NCBI GenBank assembly: GCA_029268515.1
Contig: JAQWNP010000006.1
Span: forward strand, 62,001-126,000
DNA: 64,000 bases
Source of the DNA: Phycisphaerales bacterium
GTDB taxonomy: Bacteria > Planctomycetota > Phycisphaerae > Phycisphaerales > SM1A02
Reading direction: 5' to 3'
The notes beneath the pieces are model-generated. The model searched no databases, was not told the origin of the DNA, and saw nothing but the letters and a program-made list of their open reading frames with translations. Below are positions 1 to 64,000 of this stretch, piece by piece (within the stretch, counting starts at the first letter, position 1; the number at the start of each line of letters is the position of its first letter). A program made the translations under genes and the position numbers.

Positions 1-2
1 CC

Positions 3-86
3 CTCAAGACTGATGCTGATGGAGATGAGGCTAAGGTCACATTAGCCCTGACAGTGGCAAGCCGTGTCTTGGTCTGTGATCCATAG
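3..86 (+). CDS. 3' end of an unidentified gene (partial)
   Basis: The reading frame starting at base 3 is open from the window edge to a TAG at 84-86 and gives 27 residues with an acidic start (DADGDEA) and a strand-like hydrophobic end (VTLALTVASRVLV). The other two forward frames stop within the first 45 bases. It would converge on the porin gene ending at 107. The fragment is too short to assign to a family and could be chance. Confidence 0.35.
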   Translation, partial: LKTDADGDEAKVTLALTVASRVLVCDP

Positions 87-106
87 GATCACTCGATGCC
101 CAGTTC

Positions 107-1453
107 TTAAAATGTCAATTGCATCTGAGTTCGGAACAACCATTCACCATCATTCTCAGATTCACGCACACCCGTACCAGTACTTGAGTATGTCGCTTCG
201 ATGGGATCAAATCCCCAACCAAAATCGGTCGAGAATTTTATTTCGGTTGTGCCTTGAACTGGATAATAATTAAAACCCACTGTCAACCAACTGGTGTTTT
301 TTGTATTTGCATCGTCAATGTGGCCTAGTGAATATTGGGCAAACAACTCAAGTGGATCAGCAATAAACATCCCCCCTTGTGCAACGAAACCCCACGATTG
401 CTCCCACTCATTTGATTCTCTCTGCCCATTGTTCCATACAAAGTAAGTCATGGCGTTCCAACCATTACCTTGCAGACTTGCATCAACTGTAAAACCATAG
501 TTTTGTTGGTTCTTGTCCTCACGAGGATAGCTCAGAATCGCGTTTTTATAGCCCGCATTTGTCCATGCAAACGCACCACCAAGTAGGACGCCAAATTCAC
601 CGCCTGGCATACCACTCATGCCGCTGAACTGACGGAACGTGCCTGCAAGAAGAGCCTGCCCACGAACAGCCAAACCATTGTTGGCATCATTCTCTAGAGC
701 TTGCAGATTGATATGCTTTGGGCCATCGTTATACATAAAGTCAACTGTAAATTGATCGCTAGCATAGTTGAGACCGATGCCCTGACTCCGAGCCCATGTA
801 TATCGAGCATTGATAATCGTGCGATCAACCGCCAAAAGTCGACTGGCCGAAGCAATCTGTTCGCGAAGATATGGAACTTTGTACTGGCCAAACTTCACCG
901 TTAGTCCATTACCGAGACTTTTTGAAAGATAAGCATCCTCGGCAAATATATTCGCGTTGCTATTTGTCACAGAATTTCGATTGCTCGCCAAAACAAATTT
1001 GTACTTCCACGTCTCGTCAACGACGTGTCCAGAAAATTCAATACGCAAGCGACGAATCTCAAATCCATAGTCGACTTTAGGGTTGTTCCCCGGAGAATTG
1101 TTGTAGAGCCATCGCATCTGAAACAATCCATTTATTCTCAGGGAGTAGGAACCATCTGCGCTGCTGATAAAGAAGCCATCTTTGTATCCTGCTTGTATAC
1201 CATCCTGTAGCAAGCTTGCTCGTGTATCAGAATCAGCCAATACATCCTGTACTAACGCACGCACTTCTTCGGATCGCCGCTGTGTCAACCAATTCTCTGA
1301 ATACTGAGCATGAACTTGATCCACCTCTGCCTTTAGCTGCTGAACTGCCTGTCGAAGTTCTTGGACTTCATCAAGTATCGCAACTTCTTCAGGATCACCT
1401 ATGGCCATGCCCGTTAAGAAAACAATCACGCTTATTGCCAGTGCAAGCCTCAT
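107..1453 (-). CDS. Phosphate-selective porin O/P-type outer-membrane protein
   Basis: The 448-residue product has an N-terminal signal peptide ending near AIGDPE. A predicted coiled coil follows (about residues 25-65, VQELRQAVQQLKAEVDQV), of the kind that trimeric porins use as a periplasmic stalk. The rest alternates short beta-strand segments and ends in the aromatic-terminated strand TQMQLTF, typical of outer-membrane barrels. Motifs such as GFEIRRLRIEFSG and KFGQYKVPYLREQ fit the OprP/OprO family of anion-selective porins; the substrate cannot be read from sequence. GGAG precedes the ATG. It lies just downstream of, and on the same strand as, a close paralogue (1722-3071), probably from a tandem duplication. 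Confidence 0.85.
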   Translation of the reverse strand: MRLALAISVIVFLTGMAIGDPEEVAILDEVQELRQAVQQLKAEVDQVHAQYSENWLTQRRSEEVRALVQDVLADSDTRASLLQDGIQAGYKDGFFISSADGSYSLRINGLFQMRWLYNNSPGNNPKVDYGFEIRRLRIEFSGHVVDETWKYKFVLASNRNSVTNSNANIFAEDAYLSKSLGNGLTVKFGQYKVPYLREQIASASRLLAVDRTIINARYTWARSQGIGLNYASDQFTVDFMYNDGPKHINLQALENDANNGLAVRGQALLAGTFRQFSGMSGMPGGEFGVLLGGAFAWTNAGYKNAILSYPREDKNQQNYGFTVDASLQGNGWNAMTYFVWNNGQRESNEWEQSWGFVAQGGMFIADPLELFAQYSLGHIDDANTKNTSWLTVGFNYYPVQGTTEIKFSTDFGWGFDPIEATYSSTGTGVRESENDGEWLFRTQMQLTF

Positions 1454-1660
1454 TTGGGCATCTCCAAATCTAAGAACTCAGTATTCTTCGTATCGCAACA
1501 GGATGCGTTTTTGACCTCGCGACAGATTACTTGAATCTCATTAACTGTTCGTAATGAGCTCATGCCCAGCAATACAAAAAACCTCTCAGAGAGTCTTTAT
1601 CTCGCGGATTTTTGGTCTTAAAACATCGGCCGTCGCTTTAATCTTATAGCTTATTGGCAC

Positions 1661-1697
1661 AAAAAAGAACAGCACGGCTTATTACTAGCCGTGCTGT
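1661..1697 (-). terminator. Rho-independent terminator after the second porin gene
   Basis: An 11-bp perfect inverted repeat (1669-1679 with 1687-1697, 7-nt loop) sits 25 bp past the stop of the porin gene at 1722. On the minus strand it is followed at once by a T-rich run (1661-1667). This is a textbook intrinsic terminator and implies that the two porin genes can be transcribed separately. Confidence 0.85.
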
Positions 1698-1721
1698 CAG
1701 AACGAATTACTTATTTATCGA

Positions 1722-3071
1722 TCAGAAAAGGAGTTGAAGCTGGCTACGAAGTAGCCATTCGCCAGAATCATCTGAACTACGCACACCTGTGCCGGAGCTT
1801 GTATATGTTGAATCAACACCATCAAATGCCCAGCCAAAGTCGGTTGTCACCTTAACATTCGTCGAATCTTTTACTGGATAGTAGTTGACGCCAACCGTCA
1901 GCCAGTTTGTATCTTCGGGACTATTGTCTTCAATATGACCAAGGGCGTAGCGAGCAAAGATCTCAACTGGGTCAGCCAAGAAAATTCCACCTTGGGCAAC
2001 GAGGCCCCATGATGAATTCCAATCGCCACTACTCTTTGCCTTACCATTATTCCATACGAAGTAGGCCATCGCGTTCCAGCCACCACCTTGTAAGCTTGCA
2101 TCAACAGTAAAGCCGTAGTTTTGGTCGTTTGCATCTTTGCGCGGATAGCTCAAAACGGCATCTTTTGAGGCAGCATTGGTCCAAGCGAATGCAGCACCAA
2201 TCATTGCACCAAACTCGCCACCGGGCATTCCGCTCATGCTTTTAAACTGCTTAAAATCACCCGCAAGCAACATCTGAGCGCGAGCTGCAAGACCGTTGTT
2301 AGAAGAACCATCAAGACTCTGAAGATTGATGTGCTTTGGTCCGTCGTTGTACATAAAATCAAAAGTCAGGTTGTCGCTTGCATAACCAAGGCCAATACCC
2401 TGACTACGCCCCCAGGTGAAGCGTGTGTTGATAATCGAACGATCAACCGTTAACTGCTTACTTGAAGACACAAGCTCTTCACGAAGATAAGGAACTTTGT
2501 ACTGGCCAAACTTGACACTCAGGCCATTACCCAGACTCTTTGAAACATAAGCATCTTCAATAAACAGATTTGCTGTACCGCCAGTCGCATTGTTTCGACT
2601 GCTTGCAATAACAAACTTGTATTTCCAGGTCTTATCTATGACATTACCACCAAACTTTAACTTTAGGCGTCGTAGTTCAAAGCCATAGTCATCTTCTGGG
2701 TTGCTGCCTGGAGCGGTGTTATATTCCCATCGCAATTGGAACTGTGCATTGATCTTCATCGTGTACGAACCATCTGCGTTCGTGATAAAGAATCCTTTGT
2801 TGTAACCAGCAGAGGTACCATCTTGCAGCAAGCTTGATCGAGTATCAGCGTCTGCAAGCACGTCCTGAATCAAACCTCGCACTTCGTCAGCTCGTTTTTC
2901 AGTTAACCAGTCTGTTGCCTGCTCTGCACGAACCTGATCGACTTCACCCTTTAGTTGTTCGACCATCCGTCGAAGTTCTTGAACTTCGCCAGGCGTTGCT
3001 TGACTCTGTGAATCACCCATAGCCGCACTTCCCAAAAGAAAGACTGCGCCTATTACGATTGACCTCTTCAT
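1722..3071 (-). CDS. Phosphate-selective porin O/P-type outer-membrane protein (paralogue)
   Basis: The 449-residue product aligns along its whole length with the porin encoded at 107-1453, with the same layout: signal peptide (ending near AAMGDSQ), coiled coil (VQELRRMVEQLKGEVDQV), then an OprP-like barrel ending in SQLQLLF. Shared blocks include SLLQDG near residue 80, FGQYKVPYLREE, RSQGIGL and FMYNDGPKHINLQ. A strong Shine-Dalgarno (AGGAG) precedes the ATG and a clear terminator follows the gene. Keeping two barrels of nearly equal size suggests different substrates or regulation. The anion specificity is inferred from family membership only. Confidence 0.87.
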   Translation of the reverse strand: MKRSIVIGAVFLLGSAAMGDSQSQATPGEVQELRRMVEQLKGEVDQVRAEQATDWLTEKRADEVRGLIQDVLADADTRSSLLQDGTSAGYNKGFFITNADGSYTMKINAQFQLRWEYNTAPGSNPEDDYGFELRRLKLKFGGNVIDKTWKYKFVIASSRNNATGGTANLFIEDAYVSKSLGNGLSVKFGQYKVPYLREELVSSSKQLTVDRSIINTRFTWGRSQGIGLGYASDNLTFDFMYNDGPKHINLQSLDGSSNNGLAARAQMLLAGDFKQFKSMSGMPGGEFGAMIGAAFAWTNAASKDAVLSYPRKDANDQNYGFTVDASLQGGGWNAMAYFVWNNGKAKSSGDWNSSWGLVAQGGIFLADPVEIFARYALGHIEDNSPEDTNWLTVGVNYYPVKDSTNVKVTTDFGWAFDGVDSTYTSSGTGVRSSDDSGEWLLRSQLQLLF

Positions 3072-3404
3072 ATGGATTCTCCTAATACTCTGACTTAGTT
3101 TTATATATTTCTAAACTCAATGGTCCGGAGTGTAGCCCCCATTAACAAACAGCTCGTGAAAGTTATGTTTCCACTTTGCAAAGGTAGTTTGTGCTTTTTA
3201 TCAATTCCAAGAGATCGTTTTTGCTTAGATCCAGCAAGGAAATAGGCCGTTTCAAAGTATGAATCGCGGTCTGAGCTCCAAGAGTGGTAAATCGGGGCTC
3301 AGGAGACCTGCGCTCTAAGGCAGCAATGATCAGTAATTGTGCCTAAAATCTCAGACTCAAAGTGATGTGATTCATCAAGATTGGCAGAATAGGAGTTCTC
3401 TAAG
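3072..3404. other. Divergent intergenic region between porin and secreted-protein genes
   Basis: These 333 bp separate the start of the second porin gene (minus) from the start of the gene at 3405 (plus), so they should hold two divergent promoters. AGGAG lies upstream of both start codons. I see no coding frame, structured RNA or clear operator, and cannot point to -35/-10 boxes with confidence. Confidence 0.5.
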
Positions 3405-3878
3405 ATGAAAAACTGGTCGTTTCTCGCCTGTGCCACTGGCCTCATAATTGCTTGCTGCTTAATAGTAAGTGCCAATGCTCAAAATATTTGGCAACCAGGC
3501 GCTGGCATTGAGCCAATACCAACCGCTGAACTAGTAGAAAAATCTTCTCAACAGATTATTGGAGATGTTCGCGGCATCTACCTACGACCTTTTGCAGAAG
3601 ATGGAGGGACGACGGTTGCCTACATCGCCGAGATTGAAGTCAAAGAAACAATCAGAGGTGAACACAGTAAGCCAGGAATGGTCGTCTATCTCAGTTTCTG
3701 GATACGCTCTCCAACTGCTTTAAAAATTAATCCCGCTCTTGATCCTGGATACTCCGTTCACCCTCGTACTTCTGGTCTAGTGCAGTGCTATTTCAATGTA
3801 GAAAAAGATGGGGTTTGCACAGTTGTACAACCAAACGGCATAGAACCATATACGGCACCCAGTAAACCAACTGAGTAA
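3405..3878 (+). CDS. Small secreted protein of unknown function
   Basis: The 157-residue protein has a typical Sec signal peptide: basic start MKNW, a long hydrophobic core with two Cys, and a likely signal-peptidase-I site after VSANA, before Gln26. The mature part contains a strand-rich block around residues 50-95 (IIGDVRGIYL, VAYIAEIEVKETIRGE) and ends in a Pro/Thr-rich tail. The block resembles small beta-sandwich modules, but I recognise no named family. AGGAG lies 10 bp upstream of the ATG. It converges on the pyrophosphatase gene with an 80-bp gap. Confidence 0.75.
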   Translation: MKNWSFLACATGLIIACCLIVSANAQNIWQPGAGIEPIPTAELVEKSSQQIIGDVRGIYLRPFAEDGGTTVAYIAEIEVKETIRGEHSKPGMVVYLSFWIRSPTALKINPALDPGYSVHPRTSGLVQCYFNVEKDGVCTVVQPNGIEPYTAPSKPTE

Positions 3879-3958
3879 TGTGACATTTTTTTGTCGATAC
3901 GACACACTTTTAAAATGCGTGTTGTGACTATCGTTTCCATGCCATCTTTAAAGCCGAG

Positions 3959-4531
3959 CTACATATTAAGTTGATCGGCTTCAAGCTTCTGGAATCGCTT
4001 GAGGCAGTCTTCAATGATCGCAAAAGCAGCAACACGATCTTGCCATCCATAGGTATCTGATTTTTTGCCTTCGAGCTCTTTGTAGATCCCAAAGAAGTAA
4101 TCGACCTCACGCAGAAGATGGCTGGAGAGATGCTGCAGCCCATGCAGGTCACGAGCCAATGGATCACTGACTGGTACACCAAGAATCTTATGATCTAGCC
4201 CCTTGTCATCTCGCATTTCCAAAACACCGAGCGGACGCACTTCAATGAGACAACCAGTAAAGGTTGGACCATCGGTCATCACAATGACATCCAGTGGGTC
4301 ACCGTCTTCAGCATGCGTTTGGGGAATAAAACCATATGCCCCTGGATAATGCACCGGACTATAAAGAGCCCTATCGAGCTTAAATACATTAAGATTCTTT
4401 TCATACTCAAACTTGCTAGAAGACCCTTTGGGAATCTCAATCACAGCATTTACTATTGATGGTGGGTCTGGACCTGGGGGCAGTCTGAGATAATCAGTCA
4501 CATTTCTCTCCTCATGTCTATTGTCTGGCAC
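3959..4531 (-). CDS. ppa: Inorganic pyrophosphatase, family I
   Basis: It hydrolyses pyrophosphate to two phosphates in the cytoplasm and so drives biosynthetic reactions. The 190-residue length suits a bacterial family I enzyme. Signature residues are visible: the entry strand IEIPKGSSSKFEYEK, the YGFIPQT segment, and the metal-binding motif DGDPLDVIV (D-x-D-P-x-D), followed by the conserved GVLEMRDDKGLDHKI region. The gene stands alone. Its start overlaps the longest possible frame of the divergent gene to the right, which probably starts further downstream. Confidence 0.93.
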   Translation of the reverse strand: MPDNRHEERNVTDYLRLPPGPDPPSIVNAVIEIPKGSSSKFEYEKNLNVFKLDRALYSPVHYPGAYGFIPQTHAEDGDPLDVIVMTDGPTFTGCLIEVRPLGVLEMRDDKGLDHKILGVPVSDPLARDLHGLQHLSSHLLREVDYFFGIYKELEGKKSDTYGWQDRVAAFAIIEDCLKRFQKLEADQLNM

Positions 4532-4597
4532 TCTTTACTGATTTGCAATAATCAAATTCGGGACTTCGCACACCGACCGTGCTATCCTAATTCTACC

Positions 4598-4918
4598 GTG
4601 TTGCTCTACCGTATAGTTCGTTTCATTGATGCCACCTTCCCATATTTGATGGCGGCCCTGGTGATATTTGAGTTTTGTGCAGCCTTTGCTCTCATGTTCA
4701 TTTTTCCACCAGGATCTCTTGGCCTAATATTTATTGGCTTACTGACTATTGCCACAGCAAGCGTAGGATCGAAGATTCTTGGCAAGCTTGAGCGAAGTTT
4801 TGCCGCCAGCGTCAATCATAATAAACCTTCGCCGCACCACCTGGAACGAGATCAAGAAAACGATTACTCAGATATAAATGTGTTTATTGACGATCGCAGT
4901 GGGCCGAGTAGAGCCTAA
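4598..4918 (+). CDS. Small two-TM membrane protein of unknown function
   Basis: The frame is open from 4514, but that ATG would overlap the divergent ppa start. A GTG at 4598 (or the TTG directly after it) leaves room for a promoter and gives about 106 residues. Two hydrophobic segments (around AALVIFEFCAAFALMFIF and LGLIFIGLLTIATASVG) are followed by a basic then acidic cytoplasmic tail rich in His, Asp and Asn. I recognise no family. The start is uncertain, and the hydrophobic pattern is the main reason to call it real. Confidence 0.55.
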   Translation: MLLYRIVRFIDATFPYLMAALVIFEFCAAFALMFIFPPGSLGLIFIGLLTIATASVGSKILGKLERSFAASVNHNKPSPHHLERDQENDYSDINVFIDDRSGPSRA

Positions 4919-5261
4919 ATCCAAATCCCAAATACAACAGAAAAATATTGCCTCTAAGGAGAGGCCTTCTCGCGTTATTGTTACTGCAGTCGTCCGCAAC
5001 AAGGTTGCCTGTAAGTGACAACTTACTTTGGAGTCCTATTTGTGGGAGCCAAAACGCCAGCGTGTGCCCTTCTGTATGTATGCCTGCAGCTCAACAGCGT
5101 TTGTTTGAGTATACAAACTGGCCGTTGATGACCCACCGCATATATGGCTTTGTTGACGGGTTTTCTACTCGAAGATCTTTTGTCGTCTCGCAACACATTG
5201 TCAACAATTCCGCGGTGGTTCATTAGGCTCCCACATTGGGCCCAACTTTTCTCAGCAGAGA
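4919..5261. other. Intergenic region with inverted repeats
   Basis: This 343-bp gap lies between the stop of the small membrane protein gene and the stop of galK. A short hairpin (GCCTCT-aagg-AGAGGC, about 4950-4965) is followed on the minus strand by a T-rich stretch and could end leftward transcription from galK. A 10-bp inverted repeat (5041-5050 with 5226-5235) brackets the middle. Frames of 85-92 codons exist on both strands but look non-coding, with no good start and an unlikely composition. Confidence 0.4.
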
Positions 5262-6359
5262 TCAGGCCCCTTGAACACATAAACCTGCGCCCTTGCTTGG
5301 CGTTACAACATGGACTTTAGGAGTAATCGAAAATTGATCTGCGTAGACTTTCTTTATGGTCGCTGACCAAGATTCTAAATGACCAGGCTCAATGAGATTC
5401 ACTGTGCATCCACCAAAACCTCCGCCTGTCATCCGAGCACCAATCGTTGCGTGCTGCTGCTGAGCTAAATCAACTAGAAAGTCTAACTCTTGACAGCTGA
5501 CTTCATAATTATCACGCAGACTTTCATGAGACTCTTTCATGCACACGCCCATTTTTTTAAAATCATGATGCCAACAGGCCTCAGCAAAGTGCCGCACACG
5601 TTCATTCTCTGTCACAACGTGCCGTGCGCGTTGCTTTAAAGGCTTAGGCAATACTTCTATACAGCCGCTTATATCAGTCCTCGCGAGTTCACGCAGTGGC
5701 TTCCCTATCAATGCTTCGGCTTTCGCACACTGCTCACGTCTCTCGTTATAAGCGCTGCTTCCAAGAGAGTGTCGAATCATTGAATCAACTACGACAACCT
5801 GCATAGTCGACGGCAGCTCAATAAGCTGGTGCTTCTTCGTGTGACAATCTAATAGTAGTGCACACCCTTCTGCACCATAAACAGAAACAAACTGATCCAT
5901 AATGCCACACTGAACACCAACAAAATTTCTCTCAGCTGCAACACATATTTCAACCAACTCGGGACGTGGAATTATCTCTCCAGCAATATCACAAAGTGCT
6001 AATGCAATAGAAATTTCAAGAGATGCTGATGAGCTTAAGCCTGCTCCAATAGGAACAGTGCTCGTAATTTCCATATGAGCTGGAAACAGAGCAATGCCAC
6101 GATGATCTAACTCTCTTGCAATACCAACCACATAGTCCATCCATGTGCCGGTCGGTTCTTGTTTATGAATTGAATGCACATCCCAAACACCTTCTTCATC
6201 AAGATCAGCAGACCGGACACGCAACTGATCGCCCTCTGTTGTCAGCACACGGACGCGACACTCTAAATCAATGCTTGCAGGACAAACCATCCCACCCACA
6301 TAGTCAACGTGATCGCCAATGAGATTGACCCGACCTGGTGCTCGAAATGTCCGGAGCAT
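5262..6359 (-). CDS. galK: Galactokinase
   Basis: It phosphorylates alpha-D-galactose at C1 with ATP, the entry step of the Leloir pathway. The 365 residues show the GHMP-kinase order: N-terminal substrate signature APGRVNLIGDHVDY (Asp in place of the usual Glu in GEHTDY), the ATP-binding motif PIGAGLSSSASLE near residues 107-119, and the C-terminal GARMTGGGFGGCTV motif. The catalytic Asp region CGIMDQFVSVYG is present. It lies 18 bp downstream of the methyltransferase gene on the same strand, so the two may be co-transcribed. No other Leloir genes are in the window. Confidence 0.93.
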   Translation of the reverse strand: MLRTFRAPGRVNLIGDHVDYVGGMVCPASIDLECRVRVLTTEGDQLRVRSADLDEEGVWDVHSIHKQEPTGTWMDYVVGIARELDHRGIALFPAHMEITSTVPIGAGLSSSASLEISIALALCDIAGEIIPRPELVEICVAAERNFVGVQCGIMDQFVSVYGAEGCALLLDCHTKKHQLIELPSTMQVVVVDSMIRHSLGSSAYNERREQCAKAEALIGKPLRELARTDISGCIEVLPKPLKQRARHVVTENERVRHFAEACWHHDFKKMGVCMKESHESLRDNYEVSCQELDFLVDLAQQQHATIGARMTGGGFGGCTVNLIEPGHLESWSATIKKVYADQFSITPKVHVVTPSKGAGLCVQGA

Positions 6360-6377
6360 TGACTCTTTCTCCTATCT

Positions 6378-7178
6378 TTACAATGGCTTACGACCAACGC
6401 ATATACAGCGTGGAGTGGTGAGTGTAATCGGATCTCCTGAGACGTTTCCAAATAAGCGAAGATCTTCAAAACCACATTGCTGAAGCAGTGAATAGACTTC
6501 ATGTGGCATATACATTTTGACTTCCATTGGCCGGCAAATTTCCTGTCCATCGCCAAGAACAAATGTCCAATCGCTTTTAATCATGCCCGCGACACAATCG
6601 ATGGCGCTTTCTTCGATAACAACAAGCGAATCAGCGCACTCTGGTTCAATTTTGTGGACACTACGATCTTTAAAATTATGGAGCGCATATGCCATGTTCA
6701 CGTAATCTAATGCAAACATTCCGCCTGGCTTAAGCGAATCATAAGCTCGTCTTATGAGCTCAGTATTATCTTGAGAGTGAGAGCTATAACCAAAACTTGT
6801 GAACCAATTGATAGCAGCATCACAAGGCTGAGGCGATACAAAATGACGCGCATCATCACAGACGAAAAGACACTCGAGATTTGATTCCTCGGCTTTCTGT
6901 GATGCATGATCTACATAACTTTGAATACAATCGACCCCAATGACATGGTAGCCTTGGGATGCCATCGGAATGCTCACTCGGCCCCTGCCACAACATTGAT
7001 CAAACAGATAATCTCCTGGCTTTAGATTGAGTTCTCTGCAAATAAATTCGACTTGGGCCTTCGTTTTGCTTGTATCAATACGCTCTAGCACGCCCTGGCC
7101 GTATACCTCATCAAAAAACGTCTCCCACCAGGATGATTTCTCACATTGTTCTAGAATTGATTTTTGAGGCTCTACCAT
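6378..7178 (-). CDS. SAM-dependent class I methyltransferase
   Basis: The 266-residue protein has a Rossmann-type methyltransferase core: motif I is DQCCGRGRVSIPMA (normally LDLGCGtGR), followed by VIGVDCIQSYVDHA with the acidic residue that binds the SAM ribose, then CDDARHF and INWFTSFGY. Two further frame-internal starts exist; the ATG at 7178 is preferred because AGGTGG lies just upstream. The substrate is unknown. It precedes galK by 18 bp, which may mean a sugar-linked role, but that is only context. Confidence 0.8.
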   Translation of the reverse strand: MVEPQKSILEQCEKSSWWETFFDEVYGQGVLERIDTSKTKAQVEFICRELNLKPGDYLFDQCCGRGRVSIPMASQGYHVIGVDCIQSYVDHASQKAEESNLECLFVCDDARHFVSPQPCDAAINWFTSFGYSSHSQDNTELIRRAYDSLKPGGMFALDYVNMAYALHNFKDRSVHKIEPECADSLVVIEESAIDCVAGMIKSDWTFVLGDGQEICRPMEVKMYMPHEVYSLLQQCGFEDLRLFGNVSGDPITLTTPRCICVGRKPL

Positions 7179-7366
7179 AATCACCACCTATCCTTCGCTG
7201 ACCTCAAAGTATAGGCTCTGATCGTTTATTCAGCCCACTTACAAGCCTGAGTCAGCCCTCAAAGGCCCACTTCTTTAACGTAGTTGTCGTAGGCGAGTAA
7301 TATGCTGTGGTCACTATGAAGCATCTTTCTTCTACCACTTCGATCAGCCATGATCGGGATCCACGA

Positions 7367-8296
7367 ATGCAGAACGTTCTCGAACTTCGCAACGCGCATA
7401 AGCAATTCAATGGGACGAAAGCACTGTGTGGTGCGAGCCTCACTTTACAACAAGGCCACTGGCTTGCCCTTGTTGGTCCAAACGGTGCTGGCAAGACCAC
7501 ACTTATTCGATCCATTGCCGGCCGGATTGGACTTGACGCCGGGCACTTAAAACTATTCGGACAAGAGGTTGGACCAACACAATCTTTTAATAATGTTGTT
7601 CATAAACGGGTTGGTGTCGTACCCCAGAATCTAGCCATTTACTTTCATCTAACAGCCATTGAGAATCTGCAAGCTTTTGCCGTGTTTCATAATGTTAACC
7701 AGACTGATATTAATGAGCGCGTCGAATGGGCACTTCAATGGACAGGCCTTCATGAACGAAAAGATGACCTTGCTAACGACTATTCTGGTGGCATGAAAAG
7801 ACGCCTCAATCTTGCCTGCGGCGTCCTTCATAAACCCGAACTTCTTCTTCTTGACGAGCCAATGGTTGGCGTTGACCCACAAAGTCGCGAGCGTATTTGG
7901 GAAATGCTCGACTCGCTTCGTTGCAATGGCACTTCTATTCTGCTCACAACACATCAGCTTGACGAAGCCCAGCAAATGGCTGACCGAGTGATTGTCTTAG
8001 ATCATGGTCGCGAAATTGCAAATGGCACACTTGATGAGCTCATCTCACAAACCGTCGGAAAAGATCACCGTGTTGAAATTTTACTCAAACAAGAAATTAA
8101 GACCTCACTCAATATTGAAGGGATAACTCCTGAAAGAGATCGGATTCGATGCGCTATGGTAGACATCGCAGATCAGCTTCCCTCTCTACTTTCTGATCTT
8201 AAGAATGCTGGCTGCGAGGTTCTGGAAATTCGAATCCATACGCCGACATTACGCGATGTTTTTCTATCTTTGACTGGCAGGGACCTTCGCGAATGA
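7367..8296 (+). CDS. ABC-2 type exporter, ATP-binding subunit
   Basis: The protein energises export by the membrane subunit encoded next. It carries Walker A (GPNGAGKTT), the Q-loop region GVVPQNL, the signature [11 protein letters not shown], Walker B ([12 protein letters not shown]) and the H-loop [10 protein letters not shown]. The region after about residue 210 is the usual C-terminal extension of CcmA/NodI-like subunits. The frame is open from 7307 with another ATG at 7316; the ATG at 7367 fits the family start ([13 protein letters not shown]). Its stop overlaps the permease start by 4 bp (ATGA), indicating translational coupling. Drug, lipid or polysaccharide export are all possible. 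Confidence 0.9.
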
Positions 8297-9552
8297 TCTA
8301 TGCACAGTTCAAAATATCCTGGGCGCGCATCTGGCGGGATCCTGTCACCATGATCATTACATTCCTTCTGCCTATTCTCTTTTTCACAATCTTCTCCATG
8401 GCATTTGGATCGTTTGGACAGGGAACGCCAGGCCATCTCGTTATGTTGGTCGTTGATGAAGATCAAAGCGAACAGAGCGAGCGATTTCTTAATGAATTAT
8501 CAAAAGTCGGCCCATTTGAGTTACAAACCCATCAAGACAATCGCAACGAAGAACAGATTACCCGCATCGCTGCCTGGAAGGCCGTTCGGCAAGGACATCA
8601 ACCACTTGCACTTGTGATTCCCGCAGGCTTTGGCAGTGAGACTTGGTCACCAGATGTCGCACCTTTGGAAATCCTGGTTGATCCCGCAAATCCACTTGCT
8701 GCCGAGATCGTGAGTAGCCATGTAAGAGAGACAATTCTTCAGTCGCTTCCCGAGCTGGTCCTACAAAGGGCCTTTGCTGTCCATGAATCTACGAATACTG
8801 ATCATTCAGCTACTGAGAACAAAACCAGAGAATATGACCAAGCAGAACTTGCCGGTTCAAACTTGATTCCTGTTGTCATTAACAAGGTCTATGACGAAAA
8901 CGATGAGGCTTCAACAAATAGGCCACTCGTCGCATACTTTGCTGCTGGAATCGGCGCTATTTTTCTGCTTTTTTCGACAGCAGGATTAGCGGGAACGTTA
9001 CTGGAAGAAGAAGAAATTGGGCTGCTCGACCGGCTTCTATGCACTGATGTTGGCATGACACAGATCATTATTTCCAAGTGGCTCTTTATCTCTTCCTTTG
9101 GTGCTTTGCAGCTTTGCATCATGTTCTTTTGGGGATGGCTTGTTTTTGGCTTGCAGCTATGGACTCTTAATAACTTTATTGGCTTTATTATCATGACTCT
9201 GTTGAGTTCATTGGCCGCTGGTGCTTTTGGAGTACTTCTTGCTACTGCTGCTCGATCCCGACACCAGTTATCTGGTTTTTCAATGATCATTATCCTGGTC
9301 ATGAGCGCTGTCGGTGGAAGCATGATCCCGCGATTCTTCATGCCTGAAATCATGCAGAACCTAGGCTATTTCACATTCAACACCTGGTCGCTGATGGGCT
9401 ATCAAGCTGTCTTCTGGTACGCCCTTCCCGGCGATAGTCTCGGAACAATGTTGCTTAGCCTGTGGGATATCGTCGTAATACTGCTTTGTTCGACGATGAT
9501 CTGCCTCGGCATCGCTAGACAGCTCGCTCGCCGCCGTTGGGAAGCTGGCTAA
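8293..9552 (+). CDS. ABC-2 type exporter, permease subunit
   Basis: The 419-residue membrane protein has the ABC2_membrane_3 layout: one N-terminal TM helix (FLLPILFFTIFSMAFG), a large extracytoplasmic domain (about residues 45-215) and five to six C-terminal TM helices, with the hallmark LLEEEEIGLLDRLL motif before the second helix pair. It overlaps its ATPase gene by 4 bp. It ends 107 bp before the pigment operon on the same strand, so a link to export of the polyene or its lipid is possible but unproven. Confidence 0.88.
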   Translation: MIYAQFKISWARIWRDPVTMIITFLLPILFFTIFSMAFGSFGQGTPGHLVMLVVDEDQSEQSERFLNELSKVGPFELQTHQDNRNEEQITRIAAWKAVRQGHQPLALVIPAGFGSETWSPDVAPLEILVDPANPLAAEIVSSHVRETILQSLPELVLQRAFAVHESTNTDHSATENKTREYDQAELAGSNLIPVVINKVYDENDEASTNRPLVAYFAAGIGAIFLLFSTAGLAGTLLEEEEIGLLDRLLCTDVGMTQIIISKWLFISSFGALQLCIMFFWGWLVFGLQLWTLNNFIGFIIMTLLSSLAAGAFGVLLATAARSRHQLSGFSMIIILVMSAVGGSMIPRFFMPEIMQNLGYFTFNTWSLMGYQAVFWYALPGDSLGTMLLSLWDIVVILLCSTMICLGIARQLARRRWEAG

Positions 9553-9584
9553 ATCCGACTTGACTGCCAATGCTACTGTCAAAA

Positions 9585-9615
9585 ACCCCGCTTTCCGTGA
9601 TATCATTGGCGGGGT
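9585..9615. terminator. GC-rich hairpin between ABC exporter and pigment operon
   Basis: A 7-bp stem (ACCCCGC with GCGGGGT) encloses a 17-nt loop, 32 bp after the permease stop. On the plus strand no T-run follows; on the minus strand five T residues follow. It may attenuate transcription into the operon or be a weak terminator. Confidence 0.35.
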
Positions 9616-9658
9616 ACACCAAGTGAACCAAGTACAATAACTGCAAAAGGGGCATGAT

Positions 9659-9910
9659 TTGGATCGCGAGGCTGTTATCAGCGAAATTGAAACGATTCTG
9701 CGTCGGGATCTTAAGATTGGGGATGTTGAAATTCCTAACGATATGCCATTAGCCGGTGGCGAGTTTGATCTTGACTCTTTAGACCTGCTCTTACTCGTTA
9801 CGAATATCGAGAAAGCATTTAATTTTAAGATCCCCAATGAGGCTGTTAGCCACGAAGCGTTTTCATCTGTATCGACCCTTGCTGACTACATCATTGAACA
9901 AGCACCCTAA
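9659..9910 (+). CDS. Acyl carrier protein of the aryl-polyene-type operon
   Basis: This 83-residue carrier holds the growing acyl chain on a phosphopantetheine arm. The attachment motif is FDLDSLDLLLL with Ser40, followed by the recognition helix NIEKAFNFKIPNEAV. The protein starts at a TTG with GGGG about 7 bp upstream; the nearby ATG at 9654 is out of frame. It opens a tightly packed operon with a dehydratase, acyltransferase and ketosynthases, so it is likely the dedicated ACP of that pathway rather than the fatty-acid ACP. No phosphopantetheinyl transferase is present locally. Confidence 0.9.
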   Translation: MDREAVISEIETILRRDLKIGDVEIPNDMPLAGGEFDLDSLDLLLLVTNIEKAFNFKIPNEAVSHEAFSSVSTLADYIIEQAP

Positions 9911-9920
9911 ATCCAAAGCG

Positions 9921-10385
9921 TTGCACCTTAAACGGAACATTCTTGACTATCTGCCTCACCGACCACCATTCCGGTTCTTGACAGAAGTCTTGACCATAAC
10001 GGATGAATATGCGCTTGGGCAATGGGTCCTAGATGGCACTGAAGATTTCTTCGAAGGTCACTTTCCAAATCAGCCACTCCTACCCGGTGTACTTATTACT
10101 GAATCGCTTGCGCAGCTCGCTGGTTTTATCCCACAGTCAGCTGTGATCATTGATACAGACAAGAACGATATCACCGAACAAACACCAAGACCTTTTAAGT
10201 TGGCTCAAATTGAAATGCGATTTGAAAAATCAGTTTCACCCCCCTTATCTCTGACACTCGAAGCAAAGCTTGAGAGGACGCTTGGATTACTCTGGCTCTT
10301 CAATGTGCAAGCCAAGCTTGGCGATGACTCGGTTGCAAGAGGTTCACTGACACTGAGCCTTTCATCAACTAGGGCTCATACTTGA
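9921..10385 (+). CDS. FabZ/ApeP-like 3-hydroxyacyl-ACP dehydratase
   Basis: It should dehydrate 3-hydroxyacyl-ACP to the trans-2-enoyl form, which in a polyene pathway leaves the conjugated double bond. A hotdog fold is indicated by YLPHRPPFRFL near the start, the active-site His in FFEGHFPNQP and the active-site Glu in LLPGVLITESLAQLAG. The frame extends up to an ATG at 9837 inside the ACP gene, but that leader is not family-like. TTG 9921 (after the ACP stop) or TTG 9894 are better starts. The stop overlaps the next start (TTGA). Confidence 0.87.
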   Translation: MHLKRNILDYLPHRPPFRFLTEVLTITDEYALGQWVLDGTEDFFEGHFPNQPLLPGVLITESLAQLAGFIPQSAVIIDTDKNDITEQTPRPFKLAQIEMRFEKSVSPPLSLTLEAKLERTLGLLWLFNVQAKLGDDSVARGSLTLSLSSTRAHT

Positions 10386-11164
10386 TTTTACGTAAACGAC
10401 TTTTCTGGTACTCGCTTTTTATAGCTGTTTTACTGACATGGCCAGCAACCAATAATGGCCAAGAAGCTATTTCAACCAGTCAGTCGACTACGACTCTTCA
10501 GAATAACACGGCCTTTAAAGAGCTTGACGCTGACTTAGCTGAGTCCCTTGCAAACTTCGACAAACGTTTGGCAGCCATTAAGCATTTTCGCGCATCATTT
10601 ATCCAAGACAAAAAAACACCACTCTTACGAAATCCTATGCGATCAAGTGGAATCCTTCTCGCGCAAGGACCTCAAATGCGCTGGAACACGACTGAACCTT
10701 ATGCTTCAGTCATGGTGATTGACCAACGACCAGGACACAATGAGATTTTGTTTTATTATGCTGAAGATGCTCTCTTGGAAATTCATCCACTTAATCATGA
10801 ACTAGGTCGACTCGCCGGTTTTCCACTGCCGAGCTTCCTTGAACTTGCTCAACATTATTCGATTGAGAAAGATCCCACTCCACTCACTGATGAACGAGGA
10901 TCTGGACTGGGACTTAGATTGGTTCCTAAAGATGAGGCGACTCGACAACACCTCCAACAATTGAGACTACTTGTTGATTCAACAACTGGCCTGATCTGGA
11001 AAGTTGAGATTACAGAAGAAGAAGGCAGCCACACACTCCTTACTTTTCAGGAACTAGATACAAAAACACCGGTTACCAGCGAAGCCTTAGAACTCAACGT
11101 GCCTATTGGCACTGAAATCATTCGGACTTCACCAGAACCCGTCGTGGAGCAGTCTGATGAGTGA
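10382..11164 (+). CDS. LolA-like outer-membrane lipoprotein carrier protein
   Basis: The 260-residue periplasmic protein begins at a TTG that overlaps the dehydratase stop by 4 bp. A signal peptide (RKRLFWYSLFIAVLLTWPATNNGQ) precedes a LolA-like domain starting near residue 60: IKHFRASFIQDKKTPLLRNPMRSSG matches the usual F-x-Q-x-K...L-x-S-x-G opening. Specialised LolA-like proteins recur in aryl-polyene and xanthomonadin clusters, where they are thought to ferry the lipidated product across the periplasm. Together with the lipoprotein at 17124 and the MMPL exporter it forms a plausible export route. Confidence 0.8.
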   Translation: MILRKRLFWYSLFIAVLLTWPATNNGQEAISTSQSTTTLQNNTAFKELDADLAESLANFDKRLAAIKHFRASFIQDKKTPLLRNPMRSSGILLAQGPQMRWNTTEPYASVMVIDQRPGHNEILFYYAEDALLEIHPLNHELGRLAGFPLPSFLELAQHYSIEKDPTPLTDERGSGLGLRLVPKDEATRQHLQQLRLLVDSTTGLIWKVEITEEEGSHTLLTFQELDTKTPVTSEALELNVPIGTEIIRTSPEPVVEQSDE

Positions 11165-12134
11165 CACTGCTTCATCAGTTCCTCAGTCAGAACATGTAGA
11201 TACCGGCAGCAATCAGACCAGTAACAAACTATCTTTTGTTGAACGTATCTTTATTGATAAAATTTTTGTGAGTTGCGTGCGACGTGTGCCAGGGTTCATG
11301 CGATGCTTATGCCCAATCATTACCTGGTTGCTTTGGCACATTGCTTCCAACTGGCGGCGAGCTATTATTTTGAATGCAGCTCATCTACTTGGCCCAGACT
11401 CAACTACTCGTGAGAGAAAGGCGCTCGCAAAAGAAGTTCTTTCAAACTTCTATTTGTTTATATGCGAAGTGGGCGAAGCATCTAGGCTCACTCCCGAGGC
11501 AATGGCGATGCGGGTTAAGGTCTTAGATGGTCTTGATCAGTTCATAGAAGTACGAAAAAGCCAGCGGGGCGCCATTTTGGTAACGGCACACATTGGTTCA
11601 TTCGAATGTTCACTCGCTATTTTACAGAACTTTGAAAACGAAATTCACGTTCTCTTTGCCCGAGATGGTGGAGGCGGCTTCAATGAACTACGTTCGCTCG
11701 CAAGATCACAGCTTCGCGCACGAGAGGTACCTGTGAACGACGGCCTTGGAACATGGATCAAACTCCGCGATGCGCTTAATCGTGATGAGGTTGTGGTCAT
11801 GCAAGGCGATCGGGTTATACCTGGGCAGACAGGTGTCGAGATGCCTTTTTTTGATGGCCTGGCATCACTTCCTTCAGGCCCTATTCGCCTTGCGATGGTA
11901 ACTGGAGCACCAATCATTCCGGTCTATTCGACTCGGCTGCCTGATGGACGCCTAAAACTAGCTGTCGAACCAGCAATTGAGGTTGATGCAAATTTTCAGG
12001 GCCCCCTGGCTGATCATCCAGCCATGACCACACTAAAATCTTCTCTTGAACGCGTGATCGGCGACAATCCGGGACAATGGATTGTGGTTGATCCAATCTG
12101 GTCAGATACCGATATTGAAGAGGAGCAATTGTGA
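11157..12134 (+). CDS. LpxL/HtrB-like lysophospholipid acyltransferase
   Basis: The start is the ATG at 11157, overlapping the LolA-like stop; an upstream in-frame ATG at 11106 would overlap that gene by 59 bp. About 325 residues contain a single N-terminal hydrophobic segment (CLCPIITWLLWHIA) and the catalytic H-x4-E motif in TAHIGSFECS, with the substrate-binding blocks VVVMQGDRVIPG and GAPIIPVYSTRL. The family transfers acyl chains to a lipid hydroxyl. In polyene clusters the homologue is thought to attach the aryl-polyene acyl group to a lipid or glycolipid anchor. Its stop overlaps the next start (GTGA). Confidence 0.87.
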   Translation: MSDTASSVPQSEHVDTGSNQTSNKLSFVERIFIDKIFVSCVRRVPGFMRCLCPIITWLLWHIASNWRRAIILNAAHLLGPDSTTRERKALAKEVLSNFYLFICEVGEASRLTPEAMAMRVKVLDGLDQFIEVRKSQRGAILVTAHIGSFECSLAILQNFENEIHVLFARDGGGGFNELRSLARSQLRAREVPVNDGLGTWIKLRDALNRDEVVVMQGDRVIPGQTGVEMPFFDGLASLPSGPIRLAMVTGAPIIPVYSTRLPDGRLKLAVEPAIEVDANFQGPLADHPAMTTLKSSLERVIGDNPGQWIVVDPIWSDTDIEEEQL

Positions 12135-14506
12135 GAGGCAAGCCAAAGATACTTATCTCTGGTGCTGCTGCGATCACATCTTTAGGTCGCAACCGCAGAG
12201 AGACATGGCAAGCGATTCTTGCAGGTACCAGCGGCATTGGTCCAATGCCAGCAATCGAGAGCCCATTAGACACCGGTGATGACGGTGGTCAGGCCCATGA
12301 CATTTCTGATGAGATGATGACCGGACCGGACCGAACAGAAAAGTACATGCGACGGGCCATACTTGATGCAATTGCTGATGCAGGCTTCATTGATTCAATT
12401 CCATACGCACCTGCTAGATGCGGCATTATTCTGGGCACCACTCTCGGTGGCATGCGTTTTGGTGGTGAATTTTTAAGATCAGGTAATCCGGGCAACTTTG
12501 CAAATGCTTTTCCCGCTGCAACAATGGCTAACGCAATCGCTGAACTAGACATTAATGGACTCATGACCACGACTTCTTCAGCTTGTGCCTCAGGTCTTTC
12601 TACCGTCGCCTTGGGAATCACGCTTTTGCAAACAGGAAAACTTGATCTGGTATTGGCTGGGGGATACGACCCTATCAGTGAATTTTCCTACAGTGGCTTC
12701 CGTTCATTACGATTGGTGTCTGAAGGGCCATTGCGTCCCATGACAAAAGATCGAACTGGCATGAAAGTCGCTGAGGGATATGGGATCGTCCTTCTTGAAC
12801 GCATGCAAGATGCCCACAACCGGAACTGGCGTGGTTTTGCTCAAGTTGTTGGGCATGGCGAAACATCTGATGCTCATCACTTAACTCAGCCATCACCAGA
12901 TGGATCTGGTGCATCCCGCGCTATCGAAGAAGCGCTAAGTCGAGCAAATCTTAAACCCACAGATATCAGCATGATTGCGGCACATGCTACCTCGACTCCA
13001 AATAATGATGCGGCAGAGCGAGCGGCTTACTGCAACGTCTTTGAAGAATCTCTCAAAGAAATACCACTGGTTTCCTTTAAGAGTTTTATAGGACACTCAC
13101 TCGGCGCTGCTGGTGCGATTGAGCTCATTCTTTCCGGCATGGCGATAGAAGAACAATGTGTGCCCACGACCAAAAATGTGCGACCAGAAATGCTGGAGTT
13201 TCCTGAAATTCGAATGATCTTTGATCAGCCACTCCAGACGCCTCTTCAACACACACTTAATGTATCACTCGGTTTCGGTGGAGCCAATGCATGCCTGATC
13301 CTCTCCTCGCCTGAAGAAATAACAACCAAGCCAACGGAAGTCGAACTAAGCGAACCATCTTTGATTGCACCACGGAAGGTTTGCATTACTGGCGTAGGTA
13401 TTGTCTTACCAGATGCAATTGGTAATGAAGCGTTCAAAAGCAGGCTAGAACATCGCAATGGATTTCGTCTTGCTGATTCTCTCGAAATGATTAGCGACGA
13501 CCAGATTTCCAATTTGATTAATGCACGAAAAGCCAGAAGGCTCAGTGCTTTTTCTAAGCTACTTGTTGCTGCTGGAACGAGCGCTATGCAAGATGCTCAA
13601 ATTGAACCTGGCTCTGCAAGCGATATGCATGTCGTTGTTGGGAGCCAGTTTGGTGCTGCAGAGTACTCCGCACTGTTCTACCAACAAGTTATTGATGAAG
13701 GCATTAATGCCGGCAATCCACTTCTCTTTGCAGAAAGTGTTCCGAATGTAGGCAGTGCCCAACTTAGTCTACTACTGGGACTCCAAGGCGCTTCGTTTTC
13801 ACTTGTCGGCGCCCGTACCAATGGACTAGAAGCATTACATATTGCCGCTGCTTGTATTGCTTCTGGCCGATGGGATCGCGTCATTGTCGCGGCTGCCGAG
13901 GAATCATACGACACGCTCATTAATGGCCATGCACACTTTGGCTTACGATCAGAAGCGGAAGGTAGCCTGCCATTTGATACTGGATCTGGGTTCTTAAATG
14001 GCCCTGGCGCCGTCGCCATCATTCTTGAAACCGAAGAGTCAGCGAAGTTCCGTGGCGTTGATAGTCGAGGCACTCTATTGAGTAGTGCTACTGAGAGAGG
14101 GACGCGCGGCGATGGACGCGGGCTCACCAAGGCCGTCAGCAATGTACTGGATCGCATCGGCACCACATCAAATATTATGACCTCTGCGAATGGCACTGTA
14201 TTGGACCGTATTGAGCGAGCTGGTATTCGGCGTTGCATACAGAGTGAATCAATTAGCAAACCAGAGGTCTCCAGCATCTATGGCTATATGGCTGAGACAT
14301 TTAGCGTCATGCCTCTTGCATCGATGGCTGCGGTTCTCTTGACCGGCCGCATGCCCCATCTCCTGGGACCTGCCCGTGATTTAGGGGCGTACCTCAAACC
14401 AGCCCACACAACCTCAATAGGAGCTTTTAGCGTGCTTTGCACAGACATCACAGGCATCGCCGCCTCTGCTCACCTCACTGTTGAACCACGGGCAAACCAG
14501 TCATGA
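12131..14506 (+). CDS. Fused beta-ketoacyl-ACP synthase and chain length factor (KS-CLF)
   Basis: The 791-residue protein is two thiolase-fold ketosynthase units in tandem, starting at a GTG. Unit 1 (about 1-395) has a full active site: Cys152 in TTTSSACASGLS, His285 in AAHATSTPNND, Lys317 and His322 in FKSFIGHSLGAAG, then GFGGANA. Unit 2 (about 415-780) starts again at KVCITGVGIVLPD but has Arg562 at the Cys position (VGARTNGLEA), Asn687 for the first His (SANGTVLD) and Tyr719 for the second (YGYMAE). It is therefore probably catalytically dead, like a chain length factor. Known aryl-polyene and type II PKS systems use separate KS and CLF subunits; here they are covalently joined. Confidence 0.92.
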   Translation: MRGKPKILISGAAAITSLGRNRRETWQAILAGTSGIGPMPAIESPLDTGDDGGQAHDISDEMMTGPDRTEKYMRRAILDAIADAGFIDSIPYAPARCGIILGTTLGGMRFGGEFLRSGNPGNFANAFPAATMANAIAELDINGLMTTTSSACASGLSTVALGITLLQTGKLDLVLAGGYDPISEFSYSGFRSLRLVSEGPLRPMTKDRTGMKVAEGYGIVLLERMQDAHNRNWRGFAQVVGHGETSDAHHLTQPSPDGSGASRAIEEALSRANLKPTDISMIAAHATSTPNNDAAERAAYCNVFEESLKEIPLVSFKSFIGHSLGAAGAIELILSGMAIEEQCVPTTKNVRPEMLEFPEIRMIFDQPLQTPLQHTLNVSLGFGGANACLILSSPEEITTKPTEVELSEPSLIAPRKVCITGVGIVLPDAIGNEAFKSRLEHRNGFRLADSLEMISDDQISNLINARKARRLSAFSKLLVAAGTSAMQDAQIEPGSASDMHVVVGSQFGAAEYSALFYQQVIDEGINAGNPLLFAESVPNVGSAQLSLLLGLQGASFSLVGARTNGLEALHIAAACIASGRWDRVIVAAAEESYDTLINGHAHFGLRSEAEGSLPFDTGSGFLNGPGAVAIILETEESAKFRGVDSRGTLLSSATERGTRGDGRGLTKAVSNVLDRIGTTSNIMTSANGTVLDRIERAGIRRCIQSESISKPEVSSIYGYMAETFSVMPLASMAAVLLTGRMPHLLGPARDLGAYLKPAHTTSIGAFSVLCTDITGIAASAHLTVEPRANQS

Positions 14507-14588
14507 CAGTAGTCATTCTGCCATCTGGTATTCGCATTCCTCTGCTACACTATGGTAAAGGTGGATTTTCGGGAATGATTTACTCGCT

Positions 14589-15635
14589 ATGAACTTCATT
14601 GAAACGGCGAAGTCAACTTCGGCTCAGCTCGCTTGGCGCGCCAGTGGTCAACGTAGCGATCTGCCCCACTGGATTGATGCTCTACTAAAATCACCAGATA
14701 CCCAAGAGGTTACGACGGCTACTTCTATTAATGAAACAGCATCTGATGCCATAAGCACTCGTGTCATTGATGCACCAGATGCGACGCTCGTTTCTGTAAA
14801 ATCCGAAGTTGACACTCTCGACAAACCAAACGGATACACCGCTGCAGCGATACAGTGCTATGAAACGTTGTTCAAAACACTGCAGGCACACAATGCCAAG
14901 TATCCGATTCGCATGTGGAATTTTGTGCCAAACATTAATGAAGTCGTTGAGCAGGAACTGAATCGCTATATGCAATTCAATATGGGCCGACACAAAGCAT
15001 TGGCCGATTGGTATGGCTCTCCAGTTGCACTCAAGCAACTGGTGGCAACCGCTTCTGGCGTGGGCCATAGTGGATCTGAATTGATTATTCACTGCCTGTC
15101 GCTCAAGAACCATGCTGGATTGGGTGTTGAAAATCCTCGCCAGATCCCAGCCTACAACTATTCACGACGATTTGGGCCAGCCTCACCGAGCTTTGCAAGA
15201 GCAACACTTGCGAGCTTTCCAAGTCTTGATAGTAGGAGTAATACTTGGCTCATGGTTGGCGGAACGGCCAGTGTGGTCGGGGAAGATTCGCAACATCCCG
15301 GGCAACTCTGCCGTCAAATTGATGAAACACTGGACAATCTCTCCTCTTTGGTGAACCAAGCACAGTCGCAATTGCCAGTTTTTACATTGCCTTCGAATGG
15401 TTCGCTAAGAAGTGCGCTAAATTCACTTAATTCAATACGAGTTTATTACGTACGAGCCAATGATCTCGCGCAAATTAAAGAGTCAGTGATTGCGAGTTTT
15501 CCAAATATTACAGAGTGCGAATTTCTAAATACATCGTTGTGCCGCCCTGAACTTCTAGTAGAAATTGAGGGTGCTGGACTGCTGAAAAATATACCTAGTA
15601 ATGCAACATGTAATGGCAAATCTAGTGCGAGCTGA
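14589..15635 (+). CDS. Chorismatase (FkbO/Hyg5/XanB2 family)
   Basis: This family converts chorismate to pyruvate plus a dihydroxycyclohexadiene or hydroxybenzoate product. The 348 residues carry the family blocks in order: RMWNFVPNIN (108-117), NMGRHKAL, AYNYSRRFGPASPSFARA (about 188-205), GGTASVVGEDSQHPG (224-238), QIDETLDNL, the second YjgF-like half with RVYYVRANDL, and CRPELLVEIEG (318-328) with the conserved Glu. XanB2 supplies 3-hydroxybenzoate for xanthomonadin; by position in this operon the same starter role is likely. Which of the reaction subtypes applies cannot be fixed by eye. An 82-bp gap separates it from the KS-CLF gene. Confidence 0.88.
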   Translation: MNFIETAKSTSAQLAWRASGQRSDLPHWIDALLKSPDTQEVTTATSINETASDAISTRVIDAPDATLVSVKSEVDTLDKPNGYTAAAIQCYETLFKTLQAHNAKYPIRMWNFVPNINEVVEQELNRYMQFNMGRHKALADWYGSPVALKQLVATASGVGHSGSELIIHCLSLKNHAGLGVENPRQIPAYNYSRRFGPASPSFARATLASFPSLDSRSNTWLMVGGTASVVGEDSQHPGQLCRQIDETLDNLSSLVNQAQSQLPVFTLPSNGSLRSALNSLNSIRVYYVRANDLAQIKESVIASFPNITECEFLNTSLCRPELLVEIEGAGLLKNIPSNATCNGKSSAS

Positions 15636-15663
15636 TAACCACTGGATATTCTGAACGCGCAGT

Positions 15664-17133
15664 ATGGCCCAAGAATTAATCGAACATGTAAATCGACATG
15701 CTGATATGCAACGGGCAACGATCTTTGCCCAGCAACTTAATGGTCATTCGGCACTTCGCTCAATAAGCTACGGCGACTTTCATGACCTCGTTTCTGGATG
15801 GGTCTGTAAACTTGATAACGAGCTTCCGCCTGGCAGCACCGTATCGCTATATAGCCCCAACTCTATAGACTTTTTGGTTGTCTTTGCCGCCATTTTAGCA
15901 TCTGGCCGAGTCGCTTTTCCATTACACCCCCACTTAACGATTGATGAAGTATGTGATGCTTATATCCAATCCAATGCAAAAGCGGTCATTACACCAGCAT
16001 CGCAACTTTCAAACTTTGTTTCGGACCGTTGTCTCACCATCGACCTTGACGATCATCCACCTCGTAGTGCCAATTGTTTAGATCCGCAACGCGCCCATTC
16101 TGCCGGACTCTATTTGCAAAGCTCAGGTACCACGGGACTTCCCAAGATTGTCCATCGCATGGCCTCTTCTCTAGATGCTGTTGCAAGAACACTCACAAAC
16201 ATACTTACACTCACAACAGAAGACTGCGTATTGGCAGTTGTTCCTATGTGCCACTCATATGGCGTTGAGAATGCCTTATTGGCTCCGATTTATTCAGGTG
16301 CTCGCGTTCACATTGCACAGGGTTTTTCACTTGACGTAACCATTCATGAATTCGAAAAAGAAGACGTCACTATTTTTCCATGCGTACCTTTTATCTTTGA
16401 ATCTCTGGCAAGCGTTGACTTTAAAACAACTGAACGATTAAGACATGTGTTCTCCGCTGGGGCACCACTACCATTGAAGATACAAAATGCCTTTTCTGAA
16501 CGATTTGGATCACCAATCGAACATCTCTATGGTGCCAGTGAAGTCGGGACCATCACATTCAACCCAAGACACTTAGCTGCTACTCACCCTAATAGTGTCG
16601 GCAAGGTTGTCCCAGGCGTGGAGATCCGCATTCTTGATACAAAAACACCAGACATTAATAAGCCACTCGAGATTGGAGAAACTGGTCAAATAGCTGTCTC
16701 ATCAGATGCAATGCTGAGCGATTATGTAGGTCATCACAAAGAAGATATCACCGATGGGTTTTTCCTCACTGGCGATCTTGGATCGGTTGATGCTGAGGGC
16801 TATCTGTATTTGACTGGTCGCGTAAAACTTCAGATTGATGTGGGTGGACTTAAAGTCAATCCACTGGAAGTCGAACAGGAGCTTACCAATCTTAAAGGGA
16901 TTCGAGAGGCTGTCGTATTACCACTACCTGTGACCTCAACGCTCTATCGCCTAAGAGCTGTGATTGTTCTCGATGCTGAAACAGATTCTATTTCAGTAGA
17001 AACAATTAGGACTGCTCTTCGGACACGCCTTGCACCCCATAAGATTCCACGTGTCTTTGAGTTTCATGAATCTCTTCCACGCTCTCCAACAGGAAAAATC
17101 CTGCGCCTTGAGGTGCCTGCCCCATGCGAATAG
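15664..17133 (+). CDS. AMP-dependent acyl-CoA/acyl-ACP synthetase (aryl starter ligase)
   Basis: An ANL-superfamily enzyme of 489 residues that should activate a carboxylic acid as acyl-AMP and load it on a thiol. Visible motifs are the P-loop YLQSSGTTGLPK, YGASEVGTI, TGDLGSVD, the hinge GRVKLQIDVGG and the catalytic Lys near the C-terminus in PRSPTGKILRL. It follows the chorismatase by 28 bp, so the likely substrate is the hydroxybenzoate product, transferred to CoA or to the operon's ACP. Its stop overlaps the following lipoprotein gene by 10 bp. Confidence 0.88.
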   Translation: MAQELIEHVNRHADMQRATIFAQQLNGHSALRSISYGDFHDLVSGWVCKLDNELPPGSTVSLYSPNSIDFLVVFAAILASGRVAFPLHPHLTIDEVCDAYIQSNAKAVITPASQLSNFVSDRCLTIDLDDHPPRSANCLDPQRAHSAGLYLQSSGTTGLPKIVHRMASSLDAVARTLTNILTLTTEDCVLAVVPMCHSYGVENALLAPIYSGARVHIAQGFSLDVTIHEFEKEDVTIFPCVPFIFESLASVDFKTTERLRHVFSAGAPLPLKIQNAFSERFGSPIEHLYGASEVGTITFNPRHLAATHPNSVGKVVPGVEIRILDTKTPDINKPLEIGETGQIAVSSDAMLSDYVGHHKEDITDGFFLTGDLGSVDAEGYLYLTGRVKLQIDVGGLKVNPLEVEQELTNLKGIREAVVLPLPVTSTLYRLRAVIVLDAETDSISVETIRTALRTRLAPHKIPRVFEFHESLPRSPTGKILRLEVPAPCE

Positions 17134-17864
17134 CTCGATACCCAATACTCGCGTTATGTGCGGTCTTGGCACTCAGCGCCAGCGCCTGTCGCTCTACCCT
17201 TCCTCAATATCCATGGGAAGGCAAGGACGCCGTTCTAGCAACGATGCTTTCCTATGATCGAATAGAGACCTTGTCTGCCGCATGCCGATTAACGCTCTCC
17301 TCTTCAAAAAAAGACCGTATTCGCCTTGAAGGCGCGATTGTCGCATCGCTACCCAATCACTTTCGCATTCAGACTTGGAAGTTTGGACGTAATGCTTTTG
17401 ACTTTATCATCACACCGTCTAAACGATGGATCGCTGCATCTGCAGAACTAAAAAAGCAAGAGCAATCAGAAGCTCCAGACTTTGATTTTCTTTTAAGCTG
17501 GCTCAATTTAAACCAACTTCTCGATCAATCACACTATGTTGTTAGACAAGATACACGGACTATCACACTTGGCCCAGAAACACAGGGCACAGACTTACTG
17601 CATGCTAAAGCGGGCACTTATCTCGTGTTTGATAAATCCACCCGGACATGTCGACGACTCTATCGCCTTGACGGAAACAGCCGCATGATTGAGTCTGTCA
17701 GCCTAAGCGACTGGACCTTAATAGATAATCGCCCATGGCCACTACGCTTGATTGCCACCGCTCCTTTAGGAGATGTGGACATACGAATGCATGATGTTCA
17801 TCTCAATCAGACCCTTCCTAGTGCAGCATTCACTCCACCTCGACAGGCTGTTGAAATCCAATGA
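17124..17864 (+). CDS. LolB/DUF3261-like outer-membrane lipoprotein of the pigment operon
   Basis: The 246-residue product has a lipoprotein signal (LALSASAC, lipid Cys22). The mature part is a LolA/LolB-like single beta sheet: LSAACRLTLSSSKKDRIRLEGAI, then FRIQTWKFGRNAFDFII, and later strands with conserved aromatic residues. Homologues labelled DUF3261 or LolB-like recur in aryl-polyene clusters and are thought to receive the lipidated pigment at the outer membrane. It overlaps both neighbours, by 10 bp upstream and 4 bp (ATGA) downstream. The family assignment rests on layout and context. Confidence 0.72.
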   Translation: MRIARYPILALCAVLALSASACRSTLPQYPWEGKDAVLATMLSYDRIETLSAACRLTLSSSKKDRIRLEGAIVASLPNHFRIQTWKFGRNAFDFIITPSKRWIAASAELKKQEQSEAPDFDFLLSWLNLNQLLDQSHYVVRQDTRTITLGPETQGTDLLHAKAGTYLVFDKSTRTCRRLYRLDGNSRMIESVSLSDWTLIDNRPWPLRLIATAPLGDVDIRMHDVHLNQTLPSAAFTPPRQAVEIQ

Positions 17865-20446
17865 GTATGGAGCCCACTCAAAGAAAAGTCACAGGTGACA
17901 AGTGGTTACTCCGGCACCCATGGCTTATCACTTTCATTTGGGGCATCGTTATAGCAGCAGGCGTCGTAAGCATCACTCGCCTGCGCCCATCAGCCACCCT
18001 CGATCAACTCATTTCGAGTCATGCACCTGCGGCACAAGCCCTCGGCAGTGTGCTGACTGAATTCTCTAGTATCGATGAACTAACGCTATTAGTCAGTTTG
18101 CCAGACAATACAAGCCCAGTTTCAAGCCAAAGCATACGCAATGATGTTGATCAAAAACTTCTGCCATATGCGAATCGCTTGCGCTATGCCATTGAAGAGG
18201 ATCCTACTGCCAAGAGCATGGTCACATCATTCATTGCCTCCGAAGAGGACGAGCAAGACACCAACGCTTACATCAAAGAGGTCATGGCACCAGCAGCCTA
18301 TCAGTACCTTGACCAAGGAGAACGGGAAGTTCTCAAAGCACTTTTGACGCCGTCAGCGATGAAACGTCAATTCGATCGCTTAGCCCGCCTCGCTGCCGCG
18401 CCAGGACCAGGTGCTGAGCAACTCTTAGCTGAGTCAGTCAATGACCCACTACAACTCCGAACGCTTGTGTTTGATAACGCCACTCCCAGCAAATCTCCAT
18501 TCCAGAACTTTCCGGGACTTAACGCTCAGATTTCTGCTGACGGGCGCCACCTGATTATTCGCATTACTGGCGCTAAGCCTTCGAATGATTTATCCTTCGC
18601 GGCTGATTTTACCTCTAAGATTCGCTCCCTTGCTCATACAGCCAATACTGACAAACTCACTATTGGACTCACCGGTGGATATGCCATTGCTGCCGCAAGC
18701 CAAGATGCGGTTCGATCTGATCTCATTATCAGCATTGTTTGCTCAGTTCTATTTGTGCAGTTGCTTTTTCTACTCGTCTACCGACACCTTCTCATCTTTC
18801 TTGTTGCAATTATTCCTGTTGCTGGAGCGATCGTCATCGCTTTTGGTGTGTATGGGCTAATCGCACCAAACCTTACACCACTGACCGCTGTCATCGGAGC
18901 ACTCATCACTGGCCTGGGTGTTGATTACTGCATTCACTTTCTATCAAGTTACGATCGTTTTCGCGTTGTATCTAAAACACCACAGTATGCTGCCGCACTT
19001 GCAGGCACTGCGGTACGACGGCCTATCTTTGTAGCTGCTATAAGTTCTATTATTGGCATTCTTGCTATTAGCCAAGCAAGTGTTGCTGCGCTTCGTCAAT
19101 TTGCACTTATTGGGGGCCTTGGACTCATCGCAGCACTTATCGCTGCATTAACACTCTTGCCCGCATTGCTCGTACTTATTGAAAAACTACCACTACGTTG
19201 GTCGGTCCGAATAGATGATCACATCGGATTCCAGCATATAGCTCGCCCAATCGAGAAGCATCCTCGTGCATGGGTTTTTGTGATTGGAATAGTGTGGTGC
19301 CTCGGACTGGCTCTCTGGATCAGCAATTCTAATGCTCTCATTTTCTTTGAATCTGATTTGCGTTCTATGCACCCATCACCAAATCCAACTCTTGAACTAC
19401 AAGATGAAATACTCACACACTTTGGTACCGCTCCAGGTGTACTTCTCATCAAGGTAGAAGCCAGTAATGAAACCACATTACTGCAACGCGTCCATGCCAT
19501 TACAAATAGGCTTGATATGCCAACGGCACGAGCTGCGGGCATTCAGAATGTCCTGAGCGTCGCCTCACTCTTGCCACCCCAGACAACTGAATTGAGTACC
19601 ACATCATCACTTACCTTTGATCTAGATCAGATTATTACGGACTTTAGGTACCAGGTAGATCAATCACCCTTTACCCAAGATACTTTCAGTGAATATACGG
19701 ACTATCTACGTACGCTTCTTACGCCTTCTGAAGCACCGACGCTTAACGATCTAAATAGATTCCCTGCGCTTGCCAATCGTTTTTTACCGACGACACAAAC
19801 CGCCGGACAATATCAGAGCCTTATGATTGTGCTTGTTGACCAGATCTTAAAGCAACGCCGTGCACGCGATCATGTCATTGTCACTATCCAAGATACTCTT
19901 TCAGATATTCCAGAGGCGACTCTGACTGGCATTTCTGTTTTGGGTTATGAAAGTGAACTACTGGTACGAAGAGATTTGCCCGTGCTTATTGTCATTGCAG
20001 CAATCGCTATTGGAATCTTTTTGTTGTTTATGTTCAGGCGTCTCGATGATTTATTACTGCTCTTGATTCCTGTTGGCTTCGGATTGACCTTTGTATTACT
20101 AGCCATGAGCATTACTGGCACTGGCTTTAACATGATTAACTTACTGGCTATCCCACTGCTCATTGGGATTGGTGTTGATGATGGAATTTTTATTATGAGC
20201 ATCGATCGTGTACGCCGTGCCCGTAAGCCCCACGAGGCAGCAGAAACCTACGCAGCGAGTTGTCATGCAATCACTATGACAACTTTCACAACAGCTCTTG
20301 CAATTGGCGCACTCGCTCTAACAAGCGTCCCAGCGATCGCTGCACTTGGTTGGATGACCGCTATTGGTGTTTTCGGCTGTCTTATAGCGACGATCGGCTT
20401 ACTTCTGCCAATTCTACTCATACGCGAAGCTAGGCAGCGCTCATGA
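17861..20446 (+). CDS. MMPL/RND-superfamily exporter
   Basis: The 861-residue inner-membrane transporter has the RND pattern: TM1 near residue 20, a periplasmic domain, five TMs around residues 280-435, a repeat of this layout with TM7 near 475, a second periplasmic domain, and five TMs at 700-855. The paired motifs GLGVDYCIHFLSSYDR (about 350) and GIGVDDGIFIMSIDRVRRAR (about 768) contain the Asp residues used for proton coupling in MMPL proteins. In xanthomonadin and aryl-polyene clusters an MMPL protein is the proposed exporter. It is the last gene of the operon and converges with the glycosyltransferase gene at a 7-bp gap. Confidence 0.9.
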   Translation: MSMEPTQRKVTGDKWLLRHPWLITFIWGIVIAAGVVSITRLRPSATLDQLISSHAPAAQALGSVLTEFSSIDELTLLVSLPDNTSPVSSQSIRNDVDQKLLPYANRLRYAIEEDPTAKSMVTSFIASEEDEQDTNAYIKEVMAPAAYQYLDQGEREVLKALLTPSAMKRQFDRLARLAAAPGPGAEQLLAESVNDPLQLRTLVFDNATPSKSPFQNFPGLNAQISADGRHLIIRITGAKPSNDLSFAADFTSKIRSLAHTANTDKLTIGLTGGYAIAAASQDAVRSDLIISIVCSVLFVQLLFLLVYRHLLIFLVAIIPVAGAIVIAFGVYGLIAPNLTPLTAVIGALITGLGVDYCIHFLSSYDRFRVVSKTPQYAAALAGTAVRRPIFVAAISSIIGILAISQASVAALRQFALIGGLGLIAALIAALTLLPALLVLIEKLPLRWSVRIDDHIGFQHIARPIEKHPRAWVFVIGIVWCLGLALWISNSNALIFFESDLRSMHPSPNPTLELQDEILTHFGTAPGVLLIKVEASNETTLLQRVHAITNRLDMPTARAAGIQNVLSVASLLPPQTTELSTTSSLTFDLDQIITDFRYQVDQSPFTQDTFSEYTDYLRTLLTPSEAPTLNDLNRFPALANRFLPTTQTAGQYQSLMIVLVDQILKQRRARDHVIVTIQDTLSDIPEATLTGISVLGYESELLVRRDLPVLIVIAAIAIGIFLLFMFRRLDDLLLLLIPVGFGLTFVLLAMSITGTGFNMINLLAIPLLIGIGVDDGIFIMSIDRVRRARKPHEAAETYAASCHAITMTTFTTALAIGALALTSVPAIAALGWMTAIGVFGCLIATIGLLLPILLIREARQRS

Positions 20447-20453
20447 TCTTCTT

Positions 20454-21737
20454 TTAGGAATGCACTGTTATGGCAGATGAAGGCAGTTTTCTTTTATAAG
20501 GAATCCATAACATCAAGCCATTCATAGCACATCCCACCACAGTCCCCAACAAACCCCCGAGTACAATTCCACCAATCAGCCATCGTAATAGCTCAAGAAT
20601 TGTGATTCCATCTGGCGTGAGTGCTGCAGATAAATTAGCAGGCATGGGCAATAGACCCAGCAGAATGATATGCCCTACCCAGAATGCTGCCATATGCAAA
20701 GCAGGCCCGATCGGTGATAGGAGCAATAGCATACCTATGCCCACTGATAGAAAACTGCCCGCATGCAATCGAACTGCAAAATAGAGACCCAGGGCAATCT
20801 GAATTCCAAAAGCTGGCAAACATGCTGTGAATGCGCCCAAACCGATTGCGCCTCCTAAGACTGCACGTTCAAGATGACTCTCTCGTGCTTGGAACCACAA
20901 CACATCTGGCCTGAGCCACCAGATAAGATTTCTAATGATCACGAAAGCGTCAACTTTCTGACGCCTAGATACATGTGCTCCCTGACGTACTGGCAAAGGA
21001 ATGAGCCTACGAAAAAGTAAGTAGATATGCACAAGTAGTGCATGTGTCCAATCACGAAAAAAACGATAGTGACTAACTCGTTTTTCATCTGTGAAGTACC
21101 GACATCGGATCGGTATATCACGAATGTGAAACCCGGACCATACCGCGCGGGTCACCACTTCAATTTCAAATGCAAATCCACCTGATTTCACGCAAATAAC
21201 ATCAAACATTTCCAGTGGATAGGCGCGATAGCCGCACAAAGTATCCCCAACAGTCGCCCCACACTGAACACGCACAGCAAGATTTTGAAGGCGACGTCCA
21301 ATTCGACTCCGAGCCGGGTAATCATCGGATTGATCATTACGGTTACCAATAATAAAGTCATGTTGATGACTTCGCGCCGCTTCTACAAAGTCTTCAATCT
21401 GCTCTGGTGCCAGCTGCCCATCCGAGTCTAGCGTAATAGCGTGAGTAAACTCGCTCTCCTGAGCAAACGCAAATGCTGTCTGCAGCGCCGCCGCTTTGCC
21501 CTTATTTCGATCATGTGTAATAACAAATCCAAAGCCCTTCCAATCAGCGAGCAAAGCGGGCGTTCGATCTGTCGAACCATCATCAACCACAATGAGTGGC
21601 AGCTGGGCTCGCTCTGCACGCTCTACAACATCCATGAGTGTTTGGGCATTGTTATAAGTAGGAATAACAACAACTGGTCGAAAACTTGATTCTGATGGGT
21701 CTACAGTCGCCGGAATTGATCGTTTGACTTGGACCAT
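20454..21737 (-). CDS. Family 2 glycosyltransferase with C-terminal DUF2062 domain
   Basis: The 427-residue protein starts with a DPM1-like GT-A domain (about residues 20-240): VVIPTYNNAQTL, VVDDGSTDRT, RNKGKAAALQ and the metal-binding TLDSDGQ. The rest (about 275-410) is a DUF2062 membrane domain with GGAIGLGAFTACLPAFGIQ and LLLLSPIGPALHMAAFW. GT2 enzymes of this type transfer sugars to lipid carriers at the inner membrane, and similar fusions occur in aryl-polyene clusters. It lies tail-to-tail with the exporter (7-bp gap) and could glycosylate the pigment lipid; the acceptor is not visible. Confidence 0.88.
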   Translation of the reverse strand: MVQVKRSIPATVDPSESSFRPVVVIPTYNNAQTLMDVVERAERAQLPLIVVDDGSTDRTPALLADWKGFGFVITHDRNKGKAAALQTAFAFAQESEFTHAITLDSDGQLAPEQIEDFVEAARSHQHDFIIGNRNDQSDDYPARSRIGRRLQNLAVRVQCGATVGDTLCGYRAYPLEMFDVICVKSGGFAFEIEVVTRAVWSGFHIRDIPIRCRYFTDEKRVSHYRFFRDWTHALLVHIYLLFRRLIPLPVRQGAHVSRRQKVDAFVIIRNLIWWLRPDVLWFQARESHLERAVLGGAIGLGAFTACLPAFGIQIALGLYFAVRLHAGSFLSVGIGMLLLLSPIGPALHMAAFWVGHIILLGLLPMPANLSAALTPDGITILELLRWLIGGIVLGGLLGTVVGCAMNGLMLWIPYKRKLPSSAITVHS

Positions 21738-21883
21738 ATTCTGAGAGACCTCGTGTTACTCAGCTCCGAATTGTATCATTGACACTTTATTAATAAGCGG
21801 TTTTTAACCAAGAATAATATGTTGCGGTGACTTTTCGTCATCTCAATCAATCAAAAACATGCGATGAAATAGTTGCCGCAAAA

Positions 21884-21912
21884 GCAGACAGCAACGTCGC
21901 ATTGCTGTCTGC
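21884..21912 (-). terminator. Intrinsic terminator hairpin downstream of small lipoprotein gene
   Basis: An 11-bp perfect stem (21884-21894 with 21902-21912, 7-nt loop) lies 45 bp past the stop of the minus-strand lipoprotein gene. Four T residues follow it on the minus strand. A longer T-run (21922-21928) lies on the plus-strand side, so it may be bidirectional. Confidence 0.7.
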
Positions 21913-21956
21913 GACTGAGCTGTTTTTTTCTACAAAGAAATAAGCTGTAGAGAACG

Positions 21957-22172
21957 CTAGTTGCTCGAGTCGTCGCTGCTGGAGCCATCAGCATTGGGGT
22001 CCTTGCCACCATTCTTAACGCCCTCAACAAAACGGCTCGGGGCATTGGTGAATTGGGTTCCGACAGTCGAAGCACCCTCTGAAAGATTATCTCTATGCGC
22101 TTCTGTACAACCAGTCGTACAAACAAGAAAAGCGCCAGCAGATACACAGATAATTGAGGCAATTGCACGCAT
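21957..22172 (-). CDS. Small lipoprotein of unknown function
   Basis: The start is taken at the ATG at 22172 because AAGGAGA lies at the right distance; a longer frame up to 22217 has no such signal. The 71-residue precursor has a hydrophobic segment (RAIASIICVSAGAFLVC) and a lipobox ending CTTGC. A short mature part follows with a mid-region TVGTQFTNAPSRFVEGV and a Ser/Asp-rich disordered tail. No family recognised. It is monocistronic with its own terminator, suggesting a strongly expressed small envelope protein. Confidence 0.7.
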   Translation of the reverse strand: MRAIASIICVSAGAFLVCTTGCTEAHRDNLSEGASTVGTQFTNAPSRFVEGVKNGGKDPNADGSSSDDSSN

Positions 22173-22327
22173 AATAAGATTCTCCTTCAAGGACGGTCGA
22201 ATATGCTGCAGTTCCACCTAGAACGTGCACTTTACCCGTCCGTGTTGAACGTCAGTATGGTGCGCGATTGGGTTGGCGTCAAGCATGACTATTAGGCTCT
22301 ATACTGGCCCGCAAGGAAAGATAAGAC

Positions 22328-23476
22328 ATGCCTTACCCAGCTTCACTCAATCCTAACTCCGAGTCTCATACGGAGATAGCTGGCACACTTGAGTTACCTG
22401 GCTCTCGAGCCTTGCGAATTCAAGGCTATGACGTGGCTCGTGGGCTGGCCTTTATTGGCATGGTTCTTGTCAACTTTGAAATTGTTTTCACTGCCGCTGG
22501 CGCTCAATCAAGTATTTTCATGGAATTTTTTGCTGGCCGGGCCAGTGCGCTATTTGTGTTGCTCGCTGGTGTCGGCATCAGCCTAATGACGCGTGGAGCG
22601 ATTCAAAAGGATCCATTGAGCGGGCTAAGAAAAGTTCGCTGGATCTATCTAAAACGAGCCGCTTTTCTTCTCGTGATTGGTTACGCCTGGCAACCTCTTT
22701 GGGAAGCCGATATTTTACATTACTACGCTTTTTATATCGGCATTGCGGCGCTGTTCCTGACGGTTGATAGTGTAGCGCTTTGGGTTATGGCCCTTCTGAG
22801 TGTCGCCATCTTCGGATTCATCTTTTCATGGATTCCTTACACAGAAGGTTGGAACTTTAAGACTTACTCTCATCCAGACTTTTGGACCTGGGGCGGCCAG
22901 CTCAAAAACCTTCTCTACAATGGATGGCATCCATTATTCCCATGGTTGTCATTTGTGTTTGTTGGCTTATGGATTGGTCGGCTCAATGCTCGCCGACTTT
23001 CTGTACAGCTGTCTTTAATCGGTAGTGGCATCGCCGCCATAGTGATCGCCTACTTGCTTATGTTGTGGCTACAGCCTTCGGTTACCTTGTTCGATGGTAT
23101 GGATGGTATTTTTGAGGCCGCATTCTGGGACACAGAGTCAATTCCACCTGGCCCGCTTTACGTTCTATCAGCGACTGGCTCAGCCGTAGCGGTCATCGGT
23201 ATTTGCCTCCTTGTTGTGCCATGGCTGGGAAGATTGGCGACACCTCTAGTCAGAACCGGGCAAATGGCTCTTACGCTCTATCTCGCTCATGTACTCCTTG
23301 GTATCGGCCCATTTGTTGGAAGTAATGAAGAAGCAGCTGCAATGGCCTGGCCAAACCCGAGCATCGTATGGTTTTGGATCAGTTTTTCTATTGGATCAAT
23401 CATATTCGCTACCCTTTGGCTGCATTGGTTCCGCCGAGGGCCTCTGGAATGGGTCATGAGAAAACTCTGTGGTTGA
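22328..23476 (+). CDS. DUF418/DUF1624-type polytopic membrane protein
   Basis: The 382-residue protein has about ten TM helices. The opening block RIQGYDVARGLAFIGMVLVNFE matches the R-x2-x-D-x-x-RG-x-A-x-x-G-x-x-x-x-N signature of YeiB-like DUF418 and heparan-alpha-glucosaminide N-acetyltransferase-like (DUF1624) families. A C-terminal block, VRTGQMALTLYLAHVLLGIG, is also typical of DUF418. These families are thought to move or transfer acyl groups across the membrane, but the substrate here is unknown. It is a single gene between divergent and codirectional neighbours. Confidence 0.78.
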   Translation: MPYPASLNPNSESHTEIAGTLELPGSRALRIQGYDVARGLAFIGMVLVNFEIVFTAAGAQSSIFMEFFAGRASALFVLLAGVGISLMTRGAIQKDPLSGLRKVRWIYLKRAAFLLVIGYAWQPLWEADILHYYAFYIGIAALFLTVDSVALWVMALLSVAIFGFIFSWIPYTEGWNFKTYSHPDFWTWGGQLKNLLYNGWHPLFPWLSFVFVGLWIGRLNARRLSVQLSLIGSGIAAIVIAYLLMLWLQPSVTLFDGMDGIFEAAFWDTESIPPGPLYVLSATGSAVAVIGICLLVVPWLGRLATPLVRTGQMALTLYLAHVLLGIGPFVGSNEEAAAMAWPNPSIVWFWISFSIGSIIFATLWLHWFRRGPLEWVMRKLCG

Positions 23477-23554
23477 ACTCATCAGGATTAGCAACGTACC
23501 ATCGTCGCAAGAACTCATAATCAGGGCTTGAAAACCACTTAAGGGAGAGTTAGC

Positions 23555-24772
23555 TTGGCCCGCAACCCACAAAACGAAATTCTGCTGCTCGAAGACATAC
23601 ATCCTGTAGCTGATGAGATTCTTACTGATGCTGGTCTGCGCATTAGGCGCCAAGCAAGTGCTCTTGATGCTGGTGAACTACAGAAGCTTGCCGCTCAGAC
23701 TGCTTTCTTGGGAATCCGATCCAAGACAACAATCGATGAATCCGTACTAAAGGCCCTGCCTGATTTACTCGGTATTGCCTGTTTTTGCATAGGCACAAAT
23801 CAAGTGAATCTAAGAACGGCTGCCCGCAACGGATCTGTTGTTTTTAACGCACCGTTTTCAAACACACGCAGTGTGGCCGAAATGACAATTTCAGAAGTCA
23901 TTGCATTACATCGGAGGCTCTTCGACCGAAGTGCACGAATCCACTCAGGACATTGGTTTAAGTCGGCTCGTGATGCACACGAAGTGAGAGGTCGAACACT
24001 TGGGATTATCGGGTACGGCCATATTGGTTCACAAGTCTCTGTTCTCGCAGAAGCATTGGGCATGAAAGTTGTTTACTACGACGTTGCTTCGAAAATGCCG
24101 CTTGGCAATGCTCAGCCCATGGACTCGCTCAAAAAGGTTCTTGCCGTTGCAGATGTCGTGACACTCCATGTACCGGCAACACCTGCAACAGCTACCATGA
24201 TTGGGAAGAAAGAACTCAGTCAAATGAAACGCGGAGCTATGCTGATCAATAATGCGCGAGGCAGCATTGTTGATATCGTTGCACTCGCGGACGCAATTAA
24301 GAATGGTTCTGTGGGAGGTGCTGCTCTTGATGTCTATCCCGAAGAGCCCACAACAAATGATGCACCATTTGACTGCATGTTGGCAGGCCTACCAAACGTC
24401 GTGCTTACGCCACACATAGGTGGTAGTACTGAAGAAGCTCAAGAGAGCATTGCACGTGATGTCGCACTCAAGATTGCTCGTTTTTTCAACACTGGCACAA
24501 CCACCAATGCGGTTAATGTTCCAGAGGTAGAACTACCACTGCGCCGAGAAGACCAGCTTCGGATTCTGCACTTTCACCACAATGTGCCAGGCGTCCTTAG
24601 CACCATCAACGGTATTCTGGCAGATCTCAGCGTCAATATTAATGCTGAGTATCTACAAAGTAATGCTGACGTCAGTTATGTCATTCTCGACATAGATGAC
24701 CATGATGAGTCCATCATCAGCACAAAACTTCAAGAGATACCAGAAACGATCCGCATTCGTTTTCTTCGTTGA
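23555..24772 (+). CDS. serA: D-3-phosphoglycerate dehydrogenase with ACT domain
   Basis: It oxidises 3-phosphoglycerate with NAD+, the first step of serine synthesis. The 405-residue protein starts at a TTG with GGGAGAG upstream. It shows the NAD Rossmann motif LGIIGYGHIGSQV, the catalytic Arg in NNARGSIVD, the Glu in YPEEP and the His in LTPHIGGSTEEAQ. A C-terminal ACT domain (about 335-405, FHHNVPGVLSTINGILAD) implies feedback by serine, as in the E. coli-type short enzyme. It lacks the extra intervening domain of long-form SerA. Confidence 0.93.
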   Translation: MARNPQNEILLLEDIHPVADEILTDAGLRIRRQASALDAGELQKLAAQTAFLGIRSKTTIDESVLKALPDLLGIACFCIGTNQVNLRTAARNGSVVFNAPFSNTRSVAEMTISEVIALHRRLFDRSARIHSGHWFKSARDAHEVRGRTLGIIGYGHIGSQVSVLAEALGMKVVYYDVASKMPLGNAQPMDSLKKVLAVADVVTLHVPATPATATMIGKKELSQMKRGAMLINNARGSIVDIVALADAIKNGSVGGAALDVYPEEPTTNDAPFDCMLAGLPNVVLTPHIGGSTEEAQESIARDVALKIARFFNTGTTTNAVNVPEVELPLRREDQLRILHFHHNVPGVLSTINGILADLSVNINAEYLQSNADVSYVILDIDDHDESIISTKLQEIPETIRIRFLR

Positions 24773-24789
24773 GGCTGTATTTTAGATGT

Positions 24790-25137
24790 CTAGACAGAGA
24801 ACCCATCATTATCGAGGGTTACTTCACAAACGAGACGATCAATCTCTGTTTCACAAGAGAGTGGGAAGAGCAATCTAAATGCCGTAGATGCAATGGGACT
24901 AAATGCGATAGGCTCATTCGGCCCATAGACATCACTGACATGCGAGATCAACTCTGTGAGACTGTTACTCACGTTGATACATGCCAAGTTATCTGCCGCG
25001 TAGAGGCCGTACTGCCCTAAGCCGATATAATCGATGACAAAGCCATCTGCTGATTCGAGATCAAACATACCCACCTTTTCGATCTTCAAGTAGTTGGAAG
25101 CACACATTGTAGCCATCAACCCTACAATCGCGAGCAA
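24790..25137 (-). CDS. Hypothetical short protein with N-terminal hydrophobic segment
   Basis: A 115-codon frame converges on serA with an 18-bp gap. It starts at a TTG; an ATG at 25116 with AGGG just upstream is an alternative. The N-terminus (LAIVGLMATMCASNY) could be a weak signal or anchor, but the lipobox is imperfect. The rest has a reasonable amino-acid make-up with strand-like segments (DGFVIDYIGLGQYGLYAAD, EIDRLVCEVTLDNDG). No family recognised. A competing plus-strand frame of 83 codons over the same DNA looks less protein-like. Confidence 0.5.
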   Translation of the reverse strand: MLAIVGLMATMCASNYLKIEKVGMFDLESADGFVIDYIGLGQYGLYAADNLACINVSNSLTELISHVSDVYGPNEPIAFSPIASTAFRLLFPLSCETEIDRLVCEVTLDNDGFSV

Positions 25138-25168
25138 TCAATTGATAAAGCTGTTTTACAGGTGCGCA

Positions 25169-25201
25169 GCATCTGCCTCTTTCCGATAATGAAGCAGATG
25201 C
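25169..25201. terminator. Possible terminator hairpin downstream of sialate esterase gene
   Basis: An 8-bp stem (GCATCTGC with GCAGATGC) closes a 17-nt loop in the gap between the esterase stop (25246) and the small gene at 25137. No T-run follows on either strand, so its role as a terminator is uncertain. Confidence 0.3.
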
Positions 25202-25245
25202 CTACACAATAAACCTATGTCAATAGGCGAATAACTTATAAAAAC

Positions 25246-26721
25246 TTAGTGATGTTTTTCTGTTACTCGCGGCCACTCATCAGTCCGGAAGGGTGTCGCT
25301 GGAAGTTCACTGCCACCAATAAGATTTGGTTGCGCAGTATCACTCCATGCATAACGAACTGCGATGGGTTGTGTCACTTTGTTCGATGTGACCACCACTG
25401 TATTGCCATTAAGCACCGCAATGCCCGGATGAAAGACCATGTCTGGACCTGCGATTGTGAAATCGGACGGGGCTTTTCCATCACTTGTTGAAAGTTGACC
25501 AATCGTGTTTTCGAACGCCACCGAAGCCTTCGATCCCTCAAGAGTCAATGAACCAACCTTATAGTTCGGACTCCTAAAAGCAGCGCTCATTCCATAATCA
25601 TTAGCAAGTGCCCATGCTGCTAATCGCTTCCCAACAGTCGTTTTATCTTGGGGATGAATATCTCCAGGATTGCCAACGTCCATCGTTACAACCATGCCCG
25701 TCTTTTTTAATTGCTGTGTCTTGTCCTGCGACTCGCGCAACTCAGCCGTCGCCTCTGGACTGTTGTAGTTGTAGGGTGCTATCTGCACGAAGTAAAAAGG
25801 GAAATCACCACTATCAAACTTTGCTCGCCAGTCTCTAATCATCTCTGGAAAGATGATGCCGTACTGCGCAGCGCGGCTGACATTTGACTCCCCCTGGTAC
25901 CAAATCGCCCCACGAATTCCATAGTTGAGAATTGGATAGATCATTCCGTTGTAGAGATGAGCTGGACGATGATTATCGCCAGGTGGATCCGCATCCGTTC
26001 GTTTAAGCAACGGCGTAAGCGCCACGGTTGCCTCAAGGTGTTCCCTACTCATCCAGGCCTCTGCTACCGAACCTCCCCAATTCGTTGAGATCATGCCAAC
26101 AGGCTCACCAAGAGCTTCATGGATTTCTTTTGCAAACACGTATCCAACGCCAGAGAAGTGAGGCACATTTTTGGGTGTTGAAATACGCCATGATCCGGTC
26201 ACATCATCTTGTTTCTGAGAGGTGCTTACATGATTCACTTTAAACATTCGAATCCCCGGCACATCACCAGATGCTGATAGCTGCTCCCTTTTTAGAGATT
26301 GCCTTACCGGCCATTCCATATTTGATTGACCAGAGCAAATCCAGACCTCACCAATAACAACGTTGTTAACAACTTGTTCATTCTTTCCTGTTACCACAAG
26401 CTTCATAGGTTGCCCACCGAAGAGTGAGGGTGTGGCTGGAGTCATTGTGACCGCCCAACAACCATCTCCGTCTGCTCGCGCTGATCGTGAGATGATCTGA
26501 TTTGGCTTGTTCTTTGGATCGGGGCCTAAGCGAACGATCACCTCTTCGCCGGGCGCTGCCCAACCCCACACATTAGCATCACCCGCTTGTAAAACCATAT
26601 TGTCGCTGATAATTGCTGGCAGCTTTACATCACCAAAGGTTGCACAAGTACAAATAGCAACGACAAGACTTGTAACGACGAATGTATGCGACCAACTTCG
26701 GCCCACTATTTGGCTGATCAT
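25246..26721 (-). CDS. Sialate O-acetylesterase (SASA/GDSL-like), secreted
   Basis: The enzyme removes acetyl groups from O-acetylated sugars. The 491-residue protein has a signal peptide (VVTSLVVAICTCATFG) and the SGNH-type blocks: the nucleophile Ser in ICSGQSNMEWPV, IWYQGESN, and the Asp-x-x-His pair in PGDIHPQDK. An N-terminal beta-sandwich (LPAIISDNMVLQ, WGWAAPGEEVIVRLG) precedes the esterase domain, as in other bacterial homologues. GAGGAG lies before the ATG. It sits downstream of the symporter gene on the same strand with a 51-bp gap, which suggests joint use in scavenging acetylated glycans and acetate. Confidence 0.9.
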   Translation of the reverse strand: MISQIVGRSWSHTFVVTSLVVAICTCATFGDVKLPAIISDNMVLQAGDANVWGWAAPGEEVIVRLGPDPKNKPNQIISRSARADGDGCWAVTMTPATPSLFGGQPMKLVVTGKNEQVVNNVVIGEVWICSGQSNMEWPVRQSLKREQLSASGDVPGIRMFKVNHVSTSQKQDDVTGSWRISTPKNVPHFSGVGYVFAKEIHEALGEPVGMISTNWGGSVAEAWMSREHLEATVALTPLLKRTDADPPGDNHRPAHLYNGMIYPILNYGIRGAIWYQGESNVSRAAQYGIIFPEMIRDWRAKFDSGDFPFYFVQIAPYNYNSPEATAELRESQDKTQQLKKTGMVVTMDVGNPGDIHPQDKTTVGKRLAAWALANDYGMSAAFRSPNYKVGSLTLEGSKASVAFENTIGQLSTSDGKAPSDFTIAGPDMVFHPGIAVLNGNTVVVTSNKVTQPIAVRYAWSDTAQPNLIGGSELPATPFRTDEWPRVTEKHH

Positions 26722-26772
26722 TTACAACTCCTCACTAAATGCACTTTCAGACAAACTCACCAAATCCATTGC

Positions 26773-28539
26773 TCACTCGGGGGCTCTAATTTCATCAACC
26801 AGATCTTGCACCTCTTGAGGCGGAGCCTTTGTGATCGAACAAAGACCAATTGCAACAATAAAGTTCAAGATCATACCGATCACACCAATACCTTCTGGCG
26901 AAATACCGAAGAGCCAATACTCTTTTGCATCTGGATCAGTATTTATAAACTTAAAGTAAATGATATAACATGCAGTAAACAGAATGCCGACAATCATGCC
27001 AGTAATTGCACCTGCTCGGTTCATTCGCTTAACAAAGATACCCATCAGAATTGCTGGGAAGAAAGATGATGCTGCAAGCCCAAATGCGAAGGCAACAACA
27101 GCTGCAACATAGTCAGGTGGGTAGATACCAAGAACGCCAGCCACAATGACAGCCCCACCAGCTGCAATTCGAGCTGCCAGCAGTTCATTTTTCTCTGATA
27201 TCGCCGGACGAATCATGCCTTTAATGAGATCGTGTGACACCGCAGAAGAGATAACTAACAAGAGGCCCGCAGCGGTAGAAAGCGCCGCTGCTAGTCCACC
27301 AGCTGCAACAAGCGCTATAACCCAATTCGGCAGATTGGCTATTTCTGGATTCGCCAAAACAATAATGTCTCGGTCAATATAAACCTCGTTGGACGAGCTA
27401 CTCGGCTCATTATTTACCAAACGCTGGCCATGCTCGCCTCGAAGTGGATCGCCATTTTCTGCTTCAGCAAATGCGGGCTTCTTTCCCTCGAAAACCGTAC
27501 CTTTTTGATACGTCATTTTTCCATCATTATTTTTATCAACCCAAGTGGTCAGTCCAGAATCTTCCCATCGAGTAAACCACTCTGGACTTTCTACATAGGC
27601 TGGCTCACTTTTAAATGTTTCAAGAAGATTTGTTCGTGCAAAGACTGCAATCGCTGGTGCTGTTGTGTAGAGAATTGCAATAAATACAAGCGCCCATCCT
27701 GCGCTAATTCGCGCATCACGTACACGCGGCACTGTAAAAAATCGAATAATGACATGTGGAAGGCCTGCGGTACCAAGCATGAGACACGCAGTGATTGCAA
27801 TAATATCGATCGTTGGCTTGTGGTAGTCCGTATACGATTCAAATCCAAGATCTTTTTGCAGGCCATTGAGCTTGTCCAGAAGCCAAGAACCATCTTCACC
27901 TTGACCACCCAATCCGATCTGTGGAATAGCCGTGTTCGCCAGCATCAATGACAGGAAAATTGCTGGCACCATATATGCAAAAATAAGAATGCAGTATTGT
28001 GCCACTTGCGTGTAAGTAATACCCCTCATACCACCGAGTACGGCATACACAAATACAATTGCCATACCAATAATGACGCCAAGCTCAATGTCGACCTCAA
28101 GAAATCTACTAAAAACAATGCCGACACCACGCATTTGACCCGCGACATAGGTAAAGCTCACAAAGATTGCGCAGACAACAGCAACCTGTCTTGCAAGCTG
28201 TGAGTAATAACGATCCGCCATAAAGTCGGGGACTGTATACCGCCCAAACTTCCTTAGATACGGCGCAATAAGCAACGCGAGTAGTACGTAGCCCCCTGTC
28301 CATCCCATGAGATAGACCGAGCCATCAGCACCTAAAAAAGAAATCAGACCAGCCATTCCAATAAAGGAAGCCGCGCTCATCCAGTCTGCAGCGGTCGCCA
28401 TGCCATTTGCTAAAGGATGTACATGCTTACCTGCAACGTAAAACTCACCTGTACTACCAGCACGTGAGCGAATCGCAATAAAAATATAAAGAGCGAACGT
28501 CAGCCCAACAATCAAAAAGGTCCAGCCCTGCACACCCAT
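26773..28539 (-). CDS. Sodium:solute symporter (SSS family, VC_2705-like, organic-acid transporter)
   Basis: A 588-residue cation symporter with about 13 TM helices. Early motifs EFYVAGKHVHPLANGMATAADWMSAASFIGMAG are characteristic of ActP-like acetate permeases and the VC_2705 subfamily. A hydrophilic insert of roughly 90 residues (about 305-400) contains an EF-hand-like loop, DKNNDGKMTY, which is a known feature of this subfamily. The gene is 3 bp downstream of the DUF4212 gene; the two proteins are usually encoded together and the small one is thought to be a transporter subunit. Acetate or another short carboxylate is the likely substrate. Confidence 0.9.
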   Translation of the reverse strand: MGVQGWTFLIVGLTFALYIFIAIRSRAGSTGEFYVAGKHVHPLANGMATAADWMSAASFIGMAGLISFLGADGSVYLMGWTGGYVLLALLIAPYLRKFGRYTVPDFMADRYYSQLARQVAVVCAIFVSFTYVAGQMRGVGIVFSRFLEVDIELGVIIGMAIVFVYAVLGGMRGITYTQVAQYCILIFAYMVPAIFLSLMLANTAIPQIGLGGQGEDGSWLLDKLNGLQKDLGFESYTDYHKPTIDIIAITACLMLGTAGLPHVIIRFFTVPRVRDARISAGWALVFIAILYTTAPAIAVFARTNLLETFKSEPAYVESPEWFTRWEDSGLTTWVDKNNDGKMTYQKGTVFEGKKPAFAEAENGDPLRGEHGQRLVNNEPSSSSNEVYIDRDIIVLANPEIANLPNWVIALVAAGGLAAALSTAAGLLLVISSAVSHDLIKGMIRPAISEKNELLAARIAAGGAVIVAGVLGIYPPDYVAAVVAFAFGLAASSFFPAILMGIFVKRMNRAGAITGMIVGILFTACYIIYFKFINTDPDAKEYWLFGISPEGIGVIGMILNFIVAIGLCSITKAPPQEVQDLVDEIRAPE

Positions 28540-28542
28540 CGC

Positions 28543-28830
28543 TTAGGACCTCTTTTCATTGCTGTAACGTCGATCAAGATCATTCATAAAAATGACGTAT
28601 ATGAAAATGAGTATCACAAAGACATAAATCGATCCCTGCTGAGCAAACCAAAATCCCAGAGGATAGCCAGAGCCAAAAAGTTTCCATTGATTCAACCAAG
28701 GGGCTAACAAAATGCCACAACCAAATGACACAAATGCCCATATGCCAAGCAGGCACAAAATACACACCACATTGGCTCTAAAGTAACGCTTGCGTTTATG
28801 GTCCAGATCGGTAGATACGTCTTTGCTCAT
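28543..28830 (-). CDS. DUF4212 small subunit of sodium:solute symporter
   Basis: The ATG at 28830 is chosen because the protein then opens with SKDVSTDLDHKRKRYFRANV, matching the family; an upstream frame start at 28902 adds an unrelated leader. About 95 residues contain two TM helices (ILCLLGIWAFVSFGCGILLA and IYVFVILIFIYVIFM) and the conserved W-x-F-x-Q-Q-G block (GFWFAQQGSIYVF). It is translated just upstream of the symporter gene, with a 3-bp gap and GAGGT before the symporter start. Confidence 0.88.
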   Translation of the reverse strand: MSKDVSTDLDHKRKRYFRANVVCILCLLGIWAFVSFGCGILLAPWLNQWKLFGSGYPLGFWFAQQGSIYVFVILIFIYVIFMNDLDRRYSNEKRS

Positions 28831-29225
28831 AGCCACATCCTCAAGCGAGCACGTTTCGCCAAACTGGATATTAATCCTGGCAATGGACCGCTCGTGATTC
28901 AATGATCCGCATATTCACCCATGAGTATCCAGGACAAGTCATCCCATCTCGTTTCTAATGATGACCCTCATTTTAGTGACTCTGCCAGCGAGTGGGCGAT
29001 GCCGAACCGGTTTAAGGTCGTTCTCAGACGCGTAAGCGGCACTTTTAAACCTTCTAAGGCAATGTGGCTGTGTCCCATGGCCTGCTTACGCTCTACCCCA
29101 TCTAGCCGAGTTGCAGATCAGACTCTGATGGATTGAACGGTAAATAAGTATTGAAAAGACGCCTCAGGTACCTTGTTGGTTCTACCATCTATCAAACAAC
29201 GATCAACCTGTTCTTTGAGGATGAC
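28831..29225. other. Divergent intergenic region before AAA+/vWA operon
   Basis: These 395 bp separate the DUF4212-symporter operon (minus) from the AAA+/vWA operon (plus) and should contain both promoters. A 71-codon plus-strand frame at 28921-29136 has no Shine-Dalgarno and no recognisable features and is probably chance. I see no RNA gene or repeat. Confidence 0.45.
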
Positions 29226-30677
29226 ATGACCCAATACGCACTTCAAAACCGCCCCGCCACACTCGCCCAACTCCATGACTCTGGCTGGAAAAGCCGCAGC
29301 GTCAAAGACGAACTCAGAGACAATCTTGTGGCCGCCATGGAGTCTGGTGAACAGCTGTTTCCTGGCATTCTTGGATATGACGATACGGTCATTCCTGAAA
29401 TATTAAACGGTGTACTTTCGAAGCATGATCTGCTCTTTCTAGGAGAAAAAGGCCAAGCAAAAAGTCGCATCATGCGACTGCTGGTGAACTATCTTGATGA
29501 TGCTATTCCATATCTTGATATTTCCGGATGCCCCGTTCATGAGGATCCAACTGCACCTATCACGAACGCTGGGCGAAGGTTGCTAGAGACAATGGATCCG
29601 GACGATATTCCAATTGCCTGGTGGCCAAAAGCGGATCGGTACGCAGAGCGACTCGCACCCGGAACAAAGTTTGCTGATCTGATTGGTGAAATCGATCCTG
29701 CTCAAATCTTATCAGGTGGCGTTCGCTTAAATTCTGAGGAAGCACTGAGCTTTGGTCTCATACCACGCATGCATCGAGGCATCTTTGCAATGAATGAATT
29801 GCCAGATCTTGATGACTTGGTTCAAGTAGGGCTGTTCAATATTCTTGAAGAACGTGATGTTCAGATTCGAGGCTACCCAATTAGTTTTGATATTGATGTG
29901 GCGGTTCTTTTTAGCGCAAATCCGTCAACATACAATCGATCTGGAAAGGTCATTCCACAGCTCAAGGATCGGATCGGAACAACCATCGTGACCCACTATC
30001 CTCGCGAACGGGATCTGGGCATTCAAATCACAACCGATCAAGCAGAAGCAGACGGCCTCTCTGATCTTGATGATCTTTATCCAGTCATGATTCCTCGTTT
30101 CATGACCGAAGTTGTTGAGCAAATGTCAATTGTCGCCCGTGCAAGTAAGTGGGTTGATCAAGCATCCGGTGTTTCGGCGCGCTTTAGCATTGCAAACTAT
30201 AAGACGATGGTCTCAAGCGCCAGACGAAGAGCAATCCTTCTTCCAACTAATGGTGATAGACGACCTGAAGTTCCACGGATCAGTGATTTGGCTCACTTCC
30301 ATGGATCCGCAATTGGCAAGCTTGAACTCGACATGATGGGTACCCATCAAATGTCAGAGCGACAGGTACTTGATGCCATCCTTGCACAAGCTGTCGGTGA
30401 AGTCTTTACCGAATATGTGGATGGATTTGGATTAACCGACATCACTGACACCTTCTCAGAAGGCATACGAATCGAAGTCGGGGACATGCTTCCCAGTGAG
30501 CAGTACGCCGAAGCAATGAGTCAGGTACCAGCGGCATGGGAAAAAGCTTTTGAGGTCAATGCCGCTAATGATCCAGCGGTAAGAGCTAGTTGTGTCGAGT
30601 TTGTATTAGCTGGACTCTGGGCGACAGATCAGATTAGCAGAGGCGTGCGCCATGGACGTGTCGAATATGAAATCTAA
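29226..30677 (+). CDS. MoxR/Mg-chelatase ChlI-like AAA+ ATPase
   Basis: The ATG at 29226 has GAGG 5 bp upstream; the frame continues 25 codons further but with an unlikely leader. The 483-residue protein has Walker [10 protein letters not shown] (Lys79), a Walker B-like segment [11 protein letters not shown] in which the usual Asp-Glu is Asn190-Glu191, and a sensor-1-like [10 protein letters not shown]. The block [18 protein letters not shown] is typical of the ChlI-like group paired with vWA proteins. It overlaps the vWA gene by 26 bp, so the two should form a chaperone-like complex acting on an unknown client. Confidence 0.85.
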
Positions 30678-32388
30678 TCCAGACCCGCGCCCACAACTTG
30701 GTGGTGTCGTCCACAGTTATCTTGGATACGATCCCAAGCATTTTCCTTCTCCTACCAAAGGTAGTGAAGATGGCATCGCCATGGCAGCGATGGACCATCT
30801 GATGCAGTTTGGAAATCAAGTGTCTTTAACTGAAGAGGAGCTTGCAGATGCTATCGAGATTGATCCATCTCAAATCTCTGGACTTGGCCCAAGTCTTGAA
30901 GCACTGATCGCTCTTTTAGAAGCGCGCAAAGCGCGTATTCTTGAAACCTTTGATCCAATATCAGCTTTTAAAGACTCAATCGAAGCCTACAAATTCTCGG
31001 CGCAGTCGATTCAAATGCCGAAAGGAAAACTCGCGAAACAAGTTGATCGTGCTATTACGAAACAGTCCATTCCAGAACTTGAACGAATTTGGTATCGGGC
31101 TGAGTATTCTGATCGTGATCTTGCCAACTCAATCATGAAGCTCATCAAAACACTGGGAACTCGACTGACGATCGAACAGATGCTTGCGCGCTATGTTTTT
31201 TCTGGTAATGAAACTCTTACAACGAACGAAGCAATTGATGTCTACGAAGAACTTCAAACAATCGATGAGCTGCTCAAGCAACTTGAAGAAGCCAAGAAGA
31301 ACGCAAGAATTGGGATCATCAACATGGATGCCCTACGGGCTTTTGTCGATGAAGCCGATGTCAATGAGCTTCAGGAAATGCAGTCGACCATTGCTGACAT
31401 GATAAGAGAGCAGGCTGAACTCGCCGGGCTCGAACGCAATGCTGATGGATATCAGTTGGGTTCAAAAGCCCTAAGAACCATACAAGGTTCGCTCCTCGAC
31501 GAAATATTCAAATCATTAGATGCCTCGCGTTCCGGTCGACACAGCGGCCCCATTATTGGTGATGGTGTTGTCGAGATGGAACGCACACGCCCATATGAAT
31601 TTGGAGATTCGGCAGCTCACTTAAATATCGCCAGAACGCTTACCAATGCTGCGATCAGAACCACTTCAAAAAATCTACCCTTTGGGGTTGGCTCTGATGA
31701 CATCGAAATGCACGTAACCCGCAACAATCCTCGGGCAGCTACGTCTGTCATCATGGATATGTCGGGCTCAATGCGATCTGGAGGGCAGTACATCGCCTGC
31801 AAGAAGATGGCGCTCGCACTCGATGGACTGATACGCCGAGAATATCCCGGAGATCATCTTTCGTTGATTGAAATGTACAGTTTCGCGAAGCTTCGACATA
31901 TATCTGAGATTCCCGAACTGCTACCTAAGCCAGTCACTATTCGCGACCCACTGGTTCGTCTTAAAGTCGACATGTCGAATACTGAAATCAATGAGTTCAT
32001 GATCCATCCACACTTCACAAATATTCAGGCATCAATGCGACTGGCTCGCACCGTACTTGCCGGCCAAGACACTCCCAATAAACAGATCATGCTCATTACC
32101 GATGGTTTACCTACAGCACACTTTGAGGGTGATCACCTATACATGCTGTATCCACCAGACCCACTGACAGAAGAAGCAACCATGCGAGAGGCGAATCGAT
32201 GTGCAAAGGACGGGATCACAATCAATATCTTCCTCGTGCCCAGCTGGAGCCAAAATTCTGAAGACATCGCTTTTGCGTATCGCTTGGCAGAGACAACTCG
32301 TGGACGAGTCTTCTTTACAGCCGGCAATGATCTAGATCGTTTCGTTCTATGGGACTACCTAGAACAAAAAAGACGAATCATTGGATAA
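30652..32388 (+). CDS. vWA-domain protein partnered with AAA+ ATPase (ChlD-like)
   Basis: The 578-residue protein has a helical N-terminal half (about 30-290) with charged coiled segments ([37 protein letters not shown]). A von Willebrand factor A domain follows (about 350-560), with a complete MIDAS motif DMSGSM near residue 369 and a later ITDGLPTAH. This resembles ChlD/CoxE-type partners of MoxR ATPases, which bind clients or metal ions. The start may be the ATG at 30652 or 30667, both inside the upstream gene. No chlorophyll or cobalamin genes are nearby, so a chelatase role is unlikely. Confidence 0.83.
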
Positions 32389-32465
32389 CTTCGTGTTTGC
32401 CTCGTCTCGCTAGAAATTGGCAACAACAGCGTACTTATGGGTCAATGAAAGCAAATGACTTTCTG

Positions 32466-32927
32466 CTAATTTACATCACCCCAATAGACATCAAGATTTG
32501 ATAGATCACCTTGAGCAATCGCTTTTGCAAGCGTGCGAGGAAAGACGGGTTCTTCGTTTAGGTTTTCTAGCGGGATCCAATCGACACGAATTTGCTCTTC
32601 ATCAGGAGCCTCCCCCATTCGAGGCTGATAGTCATCGGGCACATCACAAAGAAAGAGCAGCTCGACGTGATGCCGATCCTGATGCGAATCACCAAACTCA
32701 TGCTTCGAACCGACGTACTCACGAACAAATCTCAGTGGGCCCACAACCACATGGGTACCAATTTCTTCCATGCACTCACGCTGCAGCGCCTCCTCAAGTG
32801 TCTCTCCCCTTTCCTGACCGCCACCAGGAAAGACGAACCAGTTCGCATCGCCAACGCGCTTCTCAATCAAGAGCACTTGTCGATCGCGGATGATGAGCGC
32901 CTTAGCGCAGTTTCTAATGTGTTTCAT
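32466..32927 (-). CDS. Nudix hydrolase
   Basis: About 153 residues with the Nudix box in GGGQERGETLEEALQREC continuing into MEEIG, matching G-x5-E-x7-R-E-x2-E-E-x-G. The preceding strand LLIEKRVGDANWFVFPGG resembles MutT/ADP-ribose-type enzymes that clean up nucleoside diphosphate-X compounds. The specific substrate is not predictable. Starts at 32969 and 32939 are also in frame; 32927 fits the family N-terminus (KHIRNCAKALIIRDRQ). It is convergent with the vWA gene and its 5' end faces the peptidase gene. Confidence 0.82.
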   Translation of the reverse strand: MKHIRNCAKALIIRDRQVLLIEKRVGDANWFVFPGGGQERGETLEEALQRECMEEIGTHVVVGPLRFVREYVGSKHEFGDSHQDRHHVELLFLCDVPDDYQPRMGEAPDEEQIRVDWIPLENLNEEPVFPRTLAKAIAQGDLSNLDVYWGDVN

Positions 32928-33056
32928 AAGAACCCGCATCCTACTGGAATCTATTCTTTGTTGCGGCATAGATCCCGATCTAGGCCCTCATCCATGTCAA
33001 AATCCACATGGGCCGCGGAAGCAGTTATTATAAATGACTCACTTCAGGAGATCACC

Positions 33057-35003
33057 ATGACAACCACCGCAGTTTTGCCCGTCGACCAAGCCATTAACTC
33101 ACTCATCGAGGCTCATGGACCATCATGTGCCGATCGAATTTCCCAAGGTGTGCAGCGTGTTGCTCGTCCTTGGACCGAAGCTGATGGCAATGATGATGAA
33201 TTCATTCAGTTTTGCAAAGAGTACTTTGTCAGTGATGTCGACGAACTTACACGTTTACGTGATCGCTTCGAGACATGTCTTGAGCAGGTCGGTGGCCATC
33301 TTTACGAGATGCGTCGCTATCTTCGGCGCTGGTCAGATCTCCGGGGTGATGAGTTTGCTGGCGTCGATGACATCATGGCTACTTTTGATCCGGCCCCAGA
33401 TCTTCCTGAACAGCTTTACAAGCAAAAGCTCGCATTTATTGCATTGCTCAACTTTGACCGACCACATTTAGGCCAGCTTTTAGAAGAAGGTGAGCACTGG
33501 ACAGATGAGCAGTGGACTGATGCAAGAATATCTTTGGCATTCGGCCCACGGGTACCCGCAGAAATCAACGATCTCGCCCGAAAGGTGCGGCATGAAGCCA
33601 GAGCATGGGTGTCTGATTTCCATATTCCAGTTGGTTCAATGGTTGATGCCTCTGGAAAGACCTGGTTCGATGAAGATCGTAAGCTTCTTGCACATTGGCT
33701 GATCCGTGAGCAAATTAAAGCTGGATATAACGAAGAAGGCGGTATCGCTCGGCAGCGAGCACTCATGTGGGTCATGGCACGCCACATTGACGGCACCATT
33801 CCGACTGCCATTCTTAATGGCGAAGCGAAGGGTTTATGGAATCCTCAGGATAACACTATTGATGGAACACAAGCGACGGAGCTGATGGGGCTGACGCGTT
33901 ACGATCACCTGATAGAAAACTTTCATGTCGAGCAGAGACTAGACGAATACTACGTCGAACACCCGACAGCAATTGCTCGTAAGTTTGAGCTTGCCCGTGA
34001 GATTCCAGAAGATGATGTCGAAGCACTACTTATTGAGCTACTGTCGACACCTGTTCGAAGTGATCTCGCAGCCATCTTGGAGAATCGCCTTGGAAGGCCG
34101 CTCGAACCGCATGATATCTACTGTGAACAGCTCACAGACGATCGTGCTGATGACGAAATGAATGCACTTGTGAAGGCACGGTTCGCAGATCACAAGGATT
34201 TTGAGTCGCAACTTCCCACACTACTTCGAGAGCTGGGATACAACGATGATGATGCAGACTTTCTTGGTAATCGCGTTCAGGTAGAAATTTGCAAGGGCGC
34301 CGGGCATGCGATGCGACCACTACTGACCGAATACAACGCCTGGCTGCGGACAAGTAGTTTAGATGGTGAACTGGGATGGGATGGCTTTTCCACCGCCATG
34401 CATGAACTCGGGCATAATCTTGAGCAGCTGATATCAAGCAATTGGGCGCCTCGGCCGGCACTGCGCAACGTCCCTAATACTGCATGTACTGAAGCTTTTG
34501 CCTTTTTATATCAATCTCTGGCAAGAAAAGTGATTGGGCTTGAGGCCACTGGCAATGAATTTCTCGCTGATGCCGCGCAAACCATGCTCATGGCTTGTCA
34601 AATTGCTGGCCCATCACTGGTCGAGCTCTATCTATGGCGATGGTTATATGCAAATCCAAAGGCGACACCAGAGCAGGCTCGCGCACAGACCATTGCAATT
34701 GCTGATGATGTTTGGCGTCAATACTTTGAGAAATACTATGGCCCTGATTCATATGCCATTTTAGCTGCATATCAACATATGATCATGACGCCTCTTTATC
34801 TTTGTGACTACACCATTGGTCATATCATCAGCCATCAGGTCCGATCTCACATGCAGGGCAAAGATCTTGCGGCAGAGACCATTCGTATTTGTTCGATCGG
34901 TCAAGTGACGCCTGATCTGTGGATGAAGCGTGCTGTAGGATCCCCTATCAGCGTTGCACCACTGATCGAAGACGCACAGCGCGCTATCCCGCACATTTCA
35001 TAG
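33057..35003 (+). CDS. M3-like gluzincin metallopeptidase
   Basis: The ATG at 33057 has AGGAG 8 bp upstream; the frame is open from 32592, but that stretch is antisense to the Nudix gene. The 648-residue cytoplasmic protein is mostly helical and carries the zinc motif HELGH at about residues 449-453. A downstream glutamate in CTEAFAFLYQS is the likely third zinc ligand. This layout fits oligoendopeptidase F / M3-like (possibly M32-like) peptidases that cleave short peptides in a closed cavity. There is no signal peptide. Confidence 0.78.
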   Translation: MTTTAVLPVDQAINSLIEAHGPSCADRISQGVQRVARPWTEADGNDDEFIQFCKEYFVSDVDELTRLRDRFETCLEQVGGHLYEMRRYLRRWSDLRGDEFAGVDDIMATFDPAPDLPEQLYKQKLAFIALLNFDRPHLGQLLEEGEHWTDEQWTDARISLAFGPRVPAEINDLARKVRHEARAWVSDFHIPVGSMVDASGKTWFDEDRKLLAHWLIREQIKAGYNEEGGIARQRALMWVMARHIDGTIPTAILNGEAKGLWNPQDNTIDGTQATELMGLTRYDHLIENFHVEQRLDEYYVEHPTAIARKFELAREIPEDDVEALLIELLSTPVRSDLAAILENRLGRPLEPHDIYCEQLTDDRADDEMNALVKARFADHKDFESQLPTLLRELGYNDDDADFLGNRVQVEICKGAGHAMRPLLTEYNAWLRTSSLDGELGWDGFSTAMHELGHNLEQLISSNWAPRPALRNVPNTACTEAFAFLYQSLARKVIGLEATGNEFLADAAQTMLMACQIAGPSLVELYLWRWLYANPKATPEQARAQTIAIADDVWRQYFEKYYGPDSYAILAAYQHMIMTPLYLCDYTIGHIISHQVRSHMQGKDLAAETIRICSIGQVTPDLWMKRAVGSPISVAPLIEDAQRAIPHIS

Positions 35004-35053
35004 TAGGAATCGCATCCACCTGCGATATACTTTCTAACTGGGAGATGGATGAG

Positions 35054-37933
35054 ATGTTCGCCTCAGAAGAAAAGTATGTCTTGACTCGATTTGGCTCGAT
35101 ACGATCCTTCGCTTTCGGTCTGCTCCTGATCGCCAGTGGCCCCTTTGTTCTGCCTGCACACGCAGATCCTGAGCATGGCATTGACTTTAACCGAGATGTA
35201 AAACCAATCCTTGCCCAGCACTGCTATCTGTGTCATGGTCCTGACCACACGACACGCAAAGGTGAGCTTCGCCTGGATGTGCGAGAGTCTGCCACGACGA
35301 AACGACCCGGATTCGGTGCTGCAGCGATAAGGCCAGAAGAGGCAACCAAGAGTCTCTTGATTAGGCTTGTGAAAAGGCAAGACGAGTATCGTATGCCACC
35401 AATCGATCGCCCTAGACTAAGCGCACAAGAGATCGCAACTCTTACCGAGTGGATAGACCAAGGCGCCATCTACGATACCCATTGGGCATGGAAAACTCTA
35501 AACAAGAACGATACACCTCATGTTGATAACACTTTGTGGCCAACAAATGACGTGGATTCGTGGATTCTAAAAGGGCTTGAGTCGTCTGGGCTAAGTCCCG
35601 CACCACCTGCAGACAAAGCAATGCTCATGCGACGCGCGATGTTTGCGGTCATTGGCCTACCACCAACACCACAACAGATCGACTCATTTGTTTCAAATGC
35701 AGATCCTAATGCATATAACAGATTGGTCGATGAGCTCCTTGATTCCCCTGCCTATGGCGAGAAATGGTCCCGTCATTGGCTCGACCTGATGCGCTATGCG
35801 GAATCCTATGGCCATGAATTTGACTATCCGATTTCATACGCATGGCGCTATCGAGACTATCTGATTCGGACATTGAATGATGACTTGCCATACGACCAAA
35901 TTGTCCGCGAGCATATTGCCGGTGACTTAGTAAGCGATCCACGTCTGCATCCACAGCGTAGAACCAATGAATCTGTGCTTGCAACAGGCGCTTGGTATTT
36001 GGGCCAAGCTGTGCACGCGCCCGTTGACGTACGCCTCGATCAGGCAGAACGATACGATGATCAGATCGACACCATGACCAAAGCATTCTTGGGTGTCACC
36101 ATTAGTTGTGCTCGTTGCCATGACCACAAGTTCGATCCTTTTTTGACAAAGGATTATTACGCACTGGCTGGATTCCTTCGTAGCTCACGAGAGAACTTGG
36201 CTTATCTCGACCCAAATGCCACCATTCAAGAGACCATTCTTGAGATCATGTCAGTACATGATCATGTAAATAGCACCATTGATACGTCTACACAGATCCT
36301 GCCTGATACTGATCCAGATGATCAGTCCAACGATATTGTTGACATTGTGATTGCTGACTTCGATACGACTGAACCTAAGTGGTACGAAAGTGGACACGCT
36401 TTTGTGGGCAACCCCCATCCCATAGGGCATTGGTCTGGGCGTAGAGAAGGATCTCCACGGGTTGACAGAACCATGGTTGATAGTGGTGTTCTCTCATCGA
36501 AGCTCGAAGGGCGTTTCTCGTCACCAACCTTCGAACTCGCCCTGCCATTTGTCAACTATCGTGTTCGTGGAAACGGAGGACAGGTTCGACTGATCATTGA
36601 TGGATACCGAATGGACATCCATAACCCTCTTCTCTTCGAAGGAGTGTCGCAAAAAGTAAGCGTTCCTGAGGAAGATGGCTGGACAACGATCTCGCAAGAT
36701 GTCACTCGACATCTTGGCCACCATGCACACATCGAACTCATCGATGACGCTCCAGACGGTTTTTTGGCCGTCGATAGGATTTGGCTCTCAGAGACCAACC
36801 CCGCAGACGACCAGAACATGACCACTGCGGCGATTACGTTCACCGAAGATTTTGATGATTCTGAGATCTCGGAGAGCTGGGCAGAGATATCCAAGCTCGT
36901 AGAATCACTACCGAGGCCACTGCGGGCGATGACGATGCAAGATGGATCGCCAATGGATGAGTACATTTTTGTACGTGGTGATCATCGTGACAATGGCGGG
37001 GCTGCTCCGCGGAGTTTTATACAAGCACTTGGCGGTAAACCTATCAAATCGACTGGGTCAGGCAGATTGGACTTGGCAGATGATATGTTCTCCCATGCAT
37101 CTCACTTGATCGCACGAGTATACGTTAATCGCGTTTGGCACCATCTTTTCGGACAAGGCTTGGTTAGAACCACGAGCGACTTTGGCGCCATGGGCGAGTC
37201 TCCGTCGCATCCAGAGCTTCTTGACGTCCTTGCTATAGACTTCATGAAGGACTGGTCTATCAAGCGTCTGATTCGCAAAATCATGCTCTCGAAGACTTAT
37301 CAAATGGCTGCCATAGAGCATGATCCGAGAGCACGCGATGTCGATCCTGATAACCGACTTCTACACCACTTCCCGCTGCATCGTCTTGATGCGGAGTCAA
37401 TTCGCGATGCTGTGCTAGCGATCAGCGGCCAGCTCGATACCACAATGTATGGACCGCCGGTACCCACACATCTCACCTCTTTTATGACGGGCCGTGGTCG
37501 TCCGGGGAAGAGTGGACCACTGGATGGTGAAGGACGTCGTAGCATTTACTTAGCGGTGCTACGTAATTTTCTACCCCCATCTATGCTTTCTTTTGATGTG
37601 CCAAACGCATGTACATCCGTCGGACGTCGCGGAAATTCCAACGTTCCAGCTCAAGCACTCGCACTTATGAATGGGCCTTTTCTTCGGGAGCAAGCTGACC
37701 GCTGGGGCGAGGCCATTGTCAGATCGATGCCTGACAGTCGACAGGACCGTGTCCAGACAATGTACTTGCAGGCCTATGCCCGACCACCGAAAAAACAAGA
37801 ACTCGACCTCGCTATGTCTTTCGTGGCAGAGGTTGCCACCAATCAAGAGGTCGATCTTGATACCGATCCAGTACCTTGGGCTACACTTGGACATGCTCTA
37901 CTAAACACAAAGGAATTTCTCTTTATACAGTAG
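35054..37933 (+). CDS. Planctomycete cytochrome c / DUF1549 / DUF1553 protein
   Basis: About 959 residues with a signal peptide (FAFGLLLIASGPFVLPAHA), a PSCyt1 domain with a heme-binding CYLCHG motif, then DUF1549 (GEKWSRHWLDLMRYAES, and CARCHDHKFDP) and C-terminal DUF1553 (HASHLIARVYVNRVWHHLFG, HRLDAESIRDAVLA). Between the two DUFs (about 430-600) is an insert with strand-rich, carbohydrate-binding-like sequence (YRVRGNGGQVRLIIDGYRM). The ATG at 35054 has GGAG 9 bp upstream; the ATG at 35045 is possible. Such proteins are abundant in Planctomycetes and are usually followed, as here, by a DUF1501 gene; they are thought to act on extracytoplasmic polymers. Confidence 0.92.
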   Translation: MFASEEKYVLTRFGSIRSFAFGLLLIASGPFVLPAHADPEHGIDFNRDVKPILAQHCYLCHGPDHTTRKGELRLDVRESATTKRPGFGAAAIRPEEATKSLLIRLVKRQDEYRMPPIDRPRLSAQEIATLTEWIDQGAIYDTHWAWKTLNKNDTPHVDNTLWPTNDVDSWILKGLESSGLSPAPPADKAMLMRRAMFAVIGLPPTPQQIDSFVSNADPNAYNRLVDELLDSPAYGEKWSRHWLDLMRYAESYGHEFDYPISYAWRYRDYLIRTLNDDLPYDQIVREHIAGDLVSDPRLHPQRRTNESVLATGAWYLGQAVHAPVDVRLDQAERYDDQIDTMTKAFLGVTISCARCHDHKFDPFLTKDYYALAGFLRSSRENLAYLDPNATIQETILEIMSVHDHVNSTIDTSTQILPDTDPDDQSNDIVDIVIADFDTTEPKWYESGHAFVGNPHPIGHWSGRREGSPRVDRTMVDSGVLSSKLEGRFSSPTFELALPFVNYRVRGNGGQVRLIIDGYRMDIHNPLLFEGVSQKVSVPEEDGWTTISQDVTRHLGHHAHIELIDDAPDGFLAVDRIWLSETNPADDQNMTTAAITFTEDFDDSEISESWAEISKLVESLPRPLRAMTMQDGSPMDEYIFVRGDHRDNGGAAPRSFIQALGGKPIKSTGSGRLDLADDMFSHASHLIARVYVNRVWHHLFGQGLVRTTSDFGAMGESPSHPELLDVLAIDFMKDWSIKRLIRKIMLSKTYQMAAIEHDPRARDVDPDNRLLHHFPLHRLDAESIRDAVLAISGQLDTTMYGPPVPTHLTSFMTGRGRPGKSGPLDGEGRRSIYLAVLRNFLPPSMLSFDVPNACTSVGRRGNSNVPAQALALMNGPFLREQADRWGEAIVRSMPDSRQDRVQTMYLQAYARPPKKQELDLAMSFVAEVATNQEVDLDTDPVPWATLGHALLNTKEFLFIQ

Positions 37934-37958
37934 TCAAACTGGAAGAGAATCGTTGTCT

Positions 37959-39380
37959 ATGGCTCACTGCAAACGCTTTCATCATCAAGAGTATTCTCGA
38001 CGCGCCATGCTTGGCCAGTGTGCTCATGGATTTGGAGCTGTCGCGTTAACGGGACTGCTCTGCGATCAAGCAGTTGCTGATGGGCATCGTGCTCATGCCC
38101 CACTACTTACCAATGGATCTTCAGGGGCCAAGAGTGTGATCTTTCTCTATATGGATGGAGGTCCCTCTCAGGTCGATACTTTCGATCCGAAACCTCGGTT
38201 GTGGCGAGATCATGGCAAGCCCTTCGCCATGGAGATGGAGCGTACACAATTCAACGACAATGGCACAACTCTTCGCTCTCCCTGGACTTTTCGAAGATAC
38301 GGTGCATCGGGAATTCCCGTGAGCGATCTCTTTCCTCACGTTGCTGAGTGTGTTGATGACCTTTGTGTTATTCGATCGATGACATCGAACTTCTCAGAAC
38401 ACACCAATGCAAATTATTTCCTTCACACAGGCATGGGTATTGCCGGACGACCAAGTATGGGCGCCTGGGCCAGCTACGGTCTCGGACGAGCAAATGAAAA
38501 TCTTCCCGCATTCGTGGTACTCAACGGCGGCTTGACGCCTCCAGGTGGACTCGATTGTTTTTCGAGTGGTTTCTTACCCGCGCAACATCAAGCATCGGTC
38601 GTGTTAGCTGGCCAAGGTGGATTTCCTAATATTGAACGACTTGAACGAAGTGCGGCAGACCAAAAGCACTCGTTGGACTTCATTCGTCAGCTTGATCAAG
38701 ACTATCAGGAGAGAATTGGTCGATCCGATCCTCTTGAAGCGGCCATCGCTAATCATGAACTTGCTTTTCGAATGCAATGGTCTGTTCCCGAGCTGATGGC
38801 AATTGATGGTGAATCGAAAGCAACCAAATCTCTGTACGGCCTTGATGAAAAGTATGAGCCGACTCGCATCTACGGAAGGCAATGTCTACTCGCCCGCCGT
38901 CTTGTAGAACGTGGTGTTCGTTTTGTCGAACTCACCTGTCCTGCACTGGAAGGTGATCGATGGGATCAGCATGACGGGCTCAAAGAGGGGCACGAGAACA
39001 ATGCACGTGCTGTCGATCAACCGATCGCTGGACTTCTCAAAGACCTAAAGAGCCGCGGCCTCCTTGATCAGACATTGGTGATCTGGGCTGCAGAATTTGG
39101 CAGAACGCCTTTCGCACAAGGTGTTGATGGTCGCGATCATAATCCATTCGGCTTTACGATCTGGATGGCCGGTGGTGGTATTCGAGGTGGAATGACCTAC
39201 GGTTCAACAGATGAGTTTGGCTATAAGGCCATTGATCGACCTGTTGAAATTCATGACCTTCATGCCACGATGCTTCATGCCGTAGGCATTGATCATCGAC
39301 AACTTACAATGCGGCATGGTGGGCGCGATATGCGCCTGACCGATGTACATGGCCACGTACTTCACGACATCTTTTCTTAA
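37959..39380 (+). CDS. DUF1501 protein with TAT signal
   Basis: The 473-residue protein begins with a twin-arginine signal (YSRRAMLGQCAHGFGAVALTGLL), so it is probably folded before export. DUF1501 is related to the alkaline-phosphatase/sulfatase fold. Visible blocks are FLYMDGGPSQVDTFDPKP near the start, NFSEHTNANYFLHTG, and the C-terminal VIWAAEFGRTPFAQGVDGRDHNP, which holds likely metal ligands. A TTG six bases upstream is an alternative start. It follows the DUF1549/DUF1553 gene by 25 bp, a standard planctomycete pairing. Its exact reaction is not established. Confidence 0.9.
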   Translation: MAHCKRFHHQEYSRRAMLGQCAHGFGAVALTGLLCDQAVADGHRAHAPLLTNGSSGAKSVIFLYMDGGPSQVDTFDPKPRLWRDHGKPFAMEMERTQFNDNGTTLRSPWTFRRYGASGIPVSDLFPHVAECVDDLCVIRSMTSNFSEHTNANYFLHTGMGIAGRPSMGAWASYGLGRANENLPAFVVLNGGLTPPGGLDCFSSGFLPAQHQASVVLAGQGGFPNIERLERSAADQKHSLDFIRQLDQDYQERIGRSDPLEAAIANHELAFRMQWSVPELMAIDGESKATKSLYGLDEKYEPTRIYGRQCLLARRLVERGVRFVELTCPALEGDRWDQHDGLKEGHENNARAVDQPIAGLLKDLKSRGLLDQTLVIWAAEFGRTPFAQGVDGRDHNPFGFTIWMAGGGIRGGMTYGSTDEFGYKAIDRPVEIHDLHATMLHAVGIDHRQLTMRHGGRDMRLTDVHGHVLHDIFS

Positions 39381-39387
39381 ACGCGAT

Positions 39388-40365
39388 TTAAGACTTTGCA
39401 GGTGATCTTGAAGCCTTAGGCGAAATCGCTACGCAGCCAACACTCTCAAGTAACTTCTTTGTTTTGAGAATGCCCTCTTTCTCAGAGACTTGCCCGCCCT
39501 CATATTCAATCCCAACATATCCGTTATAACCAGCATTGCGGACGATTTTCATCATCCGAGCATAGTCGGTAGTTGTCTCTTGTCCGTCAGCATCAAAAGC
39601 TCTTGACTTCGCACTCACTGCTTTTGCATAAGGCATCAACTCTTTGACGCCTTTATATCGATCGTACCAGACGCCTTCTGACATTTGGAAGTTTCCAAAG
39701 TCTGGAAGTGTTCCACAATTCGGATTGTTGACTTCACGCATCACCGCTGCTAACCACGACCCATCTGAAGACAGGCCACCATGATTCTCCACGATGACGC
39801 TCATTTTTTGAGTGGCACCATATTCTGCTAACTGACGTAAGCCATCAGCTGCTCGATGCATCTGCTCAGTTCGCGTGCCTTGCGAGGCAGCATTAACACG
39901 TATCGCATGACATCCAAGGAATTTGGCGGCGTGTATCCACTTGTAATGGTTCTTGACTGCTTGCTTACGTGCGACAGGGTCTGGATTCCCCAGTTGACCT
40001 TCTCCATCAACCATAATGAGCAAACTTGTTACGCCATGACTATCAGCCATATCTTTGAGCTTTGCAAGATACCCATCATCTTCCGCCTTACCACGATAAA
40101 ACGTACTTACATACTCAACTGCGTTCAGGCCATATTCTTGAGCCGTCACCCTTGCAAACTCTAGTGGGTCGAACTCTTTGGCATTAATAGCACGATGCAG
40201 TGACCATTGTGCTAATGAAATTGGAAGCGGGGATAGATCTTCCGCTACATCATCTGCATCCCATATCGTCCCCAAGCTAGCCCTACTAACGATGCCAATG
40301 GCCGCAGCAGCGCTGCACCATTGAATCGCTGCTCTACGAGTTATACAGGTGTCCTGGGATTGCAT
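39388..40365 (-). CDS. Xylose-isomerase-like TIM-barrel protein with TAT signal
   Basis: The 325-residue protein has a TAT-like signal ([18 protein letters not shown]) and an AP-endonuclease-2/sugar phosphate isomerase TIM barrel. Characteristic segments are [38 protein letters not shown] with a likely metal-binding Glu, [10 protein letters not shown] and YVGIEYEGG. Exported members are common in Planctomycetes and are assumed to act on sugars. It converges with the DUF1501 gene with only 7 bp between the stops. Confidence 0.86.
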
Positions 40366-40389
40366 AGATCAACTCCTCAAATCAAGGCT

Positions 40390-42747
40390 TCAGGAATTCA
40401 TTCTACCCCCATTAAGGGTAAGTTCGACCTGTTGTACAGGAGAAGCTGATACACGGTCTTTAGAAATAATCTGGCCCGTTTTTCGATCAATCTGACCGAA
40501 CGCCAAAACCCCTGTAGGGCAACTCTGAACACAAGCAGAACAACGCACGCATTCAGGATCCTCCATAGGAAGGCCCTTATTTGCAAAGTTCATCACATCA
40601 ATACCCTGGTGACAGACCGTTGTGCATACGTTGCAGGAAATACACTTTTTCTTATCTGAAAGAATGCGGAATCGACTAAACCGAGCATAAATATGCATCA
40701 GCGCTGCGAGTGGACATGCGAATCGGCACCAGACGCGCCCGGAGAAATGCCAATAAAAGCCAACACCAATAATGCCCGCCCAAAACAGATCAACAAACCA
40801 TACATAATTAAATACCGGGATACCTTCAAAGACACTGTCGTACACATCTCCTACAAACGATGTGGGCCAGATCCATGAAATGATTCTTGTGATCAAAAGG
40901 AACATTGATAGCAGTAGAAAAAACTGACCAATAAGATTGAGTCTATTTGCCACCGGACCATGCGGCATCTTCTGACGCTGCGTGTCACCCAATGTTTCTG
41001 CAAGTGCACCACACGAGCAAATCCAACCACAATAGGCGCCTTTACCCCAATAGCGAATGATGATGGGAATAATCACGAATGTCTGCACAAGGCTAATAGC
41101 AAGCCAAGTCCACATCGGCTGAGCAGTAAATACATTCCAGAAGAAGAGTGGCCACGCAAGTATTAAACCAAACGCCCGCCAGTACTCTCGGCCTTGGCCA
41201 TAATCAGCCAAGGGAAACAACGCATCTGCGATTGGGCGGGTGAAAGCCAAATCGAAAAAACCATTATGACCAAGCCAAGGCAATAATAAATATGGAAGCA
41301 AGAACAGTGGGACAACCTGAAACGCCATCAATGACAAAGTTTGCCGTGTGATATAAGGCGTCTTTCGTCTACGAATTCGGCGGATTCCAAATATGACAAC
41401 AATCGAGCTGTATGCAAGCGAGTAATAAAAGCCAGGCTCACCTAAGGAAATCCCCAGCGTTCCGATGAGATTTTTTGGATCCGCAAAAATGGGTCCCAAC
41501 ACGACCCACCAGGCAGAAACATTAAAAGGAAAAAGCCCTTGAGACGCGAATGTCTCATAGACCGGGAAGAAGACCCCATTCTTTTTCCAGTGGTAAATGA
41601 AAATCACCACAAGCAGAATGCACACAAATGAAACTATTCGAGCTGTTGTCCAGTCACCGAGAATTTTAATACCACTGCGACGAAGGAACCCCAGTGGCGC
41701 TTTTCTTCCAATCATTGCAAAGACGGCATCATTTGGAATACGCGTCTCACCTTGACGTGTTTTAAGTGACACCTCATCTGCTTCTATTGTTTTGACTTGG
41801 CTTTCTAGTAATAGATCAAGAGATCCATGTTTTTGGCCCTGCCCTAGGTAACTATCCTCATGGCTTTGGGTTTTTTTACTGCTGCTGGAACTCATGCGCT
41901 CAACTGCGGCAATGTTTTCTACTTTCGGTCGGCTTAACTGATCGCCTCGATAAGAAAGAGTAACGTGCGCTCCGCACTCAGCCAGCGCTACTGCCGATTC
42001 TGCGGCGCTATCCCCACCACCTACAACTAAAACATGCTTGCCATCATATGCCAATGGGTCATGGAGTTGGTTTGAGACCTTATCTAGATCTTCGCCTTCA
42101 ACATTAAGCTGTCGGTAATCTCCTGTTCGCCCAATGGCAACAATAACAAATCTACTTCGTAAAACCTGACCGTCTTCTAAGTGTGAATTAAGTAGACGTT
42201 TTGATTTTTTTATTTCAACAACGCGACCTTTTATTGACTCTACATTGTGCTCACGTTGGAAATCATCGAGCTCTGCAATGAGCTTTTCTTTTGTGTCTGC
42301 CGCCTGATCAAACTGAAGAACACCCTCCGGAACCATCTGAGTCGGGTAGGTGTAGATTGGCTTGCCCTTTGGCATATTAATAAGCGTACTCAGGGTTGAT
42401 GCTGATTCCACCATGACCGCTTGCAGTCCCAAGCGTTTGGCTTCCGCCATAGCCGCGACACCCGCAACACCTCCACCAATCACCGTAATGTCGGCGACAT
42501 CATCTTGATTCACTTGCGCCGGAGATTTTTCTTTTTGCGATGCAATAGACTGTACTGCCCGCGCTGCTGAATCTGCGGCAAACTTAAGAAGCGGTATGCC
42601 CGCAAGATCGCCGACAATAAAGAGTCCCGGTACATTTGTCTGCCCGTTGGGGCCGATCTCAGGCTGTCGCTCAACGCCACCTGCTGGCCAGCGCGTATGA
42701 AGCCATCGGATGTACTTGTGAACCGGATTCATGAGGCCTTGTTCCAA
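40390..42747 (-). CDS. Flavoprotein-polyferredoxin membrane fusion (NapH/CcoG-like)
   Basis: A 785-residue electron-transfer protein. Residues 30-65 (TNVPGLFIVGDLAGIPLLKFAAD) look like the C-terminal FAD tail of a thioredoxin-reductase-like enzyme, yet they come before the first Rossmann motif GGGVAGVAA (about 92). A second nucleotide motif, VVGGGDSAAESAVA, follows near 243. Six or so TM helices (about 360-670) carry CGWICSCGALAE (about 573) and CRFACPLAALM (674). Two 4Fe-4S clusters follow: C702-x2-C-x2-C-x3-C712 and C733-x2-C-x2-C-x3-C743. It probably moves electrons from NAD(P)H across or into the membrane; the partner is unknown. Confidence 0.85.
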   Translation of the reverse strand: MEQGLMNPVHKYIRWLHTRWPAGGVERQPEIGPNGQTNVPGLFIVGDLAGIPLLKFAADSAARAVQSIASQKEKSPAQVNQDDVADITVIGGGVAGVAAMAEAKRLGLQAVMVESASTLSTLINMPKGKPIYTYPTQMVPEGVLQFDQAADTKEKLIAELDDFQREHNVESIKGRVVEIKKSKRLLNSHLEDGQVLRSRFVIVAIGRTGDYRQLNVEGEDLDKVSNQLHDPLAYDGKHVLVVGGGDSAAESAVALAECGAHVTLSYRGDQLSRPKVENIAAVERMSSSSSKKTQSHEDSYLGQGQKHGSLDLLLESQVKTIEADEVSLKTRQGETRIPNDAVFAMIGRKAPLGFLRRSGIKILGDWTTARIVSFVCILLVVIFIYHWKKNGVFFPVYETFASQGLFPFNVSAWWVVLGPIFADPKNLIGTLGISLGEPGFYYSLAYSSIVVIFGIRRIRRRKTPYITRQTLSLMAFQVVPLFLLPYLLLPWLGHNGFFDLAFTRPIADALFPLADYGQGREYWRAFGLILAWPLFFWNVFTAQPMWTWLAISLVQTFVIIPIIIRYWGKGAYCGWICSCGALAETLGDTQRQKMPHGPVANRLNLIGQFFLLLSMFLLITRIISWIWPTSFVGDVYDSVFEGIPVFNYVWFVDLFWAGIIGVGFYWHFSGRVWCRFACPLAALMHIYARFSRFRILSDKKKCISCNVCTTVCHQGIDVMNFANKGLPMEDPECVRCSACVQSCPTGVLAFGQIDRKTGQIISKDRVSASPVQQVELTLNGGRMNS

Positions 42748-43018
42748 CTCTTAATGCATCGACATGAACGGCAGTCGATTGACAGCAACGATGGCAAGAT
42801 CATCGGCTGAGAAGTCGGCCGATCATCAAGACAAGGTGAATTGAGTTTTAGTATACGCAACGATTTAATGGGACTATTACCATCCATCGATTCCTTGCAT
42901 AAAGTGCCCTGTGACGCATATTGTGCCAGTCTAGGCTGCTGCGAGTCGCAGTCATACGCGAGTCCGACCCATGCCTATTTAAGAGCTACAACACGCACGC
43001 GGGAACATCGCTGACGTT

Positions 43019-43726
43019 TCAGTTTCCGTAAGGACGACCATCGGCAGTGCCAACGACTGTGGTCGCCATCGGTTTACTCTTCTCAACGTCCATTCCGGGG
43101 CTGAACACTGCCTGTCGATAGACGCCGCCCGAATAGTCCATGATATCGGTCCATCCATTAGCCCACTCTATGACTGCCTTGCCATTACTGAGACGCCATG
43201 TGCCAGAGATCTCTTTTCCGAAAGTCTTAATGGCCAGGCCGCTGGAGATCAGCGCTATGTAGTAAGGTTCTTTTGTATCTGGTGCTACGGATCTAAAAAT
43301 ACCTACATATCGCCGTGCCGGTCCTACTAACGGAATTGCCATACAGAAATTCGATGGTGGCTGAGTGATGAGGCGTCCAGGACGATAGGCCAGCTTGACT
43401 AAAAAACCATTTTCAAGTTGAGCCAAGAGCGTCATCCAACCACTCTCGTACATCGTGAAAACACCGTCTTCTGAATATTTCCAACGCCCTCGATCACCAT
43501 ACGCACCTGAAACACCACGCGCCCAACTTGAGATCGCAGTGCCATCTTCTCGAAAGATAATATTGAAGGTGTTGTTTGCCTCGTCGGTCACAATCCATGT
43601 TCCCTCAACAGGCAATTTTTCTATACTTCTATAGGGACGTTGGTACTCGAATGTCTTACGTACACATCCTGACAAACAGCAGATGAGGCTGACCAGCAGA
43701 ATTGAACTAACAACGCGACTTCGCAT
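43019..43726 (-). CDS. Lipoprotein of unknown function
   Basis: The 235-residue precursor has a clear lipoprotein signal (VSLICCLSGC, lipid Cys21). The mature part has two similar beta-rich halves: GTWIVTDEANNTFNIIFREDG with GRWKYSEDGVFTMYESGW, and later ISGTWRLSNGKAVIEWANGW. This W-x5-G-x-W pattern resembles small repeat proteins that sense or bind envelope ligands, and echoes the protein at 58966-59595. No named family recognised. It is a single gene, divergent from pepP. Confidence 0.72.
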   Translation of the reverse strand: MRSRVVSSILLVSLICCLSGCVRKTFEYQRPYRSIEKLPVEGTWIVTDEANNTFNIIFREDGTAISSWARGVSGAYGDRGRWKYSEDGVFTMYESGWMTLLAQLENGFLVKLAYRPGRLITQPPSNFCMAIPLVGPARRYVGIFRSVAPDTKEPYYIALISSGLAIKTFGKEISGTWRLSNGKAVIEWANGWTDIMDYSGGVYRQAVFSPGMDVEKSKPMATTVVGTADGRPYGN

Positions 43727-43906
43727 AAATGCTCCTCTTCCTGGGCATCATGCCCTGACAATTGAAGATACCAATGATGGTACCAGCCAAGCTGCTGCTG
43801 GTGGGCCTCTGGGGTGCCAACCCTGCCCCTGGAGCACCGATCCTCTGGCTATCGATTCATAGAGGGCCTAGCGGTATCATGGAAGATCTGCACAGGAGCG
43901 AATCAA

Positions 43907-45136
43907 ATGACCATCCAAGCTATTACATCTGAGGAAATGACCGCCAGACGAGCTGCTGTGATGACTGCCCTGGACGGGTCAGTCGCAGTCGTTTTTGCCT
44001 CAGATCCGTCTGCGGCGCACGCGGGTGGCTTCCGCCCCCACCCACACTTTGAATACCTCACCGGCATCATCGATGAACCCGGCGCCCTACTCATCCTTGA
44101 TCCGGGCAGTCTAGATCCCCGGCGGCGCGTGATGCTCTTCCTTCAGCCACGGAATCCTGAGGCTGAACACTGGGATGGATACCGCGACCCGATCAATGCG
44201 GCCATGCGCACTGCGACGGGTATTGATGCGATCTACCGTTTAGGGAGCTTCCCCACGTTCCTCAACCAGGCTGTCCGCCGATCAAAGTCACTGGCCTGCC
44301 TTCACCCCTTTGCACTACATACCCAACCCCCGTCACCTGACCTGGCGCTTTTTAACGAGGTCTGCCAGCGCATTTGTGGAACGCAAATTGTCGATCGAAC
44401 GGAAGTGCTCGCCAACCTTCGCGCCACGAAGTCTGAATCTGAAATTGCAATTATTCAGCAAGCAGTTGATATCACAGCGACGGGTTACGACGCTGTCATG
44501 CGTTCTGTGAAACCTGGCATGAACGAGTCGGATGTTCAGACTTGCATTGAGCATGCCTATTTGGTTAATGGTGGCCAGGGCCCTGCCTACGACTCTATTG
44601 TCGGCGCCGGCATTAACTCAACAGTGCTTCATTACATCGCAAACAACCAACCGATTGCTGATGGTGATCTCATCTGTATCGATTCTGGAACAAGACTTGG
44701 CTCTTGTAATGGCGGCTATGCGGCAGACATCACGCGCACCATCCCCGCCAATGGAAAATTCACTGATCGACAACGAGAAATCTATGAAATCGTGCTTGAA
44801 GCCGAGTTAGCTGCCATCGCAATTGCCCGCGCCGGCGTCACCTTTACTGAACTCAACCAAGCGGCGCGTGGTGTGATCGAGAAAGCCGGCTACGGCAACT
44901 ACCTCGTTCACGGCATCGGTCATCATCTTGGTCTGGAAGTCCATGACATTACGCCCGAGGGTCCACTCAAGGCTGGCGCCATCATCACCATCGAGCCAGG
45001 GATCTATCTCCCTGATGAAAAGATCGGCATTCGAATCGAAGATGACATTCTCATCACCGACAGTGGTTCTAAGAATCTCTCGGAAGCGATTCCTAAATCG
45101 ATTGATGACATCGAGCGCCTCATGGCTGATCGGTAA
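43907..45136 (+). CDS. pepP: Xaa-Pro aminopeptidase (M24B)
   Basis: It releases N-terminal residues preceding proline from peptides. The ATG at 43907 has AGGAG upstream; a longer frame from 43814 lacks such a signal. The 410 residues comprise an N-terminal creatinase-like domain (HPHFEYLTGIIDEPGALL) and a pita-bread catalytic domain. Its five metal ligands lie in CIDSGTRLG, YAADITRT, GIGHHLGLEVHD, TIEPGIYLP and IRIEDDILIT. The last nine codons and the stop lie in copy 1 of the 73-bp direct repeat; the same end sequence, without the gene, recurs at 51922. Confidence 0.93.
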   Translation: MTIQAITSEEMTARRAAVMTALDGSVAVVFASDPSAAHAGGFRPHPHFEYLTGIIDEPGALLILDPGSLDPRRRVMLFLQPRNPEAEHWDGYRDPINAAMRTATGIDAIYRLGSFPTFLNQAVRRSKSLACLHPFALHTQPPSPDLALFNEVCQRICGTQIVDRTEVLANLRATKSESEIAIIQQAVDITATGYDAVMRSVKPGMNESDVQTCIEHAYLVNGGQGPAYDSIVGAGINSTVLHYIANNQPIADGDLICIDSGTRLGSCNGGYAADITRTIPANGKFTDRQREIYEIVLEAELAAIAIARAGVTFTELNQAARGVIEKAGYGNYLVHGIGHHLGLEVHDITPEGPLKAGAIITIEPGIYLPDEKIGIRIEDDILITDSGSKNLSEAIPKSIDDIERLMADR

Positions 45137-45181
45137 TTTACGATTCTGTTGCAAATCGATCGACGTCGACTGGGACGTGAA
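45109..45181 (+). repeat. 73-bp direct repeat, copy 1 (left end of cassette)
   Basis: It is identical over 73 bases to 51922-51994. It contains the last codons and stop of pepP and, on the other strand, a duplicate of the last codons and stop (TTA at 45138) of the addA-like gene. It includes a 10-bp palindrome, TCGACGTCGA. The inner flank leads within 6 bp into the stop codon of the first cassette gene. Confidence 0.97.
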
Positions 45182-45187
45182 AATGGC

Positions 45188-46567
45188 TCAGCGATCAACG
45201 CGCGGATCCCAGAAGTCGAAACGAATCGTGGCGAGTTTTTCGAAATCCGCCTTTGGCAACGTCACGTAAGCGCGAATCAGAATCGTGTCAGTAGTGAATT
45301 GATCTAAATTAAAACGAGGCGTGATCACAATTGGGTTCTTACCCGTGTCCGTGTCAGAAAACTGGTATCCCGCAAAGCTTCCCAGGATCCATGTACTTAC
45401 AGTACCCCCCGATGGTCGGCCGAATGGCTCGCTAAAAGGGATCGGATCCTTGTTACCCTTAGGGTACCGTTCATCACCCCACAGTGTACGTTTAAATAGC
45501 GAGACCTCGTCTTGCGTGAGTACATTGCCTGAAGAAGATTCAAGCACAACCCGTAAATGGGGAAGTGAGTTGCGTTGGAAGTAAGGGTCTGGGTTGTTTG
45601 AATTCGACTGCCACTTAACGAAAGGTTCGATGAGATCAGCATTGAGCACGAAGGCATCAAATCCTTCGTGCATACCATACTTGTCGCGTGACCGGCTAAG
45701 AAACACCACAAACTGCTGTGGGTTGGGTTGTTCTAACTGGACCTGTAGTGCACCTTGCTTGGCTCCAAGTTGGCTAGAACGCGTTGACCACCTTCGCTCT
45801 ATCGTGGGGTATGCTGTGAACGCCTGTCTTTTTTCTTCTACGTAAGCTTTGTCGTTGCTCCCTGAGTTAACCTCAGCTGGCAGTGACTTGAGAGCAACCG
45901 CACGCAATACCTTCTCCAGATTCGGATAGACCTTCTCGTAGTATGTTTCAAGGTCGTAGTAGATCTGGATGTTGAGTGCGATCAAGACGTTGTCCCCGAC
46001 CATCTTGATGTCGTCTTTAGGTGGCCTACCATCCTTGATTCGCTTGCCGTTACGATCAACCAGACGGGCGACTAACAACCGAGGCGCGAGGCCTTTAAAG
46101 AGTCGGTCAAGTGTCTCCGCCTGCAACTGAACATTGTCTTGATTTGCAGCAAGTTCGGCAGCCAACGATTCACCATCGATGTTCACTGCACTTAAGGCCG
46201 CGTCCTGAATCCGGCCGACAATCTGTGCTGGAACGATCGTTACTTCACATTCGACAACGATTTCGTCGCCTTCAAAGCGCTGATCGATCACCTTACTGGT
46301 CACACTCTCGGCATTGGAGAATGCTGTGATCGTCTCATTGACGACTTCTTCGTTCTCAATGACGGTATCTGCCTCGATATACTCTCCAACCACTTCACGC
46401 AGCGCGTTCATAATCGCATCTTTTCGCGCTTCGCCGATAGACCCGCCGCGACCGGTGGCATTGATTGTGATCGGCTCCACTTCTTGAGCGACGCTCGATG
46501 GACTCACACCTGTTATTGATAGAACGATGATCAATGCTGAGAGTAGATATGTTGCGTTGCACTTCAT
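45188..46567 (-). CDS. Cassette protein A: exported LPP20/FlgT-N-like domain protein
   Basis: The 459-residue precursor has a signal peptide (ALIIVLSITGVSPSSVAQ). Residues 33-120 form a domain with the pattern of FlgT-N/LPP20-like modules: ATGRGGSIGEARKDAIMNAL, REVVGEYIEADT, then VTSKVIDQRFEGDEIVVECEV. Residues about 135-230 (SLAAELAANQDN, RLLVARLVDRNGKRI, DGRPPKDDI, YYDLETYYEKVYPNLEKVLRA) align closely with cassette protein D, proving they are paralogues. The C-terminal half is strand-rich (FDAFVLNADLIEPFVKWQ). Function unknown; an envelope-associated role is inferred from export. Its ATG overlaps the small upstream gene by 4 bp. Confidence 0.85.
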   Translation of the reverse strand: MKCNATYLLSALIIVLSITGVSPSSVAQEVEPITINATGRGGSIGEARKDAIMNALREVVGEYIEADTVIENEEVVNETITAFSNAESVTSKVIDQRFEGDEIVVECEVTIVPAQIVGRIQDAALSAVNIDGESLAAELAANQDNVQLQAETLDRLFKGLAPRLLVARLVDRNGKRIKDGRPPKDDIKMVGDNVLIALNIQIYYDLETYYEKVYPNLEKVLRAVALKSLPAEVNSGSNDKAYVEEKRQAFTAYPTIERRWSTRSSQLGAKQGALQVQLEQPNPQQFVVFLSRSRDKYGMHEGFDAFVLNADLIEPFVKWQSNSNNPDPYFQRNSLPHLRVVLESSSGNVLTQDEVSLFKRTLWGDERYPKGNKDPIPFSEPFGRPSGGTVSTWILGSFAGYQFSDTDTGKNPIVITPRFNLDQFTTDTILIRAYVTLPKADFEKLATIRFDFWDPRVDR

Positions 46568-46797
46568 GCCATCTTCTCCTTCAGCTCACACTTTGCCATA
46601 GGTTTTCCCTCAAATGCGCCGCCGGGCTTTGGTGGTTTTTCACGTTCGACAAACGGTGGAAGTCCCCATGGAACATAAGTCCCGCCATACACCCCACCAG
46701 GTTCTGGCGTTTGATCCTCCGCGCGAATAGCTACTGCCGCGACCGAAAACAGTGTTATGAGCAATGTGACTGAAGCCAACAAGTTGGGATGAAACAT
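46564..46797 (-). CDS. Cassette small secreted Pro/Gly-rich protein
   Basis: A 77-codon gene whose TGA overlaps the ATG of cassette gene A (ATGA), the usual sign of translational coupling. The N-terminus is a good signal peptide (LLASVTLLITLFSVAAVAIRA, cleavage near AED). The roughly 50-residue mature part is rich in Pro and Gly (PEPGGVYGG, PKPGGAFEG) and ends Lys-rich. A related PGGAFG string occurs late in cassette protein D. No family recognised. It is the first gene of the leftward pair and could be a secreted partner of protein A. Confidence 0.65.
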   Translation of the reverse strand: MFHPNLLASVTLLITLFSVAAVAIRAEDQTPEPGGVYGGTYVPWGLPPFVEREKPPKPGGAFEGKPMAKCELKEKMA

Positions 46798-46874
46798 TAT
46801 TTAACCTCCGTCTGATATGATGAAAGCCTCGGTTTGTGAACACGCCTGCGTTTTAGAAACAGAGGTTACTTCAG

Positions 46875-48296
46875 ATGCTACCAGCTGAGAGAACCGTATT
46901 GACCGTGCTCGCTGTAATTTTTGCACTGACCGCAACACTGACAGCGCAAACGAAGCCAGAACTTGCGATGACGCTTCTTGAGCAGGCAAATCTCCAAGAC
47001 GAGATCGCCGGTGCTGGTATCGTTGAGTGGGATGGCAAGATGGCGCTGATTGCCGTAGGCGAAGGTATTCCGGCGAAAGATGCCACAACTGGTCCAGTGA
47101 GAGAACGTACCGCGAAGTTAGCTGCATTCACCGTCGCCAAAGGTGAGCTCATTAAGTATCTCAAAGGCATGGACATTACAGCCAGAACCGAGGTCGTTCG
47201 CCGCGTCATTACAACTGATACCAATGAAGGCTCATTGGCCGACCTGGAAGTAACCACAACTGAGTCATTTAACAGCCTTGCTGTAGGAGCACTTCGCGCT
47301 GCCATTCCGATCTCTTCAACCTACAACACCAATGAAGAAGTTGCGCGAACTGTTATTCTCTCGATACCTGAAGATGCCCGAGGATTTGATCGTTTGGGAC
47401 CAGGTGTACGTATTGCAAACTCAACTGAGCAAGCGATGGATGAACTTGAGCAAGAAGCCATTTCTGGTTCAATACCTCCTTCCGGTGCAACTGTTCTCGT
47501 GATACGGGGGGATACGCCAGATGAGACATGGATACTTGCTTGGGGTTCTGAACCATCTAGTGGGTCAATTCGTGTCGCTGGAACAAAAGCCAGGCTTCGT
47601 GCAGGCCGAGCACTACGTGCATTTGCTAGCGGTGAAGAACTTGAGGCGAGAGACTCGTTCTCTTCTGAGTTTGCAAAGCTGATCAAGCAGGGTGCGGATG
47701 CAACATCGGAGTTTGAAGCCGGGTCTGAATCACAAATGCTCTATGAGCGCACTCAACGAAGCGCCATCGTAAAGACAAAATCTTCTGGTGTGCAAAGAAC
47801 GCTTCGACAAGCACGGCGCGTTGGCGATTGGGTGATCGTCTTTACCGGTTTTCAATATCAACTAGCAGCGCCGGGATCAGGTCCCCCTCCTGCAAACTGG
47901 GATGGAATTTCCAGATCATTTGAATCTGCCTTTGAAAAAGCAAAGACATGGTCACTTTCGGATCTAGATCCACCAGCAATCGGAACGAGCCATGCATTCG
48001 GTACACGAGCTGCTGGACCATGGGGCATTGGAGTTGCTGTTGCGCCAATACCAGAGGAAGAGCGTGTTAAGGCCGAATTAGCTGATTCACTGACCCTGCT
48101 CGCACGCGCTGCTGCCATAAGAGGTCTGGCGATTGCTTTGGGTCATGAAAATCGCGAAACTGTTGAAGCTAATATCATTGGTCAATTTAAAACACAGGTC
48201 TATGAAGATCATGGACGACTGCGTGTTTTTTGCTTGATATCAAATGATCAAGTTCAGGATATTAAAACTTCGGGTGCGAAGATCAATACAGAATAA
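46875..48296 (+). CDS. Cassette protein B: exported protein with LPP20-like repeats
   Basis: The 473-residue precursor has a signal peptide (RTVLTVLAVIFALTATLTAQ). Three stretches have the LPP20-like strand-helix pattern. The first is ALIAVGEGIPAKDATTG followed by a long helix and KGMDITARTEVVRR (about 55-160). The second is WILAWGSEPS, ARLRAGRALRAFASGEEL and DWVIVFTGFQ (about 215-330). The third is GIGVAVAPIPEE, LLARAAAIRGLAIALG and GRLRVFCLIS (about 380-465). GAGG lies 8 bp upstream of the ATG. It is first in the rightward three-gene run. Assignment to the LPP20 superfamily is by pattern only; function unknown. Confidence 0.8.
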   Translation: MLPAERTVLTVLAVIFALTATLTAQTKPELAMTLLEQANLQDEIAGAGIVEWDGKMALIAVGEGIPAKDATTGPVRERTAKLAAFTVAKGELIKYLKGMDITARTEVVRRVITTDTNEGSLADLEVTTTESFNSLAVGALRAAIPISSTYNTNEEVARTVILSIPEDARGFDRLGPGVRIANSTEQAMDELEQEAISGSIPPSGATVLVIRGDTPDETWILAWGSEPSSGSIRVAGTKARLRAGRALRAFASGEELEARDSFSSEFAKLIKQGADATSEFEAGSESQMLYERTQRSAIVKTKSSGVQRTLRQARRVGDWVIVFTGFQYQLAAPGSGPPPANWDGISRSFESAFEKAKTWSLSDLDPPAIGTSHAFGTRAAGPWGIGVAVAPIPEEERVKAELADSLTLLARAAAIRGLAIALGHENRETVEANIIGQFKTQVYEDHGRLRVFCLISNDQVQDIKTSGAKINTE

Positions 48297-48331
48297 CGTG
48301 CACTCTACAGCACAACTATGAGGATCATGAA

Positions 48332-49669
48332 ATGAAAAAATTACTTACCAGTTTGATAGCGCCAGTGTTCCTGTCAACCAGTATCTGTCTGGCCCAAGAT
48401 CTTGCTGACTTCGGCATCCCTGCTGCCTCTGACAATCCGGCTCAGGAGCGGACCGTCAAAGATCCTGCCGCGGTAACCACCACTGAAAACAGCGAACTCG
48501 ACGAAAAGGTCATCAGCGCAGCAACGACTCAAGATGCTGTGAACGCTGCCCAACAAGAGCTGATCGATAGTGGCGATGAGGCCCGGTTCATTAGCACTGG
48601 AAGTGGCCTGGGAACTGTTGCTGTTGGATATGGAAGCTACAACTTCGATGTTTCGAATGTCAATCTCAAGCTAATTGAACAACGAGCAGCATATCTTGAA
48701 GCAACACTTGAAGCCCGCACGAGTATGGCTGAGTTTTTGAGAGGGCTTTCGTTGGAAGGTAAACAAGAACTCGTCAAACAGTTCGACATGGTTGATGGTG
48801 GCGAGGAATCTTTAGCAAATATGTCTTCGATTTCCTCTGAGTCAATCAACGAACGTGTCAACGGTATGCTGCGCGGCGTCGTAATCTACGACGTCCAAGA
48901 TGATCCGCAGGAAGGTACTGTGTGTGTGACCGTCGTTACGACACCGAAAACACAGGGTGCGATTCAGGCGACTGGAAACAACACCATGATCGCTGAGAAT
49001 ATTGCTGACGGTCTCCAGGCAATATTTACAGAGGTAAAGGCTGGCCTTGTACCGCCAGATGGCGGCCGTGTCGTTACCGTACCCAGCTCAGGCCAGATTG
49101 CTTGGGTCGGGTTCGGCAGTGAGATCAACCGAACCAATCGTAACAAGACCTTACAGCGCGAACTCAAGCGAGAAGCTGTCGACACTGCAAAAATGCGTGC
49201 GCGCCGTTCGCTGCTCGCAGTTATTAATGGTGAAAACGTCAGCAAGGACTCCCAGCTCAACCAGGAACTTGAGAAACAGATCACCCAGTTCGATCGAATT
49301 CCCGGGGTTGAAGGAGAAGCGGGCATCGAACGCAAGGAAGAAGACGCAGTTTCTGCCTTCGCTCAACAGGTTAAAACACGTGCGTTCGGATCGACCACTA
49401 CGGGTACGCTCCCTCCAGGCGTAAGTGTCAAAAGCTACCAAAGCAAGGATGGCTCATGGAGCTACGCTGTCGCCATCTATACAGCGCAAGCAACCGACGC
49501 TGCTAAGAGCCTGGCACAAGTGATGGACGCCAACTCACCATTGGGTTCTGTCAGTCAGACACGTGGTTTCGAAACCAATCCGGATGGTTCTTTCAAGCGA
49601 GGTCCTGATGGTAATTTGATACCAAAGTCGATTGGTTCAGGTCGTGTCACCAAGGATGAAGACCTCTAA
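48332..49669 (+). CDS. Cassette protein C: exported protein with two LPP20-like domains
   Basis: The 445-residue precursor has a signal peptide (KKLLTSLIAPVFLSTSICLAQ). Two similar modules are visible. One is at about 95-215 (TVAVGYGSYNFDVSNVN, LEATLEARTSMAEFLRGLS, GVVIYDVQDD, VCVTVVTTP). The other is at about 250-385 (QIAWVGFGSEI, VDTAKMRARRSLLAVINGE, SYAVAIYTAQATDAA). Each follows a strand, a helix rich in A/R/E and closing strands, as in protein B. A Gly/Asp-rich tail (NPDGSFKRGPDGN) ends the protein. It follows gene B by 35 bp with GAGG before its ATG. Function unknown. Confidence 0.8.
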   Translation: MKKLLTSLIAPVFLSTSICLAQDLADFGIPAASDNPAQERTVKDPAAVTTTENSELDEKVISAATTQDAVNAAQQELIDSGDEARFISTGSGLGTVAVGYGSYNFDVSNVNLKLIEQRAAYLEATLEARTSMAEFLRGLSLEGKQELVKQFDMVDGGEESLANMSSISSESINERVNGMLRGVVIYDVQDDPQEGTVCVTVVTTPKTQGAIQATGNNTMIAENIADGLQAIFTEVKAGLVPPDGGRVVTVPSSGQIAWVGFGSEINRTNRNKTLQRELKREAVDTAKMRARRSLLAVINGENVSKDSQLNQELEKQITQFDRIPGVEGEAGIERKEEDAVSAFAQQVKTRAFGSTTTGTLPPGVSVKSYQSKDGSWSYAVAIYTAQATDAAKSLAQVMDANSPLGSVSQTRGFETNPDGSFKRGPDGNLIPKSIGSGRVTKDEDL

Positions 49670-49729
49670 GCTACAAACTTCAATTCCTGGCATTCCCGTC
49701 ATGATGATCGAAAGCGAGTGCTATTACCG

Positions 49730-51892
49730 ATGTCCCACGCTCACCATGTAATACAACGACGAACCCGGACGAGCATCATGGCACTGCTCGTGATGTTGAT
49801 ATGGCCAACCATGGCGTTACCGTCGATGGCAGCTTCGTTCGCGCAGGATGACTCCAAGTGGATCGAGGTCGAAGCTGAGGGGCGCGGTGCCACAGCCAAG
49901 GAAGCACGCAAGGCGGCCATGCTTGCGGCACTGCGCAAGATTGCTGGCGAGTTCCTCGTGCAGAACACTGTCATGGAAAATGACCAGATCACCGATGACG
50001 AGCTGCTGACATTCACCACTCAGAAGGCCTTTGAAAGTGAAGATCTAGAAGGCTTTCCCACCATTGAGGGTGATGGCACCTGGTACGTAAAGATGAAGAT
50101 CCGAGTCATCGCCCGTGATTTCAAGCAAATGATCGATCGCTTTAGACCAACGACGGTTACCGGCAAACAGACCGTCGAGGCCGAAGGGATCGGCAAATCC
50201 GCGGTCGAAGCTGAACGAAATGCCATTGCCAATGGCATTCGCCAGATCATCGGCGAGCATATTGACTCTGAGATCGTGATTAACGACGAGCGTGTGGTGA
50301 AGGATCTGATCAAGAGCTACACCACCAGCAAGAACGTCACCAGCGAGCGCATCGGAAACTTTCGGGTTGTAGGAGATGAAGTCGCAGTCACCATGCGGGT
50401 GACTGCGGAGCTGGAGCCCTTGTATGCAATGTTCCGCGAGCGCTCAACCAGTGCAACGGTGATTGATGGAGATGTCTTAGCTGCCGAGTTAGACCTGGCT
50501 CGTGACAACATCGTGGCACAAAGAAAGATCCTCGAAAATTTGCTTCTTGATCTTCCAACGCGACTGCTCATCGCAAGGCTAGTTGACCGCGATGGCAAAC
50601 CAATACTCGATGGGCGTCCCACTAAGAAAGATATGAGACCGATCGTGGGATCGGATCAAATAGCAATAGCCGTGAATATTGAGTGCTACTTTGATCTAGA
50701 AACCTTCTACACAAAAGTCGCACCTGCATTGAGTCGAGCACTCCATGCGATGTCAGAGTCTCATAAAGAAAATGTTTATCGCGTCTCTAAGGAAGACGAT
50801 CCAAATCAACCAAGCAGAACCTTGTTTACAGATGAACCGACTGTACCACTGGATTTTTCTGTGATGCCTTGGAAAGCCGAATTTTCGCCAGACTTATTTG
50901 AAGTCGTGCTCGCTCGGACGCGCAATGAAGATGGCTCTTTGGTTGTTTTCGACCGCTTTCTATTATCGACCGAGCTGTTGCTTGGGTTCACGAATGTCTG
51001 TCAACTGCAAGCACAGAAGGATTGGACTGATTCTGGTAAGTGGAGTCGCCTTGACATAGCGGTTTCTGTTGATTTTCTTGATGCAGATGGATTACTTATT
51101 CAATCCCAAACGCAATTTGCTAGCAGCACCTTCTGGCAGCCCTCTCAAAGGACCAATACCTGGGGCATAGACCTTCCAATTGATATTGGTAGCCGCTCTT
51201 CGCGCGAGTCATTCAATCTCCTAAGTCGTCTAAGTGGTGGTGATAAATACCGATTGATCATTCTTCCTGGTTTCACTCGCTTTCTAAATCTTGGAATCTT
51301 GGATAATCCTTCTTGGTTCTCTGACACCACCGTTTCCAGGTTTGAATTACGAATGAATGAATCGGATCTGGAAAGACTTGATCGTATTGAACTACATGGC
51401 CAGCTTGTTGAAATCGGCTACAGGAGACATGGGTCATCGGGGATCAAGAACATTGTGAATCCAGATATAGAGTCAAGGGCGCTTGGCTGGAAAGACGCCC
51501 AAGGCAACCCCATCGAGCCGGGGGGCGCCTTTGGGAGATCAAATCGATCAAGTAGAACCCGGGCCAATCGAGGATCTTCATCAAGCGCAAGTGGCCAGGC
51601 TCCGACCACCAACCAGGAATCACCGCGGCAAGCAGAGTTGAAACAGTTCGATGGACTGGTCTACAAGCTTGGTAACTATGCCATGAATGGCATCTGCGAC
51701 AAGGCCCGTTCGACCGCAGATGAACTTCTCTCGATGGATCAAGAGCTTATGAACGAAGATAAGCTGTGGCTCGGCATCACCAAAACTGGCCGCTGCCCCA
51801 GGGCGCAAAAGGAACTTCTCGAAAAGCTAATTGAGCTCTACCCAGATCGTCCTCGCACCAACACTGCCAAGAAAATGCTCAAGAAGCTTTAA
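49730..51892 (+). CDS. Cassette protein D: exported protein with tandem FlgT-N-like domains and TPR-like tail
   Basis: The ATG at 49730 gives a signal peptide (MALLVMLIWPTMALPSMAASFAQ, given as two parts MALLVMLIWPTMA and LPSMAASFAQ); a GTG at 49718 is possible. Two FlgT-N/LPP20-like domains follow: VEAEGRGATAKEARKAAM (about 44-130) and VEAEGIGKSAVEAERNAI (about 147-230). Next comes a region shared with protein A (RLLIARLVDRDGKPI, DGRPTKKDM, YFDLETFYTKV). A Ser/Arg-rich linker (SSRTRANRGSSSSASG) leads to a helical C-terminus that looks like TPR repeats (AQKELLEKLIELYPDRP). At 720 residues it is the largest cassette protein and possibly a scaffold for the others. Confidence 0.83.
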   Translation: MSHAHHVIQRRTRTSIMALLVMLIWPTMALPSMAASFAQDDSKWIEVEAEGRGATAKEARKAAMLAALRKIAGEFLVQNTVMENDQITDDELLTFTTQKAFESEDLEGFPTIEGDGTWYVKMKIRVIARDFKQMIDRFRPTTVTGKQTVEAEGIGKSAVEAERNAIANGIRQIIGEHIDSEIVINDERVVKDLIKSYTTSKNVTSERIGNFRVVGDEVAVTMRVTAELEPLYAMFRERSTSATVIDGDVLAAELDLARDNIVAQRKILENLLLDLPTRLLIARLVDRDGKPILDGRPTKKDMRPIVGSDQIAIAVNIECYFDLETFYTKVAPALSRALHAMSESHKENVYRVSKEDDPNQPSRTLFTDEPTVPLDFSVMPWKAEFSPDLFEVVLARTRNEDGSLVVFDRFLLSTELLLGFTNVCQLQAQKDWTDSGKWSRLDIAVSVDFLDADGLLIQSQTQFASSTFWQPSQRTNTWGIDLPIDIGSRSSRESFNLLSRLSGGDKYRLIILPGFTRFLNLGILDNPSWFSDTTVSRFELRMNESDLERLDRIELHGQLVEIGYRRHGSSGIKNIVNPDIESRALGWKDAQGNPIEPGGAFGRSNRSSRTRANRGSSSSASGQAPTTNQESPRQAELKQFDGLVYKLGNYAMNGICDKARSTADELLSMDQELMNEDKLWLGITKTGRCPRAQKELLEKLIELYPDRPRTNTAKKMLKKL

Positions 51893-51921
51893 CGCCCAAC
51901 AACCAAGAGCGACACCCTCTT

Positions 51922-51994
51922 CATCGAGCGCCTCATGGCTGATCGGTAATTTACGATTCTGTTGCAAATCGATCGACGTCGACTGGGACGTGAA
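51922..51994 (+). repeat. 73-bp direct repeat, copy 2 (right end of cassette)
   Basis: Identical to 45109-45181. On the minus strand it encodes the last codons and stop of the addA-like gene; on the plus strand it carries an orphan copy of the pepP C-terminal codons (ending RLMADR, stop). The first bases outside the shared stretch differ on both sides, so the repeat length is exactly 73. Confidence 0.97.
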
Positions 51995-54900
51995 GGTCAC
52001 GATGCAGCAGCATGAGCGATGTATCAATACAACTCACATCAATACTAAGTAGCTTCGACGCTGCAAAACGATAACCCGCTAGTTGTGGTGCATAGCGGTG
52101 CACCAGAAGATCAACTGCCTCTGGATTCTCTTCGTCAATGAAGTCTGTCTTATAGTCAATGACATGCGCAGAAACAATCTGCTCTCCCTCACGCCCAACA
52201 ATTAAACGATCAATAATACCACTCAATTGGTTTTCGAGCCGAATTGTGCGATGAGCAAAGTTTGTACCCGCTGGCACCTTAACCGCAAACGGTTGCTCAT
52301 TGCGCACCAGGCTTGTTGCCTTCGACTGTCCAGATGGCATTGCCAACAGCGCCTGCAGCTTGGGTTGACGCAACATCTCAAGAAACTCATTGGCCCACTT
52401 GTTCAGTAGCCCCGGCTCGATATGGTGATCATCTAATCGTGCTAACAACTGCGATTGGGTTGGCGCGGTCTCAAACCACTCAATATCACTTAACCATTCA
52501 TGCATCGCTGTACCACGGTCAAGTGTTGCTGACCGTCGTGGCTGAAGCACCTGATTGCCTTGTACAACGGTGCTGCCCTCAAGTTCTGATGGACTGACGC
52601 TGGCCAGTCCACGGCGATATTGGGCTGTTTCTGAAAGGCGTACCCGAGCAGTCTGCACTGGATGTCCGCTCACATCAGGCTCTTTTTGCTCTTGCAAACG
52701 ACCACCAATATTTTCAGCTGTTGCCTGCCCTGCCATCATGATCTTTTCGACGGGCATAGGGTGCTGATAAACCACTGAATCTGCGGGCGCGTGAACATCA
52801 CCTGTGAGTGCACAAAGCAGAACATCTGCATTGGTACTTCCGGCTTTCTTCTTGCTGAGCTTGGTTGGCTCTAGCACGATGTGTAATTCATATCTTGATC
52901 TTGTCATGGCCACATAGAGCACACATAAGGCATCGCTAATCGCATGCCCATAGGTACTGGCATACATCTCATTGAGTGTCTCATCAATTGGACAAAGTTC
53001 TCGAGAAAGACCTATCGACACTCGCGTTGGCGCTGCTAATGGGTCATCATTCTCCGTCATCAGTGATGCTCGGCGAACCAATGCACTATCAAGATCTGGA
53101 AGAATCACGATATCAAACTGAAGCCCCTTCGAAGCATGAATAGTCATTGCCTGAACATGAGCGGTACGGGGATTGCTTATTTTTGTTTTCTCAATGTGAC
53201 GAACCACATCGCTTGGTCGCATACCTGGCTCAAAGATATCATCTGTAAGAAAGCGTATTAACTGACTCATTCGCAACTGATCGTGTCCATCGAGATATGG
53301 CACCATTGATTCTGACCACATTCGAACTGACTGCGCATACCCTTCTTCAGCGAGTGTCGATCGTGCTTTTGCAATCCAACCAGAAAGCGCCTGCTCCTCA
53401 TCTGCTACATCGCCAATCACTTCTTTGTGCAATGGTGAATTCAGTACGTGGAAACGCGCTGTGGTCGAACCTGGCTGATCAATCATGCTCAGCAGCGATG
53501 TAACAAGTGTCACGGCCACCGAGTCGGTTAAAGGATTGCCGCCCCGCTCACTTGCTGCAATGGGCTGATCTCCAGTCCATAGATCATCGATAAACGAAGC
53601 AATTTCGCCCTTGGAATTACTTCGAAAGAGCACACCAATTGTTGCTGATGGCGCCGCTTTTACTGCTTGGCGTACAAGATCTGCCGCTTTTTCTGCTGTT
53701 GTTTGCTCTTGGGCAGATGTCACCAACTGAACCAAACCACGCTGATCGCGAAGTGAAGGCGCACTTGTATGTTGCGAGAAATGCTGCTCTTGCCATTTCT
53801 TGGCTGCTGCTATTGCAGCATCAACACTCGCGAGCGCTGGATTACGTGCAATATCTTCGAACACTTGGTTCACAACATCAAGTACGACTGGACAGGATCG
53901 ATAACTAATGTCCATCGATTCCACCGCGTCAGCAAGTGCGGGCAACTCATCTGGAAGTACCTCTAGTAATTCAGAACGCCCACCGCGAAACGAGTACAAG
54001 CTCTGCTTCGGATCACCGACACACATAAAGCTTCGATCCGATCCCTGACTTGATGCTGCGACTTCTCTTGCTAAAGGACGCAGCACCAACCACTGCTGCA
54101 GTGATGTATCTTGGAACTCATCAATCAGAAGATGATCAATAGCGCCATCTAGTTTGAAATACATCGCCTCGAGTCGCCCTAAGACGTTCGCCACCCGTAA
54201 ACGAAAGGTAATGTCGTCAAATCCATAGCAAGGATTCGTTAACCGAAGCGCCGCCAGTTGCAGCGCATATCGCTCGGTGAGTTGACGATACTGATGTGTT
54301 GATGATGCCGTTTCTAAAAGAATCGTCTGCCCTGCATGCTCTATGAGCGGTGCATAGAGATCAATAATCTCATCGGTAATCAGATTGTTCTTTGAACTAT
54401 ACGTCGGTTCCCCATTAAACACTTTTGTTGCCACGCCCGCTTTTAGAAAAGCACGCCAATCTTGTGATTTCGCTTTTTCGGCGTCTTTAAGTCGAGCCTT
54501 GTCGAACGAAGCGGTGCCATGAAACGGTGTTCTTTCAAGCGCTGCAATAGCATCTTGCAGCTGACTGCTGGTGAGCAACCGAGGTCTTGGAAACCAAGTC
54601 CACGCCTCCCGATCTGTTTCACGCACCAATCCATACGCTTCTTTCACAACTTCGACGATTGCCTTCGTTAAATCAGAACGATTAGCTCGCCGGTGAAGTT
54701 CAAAGAGCATGGTCTTGATATCACTGAGATGCTCTGCATCCCATAAACTTGCTACAGCTCGCTCTGTCAGTTCTTCTAACTCGACTTCATTTGCAATCGA
54801 CCAATCGAGTGGCATATCAAGATCAAATGAAAAGGCTTGCGCCAATTGAATAAAAAAGCTATCCAGCGTTGACACACGTATACGACCAAGCCTTGCCAAG

Positions 54901-55193
54901 AGATCGAGCAATACCTGCTCTAAGTGCTTTTGGGTTATATGGTCTGGTAGATCTGACTTGAGAGATTCAAAAGCCTTCTTATCAAGCACTGCTTCTGCCA
55001 AGGTCTGCAACAGCCGATCGCGAATCTCTCCTGCTGCTGCGCGTGTAAATGTCATTGCGCAGATTCGCTCGGGATGCTGGGCTAAATCTCCAGTGCAAAG
55101 CAGTCGCACAAAGTGGCGCGTCAAACGATACGTTTTTCCGGTACCTGCCGAAGCCCGAATAATGCGATGCGGAGATGCCATTAATGAGCTCAT
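51951..55193 (-). CDS. addA: AddA-like UvrD-family helicase-nuclease
   Basis: A 1080-residue DNA-repair enzyme that, with its partner, should process double-strand ends. It has Walker A RASAGTGKTYRLT (Lys20), motif II LLIDEFQDTSLQQW, GDPKQSLYSFRGGRSE (motif III), ASKGLQFDIVILPDL and AMTRSRYELHIV (late helicase motifs). A C-terminal PD-(D/E)XK nuclease domain carries GIIDRLIVGREG and VIDYKTDF. The ATG overlaps the addB-like stop (ATGA). Its 3' end lies in copy 2 of the 73-bp repeat; without the cassette it would end 1 bp from the pepP stop. Confidence 0.88.
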   Translation of the reverse strand: MSSLMASPHRIIRASAGTGKTYRLTRHFVRLLCTGDLAQHPERICAMTFTRAAAGEIRDRLLQTLAEAVLDKKAFESLKSDLPDHITQKHLEQVLLDLLARLGRIRVSTLDSFFIQLAQAFSFDLDMPLDWSIANEVELEELTERAVASLWDAEHLSDIKTMLFELHRRANRSDLTKAIVEVVKEAYGLVRETDREAWTWFPRPRLLTSSQLQDAIAALERTPFHGTASFDKARLKDAEKAKSQDWRAFLKAGVATKVFNGEPTYSSKNNLITDEIIDLYAPLIEHAGQTILLETASSTHQYRQLTERYALQLAALRLTNPCYGFDDITFRLRVANVLGRLEAMYFKLDGAIDHLLIDEFQDTSLQQWLVLRPLAREVAASSQGSDRSFMCVGDPKQSLYSFRGGRSELLEVLPDELPALADAVESMDISYRSCPVVLDVVNQVFEDIARNPALASVDAAIAAAKKWQEQHFSQHTSAPSLRDQRGLVQLVTSAQEQTTAEKAADLVRQAVKAAPSATIGVLFRSNSKGEIASFIDDLWTGDQPIAASERGGNPLTDSVAVTLVTSLLSMIDQPGSTTARFHVLNSPLHKEVIGDVADEEQALSGWIAKARSTLAEEGYAQSVRMWSESMVPYLDGHDQLRMSQLIRFLTDDIFEPGMRPSDVVRHIEKTKISNPRTAHVQAMTIHASKGLQFDIVILPDLDSALVRRASLMTENDDPLAAPTRVSIGLSRELCPIDETLNEMYASTYGHAISDALCVLYVAMTRSRYELHIVLEPTKLSKKKAGSTNADVLLCALTGDVHAPADSVVYQHPMPVEKIMMAGQATAENIGGRLQEQKEPDVSGHPVQTARVRLSETAQYRRGLASVSPSELEGSTVVQGNQVLQPRRSATLDRGTAMHEWLSDIEWFETAPTQSQLLARLDDHHIEPGLLNKWANEFLEMLRQPKLQALLAMPSGQSKATSLVRNEQPFAVKVPAGTNFAHRTIRLENQLSGIIDRLIVGREGEQIVSAHVIDYKTDFIDEENPEAVDLLVHRYAPQLAGYRFAASKLLSIDVSCIDTSLMLLHRDLHVPVDVDRFATES

Positions 55194-58111
55194 GCCATGT
55201 CTCCAATTGGACTGGCATTAAGAACTGCATCCTGACAAATAGCCGAAAATTCACTTGTGTATGGCGGTGCAGGCTCTGTCGGAGGCCAAAAGATGCCCTG
55301 ATGAATGTCCTTGGCAATCCGAACCGCAACTAAATCTGCTTCACTGAGTGCTTGCTCATCCCATTGTGCGACTACAAAACCAGATTTGTCTGGATCTGGC
55401 GGCAGCATTGCGTATCCCAACTCAAGCGTTTTCCAATTCACATCCAAGCGATGAGCTAAATGGCGGTACAACGGAAGCTGAAGATCAATCCATTGTTTTG
55501 CGTTCGCTAAACCACGACGATGAGCCGCCTCCGGCAATGTACTGCCGGTCTTGTAGTCAAAGATGCCAAGCGCACCTGTTGCTTCGTGATAGTCAATGCG
55601 ATCAATTCGACCGTGGATATGGACCACATCACTACCAACTTCCATTGCTACTGGATGGTCTCGGCCACTGACCCGAAATTCTGCGTGTAGAATTCGCCAG
55701 CCCGCTTGAAATCGATCAACTTGTTTCTGCGCAAATGTGTGCAAACGTGATCGTGCTTGCTCTATCTGAACGTAAATTGAAGCTTGGGCATGATCACCAA
55801 ACATATTTATGGCACGTTCGTCGAGCAGCTTATTAAATGCGTCAATAACGAGTTCGGTGTTGTCAAGATCACGCAGCTTGGTATCTGTTCCATAATCTTG
55901 TAGCACACCGTGTACTAATGACCCAAAGGAAGCAGCATTCATTTCCTGATCAGAATCGTCTAATTGCTGAATCCCTTGGACATACTGCAACCAATACCGA
56001 TAAGGACACGCCATATATTTTCGAAATGCGGTCACACTGATACTTTTTTTAGACTGCGGATTACCTTTTGGTTGAACGCGCTCTATACCCGCTCCCACTG
56101 ACCCCGCAAACGAAGGATGCAGTGCGACACCCTGGGCTAAATGGTCCTTGCCTGCTCCAGTAAGCCAACCAACCCGCCTGGCTGCAAATTTGGCGTCTGA
56201 AGTTTGAAACAGAAACCGACTTGGCGAAAGTGGATCGCCATTGGCTGCTCGCCTGGGCACCACAAAACGAACACTTGCTCCGTCTTTTCGAGATTGCAAG
56301 AGCGCCTGTATTGCATGCGCATCTCTTGCAGCTCGGCTGGCATTGTGCTCCAGACCAAGAGCGCCTCGAAGTGTATCGGGCAAAAACGGATGAGCCGCTT
56401 CGGACCGTGGCACACTTCCTTCATTAAGACCAACAAGTATCAGAGCGGGCGCCTCATCAAGCGAGAGCTCCAACCAATCAGTCAGTTCAATTGCTTCACT
56501 ATCAGGAACCTCAGGGACTTTGACTTGCTCAATGGCCAGAATGAGTGTTTCAATATGCTTGAATATTGGCATCACACCTAACGCTTCTTGGACGGCATCA
56601 GGTGCTTGAAGCAGCAAATCAATGGCGCTATTAAGTTGGTTGAGCATGGAGAGGTGCATACGATCGTTGGGTTTGGCTTGATCAAATGACCGTTCACCAT
56701 AAACACGACAAAGAAACGCTCGCACACACGTCATGCCCTGAGCGATTGGCAAAGGAGTGTCTGACGAGATATCAACAAGAACCTCAGTCAAGCGAGCGTT
56801 CATCTCTGTCAATCGTGATGCTCTTTCTTGCCCACTTCCACAGGGACCACCCCATTCAGTCTCTTCCCAAAGCCAATCACCCACTTCAGAACCAGGTACA
56901 CGAAGTGGCAGATGATTGGTGTGATAGGCATCTGCTGCGGCTAAATCGAGCTGATCGATTTCAGCAACTTGAGCGATATCGGGGTGTCGAATGAGTGACG
57001 CAAATGCATCAAATTCTCTTGATTCGCAATAAGAGCCAGCTCGCTCCAACACGGTGATAACGGCTGACTGTCTGAGTGGCTTTCCCCCTGCATAACGTAC
57101 TGGAGCACCAGCCGCGGCCAATGTTTCACGCACTGTTCCTAAGAGTGATCCCTCAGCAACACCAACAGTAATTTCACTACCACTATATGCTCCATCCCAA
57201 TCACTTATGATACGAAGCAGAGATTGACCAACCTCTGCTACATCATCTGCAACTGTGATTACATCGTCGTTGATCTCAAGATCGCATTGAGACCACCACT
57301 GCGCATCAACAGCACCTAAATCGTCAAAGCTACCTTGCGCTGCCTGGCTTTCTGGTGCGCAAATCAGTGAGTAAACCTGGTTGTTCTCTGAGACTATTTC
57401 GATCATACGACGCAGCAACATAGGCGGATCAGTCACACCAATTAACACGATGTCATTGTCATCTAGATTCAGTGTTCCAGAACGCAGTGCTTGAAGTCGC
57501 AACTGAGCAGGATCTACCAGATCGAGCTGAGACAAAGAGGCGTCGTAGGCCACCATTATTTTACGTATAACATCCCATCGCTTTGCTTCTTGGCCTTCAG
57601 CTATCAAACGGCGAGCATCATCTGACCACAATTCATGGTCAACATCCCAGCCGCCGCCCGCAAGTTCATCGCGCAGTTGCAACAGTGTTGCTCCAAGCTG
57701 TGTCCAGTTGCGAGAAGCATCCAGTTCTGGCACCTGAAGCATTAAATCACGAAGGCTTTCAGGATCTTCCCGCACCATCGAGGCTGCGGCCTGACCAACC
57801 AATATTTCACGATGGAGCTGAGGTAGCGCTGTAGCATGTGCTCCACAAGCAAGATCAGCGAAGCCACCTGGGGTAAGAATGCGGGGCTGAATAAGACCTT
57901 GGTCCCGATCATCACAGGCAAGCATCAACGCCTCGCGCAGACGCGTTCCAAATCGACGGCCAGGAACAACCAGCAGTAAATTGCTGAAGTCAACTTGGTC
58001 TTTGAAAGCAGCTTCAGCTCGTGATCTCAGTTGATATTGATCGAGCAACCACGAAACAGCTGTGGTCAAAAGCGGTTCATCCCAGCCTAAATAGACCGGT
58101 AGGACACCCAT
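55190..58111 (-). CDS. addB: AddB-like PD-(D/E)XK nuclease partner protein
   Basis: The ATG at 58111 follows a perfect AAGGAGG; a frame start at 58141 lacks one. The 973-residue protein has a helicase-like but degenerate N-terminal part (FSNLLLVVPGRRFGTRLREA) and a C-terminal nuclease domain (about 680-930) with VTAFRKYMACPYRYWLQYV, SLVHGVLQDYG, IHGRIDRIDYHE and LGIFDYKTGS. Canonical AddB has four Cys that hold an iron-sulfur cluster around the nuclease. Here I see only one at CPYRYW and one near the C-terminus, so that cluster is probably absent. It is translated just upstream of addA. Confidence 0.83.
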   Translation of the reverse strand: MGVLPVYLGWDEPLLTTAVSWLLDQYQLRSRAEAAFKDQVDFSNLLLVVPGRRFGTRLREALMLACDDRDQGLIQPRILTPGGFADLACGAHATALPQLHREILVGQAAASMVREDPESLRDLMLQVPELDASRNWTQLGATLLQLRDELAGGGWDVDHELWSDDARRLIAEGQEAKRWDVIRKIMVAYDASLSQLDLVDPAQLRLQALRSGTLNLDDNDIVLIGVTDPPMLLRRMIEIVSENNQVYSLICAPESQAAQGSFDDLGAVDAQWWSQCDLEINDDVITVADDVAEVGQSLLRIISDWDGAYSGSEITVGVAEGSLLGTVRETLAAAGAPVRYAGGKPLRQSAVITVLERAGSYCESREFDAFASLIRHPDIAQVAEIDQLDLAAADAYHTNHLPLRVPGSEVGDWLWEETEWGGPCGSGQERASRLTEMNARLTEVLVDISSDTPLPIAQGMTCVRAFLCRVYGERSFDQAKPNDRMHLSMLNQLNSAIDLLLQAPDAVQEALGVMPIFKHIETLILAIEQVKVPEVPDSEAIELTDWLELSLDEAPALILVGLNEGSVPRSEAAHPFLPDTLRGALGLEHNASRAARDAHAIQALLQSRKDGASVRFVVPRRAANGDPLSPSRFLFQTSDAKFAARRVGWLTGAGKDHLAQGVALHPSFAGSVGAGIERVQPKGNPQSKKSISVTAFRKYMACPYRYWLQYVQGIQQLDDSDQEMNAASFGSLVHGVLQDYGTDTKLRDLDNTELVIDAFNKLLDERAINMFGDHAQASIYVQIEQARSRLHTFAQKQVDRFQAGWRILHAEFRVSGRDHPVAMEVGSDVVHIHGRIDRIDYHEATGALGIFDYKTGSTLPEAAHRRGLANAKQWIDLQLPLYRHLAHRLDVNWKTLELGYAMLPPDPDKSGFVVAQWDEQALSEADLVAVRIAKDIHQGIFWPPTEPAPPYTSEFSAICQDAVLNASPIGDMA

Positions 58112-58161
58112 ATTGCCCTCCTTAACATCCTTGTCGGGCATCGCGAGCGAAGGGAAAGACT

Positions 58162-58773
58162 TTACCTAAGCCAGAGTGTAGAGATCCAGAGTTGCCGACC
58201 ATTCATCGGACCATCAAGAACTTCAATGCGTGCGAGATCGCCAATGCGTTCTAGCTCTATTGCTCTGGTGAACTTTGGCAACATTACAACACGGTTTGAT
58301 TCAAGCATGCCCCGAATTTCATGACGGCTACCATCACGAACCGCACTTTTAAAAGCATTGAAGTCTTCTGTTGAAGTAGTCGTTGGCACAGTGCTTCCCT
58401 CTGGAAGACCCACAACAATCCGCACAGGTATCTTGACTTCGATCACCTCAACAAGCTCTACTTCTTGAGCAGGATTTTCATCAATGAGTGTGACCTCTGG
58501 CTCTGGTTCACTCTTGACTTCGATCACCTCAACAAGCTCTACTTCTTGAGCAGGGTTTTCATCGATGAGTGTGACCTCTGGCTCAGGCTCACCCTTGACT
58601 TCCTCACCCATCACTTCAGTGATCGCCAACTGCACGATTTCATCTAATGAACGTGTTGACGCATTCACATCATTACTTTGTTTCGGTTGCGAATGACACC
58701 CCGCCACCAGGCTTACAACGCCTACCAGAAGCAACAATCGTGATATCGTCTGAAATCGCTTCGACATGCTCAA
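58162..58773 (-). CDS. Lipoprotein with duplicated 27-residue acidic repeat
   Basis: The 203-residue precursor has a lipoprotein signal (LLLLVGVVSLVAGC, lipid Cys26). Residues about 60-115 are two near-identical 27-residue units containing EVTLIDENPAQEVELVEVIE, followed by VKSEPEP or VKIPVRI. The acidic repeat probably forms an extended arm. The C-terminal 80 residues (GTVPTTTSTEDFNAFKSA... not in one run; then RGMLESNRVVMLPKFTRAIEL, read as RGMLESNRVVML and PKFTRAIEL) look globular, with an SH3-like end (ARIEVLDGPMNGRQLWIS). No family recognised. It follows addB on the same strand direction but upstream, with a 51-bp gap. Confidence 0.75.
   Translation of the reverse strand: MSMSKRFQTISRLLLLVGVVSLVAGCHSQPKQSNDVNASTRSLDEIVQLAITEVMGEEVKGEPEPEVTLIDENPAQEVELVEVIEVKSEPEPEVTLIDENPAQEVELVEVIEVKIPVRIVVGLPEGSTVPTTTSTEDFNAFKSAVRDGSRHEIRGMLESNRVVMLPKFTRAIELERIGDLARIEVLDGPMNGRQLWISTLWLR
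58432..58593 (-). repeat. 81-bp tandem repeat (two units) within lipoprotein gene
   Basis: Two in-frame 81-bp units start at 58432 and 58513, and a third begins with CTTGACTTC at 58594 before diverging. The units differ by only a few third-position changes, which points to a recent duplication by slippage or unequal exchange. The repeat number could vary between strains. Confidence 0.9.
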
Positions 58774-58909
58774 CTCCCAAAGAGATCCACTATGCGCAGA
58801 TCATCCTGCCCTGCATACTCCGTCCGCTCAAGAGCTACCAGGACCATCTGCGACATGATAACACCTGACGCAAGAGGCCCAAGCCCAGCATAGTTTTCGG
58901 GCCAAATAC

Positions 58910-58941
58910 AAAGAAGACGGGCCAGAGAGCCCGTCTTCTTT
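58910..58941 (-). terminator. Intrinsic terminator hairpin
   Basis: A 13-bp perfect stem (58910-58922 with 58929-58941, 6-nt loop) lies 25 bp past the stop of the minus-strand gene at 58966. The arm ends in CTTCTTT on the minus strand, giving a U-rich end. Confidence 0.8.
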
Positions 58942-58965
58942 GAAATATCATCATTGAGAAGGTAA

Positions 58966-59595
58966 TTATTTTCCGCCGCCTGGTGCCGGACTACGTAGTG
59001 GCCCAGAACCGCTGCCACCAGGACTACGCGTCCAGATCTTGCCATCTGACCAGAAGACCGTGTTGGCAGCATTGTTGATATGACCAGTGATATTCTTTGA
59101 TGGAATTACTAACGAGTGAGCTCCACCAGCATGGCCCTTGATTGTGTTGCCATTTTTTAGTGTCGCCATGAAGTGATAGCCATTGTCATAAACTTTTACT
59201 TCGATTGGCTGCTTGCCGTTGTACCAAGTGCCAGAAATGTGGGTTTTTCCATCTGGGTATCGTGTCCACATACCACCGTCACTCCACTTAAGACGACGTC
59301 CGCCATCTTGGATTGTGCCGGTTCTTTTTTGACCCTTGACCTTAATCATCCAGGGACCTTGAAATTCTGCATTGTAATTCTTGCCATTCCCATCCTTAAG
59401 AATCACATCATTATTACCTTTGACAATGATGTAGACGGGCTTGTCATTCATGTTGTACCACTCACCTTCCATACCGGTGTAGTGATTAAAAGGTGCTGGC
59501 GGACGATGCTCTAATTGAGTTGCTGCAAAGAAGACTGCAGCACCTAACGCAATAACGACACCAACAATAAAAGACTTGACGTGAAAATGGCTCAT
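58966..59595 (-). CDS. Membrane-anchored protein with internally duplicated beta-rich module
   Basis: The 209-residue protein has one N-terminal TM or signal segment (FIVGVVIALGAAVFFAATQ). Two related modules follow. One is at about 43-113: GEWYNMNDKPVYI, then DVILKDGNGKNY, LKWSDGGMWTR. The other is at about 121-193: GTWYNGKQPIEVKVY, MATLKNGNTIKG, VFWSDGKIWTR. The shared G-x-WYN...WSDG-x-(I/M)WTR frame shows an internal duplication. A Gly/Pro/Ser-rich tail ends the protein. No named family recognised; an extracytoplasmic binding role is plausible. A strong terminator follows the gene. Confidence 0.75.
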   Translation of the reverse strand: MSHFHVKSFIVGVVIALGAAVFFAATQLEHRPPAPFNHYTGMEGEWYNMNDKPVYIIVKGNNDVILKDGNGKNYNAEFQGPWMIKVKGQKRTGTIQDGGRRLKWSDGGMWTRYPDGKTHISGTWYNGKQPIEVKVYDNGYHFMATLKNGNTIKGHAGGAHSLVIPSKNITGHINNAANTVFWSDGKIWTRSPGGSGSGPLRSPAPGGGK

Positions 59596-59728
59596 CTACA
59601 TTCCTTTCGACATTTCGGGAGCAATGTCCTCCCGGCGGTCAACGCATCCCAGCCCCAGAGGAATAAGTCAGTATCGTAACCTGAACCGATTCCTGTGTCA
59701 CTGATGACTCATAGCAGCATTTTCAAAG

Positions 59729-60073
59729 TCAGCCTGCTGGTTGCAAAACAACCGCTGTGCCATAACAAAGCACTTCGGTGGCACTTGATTGCCCCATATC
59801 CGATGCGTCATAGCGAACCCCAAGAATAGCATTCGCGCCCATCTGCTGAGCATGTTCAATCATATGCTCAAGCGCATCTTGGCGAGCTTCCTCACATACC
59901 TTTGTAAAACCGGAAACGCGACCGCCAGTAATTGACTTCAAGCCTGCGACAACGCCTTGAGCAATGTTAGGTGTGCGCACTGTGATACCCCTGACAAGGC
60001 CCTTGTACTCAACAATATCATGACCTTCAACATTAAATGTCGTAACAATAATCATCTCTCTTGTTGCTTCCAT
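59729..60073 (-). CDS. YbjQ/UPF0145 family protein
   Basis: The 114-residue protein matches the YbjQ (DUF74) family along its length: FNVEGHDIVEYKGLVRGITVR, GRVSGFTKVCEEARQDALEHM, and GANAILGVRYDAS near residues 75-88. Members form pentameric rings and are annotated as putative heavy-metal-binding, but the function is not settled. AAGGA lies 7 bp upstream of the ATG at 60073; an internal ATG at 60055 would fit the family start (MIIVTTFNVEG) even better. Confidence 0.9.
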   Translation of the reverse strand: MEATREMIIVTTFNVEGHDIVEYKGLVRGITVRTPNIAQGVVAGLKSITGGRVSGFTKVCEEARQDALEHMIEHAQQMGANAILGVRYDASDMGQSSATEVLCYGTAVVLQPAG

Positions 60074-60140
60074 TCTTGGATCCTTTTTGAGCTGCTAATG
60101 CTCGCTTCGTAAAAGTAACAGCATGCTCTTTTAATATTTC

Positions 60141-61478
60141 TTATGAATCTATGACCAACGCGCTATACTCGATGAGTGGTTTTGTTTTATTCATTTGCAG
60201 TAACTGTGGACTCGCCTCAAGAAGCGAACATCTTTCTTGTCGAGGCACAAGAGGCACATGACGATTCAGGTGTACACACAAACGAAAAAGTGCATAACGC
60301 CAACGAACATTAAGACTTGGCCGTGGCGATACATATCCAGCAAGAAGTTCAATCAGCGCTCGATGCATTGCCAATGGCCCATGGCCCGCCACAAGCAGTT
60401 CTCTAAATGAGTGACTATAGAAGTCCTTGATTAATCGAAACAGCAAGGAAGTGACCTGGTCGTGATGCCGTACAAATTGGCGTCGAACACGGGCTGCACT
60501 TTGACCTTGACTCATCGCCGTGACTGCCGCCGCCGCCGCAAGGCCGCCATCCATTCCTAACATGACACCGGTTGAAAACACTGGGTCTACAAATGCCGCA
60601 GCATCGCCAATCAGGAAGTAACCAGGCCCAGCCACTGGTTTACACTGGTAAGAAAAATCAGCCACTACTTCATTGTGATCTGGGCCACTCGCACCGATCA
60701 TTCGCTCCGTCATCAATGGACAACGCTCCAGGGCCCAATTCAGCCTTTGATTTGGTGGCACTGGTAGAGAACGAGCCACCTTGTCACTAAAGACAACACC
60801 CACACTGGTACGGTCCTGATCAATCGGAATAATCCAAAACCAACCCTCATCACACATGATTACTGAGGGATCACCAATGCGATCACCACTCAATCGCTGC
60901 ACACCTTCAAAATGACTGAAGTATGAAACAGATCGAAAGTCCGGATGTATCTTGCGAATGCCCAAGTGCCGACCTAAGACTGTTGCCTGACCACTGGCAT
61001 CAATTAGAAATTGACCTTCAACCTGCTCACCATTGCCATTAGTCACGATGACATGCTGATCTTCAAGACGCGTGATTTCTTTAACATGAAAATCATTGCG
61101 GACATGCACGCCCTCTTTTTTTGCAGCTTCTAAGAGTAGGCCATCCAGTGAACCACGCTCCGTGTTAAACGCACGTGGTACATCTTTGCGGAGTGAGTTT
61201 GCAAACGCGACGTCTAATTGCTCACCCAATTGATTACCAAACCCAATCTCGACGCCCCGCTTGGGCACATGCACGACCTCACTCATTAGATCAGTGAGAC
61301 CAAGCTTCATAAGCATCTCAACAACTTTGGGCACCAGCGACTCCCCAATACGAAAACGGGGAAATTCACTGCGATCAAGCACGGTCACATGATGACCAGC
61401 CTGAGCCATGGCAATCGCTGCTGTTGCGCCAGCAGGGCCACCACCAATAATAATTGCGTCGTATTTTTCTTGACCCAT
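60141..61478 (-). CDS. FAD-dependent oxidoreductase with flavin-dependent halogenase motifs
   Basis: The 445-residue protein begins with a dinucleotide-binding motif (IIIGGGPAGATAAIAM) and RFRIGESLVPKVVEML, as in CmlS/PltA-like halogenases and related reductases. WFWIIP at 213-218 fits the W-x-W-x-I-P motif of flavin-dependent halogenases. FVDPVFSTG at 296-304 fits the second family motif, F-x2-P-x2-S-x-G. Lys73 (HVPKRGVEIGF) lies where the catalytic Lys is expected. GDAAAFVDP closes the FAD site. Related proteins without halogenase activity (geranylgeranyl reductase-like, hydroxylases) share parts of this pattern, so the activity is a hypothesis. No flavin reductase is adjacent. Confidence 0.75.
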   Translation of the reverse strand: MGQEKYDAIIIGGGPAGATAAIAMAQAGHHVTVLDRSEFPRFRIGESLVPKVVEMLMKLGLTDLMSEVVHVPKRGVEIGFGNQLGEQLDVAFANSLRKDVPRAFNTERGSLDGLLLEAAKKEGVHVRNDFHVKEITRLEDQHVIVTNGNGEQVEGQFLIDASGQATVLGRHLGIRKIHPDFRSVSYFSHFEGVQRLSGDRIGDPSVIMCDEGWFWIIPIDQDRTSVGVVFSDKVARSLPVPPNQRLNWALERCPLMTERMIGASGPDHNEVVADFSYQCKPVAGPGYFLIGDAAAFVDPVFSTGVMLGMDGGLAAAAAVTAMSQGQSAARVRRQFVRHHDQVTSLLFRLIKDFYSHSFRELLVAGHGPLAMHRALIELLAGYVSPRPSLNVRWRYALFRLCVHLNRHVPLVPRQERCSLLEASPQLLQMNKTKPLIEYSALVIDS

Positions 61479-61594
61479 CAGCGATGCCCTACCAGCAAGT
61501 CTTCGTGCGTTACTGGTCTCTCAAAACAAGAACGATCCATTAGTAGATCATGATAGGCATTTTTGATAAAACCTCCGTCAAGAATTCTGCTCGC

Positions 61595-62431
61595 TCATTC
61601 AAACCGGAGAAACTCACCGAGCTGATGCGCCGCAAGACCAGCTCTGGCCCCGCGAATGGTGATTTCGAGTGGGCCTTCACCATTTTTGAGCAACTGCCGA
61701 CCAAGCCGAGTCTGTCGCCCCTTAGGTTGAGTAAGCACCAGTGAGCACTCACCCAGTGAGAATTCTACACAGCCTGCATCTTGGAAGACCTCTACATCTC
61801 GCCCTCTCTGCTCAAGCAATACTTCATATTGCTTGCGACTTTTCTTCAGATTGGCAACCAGTACAACCAAACGCGAGATTGACTGTGCGCCGTTTTTATG
61901 TTCATCCACACTTACCGCCGGAACACGCAAGCAGCGATCAGTTTCATCAATGCATAAAAACGGTAATTCGCTTGCCGTCGGCATGCCGCATTGCCAACGA
62001 ATGACGTTTCCATCCTTTTGTTTGCGTGTCCCCTTTGCTGGACCCAGATATTTAATATCAGCAGCACGCAAACGTGTCAGAATCGTGATAATTGATTGAC
62101 CAGACACTGCAAAATCAACCAACCCTGGTTCTTTGAGACCAAGTTTTATGAAATGCTGCTCAAATGGATTCCACTCTTTGATTGCACGTTTCAGCAAACC
62201 CAACTTCTGCATGAGTTTCAGCCGCATTCTCCGCGACCTTGAGAGAATCTGAATTAACTCGATATAGGTGCCGTCATGCAAAACAATCAGTGCATTTCGA
62301 GAACCAATACGATGTTGCCCACCAGCACGGACCCTGAAACCAGCTGCTTGCCATTTCACAGCAGCTGCCTTCAGATTTGAAACAAGAACCACCAGATGGT
62401 CCATGGTCACTGGTTGAGCTTCGGTTGGCAT
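61595..62431 (-). CDS. VOC/glyoxalase-like two-module protein
   Basis: The ATG at 62431 has GGGGA about 9 bp upstream; a longer frame to 62506 is not supported. About 278 residues hold two glyoxalase-fold modules. The first starts MDHLVVLVSNLKAAAVKW and contains RIGSRNALIVLHDGTYIELI (Glyoxalase_3-like). The second starts SRLVVLVANLKKSRKQYEVL and contains VEFSLGECSLVLTQP. The family covers dioxygenases, isomerases and resistance proteins that use a metal in the cleft; the substrate is unknown. Confidence 0.78.
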   Translation of the reverse strand: MPTEAQPVTMDHLVVLVSNLKAAAVKWQAAGFRVRAGGQHRIGSRNALIVLHDGTYIELIQILSRSRRMRLKLMQKLGLLKRAIKEWNPFEQHFIKLGLKEPGLVDFAVSGQSIITILTRLRAADIKYLGPAKGTRKQKDGNVIRWQCGMPTASELPFLCIDETDRCLRVPAVSVDEHKNGAQSISRLVVLVANLKKSRKQYEVLLEQRGRDVEVFQDAGCVEFSLGECSLVLTQPKGRQTRLGRQLLKNGEGPLEITIRGARAGLAAHQLGEFLRFE

Positions 62432-62563
62432 AACGCTATCCCCATCAGTCCTAGACTGACATCGAATTACATCATCGGTTGCTAATGCCGCTAAGAGAAG
62501 CGCCAAACCTCAGAATCTGCATGATCCAAACCTGTTAACCAGCTCAACCTGATCTTATCCAGC

Positions 62564-63433
62564 TTATCCAAGCACCAAGGCCCGATTCCGGTACACCAAA
62601 ATTCGGTCGTCTAGGTGGTATCGCAGTGCCTGTGCCAGCGCCGCACGCTCTACATCGCGACCCTTCCTGGTGAGATCTTCAACCGAATCGCGGTGAGAAC
62701 ACTGAACAACATCTTGTGCAATGATTGGCCCCGCGTCTAACTCACTGGTCGCGTAATGAGCCGTTGCTCCAATTAACTTTACACCACGATCGTGCGCTTG
62801 GTGGTATGGACGCCCCCCACTAAACGCTGGCAAGAACGAGTGATGAATGTTTATAACTCGGTGAAGATAACGATCAATCAATGCCGGCGAGAGTACCTGC
62901 ATATAACGCGCTAATACAACCACATCTATCTGGTGCTGTTCTAGTAGCGTAAGCAGTTCTTTCTCTTGCTTAGGTTTATTGTTTTCTTGAATTGGCAAAT
63001 GAAAGAATGGAATCCCAAACTGCTCCGCAACTTGATGCAAGTCTGAGTGATTACTTGCAACAAATGCAATATCACCATTTAGTTCACCTGCACGATGCCG
63101 AAGCATCAAGTCAAAAAGGCAGTGATCATATTTGGACACGAGAATCGCCATCCGCTTAACGTCACTTGAAAGAGAGAGCTTCCAAGTCATATCAAAAGTG
63201 ACCGCAAGCTCTTTAATGGCCGACTCAAGTTTCTTTTTATGGTCGCTCAGTCCGGGCATCTCAAAGAAAATGCGCTGGAAGAACTGACCAGAATCTGTAT
63301 CACTATGCTGATCAGCATCAAGGATATTGCCATCATGACCCTGCAGGAATACTGCTAAAGCGGCCACAATCCCACGTTGATCTGGGCAAGAGACCAGAAG
63401 CGAAGCTGTGTTTTCGGATTTATTTGGTGCCAT
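62564..63433 (-). CDS. purU: Formyltetrahydrofolate deformylase
   Basis: It hydrolyses 10-formyl-THF to formate and THF and so balances one-carbon pools. The 289 residues start with an ACT regulatory domain (LLVSCPDQRGIVAALAVFLQ). A formyltransferase-type catalytic domain follows, with KRMAILVSKYDHCL, VVLARYMQVLSP, NIHHSFLPAFSGGRPY (catalytic His) and ATSELDAGPIIAQDV (catalytic Asp). Length and layout are standard. It is a single gene, divergent from the small gene at 63553. Confidence 0.93.
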   Translation of the reverse strand: MAPNKSENTASLLVSCPDQRGIVAALAVFLQGHDGNILDADQHSDTDSGQFFQRIFFEMPGLSDHKKKLESAIKELAVTFDMTWKLSLSSDVKRMAILVSKYDHCLFDLMLRHRAGELNGDIAFVASNHSDLHQVAEQFGIPFFHLPIQENNKPKQEKELLTLLEQHQIDVVVLARYMQVLSPALIDRYLHRVINIHHSFLPAFSGGRPYHQAHDRGVKLIGATAHYATSELDAGPIIAQDVVQCSHRDSVEDLTRKGRDVERAALAQALRYHLDDRILVYRNRALVLG

Positions 63434-63552
63434 ACTGTTTAGAAGTGTAGGTCACCTTGCTACGCTGGTGAAGGGCTCATCGAGCCACCATTGCTCGCAG
63501 TCTCTTCCACAGTGACTTACACTCTCCTTGAGAGCTGTACTGGAGGCACATC

Positions 63553-63837
63553 ATGGACAACTATTCGCTGGCCCAGTCATTTGCCCACCTTTTTTCGCAT
63601 GTCTGGAAGAACCCGTCTCTTAAGAATCGCCTTGAGGAAAATCCTCGAGAAACATTGCTTGAGTACGGTATTACGGTGCCAAAAGACGTTGAGGTCGAGA
63701 TCGTAGAAAACACTGCAAAGAAGCTCTATGTCGTTTTGCCCGCACCTGGCGAGCAACCGATACGAGCATCTCGGCGTCAGCCAATCCCTGAAGAAGATGA
63801 TTCCCACGGACAGCCGTCGGTTCACCTGCTTGAGTAG
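63553..63837 (+). CDS. Small protein resembling NHLP (nitrile-hydratase-type) leader
   Basis: The 94-residue protein has GGAGG 6 bp before its ATG. Residues 18-60 match the pattern of nitrile-hydratase-alpha-like leader peptides: WKNPSLKNRLEENPRETLLE, YGITVPKDVEVEIVENT, LYVVLPAPG (compare F-x-x-L-x-x-D-P-x-x-A-L...G-x-x-x-P...V-x-V-V-E-x-T...VLP-x-P). The C-terminal 30 residues (from about EQPIRASRRQP to HLLE) are polar, with no Cys or Gly-Gly-then-core of a typical RiPP. It could be a RiPP precursor or a free-standing leader-like protein. No maturation enzyme is adjacent within the window. Confidence 0.72.
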   Translation: MDNYSLAQSFAHLFSHVWKNPSLKNRLEENPRETLLEYGITVPKDVEVEIVENTAKKLYVVLPAPGEQPIRASRRQPIPEEDDSHGQPSVHLLE

Positions 63838-63846
63838 GCGAGCCTG

Positions 63847-64000
63847 TTAGCTCTTCTTCTTCGGCTTAAACATCTTAAAGAGCTTTTTGATTGGGTCGTA
63901 GTATTCATCCACCACTCTTTCTTTGAGTGGAATGATTGCGTTGTCGGTAATCGTGATGTGCTCCGGACATACCTTTGTACAACACTTCGTGATGTTGCAG
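63847..64000 (-). CDS. sdhB: Succinate dehydrogenase/fumarate reductase iron-sulfur subunit, C-terminal part
   Basis: The frame ends with a stop at 63847-63849 and is open to the window edge, giving 50 residues. CNITKCCTKVCPEHITIT, with its Cys residues, and NAIIPLKERVVDEYYDP match the C-terminal cluster region of SdhB/FrdB. The tail is Lys-rich. The rest of the gene lies beyond base 64000. Its stop is 9 bp from the stop of the convergent NHLP-like gene. Confidence 0.88.
   Translation of the reverse strand, partial: CNITKCCTKVCPEHITITDNAIIPLKERVVDEYYDPIKKLFKMFKPKKKS

Follow-up and report, generated by a model that had tools for sequence, protein, structure and literature searches.

A five-gene cassette between two copies of a 73-bp gene junction in a marine Phycisphaerae genome

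Little is settled about the way in which new genes find a place in dense bacterial chromosomes when no element-borne enzyme takes part. A 64,000-nucleotide stretch of a Phycisphaerales genome (hereafter, the window) raises this question in a compact form: a cassette of 6740 bp (45182-51921; GC content 0.50) lies between two convergent housekeeping genes, pepP and addA, and both genes are intact. The genome that carries the cassette (denoted G000) is probably a metagenome assembly and consists of 3.2 Mb in 20 contigs, with 99.5% completeness and an estimated contamination of 4.2%.

The duplicated pepP-addA junction

The cassette is bracketed by two direct repeats, 45109-45181 and 51922-51994, that are identical at all 73 of 73 bases. 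Direct comparison confirmed that this repeat, first noticed in a first-pass annotation of the window, is perfect and maximal: the first base outside differs on both sides, and in the next 60 bp only 13/60 and 18/60 positions match, that is, similarity stops abruptly. The 73-mer occurs in the 3.2-Mb genome only in these two copies, and its length is far above the 18-20 bp of the chance-level repeat pairs in the 1.59 Mb of this genome that were surveyed.

The 73-mer consists of the last 28 bp of pepP, a single base, and, on the opposite strand, the final 44 bp of addA. The copy on the left completes pepP (43814-45136, forward strand), which encodes an Xaa-Pro aminopeptidase with PF00557 and PF05195 domains, and additionally contains the 44 bp of the addA 3' end. 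The right copy completes addA (51951-55193, reverse strand), which encodes a RecB-like helicase-nuclease (UvrD helicase; TIGR02784), and retains a vestige of the pepP 3' end. When the flanks are joined through one copy of the repeat, both reading frames are restored, with the two stops 1 bp apart. The open reading frames and domain matches thus agree with the annotation on the composition of the repeat and on the intact convergent junction that the joined flanks recreate. As single-stranded DNA, the 73-mer showed no significantly stable fold (z -1.4).

Two further exact repeats were observed in the window. One, of 43 bp (58431-58473 and 58512-58554; 81-bp spacing), is likely a tandem repeat within a gene; the other, of 23 bp (positions 873 and 2491), lies inside two similar stretches of ~805 bp that are 70% identical and 1618 bp apart.

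The cassette genes and the empty site in a relative

The cassette contains five genes: c1 (45188-46567, reverse strand; 459 aa), c2 (46564-46797, reverse; 77 aa), c3 (46875-48296, forward; 473 aa), c4 (48332-49669, forward; 445 aa), and c5 (49718-51892, forward; up to 724 aa). Judging from the sequences, in which signal peptides were read by eye and not by a prediction tool, all five products likely start with a signal peptide and are probably exported. The c3 protein is a distant paralogue of c4, and c5 includes a part similar to c1 (37% identity). None of the five proteins produced a significant match in Pfam or NCBIfam, so that there is no recognisable recombinase in the cassette, as the annotation had claimed. 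The N-terminal domain of c1 might be LPP20/FlgT_N-like, given weak scores (Pfam FlgT_N, E 0.19; LPP20, E 0.02 in one member of the alignment) and the presence of Helicobacter pylori Lpp20 among the top Foldseek matches, which were not significant by E-value (c1 partly modelled, pLDDT 53). The predicted structure of c4 was too poor for use (mean pLDDT 34).

The cargo occurs in single copy and only rarely in the family, with c4 detected in 8 of 151 genomes and c5-like genes in 5 of 151. The block c1-c2-c3-c4 recurs in the same order and orientation, at another locus, in G075 ('Phycisphaerae bacterium isolate SP135'), where the proteins, including the small c2, are conserved at 45-70% identity. 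The plasmid search yielded one distant c4 homologue, on a Pseudoalteromonas megaplasmid, where it belongs to an operon-like run with genes for a lipoprotein of the LPP20 family and a protein with a murein transglycosylase domain. A pattern search of IMG/VR did not find the cassette in viruses. The recurrence in G075, the megaplasmid homologue and the rarity in the family together suggest that c1-c4 is a sparsely distributed gene block, probably related to the envelope, that moves between genomes.

The only other genome of the same genus that was compared (G001; 89% complete; background DNA identity to G000 about 75%) contains the junction without the cassette. In its contig C137, pepP is followed by a single copy of the repeat, 72/73 identical to the 73-mer, and then by addA; c4 and c5 were not found anywhere in this 89% complete genome. 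An empty junction in a close relative was the check that had been proposed for an insertion that duplicated the junction and spared both genes, and the single-copy site indeed supports insertion of the cassette, or else its clean loss in G001. Beyond the genus, none of 28 loci from the family and order, some of which were cut off by contig ends, showed addA beside pepP, so that no further outgroup for the junction is available here; a scan of named genomes for AddA gave no match.

In the neighbourhood of the locus, G000 and G001 are mostly about 68-79% identical, and identity rises to 95-98% across two tracts, at roughly 35000-39470 of the window and, in pepP, at about 43950-45184. The pepP tract (98% identical) extends through the 73-mer and stops about 1 bp beyond, at the cassette edge. 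The two tracts suggest that the lineages of G000 and G001 have exchanged genes, and leave the duplication unexplained. On one reading, a cassette-bearing, G000-like donor would have given G001 its pepP, with the exchange stopping where homology ended, at the edge of the cassette. Coupling of the insertion itself to an imported homologous tract was considered and rejected: it fits this locus but is not general, because the second site described below shows no such switch in identity.

Comparable repeats elsewhere in the genome

We surveyed 1.59 Mb of G000 for direct repeats of at least 18 bp, 0.1-40 kb apart, with unrelated flanks. The lengths were bimodal, with repeats of 73, 47, 35, 33, and 26 bp and, below these, only pairs of 18-20 bp. 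The perfect 47-bp repeat (case 2; contig C6, 131090-131136 and 132697-132743) lies 17 kb from the pepP-addA cassette, past the end of the window. It corresponds to the end of one gene and the start of a cupin gene, which overlap, and it surrounds an insert of 1,560 bp with one gene, encoding a 493-aa GRAM+HNH endonuclease protein that, within the family, is present at full length only in G000. This site, too, is empty in G001, with about 89% identity on both sides. The 33-bp repeat (case 3; contig C6, 649097-649129 and 649662-649694) comprises the 3' ends of psd (phosphatidylserine decarboxylase) and a PHP-domain gene, which overlap, and brackets a 532-bp insert with a PQQ-propeller-like ORF; the insert begins with TTAA, through which psd keeps its last residue and gains a new stop.

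The 35-bp repeat (case 4; contig C7, 25822-25856 and 26477-26511) is a candidate: it represents the 3' end of a GTPase-like gene, the insert is a small membrane-protein gene, and both versions of the gene end in FNV-stop (AATGTCTAG vs AACGTCTGA), although a tandem origin is possible, given the similar-looking neighbouring gene. Joining the flanks restored the reading frames in all of cases 1-4, the pepP-addA junction being case 1. The 26-bp repeat (case 5; contig C2, 144209/145416), around a methyltransferase-like ORF, is a doubtful member of the set, and repeats in contigs C4 and C5 were rejected as tandem paralogues or multi-copy sequences.

In 760 kb from three related genomes, the survey yielded a 49-bp tRNA-end island, a 26-bp repeat next to a tRNA, a single 27-bp candidate, and repeats of low complexity. 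With so few candidates in the relatives, G000 seems to be richer in such scars, on a small sample. The 49-bp repeat, which resembles a tRNA 3' end (G010, contig C1, 4885 and 13973; about 9 kb enclosed), probably marks an ordinary tRNA-integrated island.

A common att-like core was ruled out: the five repeats (26-73 bp) are unrelated, no shared core longer than 6 bp was found, and 6 bp is no more than shuffled sequences give. The cassette lacks terminal inverted repeats, and a DDE transposon was rejected in the absence of a transposase, inverted ends and a short, constant duplication, in line with the earlier remark that the duplication is unlike the usual target duplications of transposons. 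Classical non-homologous end joining is unlikely because Ku was not detected in the 99.5% complete genome. A possible template-switch intermediate, a 17-bp match at 59578-59594 of the window to the junction between the left repeat and the cassette (GACGTGAA|AATGGCTCA), was dismissed as not significant: random junctions give such matches in about 1 in 80 cases (~1%), and the other nine junctions were unremarkable.

Possible origin of the duplication and related systems

Our preferred explanation, held with some reserve, is that a horizontally acquired five-gene cassette entered the pepP/addA junction by illegitimate recombination that duplicated a 73-bp target. The observations to be accounted for are the exact duplication, the empty site in the relative, the rarity of the cargo in the family, and the recurrence with other lengths and cargos; from these we infer the following enzymology. 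A strand being extended in replication or gap repair would leave the chromosome at one edge of the 73-mer and copy, or become joined to, incoming DNA; on re-entering the chromosome 73 bp behind the exit point, it would copy the junction a second time. Filling in a staggered break on both sides would have the same result. With 73 bases of the join copied, both neighbours stay intact, and selection would retain the insertions whose duplication spans the whole junction and breaks no gene. At tight or overlapping junctions, only duplication of the whole junction keeps both genes whole, so that such selection would yield the observed pattern.

The direct repeats with gene 3' ends are also typical of islands integrated by tyrosine recombinases, and the 73-mers could be attL and attR of a usual integrative element mobilised in trans, with the gene 3' ends as the att site. 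G000 encodes three tyrosine recombinases, of which two are probably Xer, and the relative G010 provides the 49-bp tRNA-end example. We nevertheless regard this origin as unlikely: in contrast to integrase-type islands at gene or tRNA 3' ends, the cassette encodes no recombinase, the other scars in G000 have unrelated repeats of 26-47 bp with no core common to the sites, and the one duplicated junction preserves both neighbouring genes instead of restoring one. Single-crossover (Campbell-type) integration of a circle with one copy of the junction, formed by an earlier loop-out in a related strain, likewise has a small chance of being correct. The 73-bp repeats would permit loop-out and re-entry, and gene exchange between G000 and G001 is visible in the 95-98% tracts against the background near 75%. 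Such a circle, however, must carry a cassette already linked to the junction and hence accounts for the spread of the allele but not for the first duplication, nor would it explain several unrelated scars in one genome.

Recombination between 73-bp direct repeats could also produce a precise deletion leaving one copy, as found in G001, in which case the cassette would be old in the genus. This scenario appears quite improbable, as the cargo is missing from nearly all of the family, case 2 is empty in G001 as well, and the duplication itself would still need explaining. An assembly artefact, in which one repeat copy is an overlap from joining contigs of different strains, might be suspected from the 20 contigs, the estimated contamination and the short contigs of G001 that break near the locus, but is very improbable: there are four scars of differing length, each at a gene junction with the frames preserved, both repeat-to-cassette joins would have to exist in the reads, and the separately assembled G001 has the empty form at two sites. 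The first-pass annotation had left the mechanism open between template switching, a circle carrying the junction and an unknown element. The further cases in G000 argue for a general illegitimate process over a single circle or a single element. More tentatively, this lineage may possess an active process by which single genes or small operons, unrelated to one another, are inserted time and again at tight junctions, with target duplications of 30-75 bp, no element-borne enzyme, and the neighbours left working.

In Neisseria, gene sets that lack mobility genes and lie between conserved housekeeping genes are known as minimal mobile elements, and homologous recombination in the flanks is presumed to spread them. 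The pepP-addA cassette resembles them in its setting and its lack of a recognisable recombinase, whereas target duplication is not part of their definition. In Arabidopsis, ordinary genes that have transposed are likewise flanked by direct repeats, of more than 30 bp, with the repeat sequence present at the orthologous site of a sister species; the model discussed for them is recombination of a circle, long target duplication being an alternative (PMC2869330), although that system is eukaryotic.

The closest parallel is 'insertion with long target duplication', reported from H. pylori genomes (Nobusato et al. 2000, Gene 259:99). As outlined in later papers (PMC1643837, PMC3031569, PMC3874152), the target duplications there are long and variable (of the order of 100 bp) and often go together with restriction-modification genes. 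In both cases, as far as these accounts describe the Helicobacter insertions, genes without a transposase or integrase of their own lie between long target copies of variable length and are recognised against an empty strain; here, the flanking repeat is exact (73/73), two sites are empty in G001, and the lengths vary (73, 47, 35, and 33 bp). Our cases differ from the outlined ones in that they come from a marine Phycisphaerae genome, with duplications of 33-73 bp at tight or overlapping gene ends, and in their cargo: an exported-protein operon, an HNH-nuclease gene, a propeller-like ORF, and a membrane-protein gene. Restriction-modification genes, a frequent association and not a strict criterion, are absent from case 1, and case 2 carries the HNH nuclease.

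The phenomenon is thus already named but unexplained, and is found here with cargo other than restriction-modification genes and in several instances in one genome; a limited literature search revealed no earlier report of such an insertion in this lineage. If an active process of the kind outlined above exists, it would represent a general route of gene capture that needs no element-borne enzyme and keeps both neighbours working. Since one genome offers several scars, and a relative has the empty site for two of them, the long-target-duplication route, which has rarely been studied, can be tested beyond Helicobacter; the scar set also shows that its cargo need not be restriction-modification genes.
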